From Steroidobacter denitrificans (lineage in GTDB: Bacteria > Pseudomonadota > Gammaproteobacteria > Steroidobacterales > Steroidobacteraceae), in NCBI RefSeq assembly GCF_001579945.1, contig NZ_CP011971.1:1-64000 (forward strand): 64,000 nucleotides of DNA, read 5' to 3'. The translations under genes were made by a program, and so were the position numbers. The notes below the pieces were generated by a model, which made no database searches, was not told where the DNA came from, and saw only the letters and a list, made by a program, of their open reading frames with translations. Numbering within the stretch: the stretch's first letter is position 1; each line of letters opens with the position of its first letter. This document shows positions 1 to 64,000 of this stretch, in pieces.

Positions 1-1
1 G

Positions 2-754
2 TTGCTGCGCGAGGGTATGACCGTGGTCATCGCCGGGCGGCCGAACGCCGGCAAGTCCAGCTTGCTGAATCGCCTGGCGGGTTACGAGGCGGCGATCGTG
101 ACCGATATTCCCGGCACCACGCGCGATGTTCTGCGCGAGCGTATCCATATCGACGGCATGCCCTTGCATGTGGCCGATACCGCGGGTCTGCGCGATGAAG
201 CCGATCGGATCGAAGCCGAGGGTATCCGCCGCGCTCACCAGGAAATGACCCGGGCGGATCGCATTCTGTACCTGATCGATGCGTCGCAGCAGCCGGATGA
301 TGCAGCGGTGGCGCTGGAACTCGAGGCGCTGCCCGACGTACCGGTGTCGGTGGTGATGAACAAGATCGACCTGTCCGGCACGGCGGCCCGCTGCGATCCG
401 GCTGATGTCTCCGGCCTGCACTCGGCCGGCCGCCGGGCATCACCGCCGCGAATCTATTTGTCGGCGGCAACGGGGGAAGGCGTCGATCTGTTGCGCGAAC
501 ATCTGAAGGCATGCGTGGGCTATCAGGGCGCAGAGGCGGGCACGATTTCCGCCCGGCGCCGGCATCTGGATGCCTTGGGCCGCGCCGATCAGCATTTGCG
601 TGAAGCGCAGCGTCAGTTGCTGAAACAACGCGCCGGCGAGCTGATGGCCGAGGAACTCAGACAGGCACAGCAATGCCTGGCGGAGATCACCGGCGAGTTT
701 ACCTCGGAGGATCTGCTGGGACGGATTTTTGCGGGGTTTTGTATTGGGAAGTGA
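2..754 (+). CDS. mnmE: MnmE tRNA modification GTPase, C-terminal part (cut by window edge)
   Basis: MnmE works with MnmG to make the 5-carboxymethylaminomethyl modification on wobble uridine of certain tRNAs. About 250 residues are present: the G domain, with P-loop GRPNAGKSS, the IPGTTRD switch, DTAGL and NKID, then the C-terminal helical part ending in FCIGK, whose Cys is conserved in the family. The N-terminal folate-binding domain lies upstream of the window, so the true start is not visible. The last 18 bases serve as an integration site for SGI1-like elements, and here they form the left end of an island. The reading frame is intact, so the integration rebuilt a functional 3' end. Confidence 0.97.
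737..754 (+). other. attL core: last 18 bp of mnmE
   Basis: The sequence ttttgtattgggaagtga encodes F-C-I-G-K-stop. The same peptide and stop are encoded at 23055-23072 with third-position changes only. SGI1-family elements are known to insert at exactly this place in mnmE (trmE). A P4-type integrase gene starts 185 bp downstream. I read this as the left attachment site of an integrated element. Confidence 0.85.
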
Positions 755-866
755 GGCTAGTTCCATGATGGTCCAGAGAAGTCTTCTGAAGGCCACTAAT
801 CCCATGAAAATAAAGGAACTATAGTCTTGTAAGCATCTTGGTGGTACAGTTAGAGCCATAACTTTT

Positions 867-927
867 TGGGTCCATAAATGGGTCCAAGTACACCGGATTC
901 CGAGGCGACTTGACTTTTATGGACCCA
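867..927. repeat. Recombinase arm-type sites beside attL
   Basis: The sequence tgggtccataaatgggtcc at 867-885 is two copies of GGGTCC separated by an A+T-rich linker. An inverted copy, tggaccca, lies at 920-927, just before the integrase start. Nearly the same motif occurs at 22976-22994 inside attR and at 35408-35427. The placement next to a tyrosine recombinase gene and att cores suggests integrase or excisionase arm-binding sites. The role is inferred from position and recurrence. Confidence 0.6.
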
Positions 928-938
928 GGGAGAGGTCC

Positions 939-2144
939 ATGGCTCTGACAGACACCGCCCTCAAGGCGCTCAAACCCAAGGAAATCCCGTACATCGTCAG
1001 CGATAATCGGGGCCTGTACGCCGAGGTGCTGCCTACCGGCAGCATCGTCTGGCGCTATCGCTACCGGCTGAGCGGCAAGCGGGAGAAGCTGACGCTGGGG
1101 AAGTACCCGGCACTCACGCTCAAGAATGCGCGCCTGAAGCGCGATGAAGCTGCCCAAACCGTCGCGTTGGGACAGTCTCCCGCGCAGAAGAAACAGCTCG
1201 CCAAGGTCGCTGGTCCAGAGAACACGACGGTCGCAGAGTTCGCGGAGCGGTTCTTCCGGGACATCCAGGAGCGGGACCGGAAGGACAGCACGATCCCCCG
1301 CCGCTACCTCGACAAGGACATCGTGCCGCACATCGGCACCAAGCAGGTCCGGGAGATCACTGCAGAAGACGTTCGATCCGTGGTCTGGCGGAAGAAGCAA
1401 CAAGGTTTCGACGCCGCCGCCGGTCAGATTCGCGGCCTACTCAAGCGCATGCTCGACTACGCCGTGACCTGTGGTCTCCTCGACCACAACCCCGTGGCGG
1501 CGCTGCCTATGCGCCACGTTTACAGGGCCGCCGCCCGCGATAGGGCACTGACGCCGGATGAAATCCGGCTGTTTCTGCGCGCCATGCAGGTCTCCAATAT
1601 CCGGCGCCAGTTCAAGATCGCCTTCCAGTTGATCCTGATGACGCTGGTGCGCAAGTCTGAGCTGATGTTGGCGCAGTGGAGAGACGTGCATTTGGACGAA
1701 GGCGAATGGCATATCCCGGTCGAGAACTCCAAAACCGGCAAGCCGCACATCGTCTACCTGTCGAAGCAGTCCGTGCTGCTGTTCAGGGAGCTGAAGATTC
1801 TCGCCGGCAACAGCGCGTGGGTACTGCCCGGCCGCGGCACGCTGACCAAGCCCTTTGCGCACAACGCACTCAACAGTGCCCTCAAGGTCGCGCTACAGGA
1901 CCAGGAAATCCCGGCGTTCACCATCCACGATCTGCGCCGCACGGCTTCGACGCTGCTGCACGAGAAAGGCTGGGCGTCCGATGTGGTGGAAAAGGCGCTA
2001 AACCACACGATTGGCGGGGTGCGGGGCGTCTACAACCGGGCGGAGTATGCCGAGCAGCGCAAGGAGATGTTGCAGTTCTGGGCAGATTTCATCGACCGAT
2101 TGGCGCCGGCGAACAATCTCGTCGTGATGTCGGCTTCAGTCTGA
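939..2144 (+). CDS. int: P4/SGI1-type tyrosine recombinase (integrase)
   Basis: This is a 401-residue site-specific recombinase that would integrate and excise the island at mnmE. The N-terminal part is a DUF4102-type arm-binding domain (about residues 1-90, with KREKLTLGKYPALTLKNAR). A core-binding domain and a catalytic domain follow. Visible catalytic residues are Arg238 (LVRKSEL), His330 and Arg333 (IHDLRR), His356 and the nucleophile Tyr365 (GVYNRAEY), so the enzyme looks intact. The ATG follows GGGAGAGG at 928-935. The length fits the family at about 400 residues. It reads inward from attL, the usual arrangement for these elements. Confidence 0.95.
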   Translation: MALTDTALKALKPKEIPYIVSDNRGLYAEVLPTGSIVWRYRYRLSGKREKLTLGKYPALTLKNARLKRDEAAQTVALGQSPAQKKQLAKVAGPENTTVAEFAERFFRDIQERDRKDSTIPRRYLDKDIVPHIGTKQVREITAEDVRSVVWRKKQQGFDAAAGQIRGLLKRMLDYAVTCGLLDHNPVAALPMRHVYRAAARDRALTPDEIRLFLRAMQVSNIRRQFKIAFQLILMTLVRKSELMLAQWRDVHLDEGEWHIPVENSKTGKPHIVYLSKQSVLLFRELKILAGNSAWVLPGRGTLTKPFAHNALNSALKVALQDQEIPAFTIHDLRRTASTLLHEKGWASDVVEKALNHTIGGVRGVYNRAEYAEQRKEMLQFWADFIDRLAPANNLVVMSASV

Positions 2145-2288
2145 GTATGGCCCTTTCCTTTTCCGGGTAGGGCCGTTCGCCCTTATGGTCCATTCCCTTG
2201 CCATTTTTGCTACACGGATGATGCAGCCGAACGGTCCTTTTGGCTTCGTCCATCTATCGCGCCACTCCGGCACGTCCGTTGCGGAATG

Positions 2289-2948
2289 TTAGCGCTCCTG
2301 CTCTATGCTTCTCACAGATCCTTGTGTCCGCATCGCCGATCTAATCATTCCCGCATACTCTGCGCCATCGCTCTGCATCTCCTCAAGACGTGTCTCTAAA
2401 ATGAGGCGAAGTGGTTCACTTAGTTCGTTGACTATCCTGCCCCTAAGGATACTCAACTGCTCCAACTTTTCTATCTTTCTAAGGATAAGCTGAAGTCGAG
2501 TTGACTCGTTCAGAGCTAGCTTTCTAACGGTAATCTCCGCTGGTGCATCCCCATCAACCCAGGCGACGACAGGTCCATAGTGAACGAGCCTTGCCTCAAC
2601 GTTATCTGCGTAAGGATCTAAAAATGGGCGTTCAGCGTCTAAGTAATCATTCTTTCTGCGATTGCACTCTGTGCATGCAATAGTAAGATTCTCCCAATCG
2701 AAATGTCTTTCCCGTACCAGAGAAGTCGGAATTTTATGCTCTACATCGCCGGGTGTATTGTGGCCAATCTTACTTTCGCAATATATGCATTTGGAGTGCG
2801 TCTCCGCTATTAATGCCTGCTTTATCTCCGGCGTCCTGTATCGATACCTTTTCGTGCCATTTTGAGGGTCGCTTAAAAACTCGTCCAACCAACTCCCCTC
2901 ATTTTGCTGAAGCACTTCCGGGCGTTGCCCTTTCACGACTCTGATCAT
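2289..2948 (-). CDS. HNH endonuclease, PtuB-like partner of the upstream ATPase
   Basis: This 219-residue protein carries a zinc-binding HNH nuclease motif: Cys54 and Cys57 (CIYC), Glu70-His71 in DVEHKIP, and Cys92 and Cys95 with Asn in CTECNRRKND. Its start overlaps the end of the ATPase gene by 4 bp (ATGA), so the two are translationally coupled. An OLD-like ATPase paired with a small HNH protein is the PtuAB arrangement of the Septu defence system. In that system the ATPase assembles into a complex and the HNH subunit cuts nucleic acid. The pair is visibly more A+T-rich than its neighbours, which suggests recent transfer. A generic AAA/HNH abortive pair remains possible. Confidence 0.75.
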   Translation of the reverse strand: MIRVVKGQRPEVLQQNEGSWLDEFLSDPQNGTKRYRYRTPEIKQALIAETHSKCIYCESKIGHNTPGDVEHKIPTSLVRERHFDWENLTIACTECNRRKNDYLDAERPFLDPYADNVEARLVHYGPVVAWVDGDAPAEITVRKLALNESTRLQLILRKIEKLEQLSILRGRIVNELSEPLRLILETRLEEMQSDGAEYAGMIRSAMRTQGSVRSIEQER

Positions 2949-4186
2949 TGCCCATCTTCCAGGTTCAGATCCGAGGCAGCGTCAACTACTCCGAGACGAC
3001 GTAGTTCTGCAAGCACACGCTCTCCTAGAGCATGAGGGTTATCTCCGGACGCATTTTCAAAAATCTTACGAATCTCATCTTCCACCCAAATTGGGAGATT
3101 AGATGGAACGTCGAGTATCTCTCTGAGGATGCGATTGGGAGTTCCTGCGAACTCGTCTTCAGTCAACTGGCTGGAAATGACTTGATGGTTTTCGCTAAAC
3201 GTTAGCCCATACACCGATGACGACCTATGAGAAGAGACAACAAAGGGACTGTGAGTTGCGACGATAAACTTAAACCTCGGGAAGGCTGCAGCAAGTGATG
3301 GCAGAAAGGATCGCTGCATGCTCGGATGAAGGTGATTCTCTGGCTCGTCTATTGTTACGGTACATTCAGATTTTCCTGCACCGTACATGTGTATCTGCCA
3401 AGCTATTCCGAACATCGCGTTTATGCCGCCAGACATTGAGTCAATCGCAAATTCCCCTGACCGAGTGACAAGCACGACCTCTGGCATACGAACTTCCAAG
3501 CGCTCAAATCCAATTTCCTTTGGCAGTATCAGCCGTAACACTTCCTGAAAGCTCTCGAAAATCTGCTGGTACTCCACATTTGACGCTACAGCTTTGTTCC
3601 CATAACCAAATAGGGCTAACGCGATGAGTGATCGCTTCTGAGCGTAAGAAGGATTCTGCTGTTTGTTCGATTGACGCGCTCCACCATATGTCTGGAAAAG
3701 CAACTGCTGGAAATCTTGATAGTGTTGCTGGATAGATGTGGGATTTGTGGGTATCTCGCCCACCGCTTGATAGGTAGCCGGAGGACGATGTGAAGGGATA
3801 TGCAAACCTACAACGGATTGCTCATTAGCGTAGGCAAGACGATACTGAGGTTTAGTGGTCTTTGTTGTGGCCAAAATGCATTTCCTGCCGTCGTCGTAGG
3901 TGATATACCCCACACTTTGAGCCTCACTTGCTGCCGCAGCATCCAAAAGCTCCTCCTCCCTAGCTCGCTTAACGTCGGACCATAATTTTCGCGCCTGCTT
4001 TAAGCCCAGATAGGGGGTAGATACGAAACTTAAATTCCACCCAAAGTGCTTGCTGAGAATATTTAGGATCGTGGTCTTGCCGGATCCATTCGGGCCCGTA
4101 AGTATGGTCACCTGTTTAGAGAGATCTATCTCGATGGAAGCAAACTGTCGCCAGTCGACCAATGCGATTCTGGAAAAATAAGCCAT
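2945..4186 (-). CDS. OLD/ABC-type ATPase, PtuA-like (Septu defence)
   Basis: This is a 413-residue AAA ATPase of the RecF/OLD type. The Walker A motif GPNGSGKT lies at residues 31-38 after the typical N-terminal strand. An ABC-like Ser-Gly-Gly segment (MSGGINAMFGIAW) precedes the Walker B motif TIDEPENHLHPSMQ, and a D-loop/His switch follows in IVATHSPFVVSS. No TOPRIM domain is evident after the ATPase, which argues against a classical OLD nuclease. The overlapping HNH gene supplies the likely nuclease. Both genes are transcribed from the 240-bp gap 4187-4425. Septu assignment is by architecture only. Confidence 0.75.
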   Translation of the reverse strand: MAYFSRIALVDWRQFASIEIDLSKQVTILTGPNGSGKTTILNILSKHFGWNLSFVSTPYLGLKQARKLWSDVKRAREEELLDAAAASEAQSVGYITYDDGRKCILATTKTTKPQYRLAYANEQSVVGLHIPSHRPPATYQAVGEIPTNPTSIQQHYQDFQQLLFQTYGGARQSNKQQNPSYAQKRSLIALALFGYGNKAVASNVEYQQIFESFQEVLRLILPKEIGFERLEVRMPEVVLVTRSGEFAIDSMSGGINAMFGIAWQIHMYGAGKSECTVTIDEPENHLHPSMQRSFLPSLAAAFPRFKFIVATHSPFVVSSHRSSSVYGLTFSENHQVISSQLTEDEFAGTPNRILREILDVPSNLPIWVEDEIRKIFENASGDNPHALGERVLAELRRLGVVDAASDLNLEDGQ

Positions 4187-4425
4187 AAATCAATCCCCTT
4201 GGTTGCCTCGACAATAGTTTACCGAGAGGCAAAAAGATGGTGTGCTAACGCAGAGTTCAGTGGCGTGTGGCAATGGTTTGTTCGGCGCTCTTCCGGCCCC
4301 TGATCATAATCTCTACCTACATAACGCAGTCATACCTGGCAATCTCGTTCGAACGCTTTCCTCCGCACCTATTCCAACTCTCGCGCGCACTGCCTTCAGT
4401 TGTTCTGCGAGCCGAGCTGGAAGAA

Positions 4426-4905
4426 TCAGAGCGCTGCATAAATCTGGTCTTCACCGGGCGATCCGTCTGGATTACGCCATCGCAGTCTGGCGTTGTATGC
4501 CGTAGGGCTACCGAGGTGAAGAGCCGCCGTCAAGATTACAGCACTACCCGGTGCGAGCTTCTTGGCTGGAAACTTCTCTTTATATTCCGACTGGATGATC
4601 GGAGAGTACTTCGGATCGTCGAGCAACAGCTCCATCTCAACATCATATGCATCCACAACACTGATGTTTGTAATACGGAAACGATACGACTTCCCGCCCT
4701 TAATGACGTCCAACGTCAATCTCGCTTTATCCTTATCCGCATCCTCTCGCAATAGGATTTCGAGCTGCTTCTTGGCCAGCTTTGAGGTCGCTCTCTGGAG
4801 ATCATTCGCCTCCCGTTGCAGCTTGCGTTGACCACTCCAAGTTACAAGGCTAATGAGCGCGGCAATACAGGCGACCATCGACGTCAGAATCTCGTACTGT
4901 GTCAC
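4426..4905 (-). CDS. Membrane-anchored protein of unknown function
   Basis: This 159-residue protein begins with a hydrophobic segment at about residues 9-24 (SMVACIAALISLVTW), suitable as a single membrane anchor. A Lys/Arg/Gln-rich, probably helical linker follows (QRKLQREANDLQRATSKLAKKQ), then a soluble domain of likely beta structure (about residues 60-159). I do not recognise a family. It lies alone between the Septu-like pair and hsdR on the same strand, with roughly 100-240 bp on either side. It could be an accessory to either system or independent cargo. Membrane-tethered helper proteins are common in defence islands, but no function is shown here. Confidence 0.6.
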   Translation of the reverse strand: MTQYEILTSMVACIAALISLVTWSGQRKLQREANDLQRATSKLAKKQLEILLREDADKDKARLTLDVIKGGKSYRFRITNISVVDAYDVEMELLLDDPKYSPIIQSEYKEKFPAKKLAPGSAVILTAALHLGSPTAYNARLRWRNPDGSPGEDQIYAAL

Positions 4906-5006
4906 TTGCCCACGCCTCCGCGCTAATGTCGCCGAACGTCAAGCATTGCCACATTGCTACTCCTGGGGTGCGGCAATGCCATTCATCTCTCAACGTGATC
5001 AGTCTG

Positions 5007-8000
5007 TCATAAAGCGGACAAGGCCTCGGCCTGCTGTAGAACGGTCTGTACCGCAGCATCCTGCAAGTCGGGCGGATAGCCATACTTGCGCAGGATGCGC
5101 TTGACCAGCACACGCATGCGTGCGCGTGCCGATTCGCGGTGCGCCCAATCCACGGTGACGTTCTCGCGCAGATTCATCAGCAGCTCATGCGCGATGACGC
5201 GCAGCCTTTCATCGCCCATCACCTGCACGGCAGATTCGTTCTCTGCCAGCGCGTCGTAGAACGCGATCTCCTCTTCCGTCAAGCCCTGCTCCTCACCGCG
5301 AGTACGTGCGGCGCGGATGTCCTGGGCAAGCCGGATCAGCTCTTGTAATACTTCGGCCGTGGTAATGGCGTTGGCGTGGTAGCGGGCGATGGCGTCTTCG
5401 AGACGCTCGGAGAAGGCGCGGCTTTGCACGACGTTGGTCCGACTGCGTGACCGGATGCCGTCGCTCAGCAATTTCCTGAGCGCCTCCAGCGCCAGATTCT
5501 TCTTCTCCATCTGCTGCACTTCGAGCAGGAACTCGTCCGACAGGATGGAGATGTCGGGCGACTGGATGCCCGCTGCCTTCAGGATATCGACGATCTCGGT
5601 GGACACCACGGCGCGACTGACGATCTGCCGCACTGCCAGATTCCGCTCCTGCTGCGAAACGCCCGAACCACTCTCCGTCTTGACCAATGCGGCGCGAACG
5701 GCCTGGAAAAAACCGACTTCCTCGCGAATCTCGCACGCCTCGTCGCTGCTTGCCGCCAGCGCATAGGCCTTGGACAAGGCCAGCACCGCGTCTGGAAAGC
5801 GACGCAGCGCTTGCTTCTTGCCTTCCGGCGAGACTTCCACCGCCGCCCATTGCCGTTGCCGGTCGAGAATCCATTCGATGGCTCCGGACAGCATCACGAG
5901 ACGTTGCTGCGGTGTACCGGACAAGCCCGGTTGGTAGTCGAAACCATGGAACATGTCGCGCACGATATCGATGCGTTCCAGCATTGCAGCAACCGCCTCG
6001 GCCTCGTCGATACCGGTTTGCGACTGGTCGGGCTTGGAATACTGCGAGAGCGCGGCCTTGAGGTTTTGCGCGATGCCGATGTAGTCCACCACCAGTCCGG
6101 CGGGTTTGTCGCGGAACACGCGGTTGACCCGCGCGATCGCCTGCATCAGGCCATGTCCGCGCATCAGCTTGTCGATGTACATGGTGTGCATGCAGGGTGC
6201 GTCAAAGCCGGTCAGCCACATGTCGCACACGATCACGAGCTTGAGTGAATCGCCAGGATCACGAGCCCGCTTCGCCAACAGGTCACGCCGGGCCTTGTTG
6301 CCCACATGAGGTTGGAACGAAGCAGGGTCGGAAGCCGATCCGGTCATCACAATCTTGACCGCGCCCACGCTGTCGTCATCGCCGTGCCACTCGGGGCGAA
6401 GCGTCACGATCTCGTCGTAAAGCGCCACGCAGATGCGACGGCTCATGCAGACAATCATGCCCTTGCCATCGAGCGCGGCTATCCGGTCCTCGAAATGCTG
6501 CACCAGATCCTCGGCGATGAGCATCAGCCGCTTCTGGCTTCCCACCAGCGCCTCGACGGCCGCCCATTTCTGCTTAGTTCGTTCGGCGCTGGTCTCGTCC
6601 GCGTCCTCCAGTAGCGCCTCGACTTCCTCGTCGATTCTCGGCCGTTCATCCTCGTCCAGCCCGATGCGCGCCAGCCGCGATTCGTAGTAGATCGGCACCG
6701 TGGCGCCGTCTTCCACCGCACGGCTGATGTCGTAGACGTCGATGTAGTTGCCGAACACTGCGGGCGTATTCACGTCGACTGCCTCGATGGGCGTGCCGGT
6801 GAAGCCGATGAATGACGCGTTCGGCAGCGCGTCGCGCAGGTACTTCGCGAAGCCGTAAGACACCTTGCCGCTGTCGGCTTTCACCTTTGCGTCGAAGCCG
6901 TACTGGCTGCGGTGCGCCTCATCGGCGATTACCACCACGTTGCGGCGCGGCGTCAGGCAAGGGAAATCCTGCTCGCCGTCGGCCGGCGTGAACTTCTGCA
7001 GGGTCGTGAAGATCACTCCGCCCGAGTCGCGGCTGAGCAACTGGCGCAGATGATGCCGGTCCTGTGCCTGCACTGGCGTCTGGCGGATCAGGTCGCGGCA
7101 CATGGCGAACGTGCCGAAAAGCTGGTCGTCCAGATCGTTGCGGTCAGTGATGACCACCAGCGTGGGGTTCGTCATCCGCGGGTGCTGGATCAGCATCCCG
7201 GCGTAGAAGGCCATCAGCAGGCTCTTGCCGGAGCCCTGGGTGTGCCAGATGACGCCCGCCTTGCGGTCGCCCTTGGGCTGGCTGGCTACGCTCGGTAGGC
7301 CGTAATCGGCAGGATCTTCGGCCGTGCCTTCAAAGCTTGCGCGCAGCGTTGATGCGACGGCCTTCCTGACGGCGTGGAACTGGTGATAGCCGGCGATGAT
7401 CTTGATGAGCCCATCACCCTGCTCACCGAACACGGCGAAGTGCCTCAGCAGCTCCAGCAGACGCCCTCGTTCGAAGACCCCATCGATCAGCGTGGACAAC
7501 TCCGGCATGCCTTTCGGTTCGACGCGCGCACCATCGCGCGTGCGCCAGGGCATGAAGCGCTCCAGATCGGCGGACAGCGACCCGACCCGGGCGGTGAGTC
7601 CATCGGACGCCACCAGCAAGCCATTACCGCGGAACAGCGTGGGAATCTGCTGTTTGTAGGTCTGCAACTGGTTGAATGCTGCCGCGACCGTCGCCGCGTC
7701 ACTTCCCGGTGCCTTCAGCTCGATCACCGCCAGCGGCAATCCGTTCAAGAACACCACGACGTCGGGGCGGCGCCGAACCTGCCCGGCGACCACGGTGAAC
7801 TGCTGCACGGCCAGCCAGTCGTTCCGGTCCGGGTTGTCGAAGTCGACCAGGCGCACCTTCCCGGCGGTGAGTACGCCGTCCTCGCCGTAGTACTCCACGT
7901 CGGCACCTTCCACCAGCAGCCGGTGGATGCGGCGGTTCTCTTCCAGCAGGTTCGGCAGCTCGAATTGAGTCAGGCGGCGGATGGCGTCGCCACGAGCGTC

Positions 8001-8192
8001 TTCCGGCAACACCGGGTTCAAGCGCGCTACGGCTTCGTGCAGCCGCGTACTCAACACCGCCTCATCGTAGGCATGCCGCTCCGGGTGTTTGCCGTCCGGA
8101 CCGATGTCTTCGTCCGAGACGATGGCGTAACCCAACCCGGCTAGTTGTTCCAGCAGGGTCTGTTCCAGTTGGGCTTCGGAGAGAAAGGCCAT
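5007..8192 (-). CDS. hsdR: Type I restriction enzyme, R (motor and nuclease) subunit
   Basis: HsdR moves DNA through the bound enzyme and cuts it when the recognition site is unmethylated. The protein is 1061 residues, a normal length. The N-terminal PD-(D/E)xK nuclease shows [10 protein letters not shown] followed by AVIELK (near residue 157). The helicase core has Walker A HTQGSGKS, the DEAH-like IADEAHRSQ, motif [11 protein letters not shown] and a late arginine-rich [13 protein letters not shown] helical C-terminal domain binds the methylase core. Its partners hsdM and hsdS lie 7-11 kb upstream on the same strand, separated by Kiwa and HerA-type modules, so the operon has been split. All key motifs look intact. 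Confidence 0.96.
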
Positions 8193-8232
8193 CAGTCGCT
8201 CATCAATTGCTCAGTATTGTGAGTCCCGGCGC

Positions 8233-9447
8233 TCACGGCCCTACCCAATGCAGCACCGGGCGCAACAGGAAATCCTCGACCGACACGCCATCGCCGCCCA
8301 CCAGCAGCGTGCGATGCACTTTGAACGCCTGCGCGAACGCGGCGCTGCCGGCATGGGCCAATGGCGCGCGGCCGCTCTTGACCTCGATGGCGGTGAGCCG
8401 CCGGCCGGCCTTCACGACGAAGTCCACCTCGTGGTTGCGTTCGCGCCAGTAGTAGACTTCGCAGTCCCCGGCCGCCGCGGCATTGGCGAGATGCGCACCC
8501 ACTGCCGATTCCACCAGCCGCCCCCAGAACTCGCGATCCGCGCGCGCCTCGGCGAGCGACAGGCCGGACGTGGCCGTCATCAGCGCCGTGTTGAGCACCT
8601 GCAGCTTGGGACTGGAACCGCGCCGCCGCGCGACGTCGCCCGCGTACTTGGGCAGCCCGCGCACCATCCCCGCGCCCGCGAGCAGGTCCAGATAGTGCGC
8701 CAACGTGGTGGTATTGCCGGCATCCTGCAACTGGCCCAGCATCTTGGTGTACGAAAGCACCTGTCCCGAGTAGTGACAGGCCAGGTCGAACAGCCGGCGC
8801 AGCAGCGCCGGCTTATCCACTCGCGACAGCAGCAGCACGTCGCGTGCGATGGAGGTCTCGATCAGGCTGTCGGCCACGTAGCGCGACCAGCGCACCGGCT
8901 CGCCGATGAGCGGTGCCGCGCCCGGATAGCCGCCGTGGAAGAGGTATTGATCCAGCGAGCAGCCGAAGGCCTCGCGCATCTCGGCGAACGGCCAATGCGG
9001 CAGGTGCAGCGTCTCAAAGCGCCCGGCAAGGCTTTCCGTCAATCCCGAGGCAATCAGCAGTGGCGCCGACCCGAGCAGCACAACCTTGAGCGGACGCTTT
9101 GCGCGCGTATCCTCGTCCCAGAGGCGCTTGACCGTCTCCGACCACGCGGGAATCTTCTGGATCTCGTCGAGCACCAGCAGTGCGCCGCGCTTGTCCGGCG
9201 CAGTCGCTTCGAGACGGACCGCCTCCCATTGCTGGCTGATCCAGTCCGCCGCGCGCAGCGTGGGCTCGTCCGCACTGGCGTAGCGCACCGGCACGTCCAG
9301 CCCCTCCGTGACCTGCTGCACCAGCGTGGATTTGCCCACCTGCCGCGGGCCGGTCACGACCTGCATGAAGCGGCGCGGTTCGGCCAAGCGCCTGGCCAAG
9401 GTGTCGGCTTGAGGACGGTGGAACGGAATTTTCCCTTTGCTCGTCAT
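8233..9447 (-). CDS. AAA_14/DUF4143 ATPase
   Basis: This 404-residue protein has an N-terminal AAA+ domain with Walker A GPRQVGKST (near residue 34) and Walker B LLVLDEIQKI, plus a C-terminal DUF4143 domain. The latter contains EVDFVVKAGRRLTAIEVKSG, a pattern of PD-(D/E)xK-like folds. Proteins of this type are widespread and poorly characterised; some occur with toxin-antitoxin or defence genes. It sits between the HerA-associated methyltransferase and hsdR, about 40 bp from each, and may be co-transcribed. Nothing shows whether it belongs to the restriction system, to the HerA cassette, or is independent. TTTTACTCAATATG-like A+T-rich sequence precedes the start. Confidence 0.85.
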   Translation of the reverse strand: MTSKGKIPFHRPQADTLARRLAEPRRFMQVVTGPRQVGKSTLVQQVTEGLDVPVRYASADEPTLRAADWISQQWEAVRLEATAPDKRGALLVLDEIQKIPAWSETVKRLWDEDTRAKRPLKVVLLGSAPLLIASGLTESLAGRFETLHLPHWPFAEMREAFGCSLDQYLFHGGYPGAAPLIGEPVRWSRYVADSLIETSIARDVLLLSRVDKPALLRRLFDLACHYSGQVLSYTKMLGQLQDAGNTTTLAHYLDLLAGAGMVRGLPKYAGDVARRRGSSPKLQVLNTALMTATSGLSLAEARADREFWGRLVESAVGAHLANAAAAGDCEVYYWRERNHEVDFVVKAGRRLTAIEVKSGRAPLAHAGSAAFAQAFKVHRTLLVGGDGVSVEDFLLRPVLHWVGP

Positions 9448-9486
9448 ATTGAGTAATTTTACTCAACAGGATGAGCATGACAAGGA

Positions 9487-10593
9487 TCAATTCCTGCTCG
9501 CCCAAACATCAAATTCGACCATCGGCTTGGACTTGGTGCGCAGGAAGGCATCCGCCTGGCGTTTGCCTTCCGTGGCAGACCCAGCCTCCCTGATGGTAGT
9601 GATGCGCCAGCCACTGTCACTGAGGGAACCCTTGATGAGGTCCAGCGGATTGGCCCGCCTGTCTGTGATGCCACCGAATCGAATGACCATCTTGGCGCCT
9701 TCCGCGCACACGTTCTCTGCGTTGCGCCAAACCTGACGCAGGTTGGATGCAAAATCCTCGGGACTTGAATGAACGACCTGGTTGCGGTTGGTGTAGTCGA
9801 CAGCGTCGGGGCCACCCACGAACCAGTTGCGGAGCCACTGATCGGGGATGTAAGTCCGCATGCCATAGTACGGGGGTGAGGTGATCACCCAATCGAATCG
9901 GGCTTCCGGTGATTCTGGCTGGAGTGCCTCGGACTCCCGGCTGTCCGCCAGCCGCACGGCCCCCGTGATGTCGGATGACATCCCATAGTAACGTTTCGCA
10001 CGACGTTCGATGACGGCCAAGACATCGATGGGTTCGGGCACAAGCCCGCGCTCCTGCCAGAAGCGTGTCGCATAGGCAGGCTTAGGGGCATAGGTGCGGG
10101 GGCATTGGTTGGAGAAGTAGCTCGGAAAGGTCTTCTGCCTCGGGCCGTGCAGTGCACCCAGGACAATGCCGCGGAGTGCGATGCGTGCGTCTGTCGAACA
10201 GTCCTCCTGGAAGGCCTCCCGGAATCGACATAGTGCGTCCAGCACAGTTGAGTGGAACGCCCACTGCCAAAACTCGCTGGTCGGGATGTAGAGCGCTTCA
10301 CGTTCGGTCAGAATCCCGCGTGCTTCGTCGAGGATGTTCTCGACACTTACCTTCACAAGCTTCGAGGCAGTAATGGCGGCGGCGACCGGACTGGAATCCA
10401 CACCCAAGGATTGGAGGCCGACAAGTCGTGCGGCAAAATTGGTGGTCCCCCGACCACAGAAGGGGTCAAGCACGAGGTCACCTTCCCGCGCTCGCCGCTT
10501 CAATATGTTAAGTGGGAAATCGAGCGGGAACATCGTGAAGTAGGGACAAATTCCGTTCAGAGCCACGCGCTCCTGACTCAATGCACTGGTCAC
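9487..10593 (-). CDS. DNA amino-methyltransferase linked to HerA/NurA genes
   Basis: This is a SAM-dependent DNA methyltransferase. The SAM-binding motif I (LDPFCGRGTT) is near the N-terminus and the catalytic motif IV (TSPPYYGM) is about 200 residues later. The order motif I, target region, motif IV is that of alpha-class N6-adenine or N4-cytosine enzymes. I place the start at the GTG at 10593 because it overlaps the stop of the HerA gene as GTGA and is preceded by AAAGG. An upstream TTG start at 10647 would overlap by 58 bp. The coupling to HerA indicates one functional unit, probably marking self DNA against the HerA/NurA pair. The target sequence is unknown. Confidence 0.88.
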   Translation of the reverse strand: MTSALSQERVALNGICPYFTMFPLDFPLNILKRRAREGDLVLDPFCGRGTTNFAARLVGLQSLGVDSSPVAAAITASKLVKVSVENILDEARGILTEREALYIPTSEFWQWAFHSTVLDALCRFREAFQEDCSTDARIALRGIVLGALHGPRQKTFPSYFSNQCPRTYAPKPAYATRFWQERGLVPEPIDVLAVIERRAKRYYGMSSDITGAVRLADSRESEALQPESPEARFDWVITSPPYYGMRTYIPDQWLRNWFVGGPDAVDYTNRNQVVHSSPEDFASNLRQVWRNAENVCAEGAKMVIRFGGITDRRANPLDLIKGSLSDSGWRITTIREAGSATEGKRQADAFLRTKSKPMVEFDVWASRN

Positions 10594-12704
10594 CTGCTGG
10601 CCTTTATCCAAGTCTTTCCCGTGTTGGGATTCTTGAGCGTTTCCCAAGATCGACCTTGTGTGCCGTAAACAGCGTCTAAGACCTTAGGAAGCATGTTGTA
10701 GGCGAGTTGCTGGCGATCCTCGACATGAACAAGGACCGAGTCCATCAAGAATTTTTGAACGCCATACCACGGCATCCCTTCATCGGACTCAATTTTTTTT
10801 CTGATCTCAGAGTCGGAAGTTAGAGCCTCAATCGCCTGCAGCTCGATGTTTGCCATTACGTCCACTGACTCGGTCCCTTCAGTATCTGTCTCTTCGGGAA
10901 ACAAAGTGCCTGTGCCCTCGGTCTCCGGGACGGGGGTCGTTACCGCGATCTGCCTCATACCGGAGAAAGTACCGCGCAGCGGTTGAGCATAGGTATGTCC
11001 TGCGGGTTGGTTGTAGTCATGGTCCCGCATCGAGAACATTTTCTCGAACGACAGGGCGCGAAGGCTGATTGGATAGGGCTTGCCTCCAACGGAGCTCCAA
11101 AACACACCCTGGCCCGGGATCGGCTCGTTGAGTAGCGAACTCAACAAGTCGTCGCTGAAATGGGCGTTGGCTCGTTTCAGGGACGTGAGGTCCGCCGCCG
11201 ACAACAGGTGGAAGATGAACCAGTTGTCGCCCTGGCTGAGGATCTCGACAGGAATGCTGCCTGGCTGCTGGGTGATCAGCAGCGCACCGAGATCGTACTT
11301 ACGACCTTCCTTCACCCAGGCGACGTAGGGCTCGGCAGCCGGCGCGTTTTCGTTCAGCACCGACTGGGCTTCTTCGACGACTGCGATCGTCGGGATCGTC
11401 TTTGGATTGGCTGCGGTGAACTCCTGCTGGTTTCGATCGAAAATGCGGCGAAGGATCAGGCCCGAAAGCACCAGCGACTGGCCGCCGCGCATCTGGGAAA
11501 CGTCAATGACGCACAGCTTCCCCTCGGAGAGGGCGTGAACCAGCATGTCCATAAGCTGGCTGCTCTTGTCATGCAGCATCTTCACGATCGCTGTCATGTT
11601 GCCTCTGGCGGCCAGCGCCTCGGCTTCCTGTCGTTGAGGGTCGAGGTCGAGCAGCTGGCAGACGTCGTCAAGGGGCGTGGTGTTGCCGTTGGTGTCGATC
11701 AGATTGACCAACGACTCCCACCGATCTTGCGGAAGCCCGCGTAGCTTCCGAACGTTCTGCTGCTCCTGACGTTCTGCTCCGAGCGCGATGGAGATCACAT
11801 CCCCTGGGCGTAGACGGCGAATATCAAGCTTGATGCCGCCTGCAACGAACGATTGATAGAAGGGACTTGGGTTTTTCCTGTCGGTGAAGACAACGACCTT
11901 GTCCTCCAGGGCGGGGACGTCGCAAAGACCCGGGCGACCTTTGTCGTCAGGCCAGAAATACTCACCATCCGGGTCGAAGATCACCGTGCCCACCGGAACC
12001 TGCTTGCCGGCGCGCTTTATGACGAAGGGCGTCGTCTCGTAGAGCTTCGAGAAAAGCAGCTTATTGAGATTGGATTTGCCGAAACCCGCTCGGGCAAAGA
12101 TGAAGCTGCGGCGAGAGACCAGCGACTCGATCGGAAAGCGGATCAGCACTTCCGGGTCGACAACCTGCATCCATTCCTGCGACTGGAATGACTTGTTGCC
12201 TGCGGCGTAGATGTACTCGCCGAAGGCCAGATGGCCTATGGGAGCCCCATCGATATTGTGCCCTGCGATCTCGCGCAATACCTCACTGCTCGGGAAAGCC
12301 ACTTTGCTGCCAACATGGGGGAGACGGCGGTGCGAGGGAACGAAGGTCAGACCGTTGCCATTCCGCCGCAGCACGCCAAGAACCCGGATGTTCACCCGGT
12401 ACTTCAGATACTGCTCGCGAAGATCCTCGGGGATCGGCCGTTCCTCGCGGACTGCGCGAATATTGAACTCCTCGCCGGAGCCGAAGGACAGTTTGCCCTC
12501 CGAGGAGAAGGAAGCGATGCGGCCTAACACGGCCTCATCTGGAGTCTCCAACTGGACGAGAAGAAACTGCCCATGCATCGGGATGTTCTGGAACTCGTTC
12601 CGGTATGGCAGGACCAGGTCGGCGTGGAACTCCATGCCCCCTTGCTGGAAGCCCCGGAAGATGCCGACGACCTGTTCCCTGGGAAAGAGCTGGATTTCTG
12701 CCAT
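10590..12704 (-). CDS. HerA-like hexameric DNA translocase (DUF87 ATPase)
   Basis: This 704-residue protein has an N-terminal HAS-barrel-like beta domain and a RecA/FtsK-type ATPase core. The Walker A-like loop is ARAGFGKSN (near residue 210). The Walker B is IAVVEEAQSV with tandem acidic residues, followed by the HerA-typical ITQQPGSIPVEILSQ. The C-terminal tail is extended and acidic. HerA proteins form hexamers that pump DNA to NurA nucleases for end resection. In bacteria they also serve in several defence systems. It lies 12 bp downstream of the NurA-like gene and overlaps the methyltransferase gene, so the three form one transcription unit. No SIR2 or DUF4297 partner is present. Confidence 0.9.
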   Translation of the reverse strand: MAEIQLFPREQVVGIFRGFQQGGMEFHADLVLPYRNEFQNIPMHGQFLLVQLETPDEAVLGRIASFSSEGKLSFGSGEEFNIRAVREERPIPEDLREQYLKYRVNIRVLGVLRRNGNGLTFVPSHRRLPHVGSKVAFPSSEVLREIAGHNIDGAPIGHLAFGEYIYAAGNKSFQSQEWMQVVDPEVLIRFPIESLVSRRSFIFARAGFGKSNLNKLLFSKLYETTPFVIKRAGKQVPVGTVIFDPDGEYFWPDDKGRPGLCDVPALEDKVVVFTDRKNPSPFYQSFVAGGIKLDIRRLRPGDVISIALGAERQEQQNVRKLRGLPQDRWESLVNLIDTNGNTTPLDDVCQLLDLDPQRQEAEALAARGNMTAIVKMLHDKSSQLMDMLVHALSEGKLCVIDVSQMRGGQSLVLSGLILRRIFDRNQQEFTAANPKTIPTIAVVEEAQSVLNENAPAAEPYVAWVKEGRKYDLGALLITQQPGSIPVEILSQGDNWFIFHLLSAADLTSLKRANAHFSDDLLSSLLNEPIPGQGVFWSSVGGKPYPISLRALSFEKMFSMRDHDYNQPAGHTYAQPLRGTFSGMRQIAVTTPVPETEGTGTLFPEETDTEGTESVDVMANIELQAIEALTSDSEIRKKIESDEGMPWYGVQKFLMDSVLVHVEDRQQLAYNMLPKVLDAVYGTQGRSWETLKNPNTGKTWIKASR

Positions 12705-12716
12705 GTTGTTCCCCCC

Positions 12717-13859
12717 TTATCCGTACCGGCGTTGCGCCGGGTCGGCATCCTGAAGCTGAAACGCATCCAAGGTTCCCGCGTCACCGCCGAGACTCGATCG
12801 CACACCTTCGTAAATGAAGTCCTGCAAAATGTCGAAGTCGAAGTCGACCAGAGCCGCATTCTCGTGCGCCTTTTGCAGGCAACGCGGGTAGTACGGAACC
12901 GGGAAACCGTTGATAGCATCGGCGAGCATCGAGCCGAGGATGGTCTGAGACTCTCCGACTTGCGGCACAAAGATGTCCACCGGCCACACGGGGTCGCGAC
13001 GGTGTGAGCCGAACTTCACCAAGAACATCTTGCCGCCGACGAACTTGTTGATCTCCCCACCTTCGCCAGCGCGGTCGTCGCCTCGCGCGAACTCCGACCA
13101 AACGTAGGCCTTCTCCTCCACCTCGCGCGGCACTTCTACATAAGCCGGGTAGTCCGGCTGAAGCACGCCCTCCAGGGACATCGCCAGGCGGTACCGTGAA
13201 AGCACTTTGCTGTGCTTGGCTACGCCAGCGAGGTATACACGACGACGGCTCCTGCTCCACTGAGCGTCGATACGGTCCTTCATGCCTTGGAGCAGCCGCT
13301 GGAACAGATCCTTGGCGAAAACCTTGCTGCGCAACAGACCGTCGCAAATGATCAGAGTATCGGTGCCGAAGTCCTTTTTTAGGATAGCGAACAGAATGGC
13401 CCACTCGACCAGTTCCCGGTAGACCTGAACCCAACTGGGTGAAACAGGTCTTCCCTTGTCAGTCGGTCGAATCATGTGGGAGAGCGCCGGCAGATTGTCT
13501 GCACCCAGAAAGGCCATCATCTCGCCTAAAGCCGTACGTGCCGAGCCATCTGCAGCAAGCTGACGCTCGTTGAGCTTCTGAATAGGAGTCGTTGGGGAAA
13601 CCGCTTCCAGGCAGTACTCGTTGTTGCTGCTGTCCACTACCCTGACGAGCTGGATCAGGAAGGGATCGAACTGGAGTTGGTTGTTGCCGCCATCGGTGCC
13701 GACCAGCGAGATCGATGTGGTGGCTCGCGGCTGAATACGGCGCGTAGTGTTCCTCAGCGGGCGAATTTCCTCCCGCAGCGCATCCAGCACCCCTCGATCG
13801 GCGCCTATGCAGTCCGCAATGGCTTCCTTCAACTGCATCTGGCTCGCAGGATCGATCAT
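12717..13859 (-). CDS. NurA-like nuclease
   Basis: This 380-residue protein has the NurA domain layout. The first catalytic strand is SLVGTDGGNNQLQF, with Asp in the place of the usual VDGS. The second acidic strand is LIICDGLLRSK, then YLAGVAKHSK and a C-terminal YYPRCLQKAHENAAL similar to the end of NurA. NurA is a Mn-dependent 5'-3' exonuclease and endonuclease that acts as a dimer on HerA. The gene is first in the cassette, 12 bp before herA. The gap of 116 bp to kwaB may carry its promoter. NurA assignment rests on these motifs; overall identity is likely low. Confidence 0.75.
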   Translation of the reverse strand: MIDPASQMQLKEAIADCIGADRGVLDALREEIRPLRNTTRRIQPRATTSISLVGTDGGNNQLQFDPFLIQLVRVVDSSNNEYCLEAVSPTTPIQKLNERQLAADGSARTALGEMMAFLGADNLPALSHMIRPTDKGRPVSPSWVQVYRELVEWAILFAILKKDFGTDTLIICDGLLRSKVFAKDLFQRLLQGMKDRIDAQWSRSRRRVYLAGVAKHSKVLSRYRLAMSLEGVLQPDYPAYVEVPREVEEKAYVWSEFARGDDRAGEGGEINKFVGGKMFLVKFGSHRRDPVWPVDIFVPQVGESQTILGSMLADAINGFPVPYYPRCLQKAHENAALVDFDFDILQDFIYEGVRSSLGGDAGTLDAFQLQDADPAQRRYG

Positions 13860-13975
13860 TGTGCATACCTCATCCCATTGATTGGCTCACCGGCACTGAC
13901 AGCAACTGCTGGCGGCCCTGAACTCCTCCAGTTTGTCTTTGACCAGCTCAAGTCCTGGCAGGGCAGAAATCATAC

Positions 13976-14941
13976 TCATGGTTCTTCTGGTTCCTTATCC
14001 ACGCTGTCTTTGGCGACACTTGTGTAGTGGAATTTCGTCAACTCAGAGGTCAGGAAGTCGTCCATCAGAAGCTTGATGAACAAATCCTTCGAGACTTTTG
14101 TGTCCAGGACAATCCTGTCTTCGGTTTCGTTGAATCTGATACGCCCTGCAAGATTAGGGAATGTTTGACAAAAGCGAACGATGTCTTGGCTTGGGACCCC
14201 AGCTTTTAACACGGGAGACGCTTTGGCAACCTTGGTAAGTCGGCGTGCATACTTGACATCGTCGAGAAGCTCACGCAATACGTCGGAGTTGACAATCAAG
14301 CGAGCAGCTTCAATGGCGCTTATCCCAGCCGCGGCCTCACGCTTGATGACATCATGGAATCCAAAGCTCTTTTCAACGGATTCAAGGTCAAGTACCAGCA
14401 GACTTCCGTTGATCCGCAGCATTTGAAATCCAGCGCTTACTCGGAGAAACTCATCTTCCAACCTTTCAAGGCGGCTTTGGGTTTTCCTGAGGAAGAAGCT
14501 GGCTCTTCCGAAGATATTGACTGGTGCCATGGTTTTATAAAAAACCAACTGACCAACATTATTTCCAATCTCGATCAGTAGCGCTTTGATTGACGACAGG
14601 CTCTCATCGCTCAGATTCAACAGCGGCAGATCGTCCTGGGAAATCACGGTTTCCAACGACGTCAGTTCGTCGGGAATCTCCAGGTCGTAGACATAGACCG
14701 CATCAACACGCTCATCCGCGCTCGAAAGATCTATAACGGTCAACTCATCTTTGTTGGAAAACCTGTCCCGCAGGCTTTGAATGAAAAGCTCCTTCAGACC
14801 AACGGAAGCCTCTGCTTCAATATCGAGCTTGAGTGGCCCTGGGTTCTCAGGATTCTTCAATACCGCATAAACGGATACGCCAATGTTCTCGTAGTCGTCG
14901 TAATACGTCTGCAAGGTCTCTTTCAGTTCGGCCGCGTTCAC
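13976..14941 (-). CDS. kwaB: KwaB, DUF4868 subunit of the Kiwa defence system
   Basis: This 321-residue protein matches the DUF4868 pattern of KwaB: an acidic N-terminal half, a central segment with NVGQLVFYKTMAPVN, and a C-terminal half beginning near the LLVLDLESVEKSFGF strand. KwaB binds DNA and cooperates with membrane protein KwaA, which senses phage at the envelope. The start codon overlaps the kwaA stop by 4 bp. The segment is clearly more A+T-rich than the flanking hsd genes, which points to separate acquisition. Identification rests on family resemblance and the kwaA neighbour. Confidence 0.85.
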   Translation of the reverse strand: MNAAELKETLQTYYDDYENIGVSVYAVLKNPENPGPLKLDIEAEASVGLKELFIQSLRDRFSNKDELTVIDLSSADERVDAVYVYDLEIPDELTSLETVISQDDLPLLNLSDESLSSIKALLIEIGNNVGQLVFYKTMAPVNIFGRASFFLRKTQSRLERLEDEFLRVSAGFQMLRINGSLLVLDLESVEKSFGFHDVIKREAAAGISAIEAARLIVNSDVLRELLDDVKYARRLTKVAKASPVLKAGVPSQDIVRFCQTFPNLAGRIRFNETEDRIVLDTKVSKDLFIKLLMDDFLTSELTKFHYTSVAKDSVDKEPEEP

Positions 14942-15519
14942 GTATTCCCCCTGACGTAGTAGATCCTGTCATCCAGTTTGATGTAGGAGACTTTTTGCTT
15001 TTCAGTCAGTCGCCCGCGACACACGAGGATGATTCCCTCTCTTTCGCCATTCTTGAAACTGCCGTCGGCTCGGTAGATGTGAAAACCCAGAAGGGCGAGA
15101 GATGGATTGGCGTAGAACAGGTCTGTCTTGATGTAAATGATGCCCATGACAATCAAAAGCAGGCCCAACACGATCAACTGCCGTCTGCTTCCAAAATCAA
15201 AGCTGATCAAGGGAACGACATAGGTTGCGAGAAAAGTCAGATGCTCATAGTTGATGTCTTCAATCTTGCGTATCTCAAAGGGTATTTCTGTGGCACCTTT
15301 TAGATCGAAGTCGAACCGAAAGTATGCGAACAGGCAATAAAGCAACGCGAACATCGAGGCAATTGGAAGTGGATTGCTTGCTGCAAATTCTTTCCAGCTT
15401 GCGAAATCGTTGAGGCGAAAAGAGCTGGTAGGGAGTTCCGCGGTAATGATGAGAAAAAATACGAACAGTAATCCCAGGGAAAGGATGTATAAGTCTATTT
15501 TCCTGCGAATGCTCTTCAT
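14938..15519 (-). CDS. kwaA: KwaA, membrane subunit of the Kiwa defence system
   Basis: This 193-residue protein shows four hydrophobic segments: YILSLGLLFVFFLIITAEL, LPIASMFALLYCLFAYF, LTFLATYVVPLISF and LIVLGLLLIVMGIIYI. A soluble C-terminal part ends in KLDDRIYYVRGNT. Four membrane segments and a following DUF4868 gene define Kiwa. Its start overlaps the hsdS stop by 4 bp, so Kiwa is translationally coupled to the restriction specificity gene rather than having its own obvious promoter. Confidence 0.85.
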   Translation of the reverse strand: MKSIRRKIDLYILSLGLLFVFFLIITAELPTSSFRLNDFASWKEFAASNPLPIASMFALLYCLFAYFRFDFDLKGATEIPFEIRKIEDINYEHLTFLATYVVPLISFDFGSRRQLIVLGLLLIVMGIIYIKTDLFYANPSLALLGFHIYRADGSFKNGEREGIILVCRGRLTEKQKVSYIKLDDRIYYVRGNT

Positions 15520-16829
15520 CGCTGACCACCCTCTGCATAAGTCTTAGCACCTGCTACCTGCAGTTCGCCGGAGATGAGCTTGGGCAGCAGTGCGTCACGT
15601 AGCGCACTGAGGGTGCGGGATTCGCGCTCACTTCTGGCAATTTCGCCGATGATTGGTCTTGTGATCGAGGAGAATCGGGCCAACACGTCGTCGGTTGGCC
15701 GGACTGTCCGTGTTCCTGCAACAGCTTCCGGGCGAATCGCGGGATACGCGCCACCATCTGCCAAATGCGCCAGCGCTTCGATGTTGTCAGCCGACGTAGC
15801 CGCCAGATAAACTATTTCGGTGCACTCAATAGTGCGTGGCCTTAACACGGCAAAGCCTGTACTGCCAGTTAAACCGCCTTCAGAAATGAGTGCATACGAG
15901 CCGTTGCCGGGGCGGACGATGCCGACAATCGTGTCTCCAGGCCGTAAAACCCGTTGAGCACGGCTCGGCGCATCGGCCTCCGTGTACACGGTGACGGTTT
16001 CGATCCGGCCCCATTTGGTGCTGGACAGGTCGACGTACCTGATTTCCGTCGGTCGGGTTTGCTTTGTCCATGTCTCTGGATTCAGGTCGGCGAAGTCGGC
16101 AAGTGTCGCAACTTCCCACCCTTCCGGAATCTCACCAAGTTCGGAATCGACGAGGTGGGAGGGGAATAGGTCGGCGATCTCATTAGGGAGGTCGGGGTCG
16201 TGACCTGTGGCCTTGGCGCGGACGGGATCGAAATCCACGAACCAGGACTTGAACAGCGCTCTGGCCATGGCCTCCAGCGTCTCACTCATCCGCCGGTTGA
16301 GTTCGATCCTGTTGTCGAGGGCTTCGAGTATTGTGGCGAGCGAGAGTGTGTCGCTTGTTGGTGCAGGCAGCCGATACGCAAGGAAGTCTTCGCGCGGCAG
16401 GCCGAGATTCGTCGTACCCGTTGCGTGGCTCCGGCAGTACGCGCGGTACTGCGGTGTGCGCAACGTCCAGTAAAGTAGGATGTGCGGATAATTACCGTCC
16501 TTGAATTGCAGCTTCACGGTGTCTTGAGTCAAGCGACCGGAAGCAACGGAACTCGGCACTCGTGCGATAGCACCGAGCAAGTCCGCAGATTGCGTTACAT
16601 CTTTCAGCGAGACATACAAATCACCGGGCGCAAGCAATAATTTTGCGGCTGAATCACCGCCGTAGGTCTTCAGTGAGCCGTCACGAAAGCCGCCGTTGCG
16701 CTGGATGCTGGCAAGACCGAGCAGCACTGGGCCGGGTTGTCCGAGCAGTGCGCTCCTATATGTTGTTCCGCGCACTAAGTCGACAACCTCGCCAAGTGCC
16801 GGTGCGTGCAGCTCACTCACCATAACCAA
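15516..16829 (-). CDS. hsdS: Type I restriction specificity subunit
   Basis: HsdS recognises the bipartite DNA target and directs both methylation and restriction. The 437-residue protein has two target-recognition domains, each followed by a conserved helix: LPREDFLAYRLPAPTSDTL with a long coiled helix near residues 165-200 (LDNRIELNRRMSETLEAMARALF), and the C-terminal repeat ending LSALRDALLPKLISGELQV. It is separated from hsdM by rhuM and overlaps kwaA downstream. The recognition sequence cannot be read from the protein alone. Confidence 0.95.
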   Translation of the reverse strand: MVMVSELHAPALGEVVDLVRGTTYRSALLGQPGPVLLGLASIQRNGGFRDGSLKTYGGDSAAKLLLAPGDLYVSLKDVTQSADLLGAIARVPSSVASGRLTQDTVKLQFKDGNYPHILLYWTLRTPQYRAYCRSHATGTTNLGLPREDFLAYRLPAPTSDTLSLATILEALDNRIELNRRMSETLEAMARALFKSWFVDFDPVRAKATGHDPDLPNEIADLFPSHLVDSELGEIPEGWEVATLADFADLNPETWTKQTRPTEIRYVDLSSTKWGRIETVTVYTEADAPSRAQRVLRPGDTIVGIVRPGNGSYALISEGGLTGSTGFAVLRPRTIECTEIVYLAATSADNIEALAHLADGGAYPAIRPEAVAGTRTVRPTDDVLARFSSITRPIIGEIARSERESRTLSALRDALLPKLISGELQVAGAKTYAEGGQR

Positions 16830-16835
16830 GCTCCC

Positions 16836-17907
16836 TCATTTCTCTTTCTCCGGCTTGGCCACCTTCATCTTCTCTTCCAGCGCCAGAAAGCGATCGAAGT
16901 CGCTCTGAAACAGCCTGTCCTGAGTGACGCGGTATTTCTCGAACTCGGTTTCGGCGTGCAGCTTGGCTTGCTCGTGCGAAATCTTGCCGGAGCCGGTGAG
17001 AATCTCGTTGCCGTTGAATTCCAGAAAGCCGTCCAGACGCCTGGCCCAGTCCTGCATGGACATGGGGATCTTGCGCATGGCCTGCAGTTCGGCAAAGTCC
17101 AGGTAGAGGGAGACGATGCGCTCCAGATAATCCAGTTCCTGTGCGTTCAGGTAGTTTTTCGCCACGGCCACGTCGGACTTGACGATCTTGCCCTGCGAGG
17201 CAGCCTCCCAGTGCGTCAAGCCCATGTGTTCTTTGTTGGCATCGGCGCGGGCCACGATGATTTCGGCGGCGGTATGGCGGTGTACTGCCCAGTGAAGTTT
17301 GTTTTGAACCAGGGCAAAAAAATCGCGAGTGATGGCGGCGTTGGCGTCGTAGTCGAACGCGGTGGCGTACAGATCCGTCACCTTTTGGTAGAACTTGCGC
17401 TCGGACAGGCGAATCTCACGAATGTATTCCAACTGACGGTCGAAATACTCGTCGGTGAACAGGTGGCCTTTTTTTAGGCGCTCCACGTCCATCGTCCAGC
17501 CCTGGATGGTGTAGTCCTTGACGATCTGTCCCGCCCACTTGCGGAACTGCACGGCGCATTCGTTGTTCACCTTGAAGCCGACGGCAATGATGGCTTGCAG
17601 GTTGTAGTGGATGACGGTGTAGTTTTTGCCGTCGGTGGCAGTTGTTAAGTATTTCTTAATAACTGCCTGTTCCGTCAGTTCCTGGTCGGCGAAGATGCGC
17701 TTGAGGTGCTGATTGATGGCCGGAACCGTCACGTCGTAGAGCGCCGCCATCATCTTCTGCGTCAGCCAGATGTTTTCATTCTCGTAACGCATTTCGATAC
17801 TTCGCTCGCCACCGCCGCTGGCCGCCACAAAGGTCAGGTATTCCGCCGCCGAGGAGCGGAGGATCGGGAGTTGCTGCCGTTTGCCGGTTTTCCTGGCGGC
17901 CATAGCC

Positions 17908-17918
<11 letters not shown>
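16836..17918 (-). CDS. rhuM: RhuM-family protein between hsdM and hsdS
   Basis: This 360-residue protein belongs to the RhuM (virulence RhuM/Fic-DOC-associated) family. The N-terminal part has the typical [20 protein letters not shown] segment with a helix-turn-helix-like character, followed by [13 protein letters not shown] and VQFRKWA, and a long helical C-terminal part. The molecular function is not established. RhuM genes are often found inside type I restriction operons, as here: the start overlaps hsdM by 11 bp and the end is 6 bp from hsdS. This suggests co-regulation with the methylase. Confidence 0.9.
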
Positions 17919-19494
<1,576 letters not shown>

Positions 19495-19508
19495 TCCGAT
19501 GGCGACAG

Positions 19509-19835
19509 TCAGTCCAGCACTACCAGGAACTCTGTGGCCAGCGCCTCCGGCCGCACCGCCCGTGTATCCGGGCTGCGATGCAGCCTGACCAGTCCGTGCT
19601 GCTCCAGATTCCGTAGGGTGCGGGAGAGGTTGCTGGCCGCGCGGCCGGAGAGTTCGGCCAGTTCCTGGAGCGTTCGTGGCTGCCTGTCGCGCATCAGACG
19701 AAGCAGCGCCCGGTTCTCATCGGACAACACTCCTGCCAACCGCCGCCACGAGGCGAACCAGATGGTCGGAGAGAACTCCGCGGAATCGCGCAGCGGAGTC
19801 GAGGTGTTCGACCGGATGCCGACGACCGTTCGCAT
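19509..19835 (-). CDS. Small winged-HTH regulator ahead of hsdM
   Basis: This is a MarR/ArsR-like HTH protein of 108 residues from the ATG at 19835, which follows AAGGAG with normal spacing. A longer frame starts at 19880 without a good ribosome site. The HTH segment is [30 protein letters not shown]. Proteins like this (HVO_A0114 type) can be antitoxins for TumE-like toxins, but I see no toxin gene next to it. Its place 14 bp upstream of hsdM suggests control of the restriction operon. That would help the methylase act before the nuclease on entry into a new host. Confidence 0.8.
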
Positions 19836-19930
19836 CGGTGCTCCTTCTTGTGATTGCGAGATATTATCATGCGAACACAATCAATCCTATTCCCCCAAGA
19901 GTAGGTCGGCCAAGGTTGGCGCTCTTCGAG

Positions 19931-20794
19931 TCACCGTCCGCAGTAGACGGACGTGATCTGCATGCGGTTGTGCCCGAGTTCCTGACTGATGAGCGTGCGG
20001 GCCTGGGCGTCCAGGACACGTTGACCGGGCGATAGCTGCTGTCTGGATGGTCCGCCAGCGGCAGGTGCTTTCCATCCCGTAAGTGCCTCATATCGGGCCT
20101 GTGCATAGCGATGTCGCAGGCCGTGCATGTTGCTCAAACCAGCGGCCTTGCACTGTCCGTCGTAGATATGCCGCTGCTGAATGTAGGTCTTGTGGGCCGG
20201 GATCAACGAACCGGCGCCGGCCAGCCGGCGGGCGTCGTCGAGGGCGGCACGCTGCTTTGGTGAGGTGATCGGCACGGTACGTTCGCGGCCTCCTTTGGTC
20301 CATGAACCTTTGAGGGCGATGTGGTCGTCGCGGTCCGCGTAGCCGGGCTGGAACTTGATGGATTCCTCTCGGCGCAGGCCGAAGGCTGCCTGCAAGCGCA
20401 GACTCATGCGCACGTGAGCGTCGGTGATGCGGCCCAGCTTGTCGTCGAGTTCCTTGGCTTTGTTCTTGCCGGCAATATGATGACGCTCGGGAATACCCAG
20501 CTTGGTGTTGTCCGCCGGCAGGACGCCTGCCTTGCCGACTTTCTCGGCCCACCAGCGCAGGTGAGAGAGGCGATTCTTCAGCGTACCGGCGGACAGGCCC
20601 TCGGCTTGCCAGCGTTGCAGCAGGACTTCGACGTGCTTGCCTTTGAGCGAGCTGGCGCGTATCTGGCGGAACCCGGCTTCGCGCAGTTGGCGCGCTGCCA
20701 GTGTCAGCGAACGTTGTCGGTCCGCCTGGGTGGTGTGGCTGCCGTCGCGGTTGCGCTGGCAAAGCTGGCGCAATGTGTAGGTCAGGTCATCCAT
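19931..20794 (-). CDS. Second tyrosine recombinase (integrase_1 type of mobile islands)
   Basis: This recombinase differs from the left-end integrase. An N-terminal SAM-like domain (LYTLRQLCQRN region to HLRWWAEKVG) precedes the catalytic domain with Arg in FGLRREESI, HGLRHRYAQ (H-x-x-R), ELGHNRMQ and a terminal Tyr in SVYCGR, so all catalytic residues are present. I prefer the ATG at 20794, which has GGAG at six bases. Starts at 20800 and 20830 are in frame. Such recombinases are typical of integrative elements next to STY4528-type replication genes, as here. A fragment of a related gene survives at 35207-35261. Confidence 0.88.
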   Translation of the reverse strand: MDDLTYTLRQLCQRNRDGSHTTQADRQRSLTLAARQLREAGFRQIRASSLKGKHVEVLLQRWQAEGLSAGTLKNRLSHLRWWAEKVGKAGVLPADNTKLGIPERHHIAGKNKAKELDDKLGRITDAHVRMSLRLQAAFGLRREESIKFQPGYADRDDHIALKGSWTKGGRERTVPITSPKQRAALDDARRLAGAGSLIPAHKTYIQQRHIYDGQCKAAGLSNMHGLRHRYAQARYEALTGWKAPAAGGPSRQQLSPGQRVLDAQARTLISQELGHNRMQITSVYCGR

Positions 20795-21373
20795 CGTCAT
20801 CTCCAGCGGGTCGTGGTCCTGAGAGTGCATCGGTCAGTGTTATTGCCAACTCGCCGAAGCGAGATCCCCGAAGGGCAAGGGCCAAGTGCTCAGTTCACCT
20901 GTTGCCTCGCATGAGGCACCAGCCTTGCTTCCTGTAGGAAGGCCGGACGGGAGAGTTGAAAGGGACGACGATGCGGTGTGCTGGGATGAATACCTCCTAT
21001 GACTGATGAGTGGATAAAAGAAAAGCTGCACCGGCTGCATGTCGGCGATCCGATGCAGTGAGGCGGATGATTAGCGTCAGACAAAACAGGCTCGGCCTTC
21101 GGTGAAGGCGGTACGCATCGATGAGCCGGAGCGTGCCTGGCTCGGCTCCTCCCGATTGATCGGGCTGGCGCTTACAGGAGCCTGCGCCATTCGGACACCG
21201 CGGGACGCGGCATGGAGACTTGACGACAGCACTCCACGGGCGCTTTCAGCCCTGCGCCAGGGTGCCGGTGGCAATCCGCCGGCAGGTCATTGCCGGGACA
21301 GCGTGGCGAGGCATCGTCACGCACGCAGTACGTAATCGGATGCTGCGCCAGTCCGCATTGTTGTAGCAGTTCG
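20795..21373. other. Intergenic region between recombinase and replication gene
   Basis: About 580 bases lie upstream of the second recombinase. I see no credible gene. Weak features are a short GCCTC-GCAT-GAGGC hairpin at 20902-20915 and a 20-codon frame starting at 21003 without a convincing ribosome site. A promoter for the recombinase is expected near 20800-20900 but no clear hexamers stand out. Confidence 0.5.
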
Positions 21374-21408
21374 CCGGACCGTCACTGCGGCGGGCAGTGA
21401 CGGTCCGG
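21374..21408. terminator. Perfect 15-bp hairpin after the replication gene
   Basis: The arm ccggaccgtcactgc (21374-21388) pairs perfectly with gcagtgacggtccgg (21394-21408) around a five-base loop. It lies six bases beyond the stop of the minus-strand replication gene. No T-tract follows in that direction, so it may be an RNA-stabilising 3' end or a replication-related structure rather than a standard intrinsic terminator. Confidence 0.5.
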
Positions 21409-21413
21409 TCCCC

Positions 21414-22658
21414 TCAAAAAACCCCATTGTGGTAGGCAGTAAGCGGAGCCGGCTGGCGCAGTGCAGGGCTAACTGAGCCATGCCGCGAGCCGGTGAGCAC
21501 CGCAGGCGACTTGGACAACACACCGTTGCGTGTCAGTTCGCCGATCACCTGGGAGATATGCATGGGCGCCTTCAGGACGTTCCTGATCTGCTCGATGTGC
21601 TTCTGTGCCACTTCGCGGGACACTGGCCGATCGGTCAAGAACGCAGGCCGCGAGTGGGGCGGATGCTGGCGCAAACGCGGGGTTTCGACCGGTGCCTTGA
21701 CGGAGGCTGAATTAGGCACGAGCTTACGTGCTGCCCACAGGCGGAACGTGCCTTCCAGCGCCTTCTTGATCAAGCCATAGAGGTAGGCGATGGTATTGCG
21801 CACGTAACCAGCGCCGCAGCGTACGTTCCATTCGTCCAGGACAGCTTGCCGCTGTTGCGGGGGCAATGCCCCGAGCCGAGCCGTGAGGTAGCGCTGCTGA
21901 TCTGGTGGAAGCTGATGGAAACGCGCTGGTGCATCCAGCGCGAGTGCCGGCACTTCGGATTGCGGCTGCGCGTCAGTACTGTACGTATGTACTTTTCTTG
22001 ATACAAGATTTTCTACAGTACGTACTGTTGCAGCCATCGCCGGAGCGTGCTTCGGAATGTCGGTGTCGGTTGAGCGCGGAGACGGAAATGGGTGCGCGTT
22101 GCTGCGTGTCGGAGGACCGTCGGAATCGTCCGGACCATCGTCGCAATGCTTTTGCTGAAGGAGCCTGATCTGCTCCTGCGTGGCCAGCGGCAAACGAGCC
22201 AGCGCATCAGAATCAAGAAGAGCCACATCGAGGATGCTACGCGCCAACTGACGTACCGTTGCGCTGGCATGACCCAAGGCACGTTCGAGCAAAGGCAGGT
22301 AGTTGTCGTCCGCTCGGCATGCCTCGTCGAATGCGAGCGGTTTGTCGCGCGCGACATAGCGGCTGGCCATGGAGAATCCGGTCAACGGATTGCGGCGATA
22401 CTCGACGAGCGCGATCCAGGTGGAAAGGCGCAGGCACAGGACGGCCCGTGCCACGGTCTCGAGGGCGGCCTTCTGACTGCCCGGTGCGCTCGGCAGGAAA
22501 CCACGCAGCGACTCGTAGCTGATGACGACGGTGCCATCACCGCCGGCTAGGGACCGGAAGGCCAGCCAGGCGTTTCGTTCCAGGGGAGTCAAGCGCTCAT
22601 CGAGGAGCAACGCTTGCGGCACAAAGAAACCAGGGGATACAGGGACGGACTGCGACAT
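21414..22658 (-). CDS. STY4528-family pathogenicity-island replication protein
   Basis: This 414-residue protein is of the STY4528 type found in integrative elements. The N-terminal MSQSVPVSPGFFVPQALLLDERLTPLERNAWLAFR is the family hallmark, followed by helical DNA-binding-like segments and the conserved WNVRCGAGYVRNTIAYLYGLIKKALEGTFR near residue 290. It is thought to support replication or maintenance of the excised element, but the biochemistry is not established. It is the rightmost cargo gene, about 400 bp from attR. A variable, Pro/Ser-rich middle (about residues 175-245) looks disordered. Confidence 0.85.
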   Translation of the reverse strand: MSQSVPVSPGFFVPQALLLDERLTPLERNAWLAFRSLAGGDGTVVISYESLRGFLPSAPGSQKAALETVARAVLCLRLSTWIALVEYRRNPLTGFSMASRYVARDKPLAFDEACRADDNYLPLLERALGHASATVRQLARSILDVALLDSDALARLPLATQEQIRLLQQKHCDDGPDDSDGPPTRSNAHPFPSPRSTDTDIPKHAPAMAATVRTVENLVSRKVHTYSTDAQPQSEVPALALDAPARFHQLPPDQQRYLTARLGALPPQQRQAVLDEWNVRCGAGYVRNTIAYLYGLIKKALEGTFRLWAARKLVPNSASVKAPVETPRLRQHPPHSRPAFLTDRPVSREVAQKHIEQIRNVLKAPMHISQVIGELTRNGVLSKSPAVLTGSRHGSVSPALRQPAPLTAYHNGVF

Positions 22659-23054
22659 GACGGATCTCCAATCGGGATCGGCGCGGTGGCCGAGGGAGAC
22701 GTCATGTCACCCGAGCATTGTCACTGCGACAGCCAACAATCCGAACTGCACTTCACCCAATTTGCTCGCCTGCGATAGGTCGGAACGTCCTTGCGTTACA
22801 CGGCGAAATCGGGAAGATCTACTTCGAGCAGATCGAGTGCGACGTCAATAGATGTCAGTGACAAAAGCAAGCGTGGATTGCTTCGATGGTTACGAGCGAA
22901 TGGTCGGGCACTGGCGGTGAAGACAAAGGCCATCACGATCCACGAAGTGCCACTCCGGGATGGAAAGCACTTTCAGGTCCAAGAATGGGTCCATGCGGAA
23001 TCGGGCGTCTCGAGAAAATCAATACAGATCAGCACCTTGGGCGACAACTCTGCC
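22659..23054. other. Non-coding right end of the island
   Basis: Roughly 400 bases separate the replication gene from attR. I see no supported gene. The stretch contains the arm-like site ggtccaagaatgggtccat at 22976-22994 and a following segment (to about 23030) that recurs at 35409-35463. A promoter for the minus-strand replication gene should lie near its left edge but is not evident. Confidence 0.55.
22976..23030. repeat. Island-end repeat, copy 1 (right arm site)
   Basis: It begins ggtccaagaatgggtccat and continues through gaatcgg and cgagaaaatcaa to cagatc. It aligns with 35409-35463 over about 55 bases with roughly eight differences, in the same orientation. In this copy the 18-bp att core follows 25 bases later, so the repeat is probably the inner end of an attR. 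Confidence 0.65.
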
Positions 23055-23072
23055 TTCTGTATCGGGAAGTAA
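23055..23072 (+). other. attR core: duplicate of the mnmE 3' end
   Basis: The sequence ttctgtatcgggaagtaa encodes F-C-I-G-K-stop, as the end of mnmE does at 737-754. Fifteen of 18 bases match attL, and all three differences are silent third-base or stop changes. It is one base from the SGI1 core as I know it. The upstream frame does not resemble MnmE, so this is an att copy, not a gene. It places the right end of a 22.3-kb element here. Confidence 0.82.
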
Positions 23073-23260
23073 TGTAAAGATTATGCAGGGATCTGTGGGG
23101 CGTCCGTCGTCATCTCGCGTAGGAGAGGGTATGGAATCCTTTACGCATCCCATGGCCAAATCCGATTGGCAAACGCGGCGCGACCAGAAGGGATGTGGGG
23201 GTTCTCTTGTCATCAACCCGTCTTCGCACGATAGGGCTCGGGCAGGGATCGGGTTCTTTC

Positions 23261-25525
23261 ATGATTAAGCCTCTCCCTATCGCTCATGCCACCCGTGACG
23301 CGGATGGCAACTGGCGACCACCGCACGACCTGCTCGAACACCTGCACGAAGTCGGCGAGCTTGCCGCCGACTTCGCTCGCCGCTACGGCGCGGACTGGGC
23401 ACGCCTTGCCGGGCGCTGGCATGACTTGGGCAAGTTCCGCCCACGCTTCCAGAAATACATCCGCTTCGTCAGCGGATTTGAGGCGGATGCGCATATCAAG
23501 GGCGAAGCGGGCAAGGCACCGCACTCGACGGCAGGGGCGTTGCTTGCATGCGAACATTTCGAAAAAGCTGGATTCGGCCCTGCTGGTCGTGTGCTTGCCT
23601 ACCTGATTGCGGGGCACCACGCCGGGCTGGCCGACTGGTTCGGCGGCCTTCGCGAGCGTCTGGAAGACCCCAAAAGCCGGGCCGAACTGGATGAGTCGCT
23701 TGTCGAACAGCCGCCCACTGAGTTGCTGGATAGCGGCGATTTCAAACCCGATCTGCGCGCCGTCCCCGGCGGTAGGGACGGCTTTGCGCTATGGATACGC
23801 ATGCTGTTCTCAGCACTCGTCGATGCGGATTTTCTGGACACCGAGCGCTACATGGACCCGGACAGGTTCGCTAGTCGCAACACCTGGCCGACGCTCGAAG
23901 AGTTGGCACCGTTGTTCGATGCCCATATGACAAAGCTCGTCGCCGGGGCCGACCCGACGCCGGTCAACGCGTTGCGCGCCGACATTCTGCGCCAGTGCCA
24001 CGACGCCGCTGCGCTCGATGCCGGTCTGTTTTCGCTGACCGTTCCGACCGGTGGCGGCAAGACGCTTTCCGGCATGGCCTTCGCGCTGGAGCATGCGCGC
24101 GGCCACAGCAAGCGCCGCATCATCCATGTCATTCCCTACACGAGCATCATCGAGCAGACCGCCGACGTGTTCCGCGACATCTTCGGCGACGCGGTGGTCG
24201 AGCACCATAGCAACGCCGAATCCGAACCCGACAAGGAAACCTCGGCCTCGCGTCTGGCTTGCGAAAACTGGGACGCACCCATCGTCGTCACCACCAATGT
24301 ACAGTTCTTCGAATCGCTGTTCGCCTCGCGAACCTCACGCTGCCGCAAGCTGCACAACATCGTCGATTCGGTTGTCATCCTCGATGAAGCGCAATTGCTG
24401 CCGCCAGAGTTCCTGCAGCCCATCCTGGATGTGCTCAATCTGCTGACGCGGCATTACGGTGTTACAGTCGTGCTTTCGACCGCGACACAGCCGGCGCTCG
24501 CCAGCCGAGAATACTTCGATACTCGGCAGAACCGGCGCGGCCTCGATAACGTGCGCGAGATCATCTCCGACCCTGACGCGCTGTATGTCGCATTGGAGCG
24601 TGTCGAGGTTCGCCTGCCCAGCGACTGGCATCAACCGACCGACTGGCCGCAACTGACTGAAGCCCTCTGCGCACATGAGTCCGTGCTTGCCATCGTCAAC
24701 ACCCGCAAAGACGCCCGTGCACTGTGGGAGGCCATGCCACAAGGTACGCTGCATCTGTCCGCGCTGATGTGTGGCGCACATCGCTCGCAGGTCATCGCCG
24801 ACATCAAGGCACGTCTCAAAGCCGGCGCCTCCACCAGCGTCGTCAGCACGCAACTGGTAGAAGCTGGTGTGGATGTGGATTTTCCGGTGGTTTACCGTGC
24901 GCTTGCTGGACTGGATTCCATCGCCCAGGCGGCGGGACGTTGCAATCGCGAAGGTCGACTGAAGGGCAAGGGTGAGGTCGTCGTCTTCGTCCCGCCCGAA
25001 CCCGCACCGCAGGGATTGCTGCGCCAGGGGGAGAATGCGTGCCGCGAGGTGCTGCGTGATGCTGCGGATTCGCCCCTCGCTCGCACCCGCTTTGCGGCCT
25101 ACTTTGAGCGCCTGTACTACGGTTGCCAGCTCGACAAGGCGGGTATCCGTGAGCTGCTGTCGGTGAAGGACAGCCACGAACTGGCTGTTGATTTTCGCAC
25201 CGCCGCCGAGAAATTTCGGCTGATCGACGACGAAGACAGCCTGCCCATAGTCGTGCGCTATAGCGGCAAGGACGGGCGGGACGAACGCATCGATCAATGG
25301 CTCGCCATGCTGCGTCGCGATGGCCCGCAGCGCTGGCTGATGCGCAAGTTGCAGCGATACACCGTCAGCCTGCGTCGCAGGCAAGTCCTGCCCTTGCTGA
25401 ATCGGGGCGATATCGAGGAAATCCTGCCAGGCCTGTATGCACAAACGGGTGATGGACTGTACGACGAGAACCTCGGGCTGCTGCCGGAGGGAAAGGTCTG
25501 GAAAGCAGGAGATTTCGTGTGGTGA
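23261..25525 (+). CDS. cas3: Cas3 helicase-nuclease, type I-C
   Basis: Cas3 is recruited by Cascade and unwinds and degrades target DNA. The protein of 754 residues has an N-terminal HD nuclease (HLHEVGELAADFARRYG, RWHDLGKFRPRFQKYI, AGHHAGL) and an SF2 helicase with VPTGGGKT, VILDEAQLLPPE, VLSTATQPAL and QAAGRCNREGR. The ATG at 23261 starts MIKPLPIAHA; a longer frame to 23195 runs into non-conserved sequence. cas3 stands apart from the rest of the operon by a regulatory gap and a toxin-antitoxin pair. Helicase and HD residues appear intact. Confidence 0.97.
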   Translation: MIKPLPIAHATRDADGNWRPPHDLLEHLHEVGELAADFARRYGADWARLAGRWHDLGKFRPRFQKYIRFVSGFEADAHIKGEAGKAPHSTAGALLACEHFEKAGFGPAGRVLAYLIAGHHAGLADWFGGLRERLEDPKSRAELDESLVEQPPTELLDSGDFKPDLRAVPGGRDGFALWIRMLFSALVDADFLDTERYMDPDRFASRNTWPTLEELAPLFDAHMTKLVAGADPTPVNALRADILRQCHDAAALDAGLFSLTVPTGGGKTLSGMAFALEHARGHSKRRIIHVIPYTSIIEQTADVFRDIFGDAVVEHHSNAESEPDKETSASRLACENWDAPIVVTTNVQFFESLFASRTSRCRKLHNIVDSVVILDEAQLLPPEFLQPILDVLNLLTRHYGVTVVLSTATQPALASREYFDTRQNRRGLDNVREIISDPDALYVALERVEVRLPSDWHQPTDWPQLTEALCAHESVLAIVNTRKDARALWEAMPQGTLHLSALMCGAHRSQVIADIKARLKAGASTSVVSTQLVEAGVDVDFPVVYRALAGLDSIAQAAGRCNREGRLKGKGEVVVFVPPEPAPQGLLRQGENACREVLRDAADSPLARTRFAAYFERLYYGCQLDKAGIRELLSVKDSHELAVDFRTAAEKFRLIDDEDSLPIVVRYSGKDGRDERIDQWLAMLRRDGPQRWLMRKLQRYTVSLRRRQVLPLLNRGDIEEILPGLYAQTGDGLYDENLGLLPEGKVWKAGDFVW

Positions 25526-25528
25526 GCG

Positions 25529-25561
25529 CACGATGCGAAGGGCATTGCCCCTCGCATCGTG
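25529..25561. terminator. 33-nt hairpin between cas3 and the crRNA-like gene
   Basis: The arms cacgatgcgaagggca (25529-25544) and tgcccctcgcatcgtg (25546-25561) pair over 16 bases with one G-A mismatch and a one-base loop. It begins three bases after the cas3 stop. Read on the minus strand it follows the pseudo-spacer directly. It could form the 3' end of both cas3 mRNA and the minus-strand RNA. No T-tract follows on either strand, so intrinsic termination is uncertain. Confidence 0.55.
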
Positions 25562-25618
25562 ATGGCGCCGAACGGCCCCGACATAGTCCTAGTTTCAATC
25601 CGCCTCCGCAGGAGAGTG
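25562..25618 (-). ncRNA. Putative CreR/CreA-like Cascade-guiding RNA (pseudo-repeat plus pseudo-spacer)
   Basis: Read on the minus strand, 25618-25592 is a degenerate CRISPR repeat. It has a CTCC-TGC-GGAG hairpin followed by GGATTGAAAC, identical to the last ten bases of the array repeats (eleven of twelve if extended). A pseudo-spacer of about 30 nt follows, starting TAGGACTATGTCGG. That start matches TAGGAGTATGTAGG on the minus strand at 25655-25642, preceded by TTC, the type I-C PAM. The only mismatches in the 14 bases are at positions 6 and 12, the flipped-out positions that Cascade ignores. Known CreR and CreA RNAs repress promoters through such short matches without cleavage. Transcription and function are inferred. 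Confidence 0.7.
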
Positions 25619-25635
25619 AAAAAATTTTACCAAAA

Positions 25636-25667
25636 ATATTACCTACATACTCCTAGAATTGTAGTAT
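25636..25667. promoter_or_regulatory. Candidate Cascade-repressed promoter region with TTC PAM and 14-nt target
   Basis: The target is 25642-25655 (minus strand), with PAM TTC at 25658-25656. On the minus strand a -10-like TAATAT (25641-25636) lies immediately downstream, so PAM plus target would fill the 17-bp promoter spacer of the RNA gene itself, though the -35 there is weak. On the plus strand, TTACCT (25639-25644) and TAGTAT (25662-25667) at 17-bp spacing could drive the toxin-antitoxin and cas5-8-7-4-1-2 genes. Binding of Cascade would block either promoter. Hexamers are my reading of the sequence, not proven. Confidence 0.5.
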
Positions 25668-25707
25668 TGTGTTCAGCAGTGGGCTGGCGCTCGATGTGCT
25701 TCATTAG

Positions 25708-25750
25708 TCAGATGTCTGATTCATTATTAATATGACCATTTTAGATGGTC
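25708..25750. promoter_or_regulatory. Probable operator of the phd/vapC pair
   Basis: Two inverted repeats precede the antitoxin gene: TCAGATGTCTGA (25708-25719) and GACCAT-5 nt-ATGGTC (25734-25750). An A+T-rich ttattaatat between them could hold the -10 element. Phd-type antitoxins repress their own promoters by binding such palindromes, so this is a likely autoregulatory site. It lies downstream of the Cascade target. Confidence 0.55.
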
Positions 25751-25763
25751 ACTAGGATGCATC

Positions 25764-26045
25764 ATGAACGTCAATGCTGCTGAATTCAAAGCCAAATGCT
25801 TGAAGCTCATCGACGAGGTCGCCGCCACACATCAGCCGCTGGTGATTACCAAACGTGGCAAGCCCGTAGCGCGCATCGTTCCCGTCGAAGATGAGCCTTC
25901 GCCCCCGAGCCTGTTCGGCTACATGAAGGGTACTGGGGAAATCGTCGGCGATATCATCAATGTTCCATCCGAGCCGTGGTCGGCGGAAACCGGCGATGAG
26001 AGCGACCTGTATGTGCCTGTCGTGCCGAAAGACAGCGCACCATGA
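25764..26045 (+). CDS. Phd/YefM-type antitoxin inside the cas operon
   Basis: This 93-residue protein starts MNVNAAEFKAKCLKLIDEV, the Phd/YefM DNA-binding fold, with the conserved PLVITKRGKPVARIVP strand pair. The acidic C-terminal tail (VPSEPWSAETGDESDLYVP) would neutralise the toxin. The ATG follows AGGA at seven bases. The stop overlaps the toxin start as ATGA. It sits between cas3 and cas5c in the same direction, so it may be co-transcribed with the Cascade genes. Confidence 0.92.
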   Translation: MNVNAAEFKAKCLKLIDEVAATHQPLVITKRGKPVARIVPVEDEPSPPSLFGYMKGTGEIVGDIINVPSEPWSAETGDESDLYVPVVPKDSAP

Positions 26046-26473
26046 TCGTTTCGGACATGCCGCTCCTATTGGACACGCATGTCTGGATCTGGCTGTCGTT
26101 CGGCACGCCCGGCGCGTTCCAGCCAGACTTGCGAAAGCGCCTGGAGACGGCCGATCGCACTCACCCGCTACATGTATCGATCATTTCAGTATGGGAAGTA
26201 GCGCAGCTCGCTGCCAAGGGGCGGCTAAATCTCGCCAGGCCGACGCAGACCTGGGTCGAACAGTCTCTAGCACACCCGGCACTGCAGCTCCTTGCACTCA
26301 ATGACTCTGCTGTCGTCGTTGAAAGCAACGAGTTGCCTGGTCATTTTCACGCTGATCCGGCCGACCGCCTATTGGTCGCCACTGCGCGCATCGGTGGTTA
26401 TACCCTGGTCACACGTGACCGCAAGATTCTCGATTATGGGAAGGCGGGGTACGTGAACGTGCTTGCAGCCTGA
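26042..26473 (+). CDS. vapC: VapC-like PIN-domain toxin
   Basis: This PIN-domain ribonuclease has 143 residues. Acidic active-site positions are visible in LLLDTHVWIW and in HFHADPADRLLVATARIGG, with a final TRDRKILDYG. The conserved VSIISVWEVAQLAAKGRL segment is typical of VapC toxins paired with Phd antitoxins. Start choice: ATG at 26042 couples to the antitoxin stop; a second ATG at 26057 begins MPLLLDTHVW and is possible. It ends 14 bp before cas5c. Its insertion inside a type I-C operon may make the locus addictive. Confidence 0.92.
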   Translation: MIVSDMPLLLDTHVWIWLSFGTPGAFQPDLRKRLETADRTHPLHVSIISVWEVAQLAAKGRLNLARPTQTWVEQSLAHPALQLLALNDSAVVVESNELPGHFHADPADRLLVATARIGGYTLVTRDRKILDYGKAGYVNVLAA

Positions 26474-26487
26474 TTCTTGGGGGACGC

Positions 26488-27156
26488 ATGACGAAAACCT
26501 ACTGCCTGGAGCTTTCCGGCCCTTATGCCTGCTTTACTCGCCCGGAAATGAAGGTAGAGCGTGTCAGTTATGACGTAATAACCCCATCCGCTGCGCGTGC
26601 CTGCTTCGAGGCAATTCTATGGAAGCCCGCGATCCGTTGGCATGTACGCAAGATTGAAGTACTCAAGCCCATTCGCTGGATCAACCTGCGGCGCAACGAA
26701 GTCGCTAGCGTTGTTTCTACCCACAACGTCGAGACAGCGATGAAGGCAGGCAAGGGTGATTTGCGTATTTACATCGAGGATGACCGCCAGCAACGGGCTG
26801 GGCTGTTCCTGCGCGATGTGACCTACCGCGTCCACGCTGACCTGGAGTTCCTGCGCGAACGCGATCCGTCGGCCAATGCGGTGAAATATCAGGAAATGTT
26901 CGAGCGCCGCGTGGGCAAGGGCCAGTGTGTCAATCAGCCCTACTTGGGTTGCCGGGAGTTTGCTGCTGCATTCCGACCGGTTGACGCTTTGGAATCCGAA
27001 CCAGTTGCCATTTCCGAAACGCGCGATCTGGGCTTCATGTTGCATGATCTGGATTTCTCCAACCCTTCCGATCCACAGCCGCGATTCTTCCGCGCGAGGC
27101 TCGAGGACGGTGTCGTTGCTGTACCGGATTGGAACAGTGGGGAGGTACATGGATGA
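26488..27156 (+). CDS. cas5c: Cas5c (Cas5d), crRNA-processing subunit of type I-C Cascade
   Basis: In type I-C there is no Cas6; Cas5c cuts pre-crRNA at the base of the repeat hairpin and stays on the 5' handle. The 222-residue protein has the N-terminal RAMP strand YCLELSGPYACFTRPEMKVERVSYDVITPSAARAC and the W-KPAIRW segment, and matches the usual length. GGGGGACGC precedes the ATG as a ribosome site. The stop overlaps cas8c (ATGA). The same enzyme could process the crRNA-like transcript at 25562-25618. Confidence 0.95.
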   Translation: MTKTYCLELSGPYACFTRPEMKVERVSYDVITPSAARACFEAILWKPAIRWHVRKIEVLKPIRWINLRRNEVASVVSTHNVETAMKAGKGDLRIYIEDDRQQRAGLFLRDVTYRVHADLEFLRERDPSANAVKYQEMFERRVGKGQCVNQPYLGCREFAAAFRPVDALESEPVAISETRDLGFMLHDLDFSNPSDPQPRFFRARLEDGVVAVPDWNSGEVHG

Positions 27157-28904
27157 TTCTGAAAGCGTTGAACCGCTATTACGAACGTTCCGAAAGCCTG
27201 CCACGAGAAGGCTGGGTACGCCGTGGAGTGGATTATGTGGTCGTGCTCAACGCCCAAGGCGAATGCATCAACCTGGAGTCTATTGGTGAACTCAAGAAGG
27301 GAAAGACCGTACCTTCCGAGAGGCTGGTTACTGCGATTGGCAAGCAGGCGATGAAACACACCAACAGCGGCAAGGATGCCAATCTGCTGTGGGATAATGC
27401 CAGCTTTGTATTCGGGACAGGAAACAAGGGGGCAACCAAACTAACAAGCTTCATCGACACGCTGCAAGGTTGGCTTGGCGGGATAAATGATCCTGGCGTG
27501 GAAGCGGTAAAGCTATTTTGTTTAAATTTGAAGAAGCGACCGGAAGCAGCGGGCGTCCTGATTGAACGCTTTCAGCTCAAGAAAGATTTCGATAAACGTG
27601 ATCCGGTGCTGACCTTCCGACTGGTGGAGGACGTTGAGAGTGTGCACCTTCGTCCGCGTGTACGCGCAGCATATGAAGCTGCACTCATCGCCACCCAATT
27701 CGGGAGTCCCGTGCGCGGCAACTGTCTGGTTACAGGGCAGATCGATGTGCCGTTGGCTCTGAATGAATCTGTTATCAAAGGTGTATGGGGCGGTCAGCCC
27801 GCCGGCTGCAACATTGTGTCGTTCAACGCCCGAGCGTTCGAGTCCTATGGTAAGCGGGAGCGCAATGGTGAAAATGCGCCGGTCAGTACGCAAGCTTCCT
27901 TCGCCTATACCACTGCGCTGAATCATCTGCTGTCGTCTTCGCAACGCATCCAGGTCGGCGATGCCTCCACCGTGTTCTGGGCGGAGGAGCCACACGATCT
28001 CGAAAGCGCGATGTCCGACCTGTTCGGTGATCCACCCAAGGACGATCCGGACCGGAATGTCCGGGCGGTGGAGTCCTTATATTCCGCCGTCCACACCGGT
28101 AAATTCGCCGAAGGCGGGCTCAGTACGCGCTTCCACGTACTGGGGCTGGCACCCAATGCCGCGCGGATCAGCATCCGCTTCTGGGAAACGGCAACCGCAC
28201 TCGAACTCGGTGAGCGAATCAAGCAGCACTTCGACGATCTCGAAATCGTACACGCAGACTACGAGCCGCGCTACCTGTCGCTGTCCCGTCTGCTGAGGGG
28301 CGTGGCGCTGCTCAACAAGGCCGAAAACATTCCGCCCAATATTGGCGGCGAGGTCATGCGTGCCATCCTTGAAGGGTTGCCCTATCCAGCCACCTTGCTC
28401 AACCAAGCCGTCATGCGTTGCCGAGCAGAGCAGAGCGTTACCTACGCACGTGCTGCGGCCATCAAGGCCAGCCTCAACCGCCAGATTCGTTTTCGTCAAA
28501 GTCCCGAGAAGGAGTTCTTGCCCATGCTTGACCTCGGTAATACCAACCCCGGCTACCGGTTGGGGCGTCTGTTTGCCACACTGGAAAAAATCCAGGAAGA
28601 CGCGAATCCTGGCTTGAACGCGACCATCCGAGACCGTTACTACGGCGCGGCATCAAGCACCCCATCTGCCGTGTTCTCGACCTTGTTGCGCCTGTCCAAG
28701 CATCATCTGGGCAAGCTCCCCGGCGGTCTGGAGGTTGTCCGCGAGCGACTGATCGGAGAAATCATGGGCGGCTTCAGCGCCGACAGTTTTCCGCCGCGTG
28801 TCCTGCCGCTGGCTGATCAGGCACGCTTCGCCCTCGGTTACTATCACCAGCGCCAAGCCTTCTTCACCAAGTCTGAATCCAAGAATCAGGAGGAATGCCA
28901 ATGA
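27153..28904 (+). CDS. cas8c: Cas8c (Csd1), large subunit of type I-C Cascade
   Basis: Cas8c recognises the PAM and helps open target DNA; in type I-C an internal start also yields the small subunit Cas11. I place the start at the ATG at 27153 ([13 protein letters not shown]), which overlaps the cas5c stop and has GGAGG upstream, giving 583 residues. A longer frame from 27129 is less likely. Conserved stretches include [16 protein letters not shown] near the N-terminus and [14 protein letters not shown] [19 protein letters not shown] at the C-terminus. Confidence 0.95.
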
Positions 28905-29818
28905 GCCTCAGCAACCGCTACGACTTCGTCCTGCTTTTCGAGGTGAAGGACGGTAACCCGAATGGCGATCCGGACGCCGGCAACTTGCCGCGACTGGATG
29001 CGGAGACCGGACACGGCCTCGTAACCGATGTGTCGCTCAAGCGCAAGGTGCGTAATTTCGTCGGACTGGTGAAGGGCGATGCTCCTCGTTTCGACATCTT
29101 CGTTAGGGAAAAGTCCGTTCTGAATCGGCAGATCGAGCGGGCATATGAGAAAAGCGGGAAAGTACAGGCCGCAATGGAGGCATGGAAAAACTGGCAAAAG
29201 GATAAAAGGAATAATCCGAAGCCGGATCGTCACTACGAAGATATTGCCCGCGACTGGATGTGCGACAACTTTTTCGATGTTAGGGCTTTTGGTGCCGTAA
29301 TGAGTACTGGAGATGAGGATGCAGAAAGCAAGCTGAAGAAAACCGCCGGTCAGGTTAGAGGTCCGATTCAGTTGACCTTCGCGCGCTCCGTTGACCCGAT
29401 CGTCTCTCAAGAACATTCGATCACTCGGATGGCGGTGACGAATGAAAAGGATCTTGAAAAAGAGCGCACGATGGGTCGCAAGCACACCGTGCCTTATGGC
29501 CTCTACGTCGCACACGGTTTCGTGTCGAGCTTCCTCGCCAAGCAGACCGGCTTCTCGCAAGACGACCTGGAACTACTGTGGCAGGCGCTCGGCCAGATGT
29601 TCGAACATGACCGCTCGGCAGCACGAGGCGAAATGGCTACGCGAGGATTATATGTATTCAAGCACGATTCAGAACTTGGCAACGCGCCCGCCCATGTACT
29701 ATTCGAACGCATCCGCGTGCAGAAGAATACCGAAATTCCCCGCAGTTTTGCAGACTACGCTGTGAAGATGGACGACACTGCAATGCCGACTGGTGTCACC
29801 GTCAGCAAACTGTTCTGA
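28901..29818 (+). CDS. cas7c: Cas7c (Csd2), backbone subunit of type I-C Cascade
   Basis: Cas7 forms the helical backbone along the crRNA and displaces every sixth base pair, the reason mismatches at those positions are tolerated. The protein is 305 residues from the ATG at 28901 ([28 protein letters not shown]), which overlaps the cas8c stop and has AGGAGG at seven bases. The N-P-N-G-D-P motif and [13 protein letters not shown] are typical of the Csd2 family. Motif [18 protein letters not shown] ends the protein. Confidence 0.96.
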
Positions 29819-29839
29819 TATACCGAGCGCGCGGAAATC

Positions 29840-30472
29840 ATGGACGATGAAGATCTGCTTCCTCTCTCCGCTCTCCAGCACTTCCTGTACTGCCCGCGCC
29901 AGTGCGCACTGATTCACTTGGAGCAGCAGTGGGCCGAGAATCGGCAGACTGCCGAGGGCCGTTTGCTGCACGAGCGTGTCGACACCCCGCGGGCCGAACA
30001 CCGCCGGGGTGTGCGCACCGTAAGTGCAATGCCGTTGCTCTCCCTGGATCTGGGTATCACCGGCAAGGCTGACGTGGTCGAATTTCATAACACCGATACC
30101 GGTGAGAGTCCACTTCCAGTGGAATATAAGCGCGGTCGCCCGAAGGCGCATCGTGCCGATGAAGTACAGCTATGTGCGCAGGCGCTGTGCCTGGAAGCGA
30201 TGCTCGGCAGGCCAGTTGAGGTCGGCACCCTATTCTACGGACAGACCCGCCGGCGGAAGGAGGTGCCCTTCGATCGGGAACTGCGTGAACTCACCATGCG
30301 AACGATTGCAGATACGCGCGCTGTGTTCGCTTCGGGCCAGACGCCGTCCGCATGCTACGACGCGCGGCGGTGCGACGCCTGCTCGTTGCTTGATCTGTGC
30401 CAGCCCCGTCTGCTTGGTCATAGAAGCGTAGGCGTGTGGCTGCAACGACAGCTCGAGGATGAGGAGATGTGA
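29840..30472 (+). CDS. cas4: Cas4 nuclease
   Basis: Cas4 trims prespacers next to the PAM and sets their orientation during adaptation with Cas1-Cas2. The 210-residue protein has the first cysteine in FLYCPRQCALIHLEQQW, a RecB-like nuclease core with LPVEYKRGRPK, a QLCAQALCLE motif, and the C-terminal cysteine cluster CDACSLLDLCQP for the iron-sulfur site. It lies 21 bp after cas7c and 3 bp before cas1, so it is in the same transcript. Confidence 0.95.
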   Translation: MDDEDLLPLSALQHFLYCPRQCALIHLEQQWAENRQTAEGRLLHERVDTPRAEHRRGVRTVSAMPLLSLDLGITGKADVVEFHNTDTGESPLPVEYKRGRPKAHRADEVQLCAQALCLEAMLGRPVEVGTLFYGQTRRRKEVPFDRELRELTMRTIADTRAVFASGQTPSACYDARRCDACSLLDLCQPRLLGHRSVGVWLQRQLEDEEM

Positions 30473-30475
30473 CAG

Positions 30476-31510
30476 GTGCGACGCCAGCTCAACACCTTAT
30501 ATGTGACCACCGAGGGGGCCTGGCTGCGCAAGGACGGTGCCAACATCGTGATGGAGGTGGAGCGCGAGGAGCGCGTACGCCTGCCGGTACATATGCTGGA
30601 AAGCCTAGTCTGCATTGGCCGAGTGGCGGTGTCACCGCAACTTCTGGGCCACTGTTCAGCGCAGGGTATTAGTATCTGTTATCTGACGCCGCACGGCCGC
30701 TTTCTTGCGCGGGTCGAAGGTCCGGTTTCTGGAAACGTGCTGCTTCGCCGGGAGCAGTATCGGCGCAGCGACGATCCGGCGCGGTGCGGCGCGATCGTGC
30801 GCAATCTTCTCGTCGGGAAGATCCATAACCAGCGCGCGGTGCTTGCCCGTGGTTGGCGCGATCACGGTGAGCGACTGTCCGATAGCGCGGTGTTCCAGCA
30901 TGCACTCAAGCGGTTGAAGCGTATTCCGCAGCGGCTGATGCAAGAACAGGATGTCGATCTGCTACGCGGCCTGGAGGGTGAGGCGGCGCAGGCCTACTTC
31001 GGCGTGTTCGATCAATTGATCCGGGCTGAATCGCCGCTCCTGCACTTTGGTGGGCGCAACCGCCGGCCGCCACGTGATGCCTTCAATGCCTTACTTTCCT
31101 TTCTCTACACACTGCTGACTCATGACTGCCGTTCGGCGCTGGAAACCATAGGACTCGATCCGGCGGTGGGCTTTCTGCACCGTGACCGCCCTGGCCGTCC
31201 CAGTCTGGCGCTGGACCTGGCCGAGGAATTTCGACCATTGCTGGGTGAGCGTCTGGCGTTGTCCTTGATCAACCGCCGGCAGTTGAACGAACGTGACTTC
31301 CAGTTCTTCGATAACGGTGCGGTGCAATTGAAGGACGATGCACGCAAGACTGTACTGGTGGCCTATCAAGAGCGCAAACGGGAGCAACTCCACCATGCCT
31401 TTCTCGGTGAAAAAGTGGATATCGGCTTGCTGCCATTTGTGCAGGCGCAGCTGCTTGCACGTCACCTCAGAGGCGATCTGGACGGCTACCCACCGTTTCT
31501 GTGGAAATGA
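30476..31510 (+). CDS. cas1: Cas1 integrase, type I-C
   Basis: Cas1 with Cas2 inserts new spacers at the leader end. The 344-residue protein starts at the GTG 30476 (MRRQLNTLYVTTEGAWLRKDGANIVME), the normal I-C Cas1 N-terminus. Conserved helical-domain segments include FNALLSFLYTLLTHDCRSALETIGLDPAVGFLH, with the catalytic Glu and His positions, and RPSLALDLAEEFRPLL with the final acidic residue. The active site seems complete, so adaptation is probably possible. Confidence 0.96.
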   Translation: MRRQLNTLYVTTEGAWLRKDGANIVMEVEREERVRLPVHMLESLVCIGRVAVSPQLLGHCSAQGISICYLTPHGRFLARVEGPVSGNVLLRREQYRRSDDPARCGAIVRNLLVGKIHNQRAVLARGWRDHGERLSDSAVFQHALKRLKRIPQRLMQEQDVDLLRGLEGEAAQAYFGVFDQLIRAESPLLHFGGRNRRPPRDAFNALLSFLYTLLTHDCRSALETIGLDPAVGFLHRDRPGRPSLALDLAEEFRPLLGERLALSLINRRQLNERDFQFFDNGAVQLKDDARKTVLVAYQERKREQLHHAFLGEKVDIGLLPFVQAQLLARHLRGDLDGYPPFLWK

Positions 31511-31526
31511 GGCTGAGTTTGAATCG

Positions 31527-31817
31527 ATGATGGTCCTGGTCAGTTATGATGTTAGCACGACGTCTGTCGACGGAGAGAAGCGCCTACGTCGCGTGGCCAA
31601 GGCCTGCCGTGACTTGGGACAGCGGGTGCAATACTCGGTATTCGAGATAGAAGTCGAACCCGCCCAGTGGGTCCAACTGCGGCAACGGTTGTGCGATCTA
31701 ATCGATCCGGAGTTGGACAGTCTTCGCTTCTATCATCTGGGTGCGAATTGGGCGAGGCGCGTCGAACATGTTGGCGCCAAACCGACACTGGATCTGAAGG
31801 CCCCCTTGATCTTCTGA
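31527..31817 (+). CDS. cas2: Cas2
   Basis: Cas2 is the structural partner of Cas1. It has 96 residues from the ATG at 31527 (the ATG at 31530 is equally placed). The first strand MVLVSYDVST carries the conserved Asp, followed by RRVAKACRDLGQRVQYSVFEIEVEPAQW. It starts 16 bp after cas1 and is the last cas gene before the leader. Confidence 0.95.
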   Translation: MMVLVSYDVSTTSVDGEKRLRRVAKACRDLGQRVQYSVFEIEVEPAQWVQLRQRLCDLIDPELDSLRFYHLGANWARRVEHVGAKPTLDLKAPLIF

Positions 31818-31992
31818 CGCGAACCGTAAGCGTCCGGTGAAATCCCCGTACTTCCGCGCGAGCGTAACCCGCTGATATTTAAGAGGAGTAGACCACGGCT
31901 GGCCGAGAGGGTGTCTATGTGGCGCTGTGGAGACCAAGGTTCGCGCGTTCGGTGGTCTGTTCTCTTTTTCTACAAACACTTAATCTCGGGGG
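31818..31992 (+). promoter_or_regulatory. CRISPR leader
   Basis: These 175 bases lie between cas2 and the first repeat. The part nearest the array is A+T- and pyrimidine-rich (ttctctttttctacaaacac, then ttaatctc), as expected for a leader that carries the array promoter and adaptation signals. The degenerate repeat at the opposite end confirms that this is the leader side. Confidence 0.75.
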
Positions 31993-34132
31993 GTCGCGCC
32001 CTCACGGGCGCGTGGATTGAAACGCACCGACCTCATCGATCTTGGCTTGCAGGTCGGCGTCGCGCCCTCACGGGCGCGTGGATTGAAACCAGCACTTGTG
32101 TCTGCTTCTCGTGGCCGCACGACAGTCGCGCCCTCACGGGCGCGTGGATTGAAACCAGGAATTCTTCGAGCGTCTGCCCGCCGTGAATGCGTCGCGCCCT
32201 CACGGGCGCGTGGATTGAAACATACCGCCACCGTTGTGATGAGGATTTCGTTTCGCCACGTCGCGCCCTCACGGGCGCGTGGATTGAAACGATGTGTCGA
32301 TCACATGCAGCGCATAGACCTGCGCGTCGCGCCCTCACGGGCGCGTGGATTGAAACCATGTTTAATGCTGAGGACGCCTCCAAGGCTGCTGTCGCGCCCT
32401 CACGGGCGCGTGGATTGAAACAAGCCGGGACGCTAGATAAAGCTTATCTGGACGCGTCGCGCCCTCACGGGCGCGTGGATTGAAACTGGTCTACCTGGAT
32501 GCTAACAGGCTCTGGGTCGTGTCGCGCCCTCACGGGCGCGTGGATTGAAACTCGAAAAGCTGCTCGGGGTGCGTCAGCTCCTCTTGTCGCGCCCTCACGG
32601 GCGCGTGGATTGAAACCAGAATCACTCCAATCAAAGGCGGCGCGCATTGCCGGTCGCGCCCTCACGGGCGCGTGGATTGAAACATGCACGATCTTGGCGC
32701 GAACAACTCATTCGCCTCGTCGCGCCCTCACGGGCGCGTGGATTGAAACATGCACGATCTTGGCGCGAACAACTCATTCGCCTCGTCGCGCCCTCACGGG
32801 CGCGTGGATTGAAACAACCGCCACCTGGTCGGTGGCCGCGCCCCTCGCCAAGTCGCGCCCTCACGGGCGCGTGGATTGAAACTCGCGATCACGCAGGATG
32901 ATCGTGCACGTGCGCGTGGTCGCGCCCTCACGGGCGCGTGGATTGAAACCAGATCGTCGTAGATCGCGAGGCCCTTCGCGCCGCCGTCGCGCCCTCACGG
33001 GCGCGTGGATTGAAACACGAGCACGAGACACAGGAGGTGGTACATGGGTGAGTCGCGCCCTCACGGGCGCGTGGATTGAAACTGATTGACGCAGACGCGG
33101 CACGGTGCTTTCGCAGGTCGCGCCCTCACGGGCGCGTGGATTGAAACAAGCGCCATGTCCTGAGTCGGCCCGATATAGAACGTCGCGCCCTCACGGGCGC
33201 GTGGATTGAAACTGAGGCTCGCCAGGAGCGCGCAGGTTGTGGGCGACCGTCGCGCCCTCACGGGCGCGTGGATTGAAACTGGCGCAGCCGGTGGAGCGGG
33301 ATCAATCGCTCTGGTCGCGCCCTCACGGGCGCGTGGATTGAAACCATTTTATCCACGTCAACGGCGGGATTGATCGCCGGTCGCGCCCTCACGGGCGCGT
33401 GGATTGAAACTTGATCCTTGCCGCGTCACGCCGATGGTGAGTGAAGTCGCGCCCTCACGGGCGCGTGGATTGAAACAGTGCAATCGCACGGCATGCTCCA
33501 AAAAGACATGGTCGCGCCCTCACGGGCGCGTGGATTGAAACTTACAACAAATGCACGGTGCGCATAGATACGCCTGTCGCGCCCTCACGGGCGCGTGGAT
33601 TGAAACGAGAGATCCGGGCTTTGTCTGGAAAATACCGAGAGTCGCGCCCTCACGGGCGCGTGGATTGAAACCGAGTTGAAACGCCATGCAGACCAGTGCG
33701 CCTTGTCGCGCCCTCACGGGCGCGTGGATTGAAACAGTGCCGGCCTCAAGCGCGCTGAGAGGGTTGTCGTCGCGCCCTCACGGGCGCGTGGATTGAAACC
33801 ATACTTCCTCGTCATACATATCGCGATCGGTGCCAGTCGCGCCCTCACGGGCGCGTGGATTGAAACTCGTCTATCGACGAGGCGTGGGCTGCGTGGCGGC
33901 GTCGCGCCCTCACGGGCGCGTGGATTGAAACTGAGCTATGTCGCGCGCCTCAAACAGACCATCGGTGTCGCGCCCTCACGGGCGCGTGGATTGAAACAGG
34001 TCGATGTTTACGCGGCGAAGCAAGAGACCGCGAGTCGCGCCCTCACGGGCGCGTGGATTGAAACAGCATCCTGATGGACATGGAGGTCGATCCATCCAAA
34101 GGTCGCGCCCTCACGGGCGCGTGGATTAAAAC
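31993..34132 (+). CRISPR. Type I-C CRISPR array, 33 repeats and 32 spacers
   Basis: Thirty-three copies of a 31-nt repeat start GTCGCGCCCTCACGGGCGCG and end TGGATTGAAAC. The stem is GCGCCC-TCAC-GGGCGC. Spacers are mostly 34-38 nt. The repeat is the I-C type, one base shorter than the common 32-nt form. Spacers at 32684-32718 and 32750-32784 are identical, so one 66-bp unit has been duplicated. The last repeat (34102-34132) reads ATTAAAAC instead of ATTGAAAC, marking the old, leader-distal end. Array, leader and cas genes share the plus strand. Confidence 0.99.
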
Positions 34133-34158
34133 CTGATAGGCCATCAGCGGCGCTGTCG

Positions 34159-35169
34159 ATGGTGCTATCGTCGGTTGGTGTGGGGGACGACGAAGAAACT
34201 GTCGAGGACGCGATCAACCGGCTGATGGAAGCAAAGAAGCTGCTGCCGGATGCCAGTTACTTCGCCTTCACGGCCACGCCTAAGAACAAGGCGCTGGAGA
34301 TCCTCTCCGAAGAAACGGACCCCAACAATCTGCACGACCTGAAGTCGGCACTGGACGGCTATCAGGTCTACGATACAGTGCAGACTCAAGAGCTGGTGGC
34401 GCTGTATCTCGGTGGTGCGGACCGCGATCGCCTCGACCCGATTCTCGATGCCTGCGTGGCACGTGAACAACTCGACGAGGACGGCCAGGTCGATTTCAAG
34501 GGCAAAGCTAAAGCTTTCCTGCGTACCTATGGCTTTCTATCCTCGACTCTGCCCTACACCGACGCAGAGTGGGAGAAGTTGTCGATTTTCTTCACTTTCC
34601 TCGTTCCCAAGCTGCCGGCGCCAGTGGAGGAGGATCTGTCCAAGGGCATCCTGGAATCCATCGACATGGACAGCTACCGGGTCGAGAAGCAGGCGGCGAT
34701 GAAAATCCAGCTTCCCGACGAAGATGCACAAATCGACCCCGTACCTGCCACGGGTAGAGGTCGTAAGCCAGAGCCAGAGCCAGAGCCGGAGCCGGAGCTG
34801 GAGCTGGAGCTGGAGCTGGAGCTGGAGCTGGAGCTGGAGCTGGACCGATTATCGAATATCCTGAAGACGTTCAACGACCAGTTTGGCAATATCCCGTGGA
34901 CTGATGCCGATCGCGTGCACAAGCTGATCACCGAGGATATTCCGAGCCGCGTCGCGGCGGACACGGCCTATCAGAACGCAAAGCGCAATTCGGATCGGCA
35001 GAATGCCCGTATCGAACACGACAAGGCCTTGGCGCGCGTGATGACTGCAGTGCTGAAGGACGACACGGAATTGTTCAAGCAGTTCATGGACAACGAGTCG
35101 TTCAAGCGCTGGCCGACCGATACCGTGTTCGGGTTGACTTACGAAGAACGCAGACCGAGCGGTCCATAG
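34159..35169 (+). pseudogene. Truncated HsdR-like relic with dipeptide repeats
   Basis: The frame carries the middle and C-terminus of a second, unrelated HsdR-type protein. Helicase motif III appears as DASYFAFTATPKNKALEIL, then the sequence jumps to a C-terminal helical region (SIFFTFLVPKLPAPVEEDL, MDSYRVEKQ, and the end FKRWPTDTVFGLTYEERR). The nuclease domain, Walker A and DEAH box are absent, and most of the second RecA domain seems deleted. A hexanucleotide tract at about 34767-34843 encodes repeated Pro-Glu then Leu-Glu. It begins 27 bp after the last CRISPR repeat. No hsdM or hsdS for it is present, so I call it a relic, although the frame is open. Confidence 0.7.
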
Positions 35170-35206
35170 CTCAGCAGCGGGAAGGCGCATGGATGCAGTC
35201 TGATTT

Positions 35207-35261
35207 GTTGTCGAGTTTCTTGGCCTTGTTCTTGTCGGCAACGTGATGACGATCGGGAATG
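35207..35261 (-). pseudogene. Fragment related to the second recombinase gene
   Basis: From ttgttgtcgagtttcttggc to gatgacgatcgggaat, this stretch aligns with about 20444-20498, the part of the recombinase gene encoding ERHHIAGKNKAKELDDK, in the same orientation and with few differences. The rest of the gene is missing. It marks the edge of a decayed integrative element. The remaining bases to 35407 hold nothing else I can support. Confidence 0.6.
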
Positions 35262-35407
35262 CCACCAGCTTCGATACGCACTACCCGTTCGAGGCGATCC
35301 ATCCGTTCACGGATCCAGCCATTACGCTGTCCATTTACGTTCGTTCACGGACGTTGCGATAGCCATGGCAGCGCAGCGCGCCACATAGAGGGATGGGTCA
35401 GGCTCTT

Positions 35408-35463
35408 GGGTCCAAGAATAGGTCCATGTGGAATCGGACACGTCGAGAAAATCAACGCAGATC
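35408..35463. repeat. Island-end repeat, copy 2, fused to the end of jetD
   Basis: The sequence gggtccaagaataggtccat at 35408-35427 and the bases to about 35463 match 22976-23030. Here no mnmE-like att core follows; instead the last codons of jetD (minus strand stop at 35452-35454) lie within the repeat. This implies a rearrangement that joined an island end to the Wadjet operon. Confidence 0.6.
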
Positions 35464-36705
35464 CTCGAGCAATTCCTGCGCCACGGCCTCCTCGGCAATG
35501 GCCAAGCCATGTTCGCACATCACCCGGACGAGTTGCGGATCCCAGCTCGCTTCGAGCGTGACGGTATCCAGGTTGGGCTGTTGCACCGCAGAGCAGCGTT
35601 CGATAGCCAGCAGATAGTCTGTCGCGCCGAAGCGCCACGGTACGGCATTCCATCGCCGTATGACCAGATTGCCGATACCGATGCCCGGCCAGTCGAAGTC
35701 GCCGTGGTAGTGCAATTGCGCGCCGGCAGCGACAAGCTGGTCGAGCAGGGTCTGCTGGGCCGCGGCGGGCATACCATCGGTGCAGACCAGCGGAGCGCAG
35801 CCGGCGCCGAGGGTATCGGCGGCGATGGCGACGATATTCGGATTCTCGCAAACAAAGATGCGGCATCCGGTGAGACGCCAGATTGGCGGGCTACGCAGCA
35901 GCTGCCGCAGCGACAGCCATGTGGGTTCACCGGGTATCCCGATACCTGTAACGTCGGCCGCAGGTGGCAGGTTCAGGACCAGAGCGGGCCGCGCCAATTC
36001 GTTGACCAGCACGCCGGCCTGCGCCCAGATGTCGCGTGCGCGTTCCTTGCCGCTTCTGTCGCTGGACTCTCCGGCTGCCGATCGATCCGCGTGCGCATGC
36101 TGGCGATGTCCCAATACTTTCAGCACCAGTGTGGCCACCGGCCGGCCAGCATCCAGGGCATGCGCATCGCCCAGTGTTTCAGCGGCCAGTTGTGAACGAG
36201 TCAGCCCGCCGGCCGGCAGGTGGCGCAACACCCTGTCGGCATCGGCGAGCAGGCATGCAGCGCGATCCGGATCGCGGCCCAGACGTTTGAGCAGCGTCAA
36301 TGCAGCCGGCGTGCGTAGCCAGGCTAGTCGGCGCACGTCGCCGATCCGCGTTGCGGCGAGTGCCGACCAGCGTGCTTGTAAGGCGCGTCGCAGGTGGCTC
36401 CTTGGCGCGATAGGACCTTCCAGTTGCTCCAATGCGTCGCGCAACGAATCGGCAAGACCACCGGCGCGCAGCCGTGCATCCAACTCGCTGATGTCCAGTG
36501 TCATCGAGCGTGCATTGCGTGAGGGACTGCCGATGAGCTGGCATAGCGCGGCGTATGCGGCCGGGTCAAGGCCGGCCAGCCGCAGGCGAGTTGTGCGCGA
36601 ACCCGGTTCGGTACGTTCATAATGACGACGCAACCGTTGACGTACGCTGGCCAGCGCAGTGCTACCCAGCAGTCGCCGCAGACGGTGGTCGGAGGCGTCA
36701 GTCAT
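35452..36705 (-). CDS. jetD: JetD, TOPRIM-like nuclease subunit of type II Wadjet
   Basis: This 417-residue protein of the TIGR02679 type (DUF3323 and DUF2399) is the nuclease that cuts plasmid DNA once the JetABC motor has extruded a whole small circle. The TOPRIM-like C-terminal half shows the acidic positions in IFVCENPNIVAIA and the HYHGDFDWPGIGI motif. Start overlaps jetC by 8 bp. The final residues lie in a sequence that also forms part of an island-end repeat, so the extreme C-terminus may have been altered by rearrangement. Confidence 0.9.
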   Translation of the reverse strand: MTDASDHRLRRLLGSTALASVRQRLRRHYERTEPGSRTTRLRLAGLDPAAYAALCQLIGSPSRNARSMTLDISELDARLRAGGLADSLRDALEQLEGPIAPRSHLRRALQARWSALAATRIGDVRRLAWLRTPAALTLLKRLGRDPDRAACLLADADRVLRHLPAGGLTRSQLAAETLGDAHALDAGRPVATLVLKVLGHRQHAHADRSAAGESSDRSGKERARDIWAQAGVLVNELARPALVLNLPPAADVTGIGIPGEPTWLSLRQLLRSPPIWRLTGCRIFVCENPNIVAIAADTLGAGCAPLVCTDGMPAAAQQTLLDQLVAAGAQLHYHGDFDWPGIGIGNLVIRRWNAVPWRFGATDYLLAIERCSAVQQPNLDTVTLEASWDPQLVRVMCEHGLAIAEEAVAQELLEDLR

Positions 36706-39700
36706 CGCAGCAAATTCCGTTTACCGGCGGAAAGCGCCGGTCCGGATCGTTCTTTACGCGCCGAGCGCGACCATCCCAGATCCAGCGCGAAACGAACACC
36801 GCATCGACGCCTTCGCGCCGCTGCAGTTGGCAGATTGCTACGCCGGGCAGCTCGGCGTAGCAAGCCCATTCGCGTTCACTGGTGATGACGAAGTCCAGGT
36901 CGAATTCGCGGATCAACCCCATGCAATGAGCGCGGGCGGCATCGTCGATGCCGGCGAAAGCTTCGTCCAGCAGCATCAGTCGTGGCGCGAGCCGGCTCGC
37001 GCCGTGGCCGTAGAAGCTGGCGATGGCGGCGAACAGCGGCACGGTCAAGCCCAATGCACGCTCGCCGCTGGAAGCCGGACCGGACAGCTTGCGCCACTGG
37101 CCATCCTGCAGGCGCTGTACGGCGAACCGATGCCAATAGCGATAATCCAGTGCGCGGGCGAGCTGTTCGGCGAGACTGCCGCCGGAAACCTCGGCGTCGG
37201 CACGGGCGCGCTCCGCGGCAATGCGCTGCTGCAGCAGGCTGCCGATGGCACGTCGGTCCTCGGCCGACCATAGATCGGCGCTGGTATTCAGCAGGCGCTC
37301 GCGGGCAACGTCCAAGCCGGCGGGGGCGCCTTCCTCGGCCGACAGCGGCTCCCACTTCAAGCGATAGCGCACGCCCGTGCTGGTCGGCCGTTTGCGCAGC
37401 TCCTCGTTGATGGCGCTGACCCGCTCGTCCGCGGCACGCATCAGGCGCTGGATCTCGGCGGCGATCTCGGCCTGCAGATGATTTTCCAGCACTTCGCGCT
37501 CTCTGGCCGACAACAGCTCGCTGCGTTGCGCGATGTCCTCGGCCAGCAGCGCGGTCAATGTGTCGGGACGTTCGGCCCGGTTTTGGTACTGGATGTGGAC
37601 GGTGAAGCCCCAGTCGTTGGGTTCGGAGACAGCCTGGTGGCCAAGAGCAGTCAGCGCGCGTTGCAGTTCGTTCAGATCTTCGGCGACCTGCTTGGTCACA
37701 CGGCTCCATGCCTGCTCTCCATCGGCGAGGTGGCGCAGATCTTGTTCGATGCGCCGTGCCAGGTTCAGCGCCGGATCGATACTCCAGATTTCAGGCATTG
37801 CCAGTTCCGGTAGCGCGGCGGCCAGCAGGCCGCTGGCCGCGAAGCGCTGCACGCGTTCGGCTGCATGCATGCGTTCGGCGCTGCGCGTGGATAATGTCTG
37901 CTCCTTCTGGGTGGATTCGGTCTGCGCGACGGCACGTCGTTCGCTGGCCGCACGCAAGTCGTCTTCGGCTTTCTGTAAAGCCGTTTCGATGCGCTGGCTC
38001 GCTTCGCGTGCGGCGCGCAGTGCCTGCAGCAGCGCATCGACCTTGGCGCCGACGGAACGCTGCAAGGTAGTAAAACGCACCGTAGCCTGGTCGGCGTCTT
38101 CACGAGCATGGCGCAGCGTCGCTTCGACCTGATCATGCAGTGTGCGTGCGTCTTGCTCGCGCTGTTGCTGCTCGAGGAGGGCGGCACGATCGCGCTGCCA
38201 GGCCTGGGCTGCCTGCGACAGGCCGAAGCGGGTATGGTCGAATTGCTCCAACATCTGCTCGATCGCCGGGAGTTGATCGGCTTCGGCAGGCAGCCTCAGA
38301 TCGGCGGCGTCGTGCTGCAGTGTTTGCTGTACATCCTGCAGCGCTTGTTCGGCTTCGCGGAGGCGGGCATTGGCCTGTTCCAGCCGCAGGCGCGCACGAG
38401 TGGCCTGCTGCCCGGCATTGATCGCCGCCACAATGGCAGTTTGCAGAGCCTGATCGGAGGGCGCGCAGCGATACTCCTGCGCAGCCAGGTTGCGAGCGGT
38501 CTGCAGCGTGTCGAACTGCTGCGCCAGATCGGCATCGGCCACATCCAGCGCGGCGATGGCTGTATCGATTTCCTGCAGGCGTTGCTGCCGCGCGCGTTCG
38601 CGGGCAGTGTGGCCGATGTAGCGCGCTTCGGACTTGCGCCATGCGCCGGACAGGGCTCCGAGACGAAAGCGGCCATCGGCCGAGATCCAGCTCTCGGCAT
38701 CCTGCCGGTCTTCCATGCCCCATGCCACGCCGGCCAGCAACGTGATGAGCAGACTGGCCGGAACGGGTGAATCCTCGGGCAGCGATGGAACCAATGCATC
38801 GTTCAGGCATGGACCGGCAACCGGTAAACGGTGGGCCCAGTGGGTATCCAGCAGCGGCTGGCCGGTGGCGTCGGCCAGGTTGCCGTCGGGCGATAGCCAG
38901 GCATCGAGCAGTCCGCTGGCTTCCAGTGCAGCCTCCAGTCCGGCCCGCTCGGCTGCGGTCAGTCTCGGATGAAAATCCAGCAGTCGCCACAATGGTGCTC
39001 CTGGGCGCGCACCGCGGATGCCGGGAGTACGGGTGAACGGTTCGAGGGGAACGGTATCCTCGCCGCCGAGCAGCTGTGCCTGCTCCAGTGTCAGTGCTGC
39101 GCGCTGCTGTTGTTGTGCGGTGCGTAACCCATTCAGCTCGGCCTGTCGTGCAGCGTGGCGGGCCAGCGTCGCTTGCCACGCGCCAGTCAACGCCATCAGC
39201 GCGGGGTTGTTACCCTCGGGATGTGCCGCCCATGCCGCAAGTTGCTGCAAGGGTCCGTTGGCATCGAACTTCAGTTGCACCAGATCCGCGCCGTAGCGCG
39301 ACCAGCTCTCGGTCAACGCACTACCTTCACGCTCGGCTTCCAGATCGGCCTGCCGGCGCTGCTCCAGGGCCTCGTCGTGTTCAGTGTCGGCATCGCTCCT
39401 GTGCGTCGCGGCCTGTGCCCGCAGTGCCAGCCGCTGATCGACTTCGGCATGACGCTGGCGCAGCAGCACAAGATCCTGACGCCGCCGCGATACCGCAGTC
39501 TGCAGGGCTTGTGTGCCCGCCTGCAGCTCCGAGGGCGAGTCGGCCAGTGCATCGGCATCCAGGGCCAGCAGCGGGTTGGCGTCCACCGATGCGTCGATAC
39601 CGAGGGCGGTGGCGGCGTGGCGCAACTCCGCGCGCGCCGCTTCTACCGCGCCGCATGCATCCTGTGCCTGCCGGACGCGTTGTTCGCTGCGTTCCGCCTC

Positions 39701-40882
39701 GCCGTGCAGCCGCTCCAGCGCTTCGGCGAACTGTTCTGCTGCACGTCCGGCAGCGTTACGCCGCCGTTGCATATCGCCTTCTGCCAGCGCCAGTTGCGTG
39801 GCGTCGCGGTTGGCCGGATCGGCCTGCAGGGTATCAACGCGTTCGCGTGCCGCAAGGCTTGCTCGCCGGGTGTTGTCGCGCGCCGTGATGGCCGCGGCTT
39901 CCACCTCCTGCGCCTGCTCTAACGCAGCCTGTGCTTGGTTGCGTGCCGCGCTGGCATTATCGAAACCGGTTTGCGCCTGGCGCAGCTCGCGTGCCTGGCG
40001 GCGCGCCAGCATGCCGGTGTAGATGCAGTAGCGTTGCTCGAACTGTGCCACCGCCTGTTGCAGCTGGCGGGTTTCCTCCAGCCGGTTGCGATCCTCTTCA
40101 AGCTGGTTGAGCGCCTCGGCGACATCGCCCAACAGTTCATTCGGCAGCGGCGGCAGCGATTCGCTCAAGGCGCTGGAAAGGCCGGCTTCGTCAGGCTTTT
40201 TCGATAGCTGTGGCTGGCGCAGTTGTACCAGTGTGTCCATCAGTGCGTCGTAACGGCGCTGGCCGAGATGGAATAGACGTTCATCCACTGCGCGCCGATA
40301 GGCCTGGCCGCTTTCGAATAGTTGGCCTCGGCCGGTGATCGCCTCACGCAGGCGTTCACGGGTGAATATCTGGCGCTGGGCCGTAGTCAGCCACAAATCC
40401 CGGCCCAGGCGTGGACCGGACGCATCGGGGCTGCCTTCCAGCAGGAAGAACCAGCTGTCTACATGCGCGCGGCCGGCCACCGCCGATAGGCCCGCGCCCA
40501 GCGTCAGGTAGTGAGCAACGCCCTCAGCATCGCGCCGGCCGAACTCGATCCAGCTGTAACCGATACGGCGCGGATAGCTGCCCATCAGCAGGTTCCAGGC
40601 CATCTTCTTGCCGCTGTCGCCATCCGGCTCCACACGCGCCGGACGCAACTGCGCATCGAACAGCAGCGGCAGGGTCAGTGACAACACCTTGGATTTGCCG
40701 GTACCGTTGTTCCCGCGCAGCAGCAGGTGACCATCGTGAAACCAGAACTCCTCGCTGTCGTAGTGGAACAGTTCGATCAATCCGATGCGCAGCGGTTGCC
40801 AGCGTTCGCGCTGCGGTTCGGGCAGCGGTGGGCGGATGTCGGCAACGCTAAGATTGTCGGTTTGCGGCAGGTCTGTGGTCAC
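36698..40882 (-). CDS. jetC: JetC, SMC/MukB-like ATPase of type II Wadjet
   Basis: This 1394-residue condensin-like ATPase of the TIGR02680 type extrudes DNA loops. The N-terminal Walker A is LLRGNNGTGKSKVLSL. Long Gln/Glu/Arg/Ala-rich coiled coils occupy most of about residues 270-1050, with a hinge-like region near the middle. The C-terminal head has GPASSGERALGLTVPLFAA (signature) and Walker B LMLLDEAFAGID. Length and architecture are as expected. It overlaps jetB by 4 bp. Confidence 0.95.
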   Translation of the reverse strand: MTTDLPQTDNLSVADIRPPLPEPQRERWQPLRIGLIELFHYDSEEFWFHDGHLLLRGNNGTGKSKVLSLTLPLLFDAQLRPARVEPDGDSGKKMAWNLLMGSYPRRIGYSWIEFGRRDAEGVAHYLTLGAGLSAVAGRAHVDSWFFLLEGSPDASGPRLGRDLWLTTAQRQIFTRERLREAITGRGQLFESGQAYRRAVDERLFHLGQRRYDALMDTLVQLRQPQLSKKPDEAGLSSALSESLPPLPNELLGDVAEALNQLEEDRNRLEETRQLQQAVAQFEQRYCIYTGMLARRQARELRQAQTGFDNASAARNQAQAALEQAQEVEAAAITARDNTRRASLAARERVDTLQADPANRDATQLALAEGDMQRRRNAAGRAAEQFAEALERLHGEAERSEQRVRQAQDACGAVEAARAELRHAATALGIDASVDANPLLALDADALADSPSELQAGTQALQTAVSRRRQDLVLLRQRHAEVDQRLALRAQAATHRSDADTEHDEALEQRRQADLEAEREGSALTESWSRYGADLVQLKFDANGPLQQLAAWAAHPEGNNPALMALTGAWQATLARHAARQAELNGLRTAQQQQRAALTLEQAQLLGGEDTVPLEPFTRTPGIRGARPGAPLWRLLDFHPRLTAAERAGLEAALEASGLLDAWLSPDGNLADATGQPLLDTHWAHRLPVAGPCLNDALVPSLPEDSPVPASLLITLLAGVAWGMEDRQDAESWISADGRFRLGALSGAWRKSEARYIGHTARERARQQRLQEIDTAIAALDVADADLAQQFDTLQTARNLAAQEYRCAPSDQALQTAIVAAINAGQQATRARLRLEQANARLREAEQALQDVQQTLQHDAADLRLPAEADQLPAIEQMLEQFDHTRFGLSQAAQAWQRDRAALLEQQQREQDARTLHDQVEATLRHAREDADQATVRFTTLQRSVGAKVDALLQALRAAREASQRIETALQKAEDDLRAASERRAVAQTESTQKEQTLSTRSAERMHAAERVQRFAASGLLAAALPELAMPEIWSIDPALNLARRIEQDLRHLADGEQAWSRVTKQVAEDLNELQRALTALGHQAVSEPNDWGFTVHIQYQNRAERPDTLTALLAEDIAQRSELLSAREREVLENHLQAEIAAEIQRLMRAADERVSAINEELRKRPTSTGVRYRLKWEPLSAEEGAPAGLDVARERLLNTSADLWSAEDRRAIGSLLQQRIAAERARADAEVSGGSLAEQLARALDYRYWHRFAVQRLQDGQWRKLSGPASSGERALGLTVPLFAAIASFYGHGASRLAPRLMLLDEAFAGIDDAARAHCMGLIREFDLDFVITSEREWACYAELPGVAICQLQRREGVDAVFVSRWIWDGRARRVKNDPDRRFPPVNGICCDD

Positions 40883-42135
40883 AGGAGCGCCGCTTGCGAT
40901 GAGATACCGGTGGTGCGCATTTCAGCTTCCCCAAGAGAGAAACGCGCGATGGCTGGCAACGGCCGCACGCCGTCGATCTCGCGCGCAATCAGCGCCAGGC
41001 GTTGCAGACGCTCCAGTACGATCTGCGCCAACTCTCGTTCCGCGCCTGGCACGCGGGCTGATTTGCGCCAGTAGCGGCCATAGCGGTCGACGGCTTTGCG
41101 CAGGAATGCAGCAATTTCCTCTTCGGCGACGTGCAGCGGCGCGCGCGTCTGACGCAGCGCCTGTGCCAGGTATTCGGCCACCAGCAAGGTGGCATGCGCA
41201 TCGGTGCCTTCGGCCGGCATTGCCACGTCGGTCAGTTGGCCGCTGGCGTCGGCCAGCGCCAGCCCTTCGGCACGCTGCTCGGCAACGAGGCCGGTGGCCT
41301 CGCATAGGCGGGCGGCCATCGTGCCGCGCTGATTGAAAAAATAGGCCTGGGCGTCCGGCGTCAGCGTATCGGTATAGAGCACCGGGTCATCGAGCAGGCG
41401 CCGTGCCAGTGCATGGCGCAGCGCGTCGCGCCGGCCTTGCTCGCTATCGGCAGTATGTGCCGTGACCAGAGCATGCAGCCGCGCCTCTGTATTCCCCGGT
41501 GCTTCTCCAGTCGGCCAGGTCGAGGGGCCGCGTACGGCGGCCAGTAATCCGGCTAGCAGGCGCCGCTGCACATCGTACAGGGCATCGGACTGCTGCCAGC
41601 CGCTGTCGTGCACGAAGCTTTGCTCATCGCCGGCCACGCGTTCCAGTACACCATGGTCCAGTAGTGTGCGGCACACCGTGACCAGTTCGCGCCGCTCGGA
41701 TGCGCTGCGCAGCGTGAACGTGTATCCCAGTGCCGCAAGTGCGGGATCGGCGACTTCCGCCATGATCCGTTCGCCAAGCAGCTGCAGGGTAATCTGCGGG
41801 TCGGCCCTTTCGAGCACCGCACAGGCCAGGCACAGCAGCACATAGCGTCGTCGGTCATAGTCTGGCAGGCCGCGCGTGGCATCGAGCAGATCGGTCGGTC
41901 GTTTGAACAGCCGCGCACCCTCGCGATCGACATGCAACGGCCAGCCGGCTTCGCGTGCGAACCACTCACGCAGACGTTCGGCCTGACGCCGGACGGCGAA
42001 GAATTCTGTATGTTGTGAAGACATCAGCGGATGCAGCAGCAAGGCGCGCAGTGCCCGTCGGAACTCGTCCTGTTGCTGCAGGCGCTGCAGCTCGCCGACA
42101 TGCCGGGCAGTTGAACGCGATGCCCGCGCGTTCAT
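40879..42135 (-). CDS. jetB: JetB, kite-like subunit of type II Wadjet
   Basis: This 418-residue protein of the TIGR02678 (DUF2398) type is the MukE/kite-like partner that bridges kleisin and ATPase. Typical stretches are LQQQDEFRRALRALLLHPLMS near the start, RRRYVLLCLACAVLERADPQITL, and a C-terminal LIAREIDGVRPLPAIARFSLG. It overlaps jetA upstream and jetC downstream by 4 bp each, so stoichiometric coupling is likely. Confidence 0.93.
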   Translation of the reverse strand: MNARASRSTARHVGELQRLQQQDEFRRALRALLLHPLMSSQHTEFFAVRRQAERLREWFAREAGWPLHVDREGARLFKRPTDLLDATRGLPDYDRRRYVLLCLACAVLERADPQITLQLLGERIMAEVADPALAALGYTFTLRSASERRELVTVCRTLLDHGVLERVAGDEQSFVHDSGWQQSDALYDVQRRLLAGLLAAVRGPSTWPTGEAPGNTEARLHALVTAHTADSEQGRRDALRHALARRLLDDPVLYTDTLTPDAQAYFFNQRGTMAARLCEATGLVAEQRAEGLALADASGQLTDVAMPAEGTDAHATLLVAEYLAQALRQTRAPLHVAEEEIAAFLRKAVDRYGRYWRKSARVPGAERELAQIVLERLQRLALIAREIDGVRPLPAIARFSLGEAEMRTTGISSQAALL

Positions 42136-43655
42136 GCGCCTTCCTGCGTGGTGCAGATAGTCAATACATGGTCACGGCCCGAGAAAACGCCGGCTGGCGT
42201 GTGCAATTGTGCCCGGCTATCCCAACTCATCGGCTCCAGGCGGATGTGGAGAAGACCATCACCGGTGTAACGCTCCACGGTCTGGTCCGGATTCTGCTGT
42301 TCGGCCAGCGCTTCACCCAGCAGCCCCAGGAACAGGGCGAACTCGCGCGCATTCAGCTCGCCAATTTCGGAAAGCCGGAGGGGATGCCCGGTGGCCAGAC
42401 GCCGTCGCGCGGCTTCGACCTGGGATGATTCTTCGGCTAATTGTTGCGCCATCAGTTCACGTTCGCGGTTGCGTTCGCGTACACGAGGTAGAGGTCCCCG
42501 TGGTGCCGCCTCACCATACTCGCGCAGGCGCGGGTTGATCGCCAGCGGCGGCGCATCCAGCCATGAAACGTTGGCCGGTACATCTTCATCCGTTTGTATA
42601 TCGAGCGAAAAATGTCGTGCGGGATTCAGCGCGAAGGCGGCCCGTGCCAGCCGATGGGCATCATCGTCGCTGTCACAGCCGGCAAACCATTGCGCCAGCA
42701 TACGAAAATCTGCCGAACGGTCGCTGCGTCCGCTGCGACGCTCATTGACTGCAGAGATCGCACCCAGCAGTTGCGGGATCGCCGCGCGCGCACGGGCGCG
42801 CAACAGTTCTGCTTGAGGCGGCTCGCCGCCATTGGTCAGAAACCAGCCACGCAGTCCCCGCCATCGCTCGCGCCAGGCGTCGTGGCGCCGCCGCGCTTCA
42901 TTGACGCGTTCATCCGCGTCGCCAGGGGCGGCATCGCGCGCCTCACGCTCGGCGACCAGCTGCAACACAGTGTCTATGGAGGTAGATAGCTCGTGGAGCG
43001 TACGAGCAATGGTATCGGAGCGTCGGATCAGATCACCCATGAATCGCTCCAGGTATTCAATCAGACGTCGTTTATAGGCCGCAACGGTAGTGGCATCGGC
43101 CTGCTGTAGTTCCAGGCTGCGTGCGACACCCGCCATGAACGTCTGTGCATTGGCGGCCAGGTCCTCGAGCACGCGCACCAGATCACGCAGGACTTCGTGT
43201 GCCTTGGCTACGTCTACGATGTCCTCGCCAAGCAATCGGTGTAGCGCCCGCAAGCGGCTGTCTATGTCTTCCAGCGCCACGGTCTGCAGTTCGGCGCGGT
43301 GGCGCAGCGTCTGCTCGAATGCTGCGAGGCCGATCTCTACGGCTTCACCTCCACGCGACAGCCGGTACAGGAAGCGCGCGCGGTAGTAGTCGCTGAGCGT
43401 GGCGACGCGCGCCATGTCCGGCTGCGACTCCAGGTTGCCCCATGCAGCGAGCTGCTCCAATGCCAGGGCGACTTCTTCCTGTGCGGGTGGAGTGCCGCTC
43501 CAGGTCGCACCGGCCAATACCTCATCGGGCCGCAGCTGCAGGCGGTACTGGCGTTTCGCAGCGGCGAAGACGTCCATAATGGCGCGGTACAGCGCCGCTT
43601 TGTCGGCGGTGACATGGCGAAACAGGTCGGTCGAAGTAGCGGTGATCGTTGTCAT
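42132..43655 (-). CDS. jetA: JetA, kleisin-like subunit of type II Wadjet
   Basis: This 507-residue protein of the TIGR02677 (DUF2397) type is the MukF/kleisin-like subunit and first gene of the operon. The N-terminal LFRHVTADKAALYRAIMDVFAAAKRQYRLQL begins a winged-helix region, and a long helical middle follows (about residues 120-290). The C-terminus ends in PAGVFSGRDHVLTICTTQ. The 98-bp gap 43656-43753 upstream should carry the operon promoter; I see no clear hexamers there. Confidence 0.93.
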   Translation of the reverse strand: MTTITATSTDLFRHVTADKAALYRAIMDVFAAAKRQYRLQLRPDEVLAGATWSGTPPAQEEVALALEQLAAWGNLESQPDMARVATLSDYYRARFLYRLSRGGEAVEIGLAAFEQTLRHRAELQTVALEDIDSRLRALHRLLGEDIVDVAKAHEVLRDLVRVLEDLAANAQTFMAGVARSLELQQADATTVAAYKRRLIEYLERFMGDLIRRSDTIARTLHELSTSIDTVLQLVAEREARDAAPGDADERVNEARRRHDAWRERWRGLRGWFLTNGGEPPQAELLRARARAAIPQLLGAISAVNERRSGRSDRSADFRMLAQWFAGCDSDDDAHRLARAAFALNPARHFSLDIQTDEDVPANVSWLDAPPLAINPRLREYGEAAPRGPLPRVRERNRERELMAQQLAEESSQVEAARRRLATGHPLRLSEIGELNAREFALFLGLLGEALAEQQNPDQTVERYTGDGLLHIRLEPMSWDSRAQLHTPAGVFSGRDHVLTICTTQEGA

Positions 43656-43753
43656 TACATCTATAGATCCGCCATCGCCTTACTCCCTGGGCCGAAATCA
43701 TCAGTCCGGCCGATCGCCGCCAGGCGCAGCGCCTGCCGGCATGGCACTCAAGG

Positions 43754-45103
43754 TCAGGTGATCTTGGGCAGGTGGCTCAAGGCGGTCTGGATCGCCTCGG
43801 CCGGGTGTTCATAGTCCCGCAGGTCGCCGGCGAAATAGCGGTCGTAGGCGGCCATGTCGAAATGCCCGTGACCCGACAGGTTGAACAACAGCGTTTTGGG
43901 TTCACCGCTGTGCGCACAATCCCTGGCCGCCCGGATGGTCGCGGCGATGGCGTGATTCGACTCGGGTGCCGGGACGATGCCTTCGGTGCGCGCGAACAGC
44001 ACGCCGGCTTCGAAGGTCTCGAGTTGCGGGATGGCGACTGCCTCGACCAGGCCTTCCTGGACGAGTTGGCTGACGAGCGGTGCGGCACCGTGATAACGCA
44101 GGCCGCCGGCATGGATGCCCGGCGGCACGAAGTCATGGCCGAGCGTATGCATCTTCAGTAGCGGCGTCAGGCCCGTCGCATCGCCGTAGTCATAGGCATA
44201 CACGCCCTTTGTGAGAGTCGGACAGGAGGCCGGTTCCACCGCCAGCAGCCGGACCTGGCGGCCTGCTGCCTTGTCGGCAAAGAAGGGAAATGCAAGGCCG
44301 GCGAAATTCGAGCCGCCACCGCAGGAGGCGATGACGATGTCGGGGTAGTCGCCGGCCATTTCCATTTGTTTGCGAGCTTCCAGGCCGATGACGGTCTGAT
44401 GCAGCATCACATGATTCAACACTGAGCCAAGCGCATAATTGGTGTCGGCGCGTCCGGCGGCCTCCTCCACGGCTTCCGAAATGGCGATGCCGAGTGATCC
44501 CGGTGTATCGGGCTGTGTCTTGAGGATCTGCCGTCCGGCATTCGTCATGTCGGTCGGACTTGCAAAGACCTCCGCACCCCAGGTCTGCATCATGGAGCGC
44601 CGATAGGGCTTTTGCTGATAACTGACCTTGACCATGTAGACGCGCACCTCGAGGCCCAACAGCTGGCCGGCGAGCGCTAGCGAACAGCCCCATTGTCCGG
44701 CACCCGTTTCCGTGGTCAGGCGGCGGATACCCGCAACTCGATTGTAATAGGCCTGCGGAATGGAGGTGTTCGGCTTATGCGAGCCCGCGGGACTGACCGA
44801 TTCATTCTTGTAATAGATCTTCGCCGGAGTCTTCAGAGCCTGTTCGAGGCGGTGGGCACGGTGCAGCGGCGCGGGACGCCAGAGGCGCAAAATTTCACGC
44901 ACTTCTTCGGGTATCTCGATCCAACGTTCGACACTGACTTCCTGCTCGATCAGCGTGGGCGGAAAGATTGCGGCCAACGCATCCAGCGTCACGGGCTTGC
45001 CGTCCGGCCCCAGCGGCGGTGGTGGAGGATTGGGAAGATCGGCCACCACGTTGTACCAATGGGTGGGCAGGCTGGATTCCTCCAGCAGGAATTTCGTGGT
45101 CAT
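43754..45103 (-). CDS. trpB: TrpB2-type tryptophan synthase beta-like PLP enzyme
   Basis: This 449-residue PLP enzyme belongs to the TrpB2 branch, longer than TrpB1, with the N-terminal extension [23 protein letters not shown] typical of that branch. The PLP lysine lies in [21 protein letters not shown], and the phosphate-binding loop is [17 protein letters not shown]. Such enzymes make tryptophan from indole and serine without a standard TrpA partner; some act as serine deaminases. No other trp gene is nearby. It appears to be the first core gene after the accessory region. Confidence 0.93.
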
Positions 45104-45220
45104 CGATGCACTCCATACAGGGCTGCGGGGGAGGATACCATCCGTCGGTCTGCTTCATAGGGCGACCAAGGTTGTAATGTATACTGGGGCATGGCATCCG
45201 GACGAAGCAGAGGAAAATTC

Positions 45221-46060
45221 ATGTCCATCGGATTGACGGGTCTCGAAAACAAGATCGCCATCGTCACGGGTGCCGGACGCATGAGGAGCATCGGCCGGCC
45301 GATTGCCGTGACCCTCGCTCGCGCAGGCTGTGATGTAGTGCTGACCGGCACAGGACGAGCACCCGAGCGTTACCCCGAGGACGAGCGGGCGGCCGGCTGG
45401 CAGGATATCGAGTCCGTGGCCGAGGAGATTCGCGGGCTTGGGCGTCGGGCTCTCGCGGTGGTTTCCGATGTATCCAAGCCCGAAGCGGTCGAAGCGCTGC
45501 TTGATCGCGTGACCCGCGAGCTTGGCGGTGTGGATGTGCTGGTGAACAACGCCGGCGCCACTCGTGGAACGGATCGTGTACCTGTAGTTGATTTGTCAAA
45601 CGAAGAATGGCATCGGGTCCTGGGTACGAATTTGCACGGTGTTTTCTATATGTCCAAGACCTGCGCGCAGCGTATGGTGGCGCAGGGCCGCGGCGGCAGC
45701 ATCATAAATATTTCCAGTCTGGCGACGCGGCTGCTCGCTGCAGAGACCGGCGCCTATGCGGCTTCCAAGGTTGCCGTGAATGCGCTCTCGACGGTGATGG
45801 CGGCGGAACTCGGGCCGCATGGCATTCGTGTGAATGCCATCTGTCCAGGCATCATCGATACCAGCCGCCTCGACGATGTCGGTCGGGGGGAGATGTGGGC
45901 CGGCATGCTGAAGGCCTTTGTACCGCTCGGACGTGCCGGTACGGGCGAAGATATCGCCAATGCAGTCACTTTTCTTTGTAGTGATCAGGGTGCCTGGATC
46001 AGCGGCCAGAGTATCTACATCGACGGCGGACATAACTTCACGCCGCGTCGTCCGCAGTAA
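45221..46060 (+). CDS. Short-chain dehydrogenase/reductase
   Basis: This SDR oxidoreductase of 279 residues starts at the ATG at 45221, preceded by AGAGG; an upstream in-frame ATG at 45191 is less likely. The nucleotide-binding segment is AIVTGAGRMRSIGRPIA, slightly longer than the usual glycine motif. NNAG is present, and the catalytic Ser, Tyr and Lys fall in NISSLATRLLAAETGAYAASK. GGHNFTPRRPQ ends the protein. Substrate unknown. It diverges from trpB2 and could belong to the lipid or steroid catabolic set found downstream. Confidence 0.92.
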   Translation: MSIGLTGLENKIAIVTGAGRMRSIGRPIAVTLARAGCDVVLTGTGRAPERYPEDERAAGWQDIESVAEEIRGLGRRALAVVSDVSKPEAVEALLDRVTRELGGVDVLVNNAGATRGTDRVPVVDLSNEEWHRVLGTNLHGVFYMSKTCAQRMVAQGRGGSIINISSLATRLLAAETGAYAASKVAVNALSTVMAAELGPHGIRVNAICPGIIDTSRLDDVGRGEMWAGMLKAFVPLGRAGTGEDIANAVTFLCSDQGAWISGQSIYIDGGHNFTPRRPQ

Positions 46061-46070
46061 CGACCGGGAA

Positions 46071-46089
46071 GGACGGCGATACGCCGTCC
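46071..46089. terminator. 8-bp hairpin after the SDR gene
   Basis: GGACGGCG (46071-46078) pairs with CGCCGTCC (46082-46089) around a three-base loop, ten bases after the SDR stop and between convergent genes. No T-run follows. It is a weak terminator candidate. Confidence 0.4.
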
Positions 46090-46220
46090 AGTGGCGCACG
46101 TGTCCGGAGTCTCAGGCACTCCGGCAGGTTATACAGGAAGCCGCGAGCATTGTTGTTGCGGCAGGCACGCACACTGCCCATGAACCTCGTGCATTTTCCT
46201 TTTCTGGAGCAAGACCGAGC

Positions 46221-46697
46221 TTAGGCTGCCGCGGCTGGGCTCGGACCGTCCGGTGGCATCTGCAGGAATTCTATCAGTATCGGATCGTTCGGGCGCTCGA
46301 GATAGGTGAAGGTCGTATTTGCGTTGTAGCGCTTGTACCAGATCACTTGGTAGCCGAGCGGGTTCACTTTCTTTATCCAGCTGTCGCAGTCGTCCACGCG
46401 GAACTGTACATGATGGATGCCTTCGCGGCCGCGTTCGATAAATTCGCGGTGTGGACTCTCGCCGCCCTGCCATTCGATGAGTTCGATCTCGAGATCGCCG
46501 CTGCGACCGAAAGCGATGGCGAGTTTCACATCTGCAAGATGTCCGCGATATGTGACCGCTTTGACCGATCCGTCCACAGGAGTGAAGGGACCATACAGCG
46601 GCTCGTAGAGCTCCATGGCGGCTTGCAGATTGCGCACTACGTGGCCGAGTTGCGTGATCGGCGGCAGGCCGAGTTGCTTGAGGGTATCGCCAGTCAT
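46221..46697 (-). CDS. VOC (glyoxalase-fold) family protein
   Basis: This 158-residue vicinal-oxygen-chelate protein has metal-ligand positions that fit His in QLGHVVRN, Glu in DLEIELIEWQ, His in GIHHVQFRVDD and Glu in LIEFLQMP, the pattern of methylmalonyl-CoA epimerase or glyoxalase-like enzymes. A role as epimerase in propionyl-CoA metabolism would suit the nearby side-chain degradation genes, since that pathway releases propionyl-CoA, but the substrate is not proven. It is convergent with the SDR gene. Confidence 0.85.
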   Translation of the reverse strand: MTGDTLKQLGLPPITQLGHVVRNLQAAMELYEPLYGPFTPVDGSVKAVTYRGHLADVKLAIAFGRSGDLEIELIEWQGGESPHREFIERGREGIHHVQFRVDDCDSWIKKVNPLGYQVIWYKRYNANTTFTYLERPNDPILIEFLQMPPDGPSPAAAA

Positions 46698-47056
46698 CGA
46701 AGTTTCCTTATCGAAATTTCCTAAGAACTTCTAATAAAATAAATCTTCACGACGTTGCCGCAGCCGAAAAATCCCTGTGAGCGTCATGTCGTTGGAGTCT
46801 CCAAGGAGTAATGCCGGACCACTGCGCCAGGGTGTACGCTCCGGTGCCGCGGCTTCCTGCGAACACGATCCCCGCAGCAGCGCCTTGCGCCGCTTACGAG
46901 GATCGATCACCTTATCGTAGCCGAGCTGTCTGCAATCGGGAAGCTCCTCCCGCCTGCTCGGCGGCGATGCGGGGCGGTACTTCATCGAGCTTTGTCGCGG
47001 CCGTTTCGCTCGACCTGCCGAAAATTTTTCAGCTTTCGGAACCATAGGATCCAGCC
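46698..47056. other. Intergenic region before the LLM oxidoreductase
   Basis: These 359 bases hold no convincing gene. The first 45 bases are A+T-rich (ttccttatcgaaatttccta, then aataaaataaat) and probably carry the promoter of the minus-strand VOC gene. An AGGATCC ribosome site precedes the ATG at 47057. A minus-strand frame at 46731-47045 has low-complexity composition and is not supported. Confidence 0.5.
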
Positions 47057-48067
47057 ATGAAGATCTACACCACAGCCCCGTTCGAGGATCCGCGCCAGGC
47101 GCGCACCCTCTATCCCGATCTCGAGCAGATCGGCTATGACGGCGTGTTCTCTTTCGAGGCCAAGCACGATCCCTTCCTGCCGCTGGCCGTGGCGGCGGAG
47201 CACACGCGTACGCTGCGGCTGGGCACGGGCATCGCGATCGCCTTTGCGCGCAACCCCATGAATCTGGCCAATCTCGGCTACGATTTACAGTCGATCAGCG
47301 GCGGGCGTTTCGTGTTGGGTCTGGGCTCGCAGGTCAAGCCGCACATCGAGAAGCGCTTCAGTTCCGTGTGGACACATCCCGCCGAGCGTATGCGCGAAAT
47401 CGTACTGGCCATCAAGGCGATCTGGAATTGCTGGGAGGGACGGGCAGAACTCGATTTTCGCGGCAGGTTCTACACCCACACCCTCATGATCCCGGCCTTC
47501 AATCCCGGACCGAATCCTTTCGGTCCTCCGCCCATCCTCACCGGCGGCTTCGGACCGCTGATGACCGCGGTGGCAGGTGAAGTGGCTGATGGCTTTATCG
47601 CGCATCCTTTCAACACCCGCCGCTCGTTGCTGGAGAACACCTTGCCGGCACTCGAGCGCGGGCTGGCGAAATCAGGACGTCAACGCGCCGATATCGAAGT
47701 CATCGCCGCGACGCTGGTGGTGACCGCGGACACGGCAGAGGCATTCGCGGCCGCCAAGCTGGCCGCACGCAAGCAGTTGGCGTTTTACGGATCCACACCT
47801 GCCTATCGCCCGACACTGGCGGCGCATGGCTGGGACGACATTCATATGGAGCTCAATCGTCTCTCCAAGGCCGGACGCTGGGAGGAGATGACCCATCTCA
47901 TCGACGATGAAGTGTTGCACGAGATCGCGGTGGTCGGCGAGCCGCACACCATCGCGACCAAACTGCAGGCTCGCCTCGAGGGCATTGCCGATGGCGTGAG
48001 CCTGACACATAACCGCTGTCCGGATCCTGGACACTGGGCGAGCGTCGTGCGGGAGCTCAGGCGCTAG
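47057..48067 (+). CDS. F420-dependent LLM-class oxidoreductase (TIGR03617-like)
   Basis: This 336-residue TIM-barrel enzyme of the luciferase-like family matches the TIGR03617 group predicted to use coenzyme F420 rather than FMN. Visible features are IGYDGVFSFEAKHDPFLPLAVAAEHT, LRLGTGIAIAFARNP, SGGRFVLGLGSQVKPHIEKRF and GGFGPLMTAVAGEVADGFIAHPF. The presence of an FO synthase gene at 61338-63743 supports F420 availability. Substrate unknown; TIGR03617 enzymes are often near lipid or steroid catabolism genes, as here. Confidence 0.88.
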   Translation: MKIYTTAPFEDPRQARTLYPDLEQIGYDGVFSFEAKHDPFLPLAVAAEHTRTLRLGTGIAIAFARNPMNLANLGYDLQSISGGRFVLGLGSQVKPHIEKRFSSVWTHPAERMREIVLAIKAIWNCWEGRAELDFRGRFYTHTLMIPAFNPGPNPFGPPPILTGGFGPLMTAVAGEVADGFIAHPFNTRRSLLENTLPALERGLAKSGRQRADIEVIAATLVVTADTAEAFAAAKLAARKQLAFYGSTPAYRPTLAAHGWDDIHMELNRLSKAGRWEEMTHLIDDEVLHEIAVVGEPHTIATKLQARLEGIADGVSLTHNRCPDPGHWASVVRELRR

Positions 48068-48188
48068 CGCAGCGCATGACAGGTGCCGAGGTTGCCGGCA
48101 GGGCTTTCCTGAAGCGCTGAAGCGTCGCGCTCGCTCATCCACCCCGCAGGATTCTACCGAGAGGACGGCAACGGATTTTCGGCTTTGG

Positions 48189-49001
48189 TCAGACCTTCAG
48201 CAGCGCCAGCCAGTCGCGTTGCCGGTCTGCATAGACCAGGAAGTGGGGATTGAGGATCTCGGCCTTGGCATTGTAGGTGAGCGGTGTCCCGTCCAGCTTC
48301 ACTACCGCACCGCCCGCAGCGCACACCACCGCCTGGGCCGCGGCGGTGTCCCACTCGCTGGTGGGGCCGAGGCGCGGATAGAGGTCGGCCGTCCCCTCGG
48401 CGATCAGGCAAAATTTCAGCGAACTGCCCACGGATAACAATTCGTGAGGCCCCAGCTGGGCCAGTAGGCCATCCAGGGAGGTGCCCCGATGCGATTTGCT
48501 GCCCACCACCCGCACGGGCGAAGCCGCGCGGGCCTGGACATGGATGGGCTCGGCAGCCGCCGTACCGTGGCGGCGCCAGGCACCTACGCCGGGTAGCCCG
48601 GCATAGGTCGTCTTGCGCACCGGTACATGCACCACGCCGAGCGTCGGCGCGTGAGCCTCGATGAGCGCGATATTGACCGTGAATTCGCCGTTGCGCGCCA
48701 GAAACTCCCTGGTGCCGTCGAGCGGATCGACCAGCCAGTAACGGCTCCAGCGGGCGCGCTGCTCGTAAGGCAGCAGCTGCGCCGACTCTTCCGAGAGCAG
48801 CGGAATCTCAGGTGTCAGCGCCTGTAGCGCCCCTTCGATCACGCTGTGCGCGCGCAGGTCCGCAAGTGTCACCGGCGAGTCGTCCGCCTTGGTGCGTGCA
48901 CCTGCATCCTGGGAGGCGTAGACCTCGAGAATCTCCTCGCCCGCCCGCCGGGCGATGTCAACGATGCGCTCCAGCAGCGCTGCCGGCTCGAGTGTACTCA
49001 T
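48189..49001 (-). CDS. cysQ: 3'(2'),5'-bisphosphate nucleotidase CysQ
   Basis: CysQ hydrolyses 3'-phosphoadenosine 5'-phosphate or PAPS and so controls the sulfate-assimilation intermediate pool. The protein is 270 residues of the inositol-monophosphatase fold. Metal-binding motifs are the acidic [15 protein letters not shown] region, [12 protein letters not shown] and, near the C-terminus, [11 protein letters not shown]. The start overlaps cysNC by 4 bp, making it the last gene of the sulfate-activation operon. Confidence 0.94.
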
Positions 49002-50908
49002 ATCTTGCTGCTCAGCAGGCCGGCGGCCGCCAGCTGTTCGACGATCCGGTCGGCGGCCTGTTCGGAGGAAAGCTTGAGCGTATCGATATGGATTTCGCAG
49101 TTCTCCGGTGGTTCATACGGGGAGTCGATACCGGTAAAGTTTTTCAACTCGCCGCTGCGTGCCTTCTTGTAAAGGCCTTTCACATCGCGCTCTTCCGCCA
49201 CCGCCAGCGGCGTATCGACGAATACTTCGAAAAATTCGCCTGGCTCGAGAAGTTCGCGTGCCATGCGCCGTTCGGCGCGGAAAGGCGAGATGAAGGAGAC
49301 CAGCACGATCAGTCCGGCGTCGACCATGAGTTTGGCCACCTCGGCCACGCGGCGAATGTTCTCGACACGATCCTGGGCGGTGAATCCCAGGTCCTTGTTC
49401 AAGCCGTGACGCACGTTGTCGCCGTCCAGCAGATAGGTATGCCGTCCCCTGGAGAGCAGACGTTTCTCGATCAAATTGGCGATCGTGGATTTGCCGGCGC
49501 CCGAAAGTCCGGTGAGCCATAGCACGCACGCCTTCTGAGCCTTGAGCTGTGAGCGCACCTGCTTGTTCACATCGAGTGCCTGCCAGTGCACGTTGTGTGA
49601 ACGCCGCAGTGCAAAATGCAGCAACCCCGCACCCATGGTGTTGTTGCTGAGACGGTCGATAAGAATGAAGCCGCCGAGCGTGTGATCCGTGGCATACGGC
49701 TCGAAAGGGATGGGGCGATCCAGCTCCAGTTCGCACACGCCGATGTCGTTGAGCTCGAGGCGCTCGGCAGCGGTCTGCTCCAGCGTGTTGACATTGATCT
49801 TGTGCTTGACCGGCGCCACGGTGGCCGACACCATGCGCGTACCGATCTTCATGAGATACGAACGGCCCTGGAGCATCGGCTCATCGTGCATCCACACGAT
49901 CGTCGCCTCGAACTGATCGGCGACTTGCGGTGGGACATCAGCCGCGGCGATCACGTCGCCACGGCTGATGTCGATCTCGGTGTCGAGCGTGAGAGTTACG
50001 GATTGTCCGGCCATCGCGGAATCGAGATTCCCGTTCGCGGTGACAATGCCGGCGATGCGGCTTTCGCGTCCCGAAGGCAGCACACGAATTCGATCGCCAC
50101 GGTGCACCGTGCCGCTGGCGATGCGTCCGGCAAAGCCGCGAAATTCATGGTTCGGGCGGTTTACCCATTGTACCGGCAGGCGAAAGGGCTTGGTGGAAAG
50201 TTCCTCGTCGACCTCCACGGTTTCGAGGTGGTGCATGAGCGTCGGGCCTCGGTACCAGGACATGTTCGTACCTGGATCGACGATGTTGTCGCCATAAACC
50301 GCCGACATCGGGATCGCCGTGATGTCCTCGAGCCCGATCTGGCCGGCGAAATCCCGATACTCCTGCAGGATCGTCGTGAAGATTTCATGTGAGTAGCCGA
50401 CCAGATCCATCTTGTTCACCGCCAATACGACGCGACGGATACCCAGCAGCGAGACGAGGAAGCTGTGGCGGCGCGTCTGGGTGAGCACGCCTTTGCGCGC
50501 ATCGATAAGGATCACGGCCAGATCGGCCGTGGAGGCGCCGGTGACCATGTTGCGCGTATATTGCTCATGTCCCGGAGTATCGGCCACGATGAATTTGCGC
50601 TTGTCCGTGGAAAAAAAGCGGTAGGCGACATCGATGGTGATGCCTTGTTCGCGCTCGGCAGCCAGTCCGTCGACCAGCAGCGCAAAGTCGAGTTCACCGC
50701 CGCGAGTGCCGACTTTCCTGGAATCGGCCTCCAGGGCCGCAAGCTGATCCTCGAAGATCATTTTCGATTCATACAGCAGCCGGCCGATGAGTGAGGACTT
50801 GCCGTCATCGACCGAGCCGCAGGTAATGAAACGCAGCAGGCTTTTATGCTGGTGGGCCTGTAGATAGGCCTCGATATCGGTGGCGATGAGTTCGGACTGG
50901 TGAGCCAT
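48998..50908 (-). CDS. cysNC: Bifunctional sulfate adenylyltransferase subunit 1 / APS kinase
   Basis: This 636-residue fusion has an N-terminal CysN GTPase (about residues 1-440) that powers ATP sulfurylase, with P-loop [22 protein letters not shown] and NKMD. It is followed by an APS kinase (about 445-636) with [16 protein letters not shown] and [15 protein letters not shown]. Together with CysD it makes APS and then PAPS. The start overlaps the cysD stop by one base. The order cysD-cysNC-cysQ is a compact sulfate-activation operon; reductase genes are not in the window. Confidence 0.96.
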
Positions 50909-51858
50909 CAGAAGTACCCTTCCTGCTTCTTTTTTTCCATAGAGGCAGCTGCATCGTGATCGATCATGCGGCCCTGGCGCTCGGATGAGGTGGTGAGCAG
51001 CATCTCCTGGATGATCGCCGGTAGTGTGTCGGCGTGGCTCTCGATGGCGCCGGTGAGCGGATAGCAGCCCAGCGTGCGAAAGCGCACGGTCTTCATCTGC
51101 GGCTGCTCGCCCGGATTCAAAGGCATGCGTTCATCGTCCACCATGATGAGCGTCCCGTCGCGATCGACTACCGGATGCGGCGCCGCGAAGTACAGCGGCA
51201 CGATCGGGATGTTCTCCAGGTGAATATATTGCCAGACATCCAGCTCGGTCCAATTCGAGATCGGGAACACGCGGATGCTCTCGCCTTTTCTCTTGCGTGC
51301 GTTGTAGAGGTTCCAGAGCTCCGGGCGCTGATTCTTCGGATCCCAGCGATGCTGCGCGGAGCGAAACGAGAATATCCGCTCCTTGGCGCGGGATTTTTCC
51401 TCGTCGCGCCGTGCGCCGCCGAAGGCGGCATCGAAACCATACTTGTCCAGCGCCTGCTTGAGCCCCTGAGTCTTCATTACGTCGGTGTGCACCTGCGAGC
51501 CGTGCGTGAAGGGATTGATACGCTGCGCGATGCCGTCCGGGTTCACGTGCACGATGAGCTCCATGCCGACCTCGCGCGCCATGCGGTCGCGAAACTCGTA
51601 CATGGCGCGAAATTTCCAGGTCGTGTCCACATGCATCAGCGGGAACGGCGGCGGCGCGGGATAGAACGCCTTCATCGCCAGATGCAGCATGACCGAGGAA
51701 TCCTTGCCGATGGAGTAGAGCATCACCGGCTTGTCGCATTCGGCGACCACCTCGCGAAAGATCTGAATGCTTTCGGCCTCGAGGCGCTGCAGATGCGTGA
51801 GTCTGTTCGAACTCGAAACGGTAACGTTCGAAGCTGTGACGGATGCGGCTCGGCTCAT
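50908..51858 (-). CDS. cysD: Sulfate adenylyltransferase subunit 2
   Basis: CysD is the catalytic ATP-sulfurylase subunit, of the PAPS-reductase-like PP-loop fold. The pyrophosphate loop is [16 protein letters not shown], followed by [12 protein letters not shown] and [21 protein letters not shown] place the start at the ATG at 51858 ([10 protein letters not shown]), giving 316 residues. A frame from 51930 would run through the divergent promoter and operator of the TetR gene. The start is 62 bp from the TetR start, so both may be controlled by that regulator. Confidence 0.95.
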
Positions 51859-51884
51859 GGGCAAGGGTTCTCTAATCTTCACAA

Positions 51885-51911
51885 TTGACTTATCATACGA
51901 TAAGCTATAAT
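51885..51911 (+). promoter_or_regulatory. Promoter and palindromic operator between cysD and tetR
   Basis: TTGACT (51885-51890) and TATAAT (51906-51911), 15 bp apart, form a strong though tightly spaced promoter toward the TetR gene. The inverted repeat CTTATC-atac-GATAAG (51889-51904) fills the spacer, the usual place for a TetR-family operator. The -10 element ends eight bases before the ATG, so the message would start at or just before the start codon and be nearly leaderless. The same palindrome is about 30 bp upstream of cysD. Confidence 0.6.
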
Positions 51912-51919
51912 TTGACCTT

Positions 51920-52567
51920 ATGGTGTGCAAAAGTCAAGCGACGGCGGTGCGCCGTAAAGGTGATGTCGGGCGGGAAGCAATCATGGACACCGCCGAGCGG
52001 TTGTTCGCCGAGCGCGGCATCGAGGCGGTATCGTTGCGTACCATCAATGCCGAGGCAGGCTACAGTGTAGCGGCGTTGCATTATCATTTCGGGACGCGTG
52101 ACGGTCTGATTCGCGCCTTGCTCGAACGCGCCCAACCGCCGATATTTGCGTGTCGGGAGCAGATGCTGATCGAACTGCGCGCGCATGCCGAACCGGCGCT
52201 CGAGCGTGTCGTTGCAGCCCTGGTGCGGCCGTTGAGCATGGAGCTGATCGAGAAAGGCGCTGCCGGCGCCAACAGGCTGCGCTTTCTTATGCGGTTGTAT
52301 TTCGACCGTTCGCCCTACATGGCGGATATACGCGAACAAAGCCTGAAAGTGTTTCAGCCGCTGCTGCACCGCGCGCTGCCGCAGCTCGATGAACGTATCC
52401 TCAGGCGTCGTTGGGTGCTTGCCGGCGAACTCGCCGGACATGCGCTCACCAATGTCAGGGAGCATATGGGTATCGGCGCGAGCGCACAGCTCAGGCCTTC
52501 CGAGTTGGAACATTTCCTGCGCGAACTGGTGAGCTTCATTACCGGCGGATTGCGTGCGCCTCATTAA
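51920..52567 (+). CDS. TetR-family transcriptional regulator
   Basis: This 215-residue regulator has the TetR N-terminal [54 protein letters not shown]. The C-terminal ligand domain is helical and not diagnostic. It is divergent from cysD and upstream of the acyl-CoA synthetase operon, and many TetR repressors in such positions sense acyl-CoA thioesters. It probably represses itself through the palindrome at 51889-51904. Whether its main target is sulfate activation or the catabolic operon is open. Confidence 0.92.
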
Positions 52568-52816
52568 GGCGGCTCGTCAGGATGGAGCCTCGACGCATAC
52601 CGGCCGCATCAGGCGGGTGCGGCATTGGCGTGTTTCGTATCCATGTGCTCCTGGAATTCGACCAGACGGCCGTTGCGTCAACTGAATAGAAAATGATAGT
52701 GATTCTTTATAGGGTCGGCCGGAGTCCATGGAGTTCTGAAGGCTAGGTTTCGACCGCGAGTTGTAAGCGATACCTGCCAGCCATTAGAGTGCCGGCAAGC
52801 AGTAAAGATTGTCAGT
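52568..52816. promoter_or_regulatory. Leader region of the catabolic operon
   Basis: These 249 bases precede the six-gene plus-strand operon. The A+T-rich gaaaatgatagtgattcttt followed by ata at about 52687-52710 is the best promoter candidate, but no clear -35/-10 pair or copy of the CTTATC palindrome is seen. No small gene is supported. Confidence 0.35.
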
Positions 52817-54637
52817 ATGCAGAAAAATACCGCCGTTCCCCGAGAAGTGACCCTGCAACGCATGATGCGCGGCTTTTCTCTGGTTGCGGACTATCGACGG
52901 GATCAGGATTACACGGTTGCCGACCGATTGGAAGAGCGTGCCAACGACGCGGGCGAGAGGCCTTTCATCATTTTTGAGGGCCGCACGGTTACCTTCGGCG
53001 AGATGAATGCGCTGGCCAATCGCGTAGCGCATGCGGCACTCGCCGCAGGCTTGAAGCGCGGCGACGTGGTCGCTCTGATGATGGATAACCGACCGGAATT
53101 TCTCATGGTGTGGCTGGGTCTCGCCAAGGTCGGCATCATCACGGCGCTGCTCAATACCTCGGCCCGTGATCAGGTGCTGAAGCATGCGCTCGGACAGACC
53201 CGGGCAAGGGCGCTTATTTTCGGCGCCGAATGCGCCGGACATATCGCGACGCTGGCACAGGCTGAGCGGCCGGAAATGCTCTTCGAGTCCTCCCATCCCG
53301 AGGTAAACAGCGCGGGTCCGAGCAGGCTGGTGCCGGCGCCGAGCCTCGAAGCGGCCATGAACGCGGCAAGTCCCGAAAATCCGCCGCACCGCGCACGTGC
53401 CGGTCTCACCTTTGGCGACACGCTTTATTACATCTTCACCTCGGGTACCACGGGGCTGCCCAAAGCCGCAATCATGAGCCACCTGCGCTTCGTGAACGCC
53501 GGCGAAGTGATCGGCGGCATCTGGCAATTGGGCCCGGACGATGTGCTCTACAACGTGCTGCCGCTCTTTCACGGCGCCGGTGGCATGGTGGTGGTGTCGG
53601 CGGCGCTGCGCTTTGGCGTGCCGATCGTGTTGCGGCGCAAGCTGAGCGTCAGCGAGTTCTGGAACGATATCCGGCGTCACAAGGTGACAGCCATGTACTA
53701 CATCGGCGAGATCTGTCGTTATGTCGCCAATCAACCGCCGCGCCCGGACGATCGTGATCACACGCTGCGCAAACTGGCCGGTGCCGGTCTCAGACCTGAC
53801 GTATGGCGGCAGTTTCTCGATCGCTTCGGCGTCGAAATGATCATCGAAGGCCTCGGCGCCACCGAAGCCAACTACGGTATTTCCAATGTCGACAACAAGA
53901 TCGGCTCTATCGGACGTCTACCGTATCCGGATATGACCAACATGCGGGTGATTCGTTACGATGTCGAGACGGGAGATTATGTACGTCATCCGGACGGTAC
54001 GCTGGTGCGCTGCAAGGCGGGTGAAATCGGCGAATTGATCGGCGAAGTTCTCGATGGACCCGGCGCGGCCGGTATGTTCGAGGGCTACACCTCGGCCGAA
54101 GCCACGGAGGCCAAGCTGCTGCGCGATGTTTTCAAGCCCGGGGATCGCTGGGTGCGCTCCGGTGACCTGGTGCGCTTTGATGAGGACGACTATTTTTACT
54201 TCGTCGATCGTATGGGTGATACCTTCCGCTGGCGCGGCCACAATGTTTCCACCGAGGAAGTCGCCGAAGTGCTGGCGCAGTTCCCGGGACCGGCGAGCGT
54301 CAATGTCTACGGGGTGCGCGTTACCGGGGAGGAGGGCCGAGCCGGTATGGCCTCGCTCACCTATCTCGACCCATCGCACTTCGATCCCGCGGCTTTCCAC
54401 GAATTCGCTGCGGAGCGGCTGGCGACTTACGCCGTACCGCTGTTCGTGAGAATTTCCCGCGAAGCTGATCTCACCTCGACCTTCAAGCTACGCAAGGTGG
54501 ATCTGCAGCGGGAAGGTTACGATCCGCAGCGCACCGTCGATGCGCTATATGTTCGCGACGCCAGCGCGGGCACCTACGTTCCGCTCACCGACCAGAATCT
54601 GGACGCGCTCGGCATACTTCCCTTCGCCGGCGATTGA
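52817..54637 (+). CDS. Acyl-CoA synthetase (FATP/very-long-chain type)
   Basis: This 606-residue AMP-forming CoA ligase activates a carboxylic acid to its CoA thioester. The AMP-binding P-loop is YIFTSGTTGLPKAA and the adenine motif is near LGATEANYG. The hinge region is GDRWVRSGDLVRFDEDDYFYFVDRMGDTFRWRGHNV, characteristic of the FATP/very-long-chain branch used for bulky substrates such as steroid or terpenoid side chains. It opens an operon with two dehydrogenases, two MaoC genes and a thiolase, spaced 7-25 bp apart. Substrate not proven. Confidence 0.92.
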   Translation: MQKNTAVPREVTLQRMMRGFSLVADYRRDQDYTVADRLEERANDAGERPFIIFEGRTVTFGEMNALANRVAHAALAAGLKRGDVVALMMDNRPEFLMVWLGLAKVGIITALLNTSARDQVLKHALGQTRARALIFGAECAGHIATLAQAERPEMLFESSHPEVNSAGPSRLVPAPSLEAAMNAASPENPPHRARAGLTFGDTLYYIFTSGTTGLPKAAIMSHLRFVNAGEVIGGIWQLGPDDVLYNVLPLFHGAGGMVVVSAALRFGVPIVLRRKLSVSEFWNDIRRHKVTAMYYIGEICRYVANQPPRPDDRDHTLRKLAGAGLRPDVWRQFLDRFGVEMIIEGLGATEANYGISNVDNKIGSIGRLPYPDMTNMRVIRYDVETGDYVRHPDGTLVRCKAGEIGELIGEVLDGPGAAGMFEGYTSAEATEAKLLRDVFKPGDRWVRSGDLVRFDEDDYFYFVDRMGDTFRWRGHNVSTEEVAEVLAQFPGPASVNVYGVRVTGEEGRAGMASLTYLDPSHFDPAAFHEFAAERLATYAVPLFVRISREADLTSTFKLRKVDLQREGYDPQRTVDALYVRDASAGTYVPLTDQNLDALGILPFAGD

Positions 54638-54644
54638 ACCGTTC

Positions 54645-55820
54645 ATGTACGTTGAATACACGCCCGAGCAGCTGGACTTGCGGCGCGAGTTTCGTGCCTA
54701 TCTCGCCGGCCTTATGACTCTGGAAGAGCGGGCGCAGATGCGCCGCAGTCGCGAAAGCGGCGAGACCTATCGCGCCGTGATTCGTCGCATGGGCCAGGCC
54801 GGTTGGCTGACGCCGGGTTGGCCGGTGGACTATGGCGGCCGCGCCCTCGATCCGCTGGCGCAAAAGATTCTGCTCGAGGAATTGTGGCTGGCCGAGGCGC
54901 CGTTTCCCTTCGTCACCGTGAATACCATCGGACCGGCGCTCATCCGCCGGGGTACGGAACAGCAGAAGCGCAACTTCCTGCCGCGCATCGCACGCGGTGA
55001 AATCATTTTCGCCATCGGCTACACCGAGCCTGGGGCCGGTTCCGATCTAGCCTCGCTCAAGACCCGTGCTGAACGCGACGGTGAGCACTATGTCATCAGC
55101 GGCCAGAAGATCTTCACCAGCGGCGCAGAGGGTGCCGACTATGTCTGGCTCGCCGTGCGTACCGATCCGCAGGCACCCGCGCACAAGGGCATCACTATTT
55201 TCGTCATGGATACCCGCCTGCCGGGTTTCTCGGTGACACCGATCTACACTGTGGGTGATATACGCACCAACATCACCTTCTATGAGAAGGTGCGCGTGCC
55301 GGCAGATATGATGATAGGCGAGCTGCATGGCGGCTGGCAGCTGATCACCGAGCAGCTCAATCACGAACGGGTCGGGCTGGCGGCGCTGGCCTACGGTGCC
55401 ATGGGCTGCTTCGATATGACCCTGGAATGGGCGCGTTCCACGGCAGCACCCGAGGGCGCTCGTGTGATCGATCGACCTTGGGTGCAGCTCGTGCTCGCCG
55501 AGGCCTATGCGGTGCTGCAGGCCAACGCCATGTTGGGTAACCGCGTGGCCTGGGAGATTTCCCAGGGCAGCGTACGTGCCGAGCTGGCCGGCGCCTGCAA
55601 GGTTTTCAGTACCGAAAGTTATATCAAGGTACTGCAGCTATTGCTCGACGTCGTAGGATCTGCAGGAGTGGTGAAGGACGGTTCACCCGGCGCAGCGCTG
55701 CAGGCACGACTAGAGAGAGAATGGCGCAGTTGTCAGATCAATACATTTGGTGGCGGTGCGACCGAAGTGCTGCGTGATATGGTGGCGCAGATGGGTCTTG
55801 GCTTGCCGCGGGGACGCTGA
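54645..55820 (+). CDS. Acyl-CoA dehydrogenase, ChsE2/FadE29-like subunit
   Basis: This 391-residue flavoprotein starts at the ATG at 54645, 7 bp after the synthetase stop. It keeps the canonical FAD/substrate signature IGYTEPGAGSDLASLKTRA and TSGAEGADYVWLAVRTD, and ends with the QINTFGGGATEVLRDMVAQMGLGLPR motif. Its partner at 56820-57956 lacks the canonical signature. Such pairs form the alpha2beta2 dehydrogenases of steroid side-chain oxidation (ChsE1-ChsE2 in mycobacteria). The pairing is inferred. Confidence 0.9.
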   Translation: MYVEYTPEQLDLRREFRAYLAGLMTLEERAQMRRSRESGETYRAVIRRMGQAGWLTPGWPVDYGGRALDPLAQKILLEELWLAEAPFPFVTVNTIGPALIRRGTEQQKRNFLPRIARGEIIFAIGYTEPGAGSDLASLKTRAERDGEHYVISGQKIFTSGAEGADYVWLAVRTDPQAPAHKGITIFVMDTRLPGFSVTPIYTVGDIRTNITFYEKVRVPADMMIGELHGGWQLITEQLNHERVGLAALAYGAMGCFDMTLEWARSTAAPEGARVIDRPWVQLVLAEAYAVLQANAMLGNRVAWEISQGSVRAELAGACKVFSTESYIKVLQLLLDVVGSAGVVKDGSPGAALQARLEREWRSCQINTFGGGATEVLRDMVAQMGLGLPRGR

Positions 55821-55833
55821 AGAGGTGAATGAC

Positions 55834-56808
55834 ATGTCCGATGCCGAAACGCAGGACTGGCTGGAGAAAGTGCGGGCATTGGTGGGCCGGGAGGCGGCGC
55901 CGCCGCAGACCGCCGAGGATCCCGTCAATCTGCCCATGGTCCGCCGCTGGTGCGAGGCGATGGGCGAGAGCAATCCACTGTATCTTGACGAGACGCTGGC
56001 AACCAATACGGAGCTGCAAGGACTGGTTGCGCCGCCGGCCATGATGGACGTGTGGACCATGAGCCACTTTCGGCCCGATTTCAGCCGTGACGGCGGCCTG
56101 TTGCTCGGCTTCGACCTCGTGGATGCCGCGGGGTTCACCTCGGCCGTTGCCACCAATCTTGAGCAGGAATACATCCGCTATCTGCGCCCCGGAGATATCA
56201 TCACTCAACACGTCAAGCTGGATGGCATTTCGGAGCAGAAAAAGACCGGTCTTGGCGTAGGACATTTCCTGACCTATCGCTATGAGTTCACCGATCAGCA
56301 GGGTGAACTCGTCGGGCGCATGTTTTTCCGGGTGCTCAAATTCCGTCCGGTAGCTCAGTCCAAGGATACGGCAGCCCCGGCGGCGGGGGCGCCCGAGACC
56401 AGCAAGATGCCGCATCCGCGACCGGCGGTCACCAAGGACGGTGCCTTCTTCTGGGAGGGCTTGAACCAGCGCCAGCTCCTGGTGCGCAAGTGCGCCAGCT
56501 GTGGACGGTTGCATCATCCACCCGGTCCGATGTGCCCGGCGTGTCAGTCGCTGGAGTGGACGACGCTGCCATGCTCGGGACGCGGCACGATTCACAGCTT
56601 TGTCGTGGTGCACCAGCCGCAGATCCCAGGCTTCCAGTATCCCCTGCCCGTGGCGCTGGTCGATCTGGAGGAGGGCGTGCGGGTGGTGGCCAATCTGCGC
56701 GATATTCCCCCCGAGAAGGTGCGCATCGGCATGCCGGTCGAGGTCGAGTTCGTCGAGGTCGAGAAGGACTTCGTGATTCCGGCCTTTCGCGAGCGGCGCA
56801 CGGGCTGA
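55834..56808 (+). CDS. MaoC-like hot-dog domain fused to zinc-ribbon OB-fold, ChsH2-like
   Basis: This 324-residue fusion has an N-terminal MaoC-like hot-dog domain (about 1-165), with NPLYLDE in place of the catalytic Asp/His motif, and a C-terminal DUF35 domain. DUF35 has a zinc ribbon CASCGRLHHPPGPMCPAC and an OB fold ending VEVEKDFVIPAF. In the actinobacterial igr operon ChsH2 has this same layout; its OB domain binds the Ltp2 retroaldolase and its hot-dog domain pairs with catalytic ChsH1. Start at the ATG at 55834 after AGAGG. Catalysis probably resides in the MaoC protein encoded at 57975. Confidence 0.88.
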   Translation: MSDAETQDWLEKVRALVGREAAPPQTAEDPVNLPMVRRWCEAMGESNPLYLDETLATNTELQGLVAPPAMMDVWTMSHFRPDFSRDGGLLLGFDLVDAAGFTSAVATNLEQEYIRYLRPGDIITQHVKLDGISEQKKTGLGVGHFLTYRYEFTDQQGELVGRMFFRVLKFRPVAQSKDTAAPAAGAPETSKMPHPRPAVTKDGAFFWEGLNQRQLLVRKCASCGRLHHPPGPMCPACQSLEWTTLPCSGRGTIHSFVVVHQPQIPGFQYPLPVALVDLEEGVRVVANLRDIPPEKVRIGMPVEVEFVEVEKDFVIPAFRERRTG

Positions 56809-56819
56809 GGCGGGCCGCC

Positions 56820-57956
56820 ATGAATTTCAGTTATCGTGAGGACCAGCAGGATCTGCGCCGACTGACAGCGCAGATATTCGATGATCGACTGACGGATGAC
56901 TTTCGCCGGGATTTCTCCCGCTCCGGCGAGCCTTATGACCGCTCGCTATGGAGGACGCTGGCGCAAGCAGGACTTCTCGGCACGGCGATCGCCGAGGCGC
57001 AGGGGGGCAGCGGACTCGGTCTGACAGAACTGTGTCTATTGCTCGAGGAGCAGGGCCGTACGCTGGCGCCTGTGCCATTGCTGGCTACGCTGGTACTGGG
57101 TGCGCTGCCCATTCAGAAATTTGGCAGTGCTGCGCAACAAACGGCCCTTCTGCCAGGGGTGGCCTCGGGCGACCTTCTATTGACCGCGGCGTTGGAAGAA
57201 ATCGGCGGCGGCGATCCATCGCGGCCGGCCGTCAAGGCCACCGCCAGCGCCGAGGGCTGGCGCCTGCGGGGCGTGAAGTCCTGCGTACCCTACGGCGCCC
57301 AGGCGCAGGCCATCCTGGTCACGGCACGCATCGGCCGCAAAAGCACCGGGGTGTTCCTGATCGATCCGCAGGCCAAGGGGGTGCGCATCCAGCCACAAGC
57401 CACGACCAGCGGCGAACCGCAGGCGCTGGTGACCCTGAGCAATGTGCGGGTGCCGGCCGCCGACGTGCTGGGCGACATCCAGGCGGGGGAATCCATCGTG
57501 GACTGGATCGTCGAGCGTGGTCAGACTGCGCTGGCAGCCCAGCAGCTTGGACTGATGGCGGAAGCACTGCGACGCACGGCTACCTATACCGGCGAGCGTG
57601 TCCAGTTCGGCCGTCCCATCGGCAGCTTTCAGGGCGTGCAGCACCGGCTCGCCGATGCCTACATCGATGTCGAGGCGCTGCGCTCGGTCTATCTGCGGGC
57701 CGTATGGGCACTGGAGAACGACCTTCCGGCCAGCGCCGAAGTCGCGGTCGTCAAATGGTGGGCGGCACGTGGGGGCCATCGTGTCACCCATACCGCGCAG
57801 CATCTGCATGGCGGCCTGGGGGCCGACGTCGACTACCCGATCCATGCATTTTTTCTGCACGCCAAGCAGATCGAACTGGCGCTCGGTGCGGCTGCACCGA
57901 TGCTTGCAAAAATCGGCACGCAACTGGCCAGCGGTGCCGTGCGACCCCTGACCTGA
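56820..57956 (+). CDS. Acyl-CoA dehydrogenase, ChsE1/FadE28-like subunit
   Basis: This 378-residue flavoprotein starts at the ATG at 56820, 11 bp after the MaoC/OB fusion. The usual YTEPxxGSD signature is replaced by LTAALEEIGGGDPS, and the C-terminal helical domain carries RTATYTGERVQFGRPIGSFQGVQHRLADAYID and HLHGGLGADVDYPIH. Degenerate subunits like this occur in heteromeric steroid dehydrogenases, where each subunit supplies part of the active site. It is probably the partner of the enzyme at 54645. Confidence 0.88.
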   Translation: MNFSYREDQQDLRRLTAQIFDDRLTDDFRRDFSRSGEPYDRSLWRTLAQAGLLGTAIAEAQGGSGLGLTELCLLLEEQGRTLAPVPLLATLVLGALPIQKFGSAAQQTALLPGVASGDLLLTAALEEIGGGDPSRPAVKATASAEGWRLRGVKSCVPYGAQAQAILVTARIGRKSTGVFLIDPQAKGVRIQPQATTSGEPQALVTLSNVRVPAADVLGDIQAGESIVDWIVERGQTALAAQQLGLMAEALRRTATYTGERVQFGRPIGSFQGVQHRLADAYIDVEALRSVYLRAVWALENDLPASAEVAVVKWWAARGGHRVTHTAQHLHGGLGADVDYPIHAFFLHAKQIELALGAAAPMLAKIGTQLASGAVRPLT

Positions 57957-57974
57957 CCCGAGTTGAGAGGACCT

Positions 57975-58394
57975 ATGGCTGCCCAGATCACCTTCGACAG
58001 CGTGCAGACCGGCCAGCAACTGCCTGGTCTGAGTGTTCCCATCACCGTCTCGCTCATCGTTGCGGGTGCCATGGCCACGAACGATTTCTCGCTCGTGCAT
58101 CACGACAAGGCGTATGCACAGACCGCGGGAACACCCGATGTCTTCATGAACATCCTGACCAGCAACGGTCTCGTGCAGCGCTTCGTGAACGACTGGGCAG
58201 GTCCCGGGGCACGTATCAAGGGCGTGAAGATCCGCCTTGGTGCACCGAATTTTCCCGGTGATGTGATGCAGATGTCCGGAACGGTCGCCAGCAAGGAGGT
58301 GATCGGCAAGGACAGGATCGTGGAAATTGCGGTGAGCGGCAAGAACAGCCTCGGCGAGCATGTCGCCGCGAGCGTGCGACTGGCACTGCCCTGA
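57975..58394 (+). CDS. MaoC-family enoyl-CoA hydratase, ChsH1-like
   Basis: This 139-residue single hot-dog protein starts at the ATG at 57975 (GAGAGG at five bases upstream). It keeps the catalytic MaoC pattern in ATNDFSLVHHDKAYAQT, with Asp and His. It would hydrate the enoyl-CoA formed by the dehydrogenase pair, together with the catalytically poor hot-dog domain of the fusion encoded at 55834. Confidence 0.9.
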   Translation: MAAQITFDSVQTGQQLPGLSVPITVSLIVAGAMATNDFSLVHHDKAYAQTAGTPDVFMNILTSNGLVQRFVNDWAGPGARIKGVKIRLGAPNFPGDVMQMSGTVASKEVIGKDRIVEIAVSGKNSLGEHVAASVRLALP

Positions 58395-58415
58395 AGAACG
58401 GGGGAACGGATACAG

Positions 58416-59588
58416 ATGACTCATCCATTGAAAGATCAGGCGGCCATCGTCGGCATCGGCGCCACGGAATTTTCCAAGGACTCCGGCCGCAGCGAGTTAC
58501 AGCTCGCCGTGGAGGCGATCAAGGCGGCCCTCGATGAGGCCGGACTGAAGACCAGCGACGTTGACGGCCTGTCCACGTTCACCATGGACAACAATCCGGA
58601 GATCGAGATTTTCCGCAGTATCGGTGGCAAGGAGCTGAAATTTTTCAGCCGTGTCGACTATGGCGGTGGCGGTGCCTGCGCGCCCGTGCATCAGGCCGCG
58701 ATGGCCGTGCACAGCGGCGTGGCGGACGTGGTGGTCTGTTATCGCGCCATGAACGAGCGTTCCCAGTATCGCTTCGGTGCGGCCTACGTGCCTCCGCCCA
58801 TGCCCTCGGCGGCGGTGGCGACCTTCGGCTGGACCGTGCCCTTCGGGCTCGCGACACCGGCGTCCTGGGTGGCGATGGCCGCGCAGCGCTATATGCATGA
58901 CTTCGGTGCGACCAGCGAGGATTTCGGCCGGGTGACCGTGGCCATGCGTCGCATGGCGGCGAACAATCCACAGGCTTGGTTCTACCAGAAACCGATCACG
59001 CTCGAGGATCATCAGCAAAGCCGCTGGATCGTCGAGCCGCTGCGGCTTCTCGACTGCTGCCAGGAGTCCGATGGCGCCGTGGCGATCGTCGTGACGAGCG
59101 CTGATCGCGCCCGCCACCTGAAACAAAAGCCGGTACTGATCCGCGGTGCGGCGCAGGGCGCCTGCGATGATCAGATGAACATGACGAGCTTCTATCGCCA
59201 GGATATTTCTGCGCTCTCCGAGATGCGTCTGGTGGCGAAGCAGCTCTATGCCATGTCGGGTATCGGACCGGACGACATCCAGACGGCGATACTCTATGAC
59301 CACTTCTCACCCTTCGTGCTGCCACAGCTCGAAGCCTTCGACTTCTGCAAGCGCGGCGAAGCGAAGGACTTCATCCAGGACGGCCATATCGCCATGAGTG
59401 GGCGTTTGCCGGTGAATACCCATGGCGGCCAGCTCGGCGAAGCCTATATCCATGGCGTCAACGGCATCGCCGAAGGTGTGCGCCAGGTGCGCGGAACCTC
59501 AGTGAATCAGGTCAGGGATGTTCAGCATGTGCTGGTCACCGCCGGCACGGGCGTGCCGACCAGCGGGTTGATACTCGCGGCGGCCTGA
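58416..59588 (+). CDS. Lipid-transfer thiolase-like protein, Ltp2-like retroaldolase
   Basis: This 390-residue protein has the SCP-x/thiolase fold: AAIVGIGATEFSKDSGRS at the N-terminus, GGGGACAPVHQAAMAV near residue 90, and the C-terminal NTHGGQLGEAYIHGVNGIAEG. In the igr pathway Ltp2 cleaves the beta-hydroxyacyl-CoA by a retro-aldol reaction to release propionyl-CoA and the steroid ketone, helped by the DUF35 domain of ChsH2. It is the last gene of the operon. A conventional thiolase role is possible, but the DUF35 partner favours retroaldolase. Confidence 0.88.
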   Translation: MTHPLKDQAAIVGIGATEFSKDSGRSELQLAVEAIKAALDEAGLKTSDVDGLSTFTMDNNPEIEIFRSIGGKELKFFSRVDYGGGGACAPVHQAAMAVHSGVADVVVCYRAMNERSQYRFGAAYVPPPMPSAAVATFGWTVPFGLATPASWVAMAAQRYMHDFGATSEDFGRVTVAMRRMAANNPQAWFYQKPITLEDHQQSRWIVEPLRLLDCCQESDGAVAIVVTSADRARHLKQKPVLIRGAAQGACDDQMNMTSFYRQDISALSEMRLVAKQLYAMSGIGPDDIQTAILYDHFSPFVLPQLEAFDFCKRGEAKDFIQDGHIAMSGRLPVNTHGGQLGEAYIHGVNGIAEGVRQVRGTSVNQVRDVQHVLVTAGTGVPTSGLILAAA

Positions 59589-59610
59589 CTAGCCGCTGCG
59601 ACAGATCAGC

Positions 59611-61320
59611 TTAGGGTGTCGTCGTGCGCGCCAGGTGATTCACGGCGCGAAAGCCGAAAACCAGACTGGGCCCAAGCGTGCCGCCGGCGCCGCCATAGGC
59701 TCTACCGAGCGGCGCAGCAGCATTGTTGCCGATACAATAAAGACCAGGAATCGGCTCGCCTGTTTCGGCAATGACCTGTCCGTCATCGGTGATGGCCGGT
59801 CCGCCTTTGGTGCCGGTATCGCCGGGCTGGATCTTGACGGCATAAAATGGCGGCTTCTCGATCTTGACCAGGCAGGGATTGGGTTTGGCATTTCGCAGCG
59901 CCCAGTAACGATCGAAGGCGCTTTCGCCTCGATGGAAGTCCTGATCCACTCCGGTACGGGCGTACTCGTTGTTCCGGCGCACTGAATCTGCAAGGCCCGT
60001 CGGATCCACGCCGATCCGACGCGCCAGACCCTCGAGGCTGGCGTCCTTGAATACGAAATCGCCCCACCATGCCTTGGGTACCTTGGAGTCCGGCATCACC
60101 GCTGCAGGCAGCAAAGGTCCGAGCGGACAATCCTTGCGATGCTGCGCATCAAAGATCAGCCATGCCGGAATGCTGCCGCCGGTCTTGGCGTGATCGCGAT
60201 AAAGCGCCTCGTAAAAGCGATCATAGGAGATCGACTCGTTCACAAAACGTCGACCCTGCTGGTTTACGGCGATCAGGCCACCAAAACCTCGTTCGGCGAA
60301 TATCGCCTGCGTGCCCTGGGATATATCGGGATGACGCACGGACGGCACGCCCCATGCCAGGGTCATATTCTCGAGCTTGGCGCCGATGGCCTGTGCGGCC
60401 CGGATGGCATCACCCGTGTTGATGTTGGCCGGGGTCACCGACCATTCCTGGCGAGTGGGCTGCGGCAGATATTGCTCGCGCATCTGTTGGTTGCGTTCAA
60501 AGCCGCCGGCAGCGAGGATCACCCCGCGTCTGGCACGCAGCATCACCGTGTGTCCGCCGCGGTGCGCCATCACGCCTTGCACTCTGCCATTCTCGACGAT
60601 CAGCGATTGCATCGGGCACTCGAGCCACAGCGGTATGTCGCGCGCGAGCATCGCCTGGCGCAAGCCGCCGATCAGCGCGTTGCCCAGACATAGGCGCCGA
60701 TCGCGCCTGGTCTTGAAACGCCAGGGCAGATCCAGCCAATAGCGCGCCAGGATTTTCAACGCGACCCCGATCCAGCCAGGCGCCTTGGTGGCCATGGCAT
60801 TGGATTCGGGGATCGTCATCGACATCCCCATCAGCAGGGAGCCCGGATGACTGGGCCGTAACCGGAAGAATTCCTCGCCCAGCAAGCTGCCGTCAAAGGG
60901 CAACGGCTCCATGGCGCGGCCGCTCTCCACTGCACCAGGCATCTCAGGATAATAGTCGGCGTAACCCTCGCTGACCTTGTAGCGCAGCGCGGTCTTTTCG
61001 TTGATGAAGCGGATCAACTCGGCGCCGCTTTCAAGATAGGCACGAAGCTTGCTATCCGTTGCGGTGTCGCCGGCGGCAGCCTTCAGATAGGTGTAGGCCG
61101 ATGCGTAGTCGTCCTTGGCCTGGCCGTTCAGCGGAATCCAGAGTGCGCCGCCCGAGGTGGCCGACGTGCCGCCGTATAACTCGCTCTTTTCGATGACCAG
61201 GACGTTCAATCCCAAATCATGGGCACGAACGGCAGAGAGTTGCGCCCCGCCCCCCGAGCCCACGACGATGACATCGAATATGACGTCGTGTTCGACGTCC
61301 GCGTGATGCGCTTTCGGCAA
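59611..61320 (-). CDS. FAD-dependent dehydrogenase, KstD (3-ketosteroid 1-dehydrogenase)-like
   Basis: This 569-residue flavoprotein of the fumarate-reductase/KstD superfamily has an N-terminal FAD motif VIVVGSGGGAQLSAVRAHDLGLNVLVIEK, GGTSATSGGALWIP, FVNESISYDRFYEALY in the catalytic part, and the C-terminal GLYCIGNNAAAPLGRAYGGAGGTLGPSLVFG. KstD enzymes introduce a double bond in ring A of 3-ketosteroids. Convergent with the igr-like operon, it strengthens the case for a steroid or related polycyclic substrate. Reductases or dehydrogenases for other substrates share this fold. Confidence 0.85.
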   Translation of the reverse strand: MPKAHHADVEHDVIFDVIVVGSGGGAQLSAVRAHDLGLNVLVIEKSELYGGTSATSGGALWIPLNGQAKDDYASAYTYLKAAAGDTATDSKLRAYLESGAELIRFINEKTALRYKVSEGYADYYPEMPGAVESGRAMEPLPFDGSLLGEEFFRLRPSHPGSLLMGMSMTIPESNAMATKAPGWIGVALKILARYWLDLPWRFKTRRDRRLCLGNALIGGLRQAMLARDIPLWLECPMQSLIVENGRVQGVMAHRGGHTVMLRARRGVILAAGGFERNQQMREQYLPQPTRQEWSVTPANINTGDAIRAAQAIGAKLENMTLAWGVPSVRHPDISQGTQAIFAERGFGGLIAVNQQGRRFVNESISYDRFYEALYRDHAKTGGSIPAWLIFDAQHRKDCPLGPLLPAAVMPDSKVPKAWWGDFVFKDASLEGLARRIGVDPTGLADSVRRNNEYARTGVDQDFHRGESAFDRYWALRNAKPNPCLVKIEKPPFYAVKIQPGDTGTKGGPAITDDGQVIAETGEPIPGLYCIGNNAAAPLGRAYGGAGGTLGPSLVFGFRAVNHLARTTTP

Positions 61321-61337
61321 GGTCTTTCCCAGAACGG

Positions 61338-63743
61338 CTATTGAGCGATAGCGATGAACGGCGTCGCGATATTGGTATGCGCGCGCTGATAAAGCGTGGT
61401 GCGTTGGAAGGTGGGGCGTCCGAGGGTTTGGGCCAGACGCTCGATACCTGCCGCATCGAGTTCCTGACCGTTGACTCCGCCAGCGGCACGCGTGATGGAT
61501 TCGTTCATGAGCGTGCCGCCAAGATCGTTCGCACCGGCTTGTAACGTAAGCGCCGCTCCTTCAGGGCCCATCTTCACCCACGAGGTCTGGATATTGGGGA
61601 TCAACGGATGCAACGCCAGGCGGGCGATCGCATGCACCAGCAGCGCTTCACGGAAGCTCACGCCGGAGCGTGCCAGCCCCTTGCGCCACATCGGCGCTTC
61701 CATGTGCACGAAGGGCAGGGGTACGAACTCGGTAAAGCCGCCGGTGCGTTTTTGCAGCGTGCGAATATGCAACAGGTGACGTGCCCAGTGTCGCGGCTGC
61801 TCCACGTGTCCGAACATCATAGTCGAGGTGCTCTTCAGGCCGATGCCATGGGCCGTGCGCATGACCTGCAGCCATTCATTGGTCGAGAGCTTGTCCGGAC
61901 AGATGATCGCCCGGACTTCATCGTCCAGTATTTCAGCCGCGGTACCCGGTAGTGTCGAGAGCCCGGCCGCCTTGAGCCGGCGCAAATAATCCACCAGCGA
62001 GAGCTGCAGCGTGCGCGCGCCATGCATGATTTCCAGCGGCGAGAAGGCATGTACATGCATGTCGGGTACGGCCGCTTTCACCGCGGCGACGATCGATAGA
62101 TAGGTCTCGCCCGTGTAGCTTGGATGAATCCCACCTTGCAGACACACTTCTGTGGCGCCGGCGGCGTGCGCCTCGACGGCCCGCTGCGCAATCTCATCGG
62201 TATCGATGCGATAGGCGGGTCCACGTAGATCGCGAGCGCTGCGGCCTTTGGAAAAGGCGCAGAACCCACAGCGATAAGTACAGATATTGGTGTAGTTGAT
62301 GTTGCGGTTGACGATATAAGAGACCTCGTCACCCACCGCATCCTCACGCACCAGATCCGCAGCCCGGAGCACTTCGTGCAAATCACGGCCGGCGGCGTAG
62401 AACAGCTGTTCGATGTCACTTTCTTCGAGCGACGCGCCGCGGCCGGCACGGGCCAGTGCGCGAGCAATGGGACGCGACAGGCCGGAGCGGTGCGAGATAC
62501 CGGTACCCGTGTCGCGCACCGCCTCGCGAATCCAGGTGTAGGCGGCCGCCGGTACCGGGGTCGCAGCACCCGCGTGCCAGAGATCGGTGCGGGCCAGGCC
62601 GCGAGTGTCGGCAGCGCGGCGCACCGCGCTGAGCAGTGCAGGATCGACCCAGTGCTCCGGCGTGCGCACGAAAGGCGGAGCGATTCCCAACCGCTCGGTG
62701 AGTTCGCGGTCTGCGGCGGCTGTTTCGGTTGCGAGCGTTTCCAAATGCGGCCAGGGCGCTTCCGGATTCACGTGGTCGGGGGTCACGGGCGATACGCCAC
62801 CCCAATCGTTCACGCCGGCCCGCACCAGAGCGGCGAGCGCTCCGGGCTGCAGGTTGGGCGGCGCCTGCAGCGAAAAACGTGGGCCCAGCACCAGGCGTGC
62901 CACGGCAATCGTCCAGAGATGCTCCTGCAGCGAAGGCTCGGGCGCCTGGCTCATGCGCGTACCTGGCTTGGCGCGGAAGTTCTGTATGATGACTTCCTGC
63001 AGATGTCCATAACGCTCATGCAATGCGCGCAGTGCCAGCAATGCTTCGAGCCGCTCGAGCCGCGTCTCGCCGATCCCGATCAGCAGCCCGGTGGTGAAGG
63101 GGATGGCCAGTTCGCCTGCCCATTCGATCGTTTCCAGCCGCCGTGCCGGCCACTTGTCCGGCGAGCCGAAGTGTGGACCGCCGCGTGCGCTCAGGCGTTC
63201 CGAGGCCGTCTCGAGCATCAGGCCCATGGAGACCGAGACAGGTCGCAGCCGCTGCAGATCCTCGCGATTCATGACGCCTGGATTGAGATGCGGCAACAGT
63301 CCGACCTGGGTGAACACCGAGCGCGCGGCCGCCTCCAGGTATTCGAGGGTGCTCGAATGTCCGAGTTCGGCGAGCGCGCGCCGGGCAGCCGAGTAGCGCA
63401 GTTCGGGCTTGTCGCCAAGCGTGAAAAGCGCTTCCTTGCAGCCGGCGGCGGCGCCGGTACGGGCGATCTCCACAACCTCATCGGGACTGAGATAGGCCTG
63501 CTTGAGCGAGCGCGGCGCCTTGGCGAAGGTACAGTAGTGACAGACGTCGCGACAAAGCTGGGTCAGCGGGATGAAGACCTTGCGCGAGTAGGTCACCGCC
63601 CGTCCGTGACCCTCCAGCGTGAGCTCCTCCGCGGCCGCCAGCAGTGGACGCAGATCCGTGAGGTCGGCAAGCGCGAGCACCTGGGCATCATCGAGTCGAG
63701 TACCCTCGCGTGCTGTGGCAATCGCTTTTTGCGCAGTCGACAT
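61338..63743 (-). CDS. fbiC: FO synthase FbiC (fused CofG/CofH)
   Basis: This 801-residue double radical-SAM enzyme makes FO, the deazaflavin core of coenzyme F420, from tyrosine and a riboflavin precursor. The N-terminal CofG half has the cluster motif CRDVCHYCTFAKAP; the CofH half has YTNICTYRCGFCAFSKG near residue 510. The fused order is that of actinobacterial FbiC. The ATG at 63743 has GGAG upstream; a frame to 63785 exists. No other F420 gene (fbiA, fbiB, fbiD) is in the window. The 17-bp gap to the KstD-like gene suggests co-transcription. Confidence 0.95.
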   Translation of the reverse strand: MSTAQKAIATAREGTRLDDAQVLALADLTDLRPLLAAAEELTLEGHGRAVTYSRKVFIPLTQLCRDVCHYCTFAKAPRSLKQAYLSPDEVVEIARTGAAAGCKEALFTLGDKPELRYSAARRALAELGHSSTLEYLEAAARSVFTQVGLLPHLNPGVMNREDLQRLRPVSVSMGLMLETASERLSARGGPHFGSPDKWPARRLETIEWAGELAIPFTTGLLIGIGETRLERLEALLALRALHERYGHLQEVIIQNFRAKPGTRMSQAPEPSLQEHLWTIAVARLVLGPRFSLQAPPNLQPGALAALVRAGVNDWGGVSPVTPDHVNPEAPWPHLETLATETAAADRELTERLGIAPPFVRTPEHWVDPALLSAVRRAADTRGLARTDLWHAGAATPVPAAAYTWIREAVRDTGTGISHRSGLSRPIARALARAGRGASLEESDIEQLFYAAGRDLHEVLRAADLVREDAVGDEVSYIVNRNINYTNICTYRCGFCAFSKGRSARDLRGPAYRIDTDEIAQRAVEAHAAGATEVCLQGGIHPSYTGETYLSIVAAVKAAVPDMHVHAFSPLEIMHGARTLQLSLVDYLRRLKAAGLSTLPGTAAEILDDEVRAIICPDKLSTNEWLQVMRTAHGIGLKSTSTMMFGHVEQPRHWARHLLHIRTLQKRTGGFTEFVPLPFVHMEAPMWRKGLARSGVSFREALLVHAIARLALHPLIPNIQTSWVKMGPEGAALTLQAGANDLGGTLMNESITRAAGGVNGQELDAAGIERLAQTLGRPTFQRTTLYQRAHTNIATPFIAIAQ

Positions 63744-64000
63744 TCTTGCAAGTCTCCGTCGCGGACTCGAAACCGAATCGATCACCGGCCTGCTCGCAGG
63801 TGAGCAACATCCCCAGGCGTATCCACGCCGATAGCGGGTTCTGGCAGCCTTGCCGATGGACCTCGGCGTTGCCGGCTCCTCAGCGGTCCGCCAGCGCTGT
63901 GTGAATGGGAACTAGAATTCGCCGATGGTCCGAGTATAACGCATCCAATCTGGATTCGCGGGGCTCGGACGCGGTGCGCAGATGGGATGCCGAAGCACGC
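63744..64000. other. Upstream region of fbiC to the window end
   Basis: These 257 bases hold no supported gene. GGAG, nine to ten bases upstream of the fbiC ATG, is its ribosome site. The minus-strand promoter probably lies in the A+T-richer stretch around 63900-63955, but no clear hexamers are seen. Confidence 0.35.

Follow-up and report, generated by a model that had tools for sequence, protein, structure and literature searches.

The RNA guides closest to the element described here are those of the CreTA, CrePA and CreR systems. In the type I-B CreTA of Haloarcula hispanica and Halobacterium hubeiense, CreA pairs with its target through positions 1-5 and 7-11 beside a TTC; changes at position 6 or 12 are harmless, whereas a change at any of the other ten costs about 10^4-fold in transformation (PMC8501985). 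The outward flipping of each sixth guide base has been described for type I-E (PMC5965380). In a type I-E locus, creA is encoded on the opposite strand within the cas3-casA gap and precedes a translated toxin that arrests growth (PMC12055562). In Citrobacter rodentium, the target then follows with its PAM (ATG) near a promoter, and between this target and the Cascade genes stands a small toxin that must be translated, a 96-bp ORF described as having no homology to annotated sequences (PMC12055562). CreR is a crRNA-like RNA whose complex represses cas promoters, and in CrePA a protein toxin, CreP, typically a KilA-N protein, is held by a Cascade-guided RNA antitoxin (PMC12737573).

We have examined the first 64,000 nt of the Steroidobacter denitrificans contig NZ_CP011971.1 (GCF_001579945.1; positions 1-64,000, forward strand), a stretch that we refer to as the window. 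It contains a type I-C locus in which Pfam identifies cas3, phd, vapC, cas5c, cas8c, cas7c, cas4 and cas1, and PADLOC identifies cas2 (Table 1); NCBIfam and PADLOC searches with the window vapC gave no match. The gap between cas3 and phd measures 238 nt and holds, on the minus strand, a guide element and its target. TTC, which adjoins this target, is the type I-C PAM. The order of parts resembles that of C. rodentium, with the guide on the opposite strand after cas3, and the pairing resembles that of the archaeal I-B systems, in that a guide with a repeat-like handle pairs through positions 1-5 and 7-11 beside TTC, leaving 6 and 12 free. This pattern of guide and target is, as far as sequence can tell, the signature of CreA/CreR, here in type I-C.

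Table 1. Features of the type I-C locus, in window coordinates.
Feature	Positions	Strand	Remarks
cas3	23261..25525	+	Pfam Cas3_HD, DEAD, Cas3-like_C_2; start codon not settled, ORF open from 23195
3' hairpin	25529..25561	-	14-bp stem; 30 nt past handle; no U tract
Pseudo-spacer	25562..25591	-	TAGGACTATGTCGG, running down from 25591; nt 1-14 (25591-25578) match target except at 6 and 12
5' handle	25592..25602	-	CGGATTGAAAC, 11 nt (C plus GGATTGAAAC); final ten bases are the end of the array repeats
Pseudo-repeat hairpin	25603..25615	-	TCTCC-TGC-GGAGG, 5-bp stem; ends 1 nt before GGATTGAAAC
Candidate extended -10 of guide RNA gene	25624..25632	-	TGGTAAAAT; by eye, start near 25617; absent from consensus scan
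Target (protospacer)	25642..25655	-	TAGGAGTATGTAGG; sequence match to guide
PAM	25656..25658	-	TTC; adjoins target
Candidate forward -10	25665..25670	+	TATTGT; 6 nt past PAM; weak (4/6), absent from consensus scan
Candidate phd promoter/operator	25728..25752	+	TAATAT and inverted repeat GACCAT..ATGGTC; by eye; similar GACCA..TGGTC before phd in L015, L016
phd antitoxin	25764..26045	+	PF02604, E 3.4e-12; TIGR01552
vapC toxin (PIN domain)	26042..26473	+	PF01850, E 4.1e-12
cas5c	26488..27156	+	PF09704
cas8c	27153..28904	+	PF09709; start not settled
cas7c	28895..29818	+	PF05107
cas4	29840..30472	+	PF01930
cas1	30476..31510	+	PF01867
cas2	31527..31817	+	PADLOC Cas2c, E 1.4e-42
CRISPR array	31993..34132	+	31-nt repeats, repeat GTCGCGCCCTCACGGGCGCGTGGATTGAAAC

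The surroundings of the locus have features of their own. Two adjacent repeat-spacer units of the array (32653-32784) are identical, so that one spacer is duplicated. Right past the array PADLOC places a type II Wadjet system (JetD 35452-36705, JetC 36698-40882). One flank of the CRISPR locus carries an HsdM-like type I methyltransferase (17908-19494, PADLOC) and the other, at 34159-35169, a piece that by eye resembles the HsdR C-terminus, with a PEPE/LELE repeat and no PADLOC match. Possibly, the CRISPR locus was inserted within a restriction locus. Two pairs of direct repeats of 72-74 nt (20426-20497/35192-35263, 81% identical; 22957-23030/35390-35463, 77%) flank it in the same order and are possible traces of its insertion.

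A reading of this DNA made from the letters alone, which we call the sequence-only reading, had claimed a repeat-like element on the minus strand that lies under a hairpin and ends in the last ten bases of the array repeats, with an adjoining pseudo-spacer that matches a target preceded by TTC, mismatched only at positions 6 and 12 and ending at 14. Both statements proved exact, to the letter, when the sequence was read again; guide and target 14-mers differ at these two positions alone and their likeness ends after the fourteenth. The window therefore presents a solitary degenerate repeat with a processing-type hairpin, a 5' handle and cas genes nearby, and beside it a PAM-flanked target with partial, PAM-proximal pairing that leaves positions 6 and 12 free, as in guides of the CreA/CreR type. 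The target starts 54 nt upstream of the handle and lies 26 nt from the stem. A second target for this guide was sought and none was found elsewhere in the window or genome: counting matches from base 1 and ignoring each sixth position, the target scores 14 and the runner-up in the whole 64-kb window scores 7. Handle and guide together (a 24-mer, up to three mismatches allowed) occur once in the 3.47-Mb genome, as does the PAM with its target, TTCTAGGANTATGTNGG (no mismatch). A consensus scan of 25400-25900 gave no terminator.

To place the element among relatives, loci had to be drawn from a wide sample. When the cas3-cas5c gap of the window was searched as DNA in 98 relatives, only its own genome matched, and a Cas5c search of 196 relative genomes gave five matches, namely its own genome and four at 41-55% identity. 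Since the kin of this host thus rarely possess a I-C system, loci were sampled at large: the best 80 of at least 593 loci ranked by Cas5c were taken, together with 4 viral contigs, and up to 30 loci at each of the class and phylum levels, where Cas5c matched in 37 of 369 and 34 of 398 genomes, respectively (own genome counted in each). Among the matches listed in a protein search, the nearest Cas5c sequences are 93-87% identical to that of the window. A separate plasmid search with Cas5c returned 52 records, all below 60% identity. Without these records, and with the matches from the 196 genomes and the window itself, the total is 147 sequences (individual loci are denoted by L and a number). 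Cas5c was found in 144 of these and at 40% identity or more in 132, and the 12 loci below that value may be of other subtypes. L035 and L096 have the same sequence around cas5c, and L154 and L156 stand outside all counts.

cas3 was found upstream in 131 loci, and its distance to cas5c is at most 60 nt in 91 of them, 61-150 nt in 7, 151-500 nt in 21 and more than 500 nt in 12. The 53 loci with a gap above 60 nt, or in which no cas3 was found, were searched for elements and gave 42 handle-like hits. We retained 17 hits whose partner is TC-flanked and has no more than two mismatches outside positions 6 and 12; in all 17 the flank proved to be TTC. Three more (L061, L032 and L114), in which the handle is exact and a partner can be seen though it is irregular, were added by eye, bringing the number of elements to 20. 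The 22 other hits, five of them second hits in retained loci, were dropped, and none of these has the exact handle. Because the 17 were chosen for having a partner, counts by position within them are conditional on a match. Less conditioned are the best-match test that makes no demand for a PAM, the control with 522 candidates and the 15 elements with an exact handle, all given below.

Over the 17 pairs, guide and target agree in 198 of 204 comparisons at positions 1-14 once 6 and 12 are set aside. The corresponding figure for positions 6 and 12 is 13 of 34, and for positions 17-33, which serve as background, 81 of 289. The few disagreements outside 6 and 12 fall at 7 in L022, 10 in L093, 11 in L047, 14 in L106, and 3 and 13 in L102. 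The 17 pairs hold 16 different guide 14-mers, and this diversity shows co-variation, as opposed to one inherited sequence; the pairs are not all independent, as L109 and L110 share a 14-mer. When the best 14-nt match to the pseudo-spacer was sought in each gap, with no PAM required and no position ignored, it adjoined TTC in 17 of the 20, with mismatches at position 6 in 8 of these 17, at position 12 in 13, and at all other positions together in 6. In the three irregular elements, the PAM is TTT in L032 (mismatch at 12) and GTT in L114 (mismatches at 6, 12 and 14), and the target of L061 is, by eye, one base short. The exact GGATTGAAAC handle is present in 15 elements and every one has a partner; 12 of these partners are regular and three irregular. 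In an alignment of seven loci the handles of all seven line up, and so do the targets of four, namely the window, L010, L022 and L093.

Two controls bear on these numbers. Guides compared with foreign gaps matched with at most two mismatches outside 6 and 12 in 8 of 884 comparisons, and four of these eight cross-locus matches are among the related L109, L110 and L129, with one more between the related L022 and L093. The 147 sequences contain 522 solitary handle candidates, and for 16 of them a TTC site with at most one mismatch outside 6 and 12 lies within 500 nt, compared with 6 of 10,440 random positions; all 16 lie upstream of cas5c in the cas3-cas5c gap (in L106 cas3 was not found). The sequence-only reading had counted a lack of co-variation between pseudo-spacer and target in relatives among the findings that would speak against it, and the pairs do co-vary. 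At the level of DNA, this result and the near freedom of positions 6 and 12 give strong support to its proposal that a I-C locus contains a CreA/CreR-like guide and a PAM-flanked target, and guide and target are kept together across these 17 loci of the wider sample, judged by their sequences.

The possibility that the similarity in the window arose by chance, or that the element is a decayed and functionless array remnant, should be considered in this light. Only 12 bases are matched in the window, and single-repeat remnants occur near arrays. The co-variation over 17 loci and the pattern at 6 and 12 speak against both notions, and we regard them as highly improbable for the window. As a general reading, chance matching is refuted by the co-variation, the difference between 16 of 522 and 6 of 10,440, and the window-wide uniqueness of the target score. 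The element could likewise be compared with Racr, an RNA anti-CRISPR that consists of a solitary repeat in a viral genome with no cas association (PMC10651486). That identification was ruled out, as the present element lies within a cas locus and has a target in cis.

The predicted RNA also has a recurrent shape. In 15 of the 20 elements a stem of 5 bp or more closes precisely one base ahead of the ten-base handle, compared with 865 of 10,000 letter shuffles; at other spacings between stem and handle the number is 2-10 of 20, and the letters of the stem differ between elements. In 15 of the 20 the strongest downstream hairpin begins 25-36 nt past the handle, the region in which type I-C crRNAs, with an 11-nt 5' handle and a 33-nt spacer, carry their 3' handle (PMC5965380). 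In L109 and L110 the downstream hairpin is part of a second, degenerate repeat, and one- and two-repeat forms are thus found here as in archaeal creA (PMC8501985).

The 20 elements occur in three layouts. In layout (a), which is that of the window and resembles C. rodentium, a minus-strand guide with its target upstream follows cas3, and an ORF and cas5c come next. Eight relatives (L010, L022, L040, L047, L061, L077, L093, L114) show the order cas3, hairpin, guide, target, small ORF and cas5c, with a small ORF assigned to one family; L075 has no small ORF, and the window has phd-vapC in its place, with no small ORF of the L010 type seen in its gap. In layout (b) (L109, L110, L129, L133) a small ORF precedes a plus-strand guide, and ahead of this ORF, on the other strand, lies the target. 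Layout (c), a guide with no such ORF, is found in L026, L032, L098 and L102, and less clearly in L089 and L106.

In all, 12 of the 20 element loci have a small ORF of 33-54 aa in this slot, mostly of membrane type and one of them frameshifted. For the 11 intact ones the peak hydropathy over 17 residues is 1.5-2.8, lowest in L109 and L129. An alignment (A2) of seven of the eight layout (a) ORFs has the consensus M.W.G.LRELRLL..QLP.DRFYAL.. followed by a hydrophobic tail. The L077 ORF is only 17% identical to that of L010, and the frameshifted L047 was placed in the family by its DNA. The A2 profile matches at least 125 proteins at E <=0.01, four of them from the query alignment; none of the 120 listed carries a Pfam domain, and where a source name is given it is "hypothetical" or "uncharacterized". 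NCBIfam and Pfam searches with five of the twelve small ORFs gave one NCBIfam match far under the cut-off and nothing else. The eight are assigned to one unannotated family, and the small, mostly membrane-type ORFs of the relatives are likely toxins.

Individual loci offer further observations. The frameshift of L047 is due, by eye, to a short tandem duplication (5860-6000), and its guide and target are mismatched at 11 and 15; loss of a toxin may possibly have relaxed the guard here. L075 (5800-5900) has guide and target with no membrane ORF seen, and then a mini-ORF, MRNSREII, with AGA and ATA codons, which recalls an RNA-type CreT. In L026 (5890-5935) the stem arms CATTGAT..ATCAATG could, by eye, enclose the target, so that target and guide hairpin would overlap within a single short plus-strand leader of cas5c. 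The guide of L032 (5739-5957), in an autoregulator layout, is followed by a cysteine-containing small ORF (up to 72 aa, no Pfam or NCBIfam match) before cas5c. The 384-nt cas3-cas5c gap of L130 (reverse complement, about 1155-1456) contains an ORF that by eye resembles GIY-YIG, and no guide, and this ORF is perhaps another cargo of the slot.

phd and vapC both occupy the cas3-cas5c gap in ten records (L015, L016, L023, L030, L035, L036, L095, L096, L097 and the window), which make nine distinct loci, L035 and L096 being the same sequence. A guide is present only in the window; none was found in the eight other distinct loci. In a Cas5c tree of 100 rows (identity of at least 58%, plus the element loci; L075, L089 and L106 labelled as guide without small ORF), guide with small ORF (12 rows) requires 10 changes and shows hardly any clustering (as few changes in 45 of 500 shuffles), and phd-vapC (9 rows, the window apart) requires 4. 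Within a single clade of support 100/100, L093 and L022 have guide and small ORF, L023 has phd-vapC and L094 has neither. The five rows closest to the window have no insert. This distribution indicates that the cas3-cas5c slot is often emptied and refilled.

We now consider the promoters around the target. The consensus scan of 25400-25900 reported one sigma-70-like site, at 25752-25723 on the minus strand and away from the target, with 0.6 expected by chance. The candidate forward -10 conforms to TAnnnT, and on the plus strand this motif recurs 6 nt past the PAM in the window, L010, L022, L093 and L061, and at 7 nt in L047. It is thus found at 6-7 nt in 6 of 9 minus-strand modules, the window included and L114 left out (at offset 6 alone, 5 of 9), compared with 4 of 9 at offset 1 and 3 of 9 at offset 3. 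Recurrence at other offsets may be expectable in AT-rich DNA, and the placement is only modestly special. If TATTGT were the -10, the 14-nt target would occupy its -35 to -10 stretch. By eye, a 13-codon frame, MCFISQMSDSLLI, covers the phd promoter; we weighed it as a mini-ORF like CreT and set it aside, since it is probably no more than a by-product of the AT-rich promoter.

Our preferred interpretation, to which we assign a probability of about 0.75, is that the element is a CreA/CreR-type guide for the adjacent I-C Cascade, and that RNA and Cascade together repress phd-vapC-cas5c-cas8c-cas7c as well as the guide's own transcription. The guide RNA would be transcribed from the minus strand, cut at its own hairpin by Cas5c and loaded, and it would lead Cascade to the TTC-flanked target. 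Pairing over 12 bases (1-5, 7-11 and 13-14) would allow binding without cleavage, and Cascade would cover a likely forward promoter at the target, repressing the genes in front of it and the guide gene alike. When free Cascade falls, through an anti-CRISPR protein, loss of a cas gene or an excess of crRNA, Cascade and cargo would both rise. The I-B pairing rule and the I-E layout with its translated toxin lead us to commit to Cascade-guided repression. Which promoter Cascade would repress we infer from position: the target lies upstream of phd-vapC, with cas5c-8c-7c downstream of both, next to a candidate forward promoter that is weak and absent from the consensus scan, and it sits in front of the guide gene on the guide's own strand.

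This last fact raises the question of whether the guide acts solely on its own promoter. Among the 17, each of the 11 modules with guide and target on one strand has its target beginning 28-84 nt upstream of the handle, and this target may therefore overlap the promoter of the guide. L109, L110, L129 and L133, however, have the target on the opposite strand, ahead of the small ORF and some 205-245 nt upstream of the guide, and we consider it quite unlikely that autoregulation is the only function. A stronger contender, to which we give somewhat less than even odds, is that RNA and Cascade act as a CreR that tunes only the cas operon and the guide gene, with phd-vapC a bystander under a promoter controlled by Phd. 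Consistent with this, phd retains a promoter/operator-like element downstream of the target, so that phd-vapC-cas could escape repression; the eight guide-less loci show that phd-vapC does not need a guide; and L026, L032, L098 and L102 combine a plus-strand guide and an adjacent target with no small membrane ORF. Against it, the target lies upstream of phd, so that a repressed forward transcript would include phd-vapC, and in 8 of the 9 relatives that share the window layout a small ORF occupies the position that phd-vapC has in the window (L106 is left out of this count, its target being on the other strand).

A further possibility is that the pair is a relic: guide and target would be left over from a time when the slot held a small toxin ORF under their guard, would have outlasted its replacement by phd-vapC, and would now be inactive. 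Fast turnover of the slot within one Cas5c clade (L093, L022, L023, L094) would permit such a history, as would the lack, to inspection, of a small ORF of the relatives' family in the window gap. Yet the window keeps all 12 read positions and the PAM, while in L047, with its frameshifted ORF, positions 11 and 15 are mismatched. This contrast is a single case and no proof, as L022 and L093 each have an extra mismatch with intact ORFs, but on balance a relic seems unlikely. Returning to the preferred reading of an active guide, the same place leads in relatives into small ORFs that are likely toxins, and the stretch from guide to cas5c appears to be a guarded cargo slot, here filled by phd-vapC. 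Carried further, this suggests that the I-C cas3-cas5c gap may be a plug-in slot for toxins, in which one promoter would serve toxin and Cascade genes and be shut by Cascade with a guide in cis. Most cargo would be membrane peptides of about 40 aa from one unrecognised family, and the window would hold a plugged type II toxin-antitoxin under a double lock, Cascade on the promoter and Phd on VapC, which a phage would open by disabling Cascade. We offer this wider scheme tentatively, as an idea that could well prove wrong.

The locus departs from each described system in some respect. C. rodentium CreTA is of type I-E with a different PAM, and its place between target and Cascade genes is taken in the window by phd-vapC and in the I-C relatives by other small ORFs, putative toxins (PMC12055562). 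The archaeal CreTA employs Cas6 and a toxin RNA that sequesters a rare tRNA (PMC8501985), whereas here Cas5c is the predicted processing enzyme and the cargo codes for protein. CreR best fits L026, L032, L098 and L102, while the window has phd-vapC ahead of its cas genes; the review on CreR treats types I and V-A in general, and the term I-C is absent from it (PMC12737573). CrePA shares with the window a protein toxin under a Cascade-guided RNA (PMC12737573). The window toxin is a PIN-domain VapC with its own Phd, and Pfam gives only PIN and Phd in the two cargo proteins, with no KilA-N domain. The survey of standalone repeats by Shmakov (2023, NAR 51:8150) reportedly describes mini-arrays aimed at the promoters of cas genes, or at those of cargo such as toxin-antitoxins, and loci of the window's kind may be in its tables. 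In a partial search of the literature, with that survey outside it, we recognised no I-C repeat regulator, no phd-vapC within a I-C locus and no CRISPR-guarded membrane peptide. The kind of guide is thus already known from CreTA, CreR and CrePA (PMC12737573); the I-C cases, the small ORF family and a guide before phd-vapC are possibly new.

If our interpretation is correct, Cascade-guided self-regulation would extend to type I-C, and the paired guides and targets of these loci would constitute a natural record of the guide positions that Cascade reads. It would also define a new family of small proteins that CRISPR is likely to guard, and would make the S. denitrificans locus a candidate for control by Cascade over a complete protein toxin-antitoxin.
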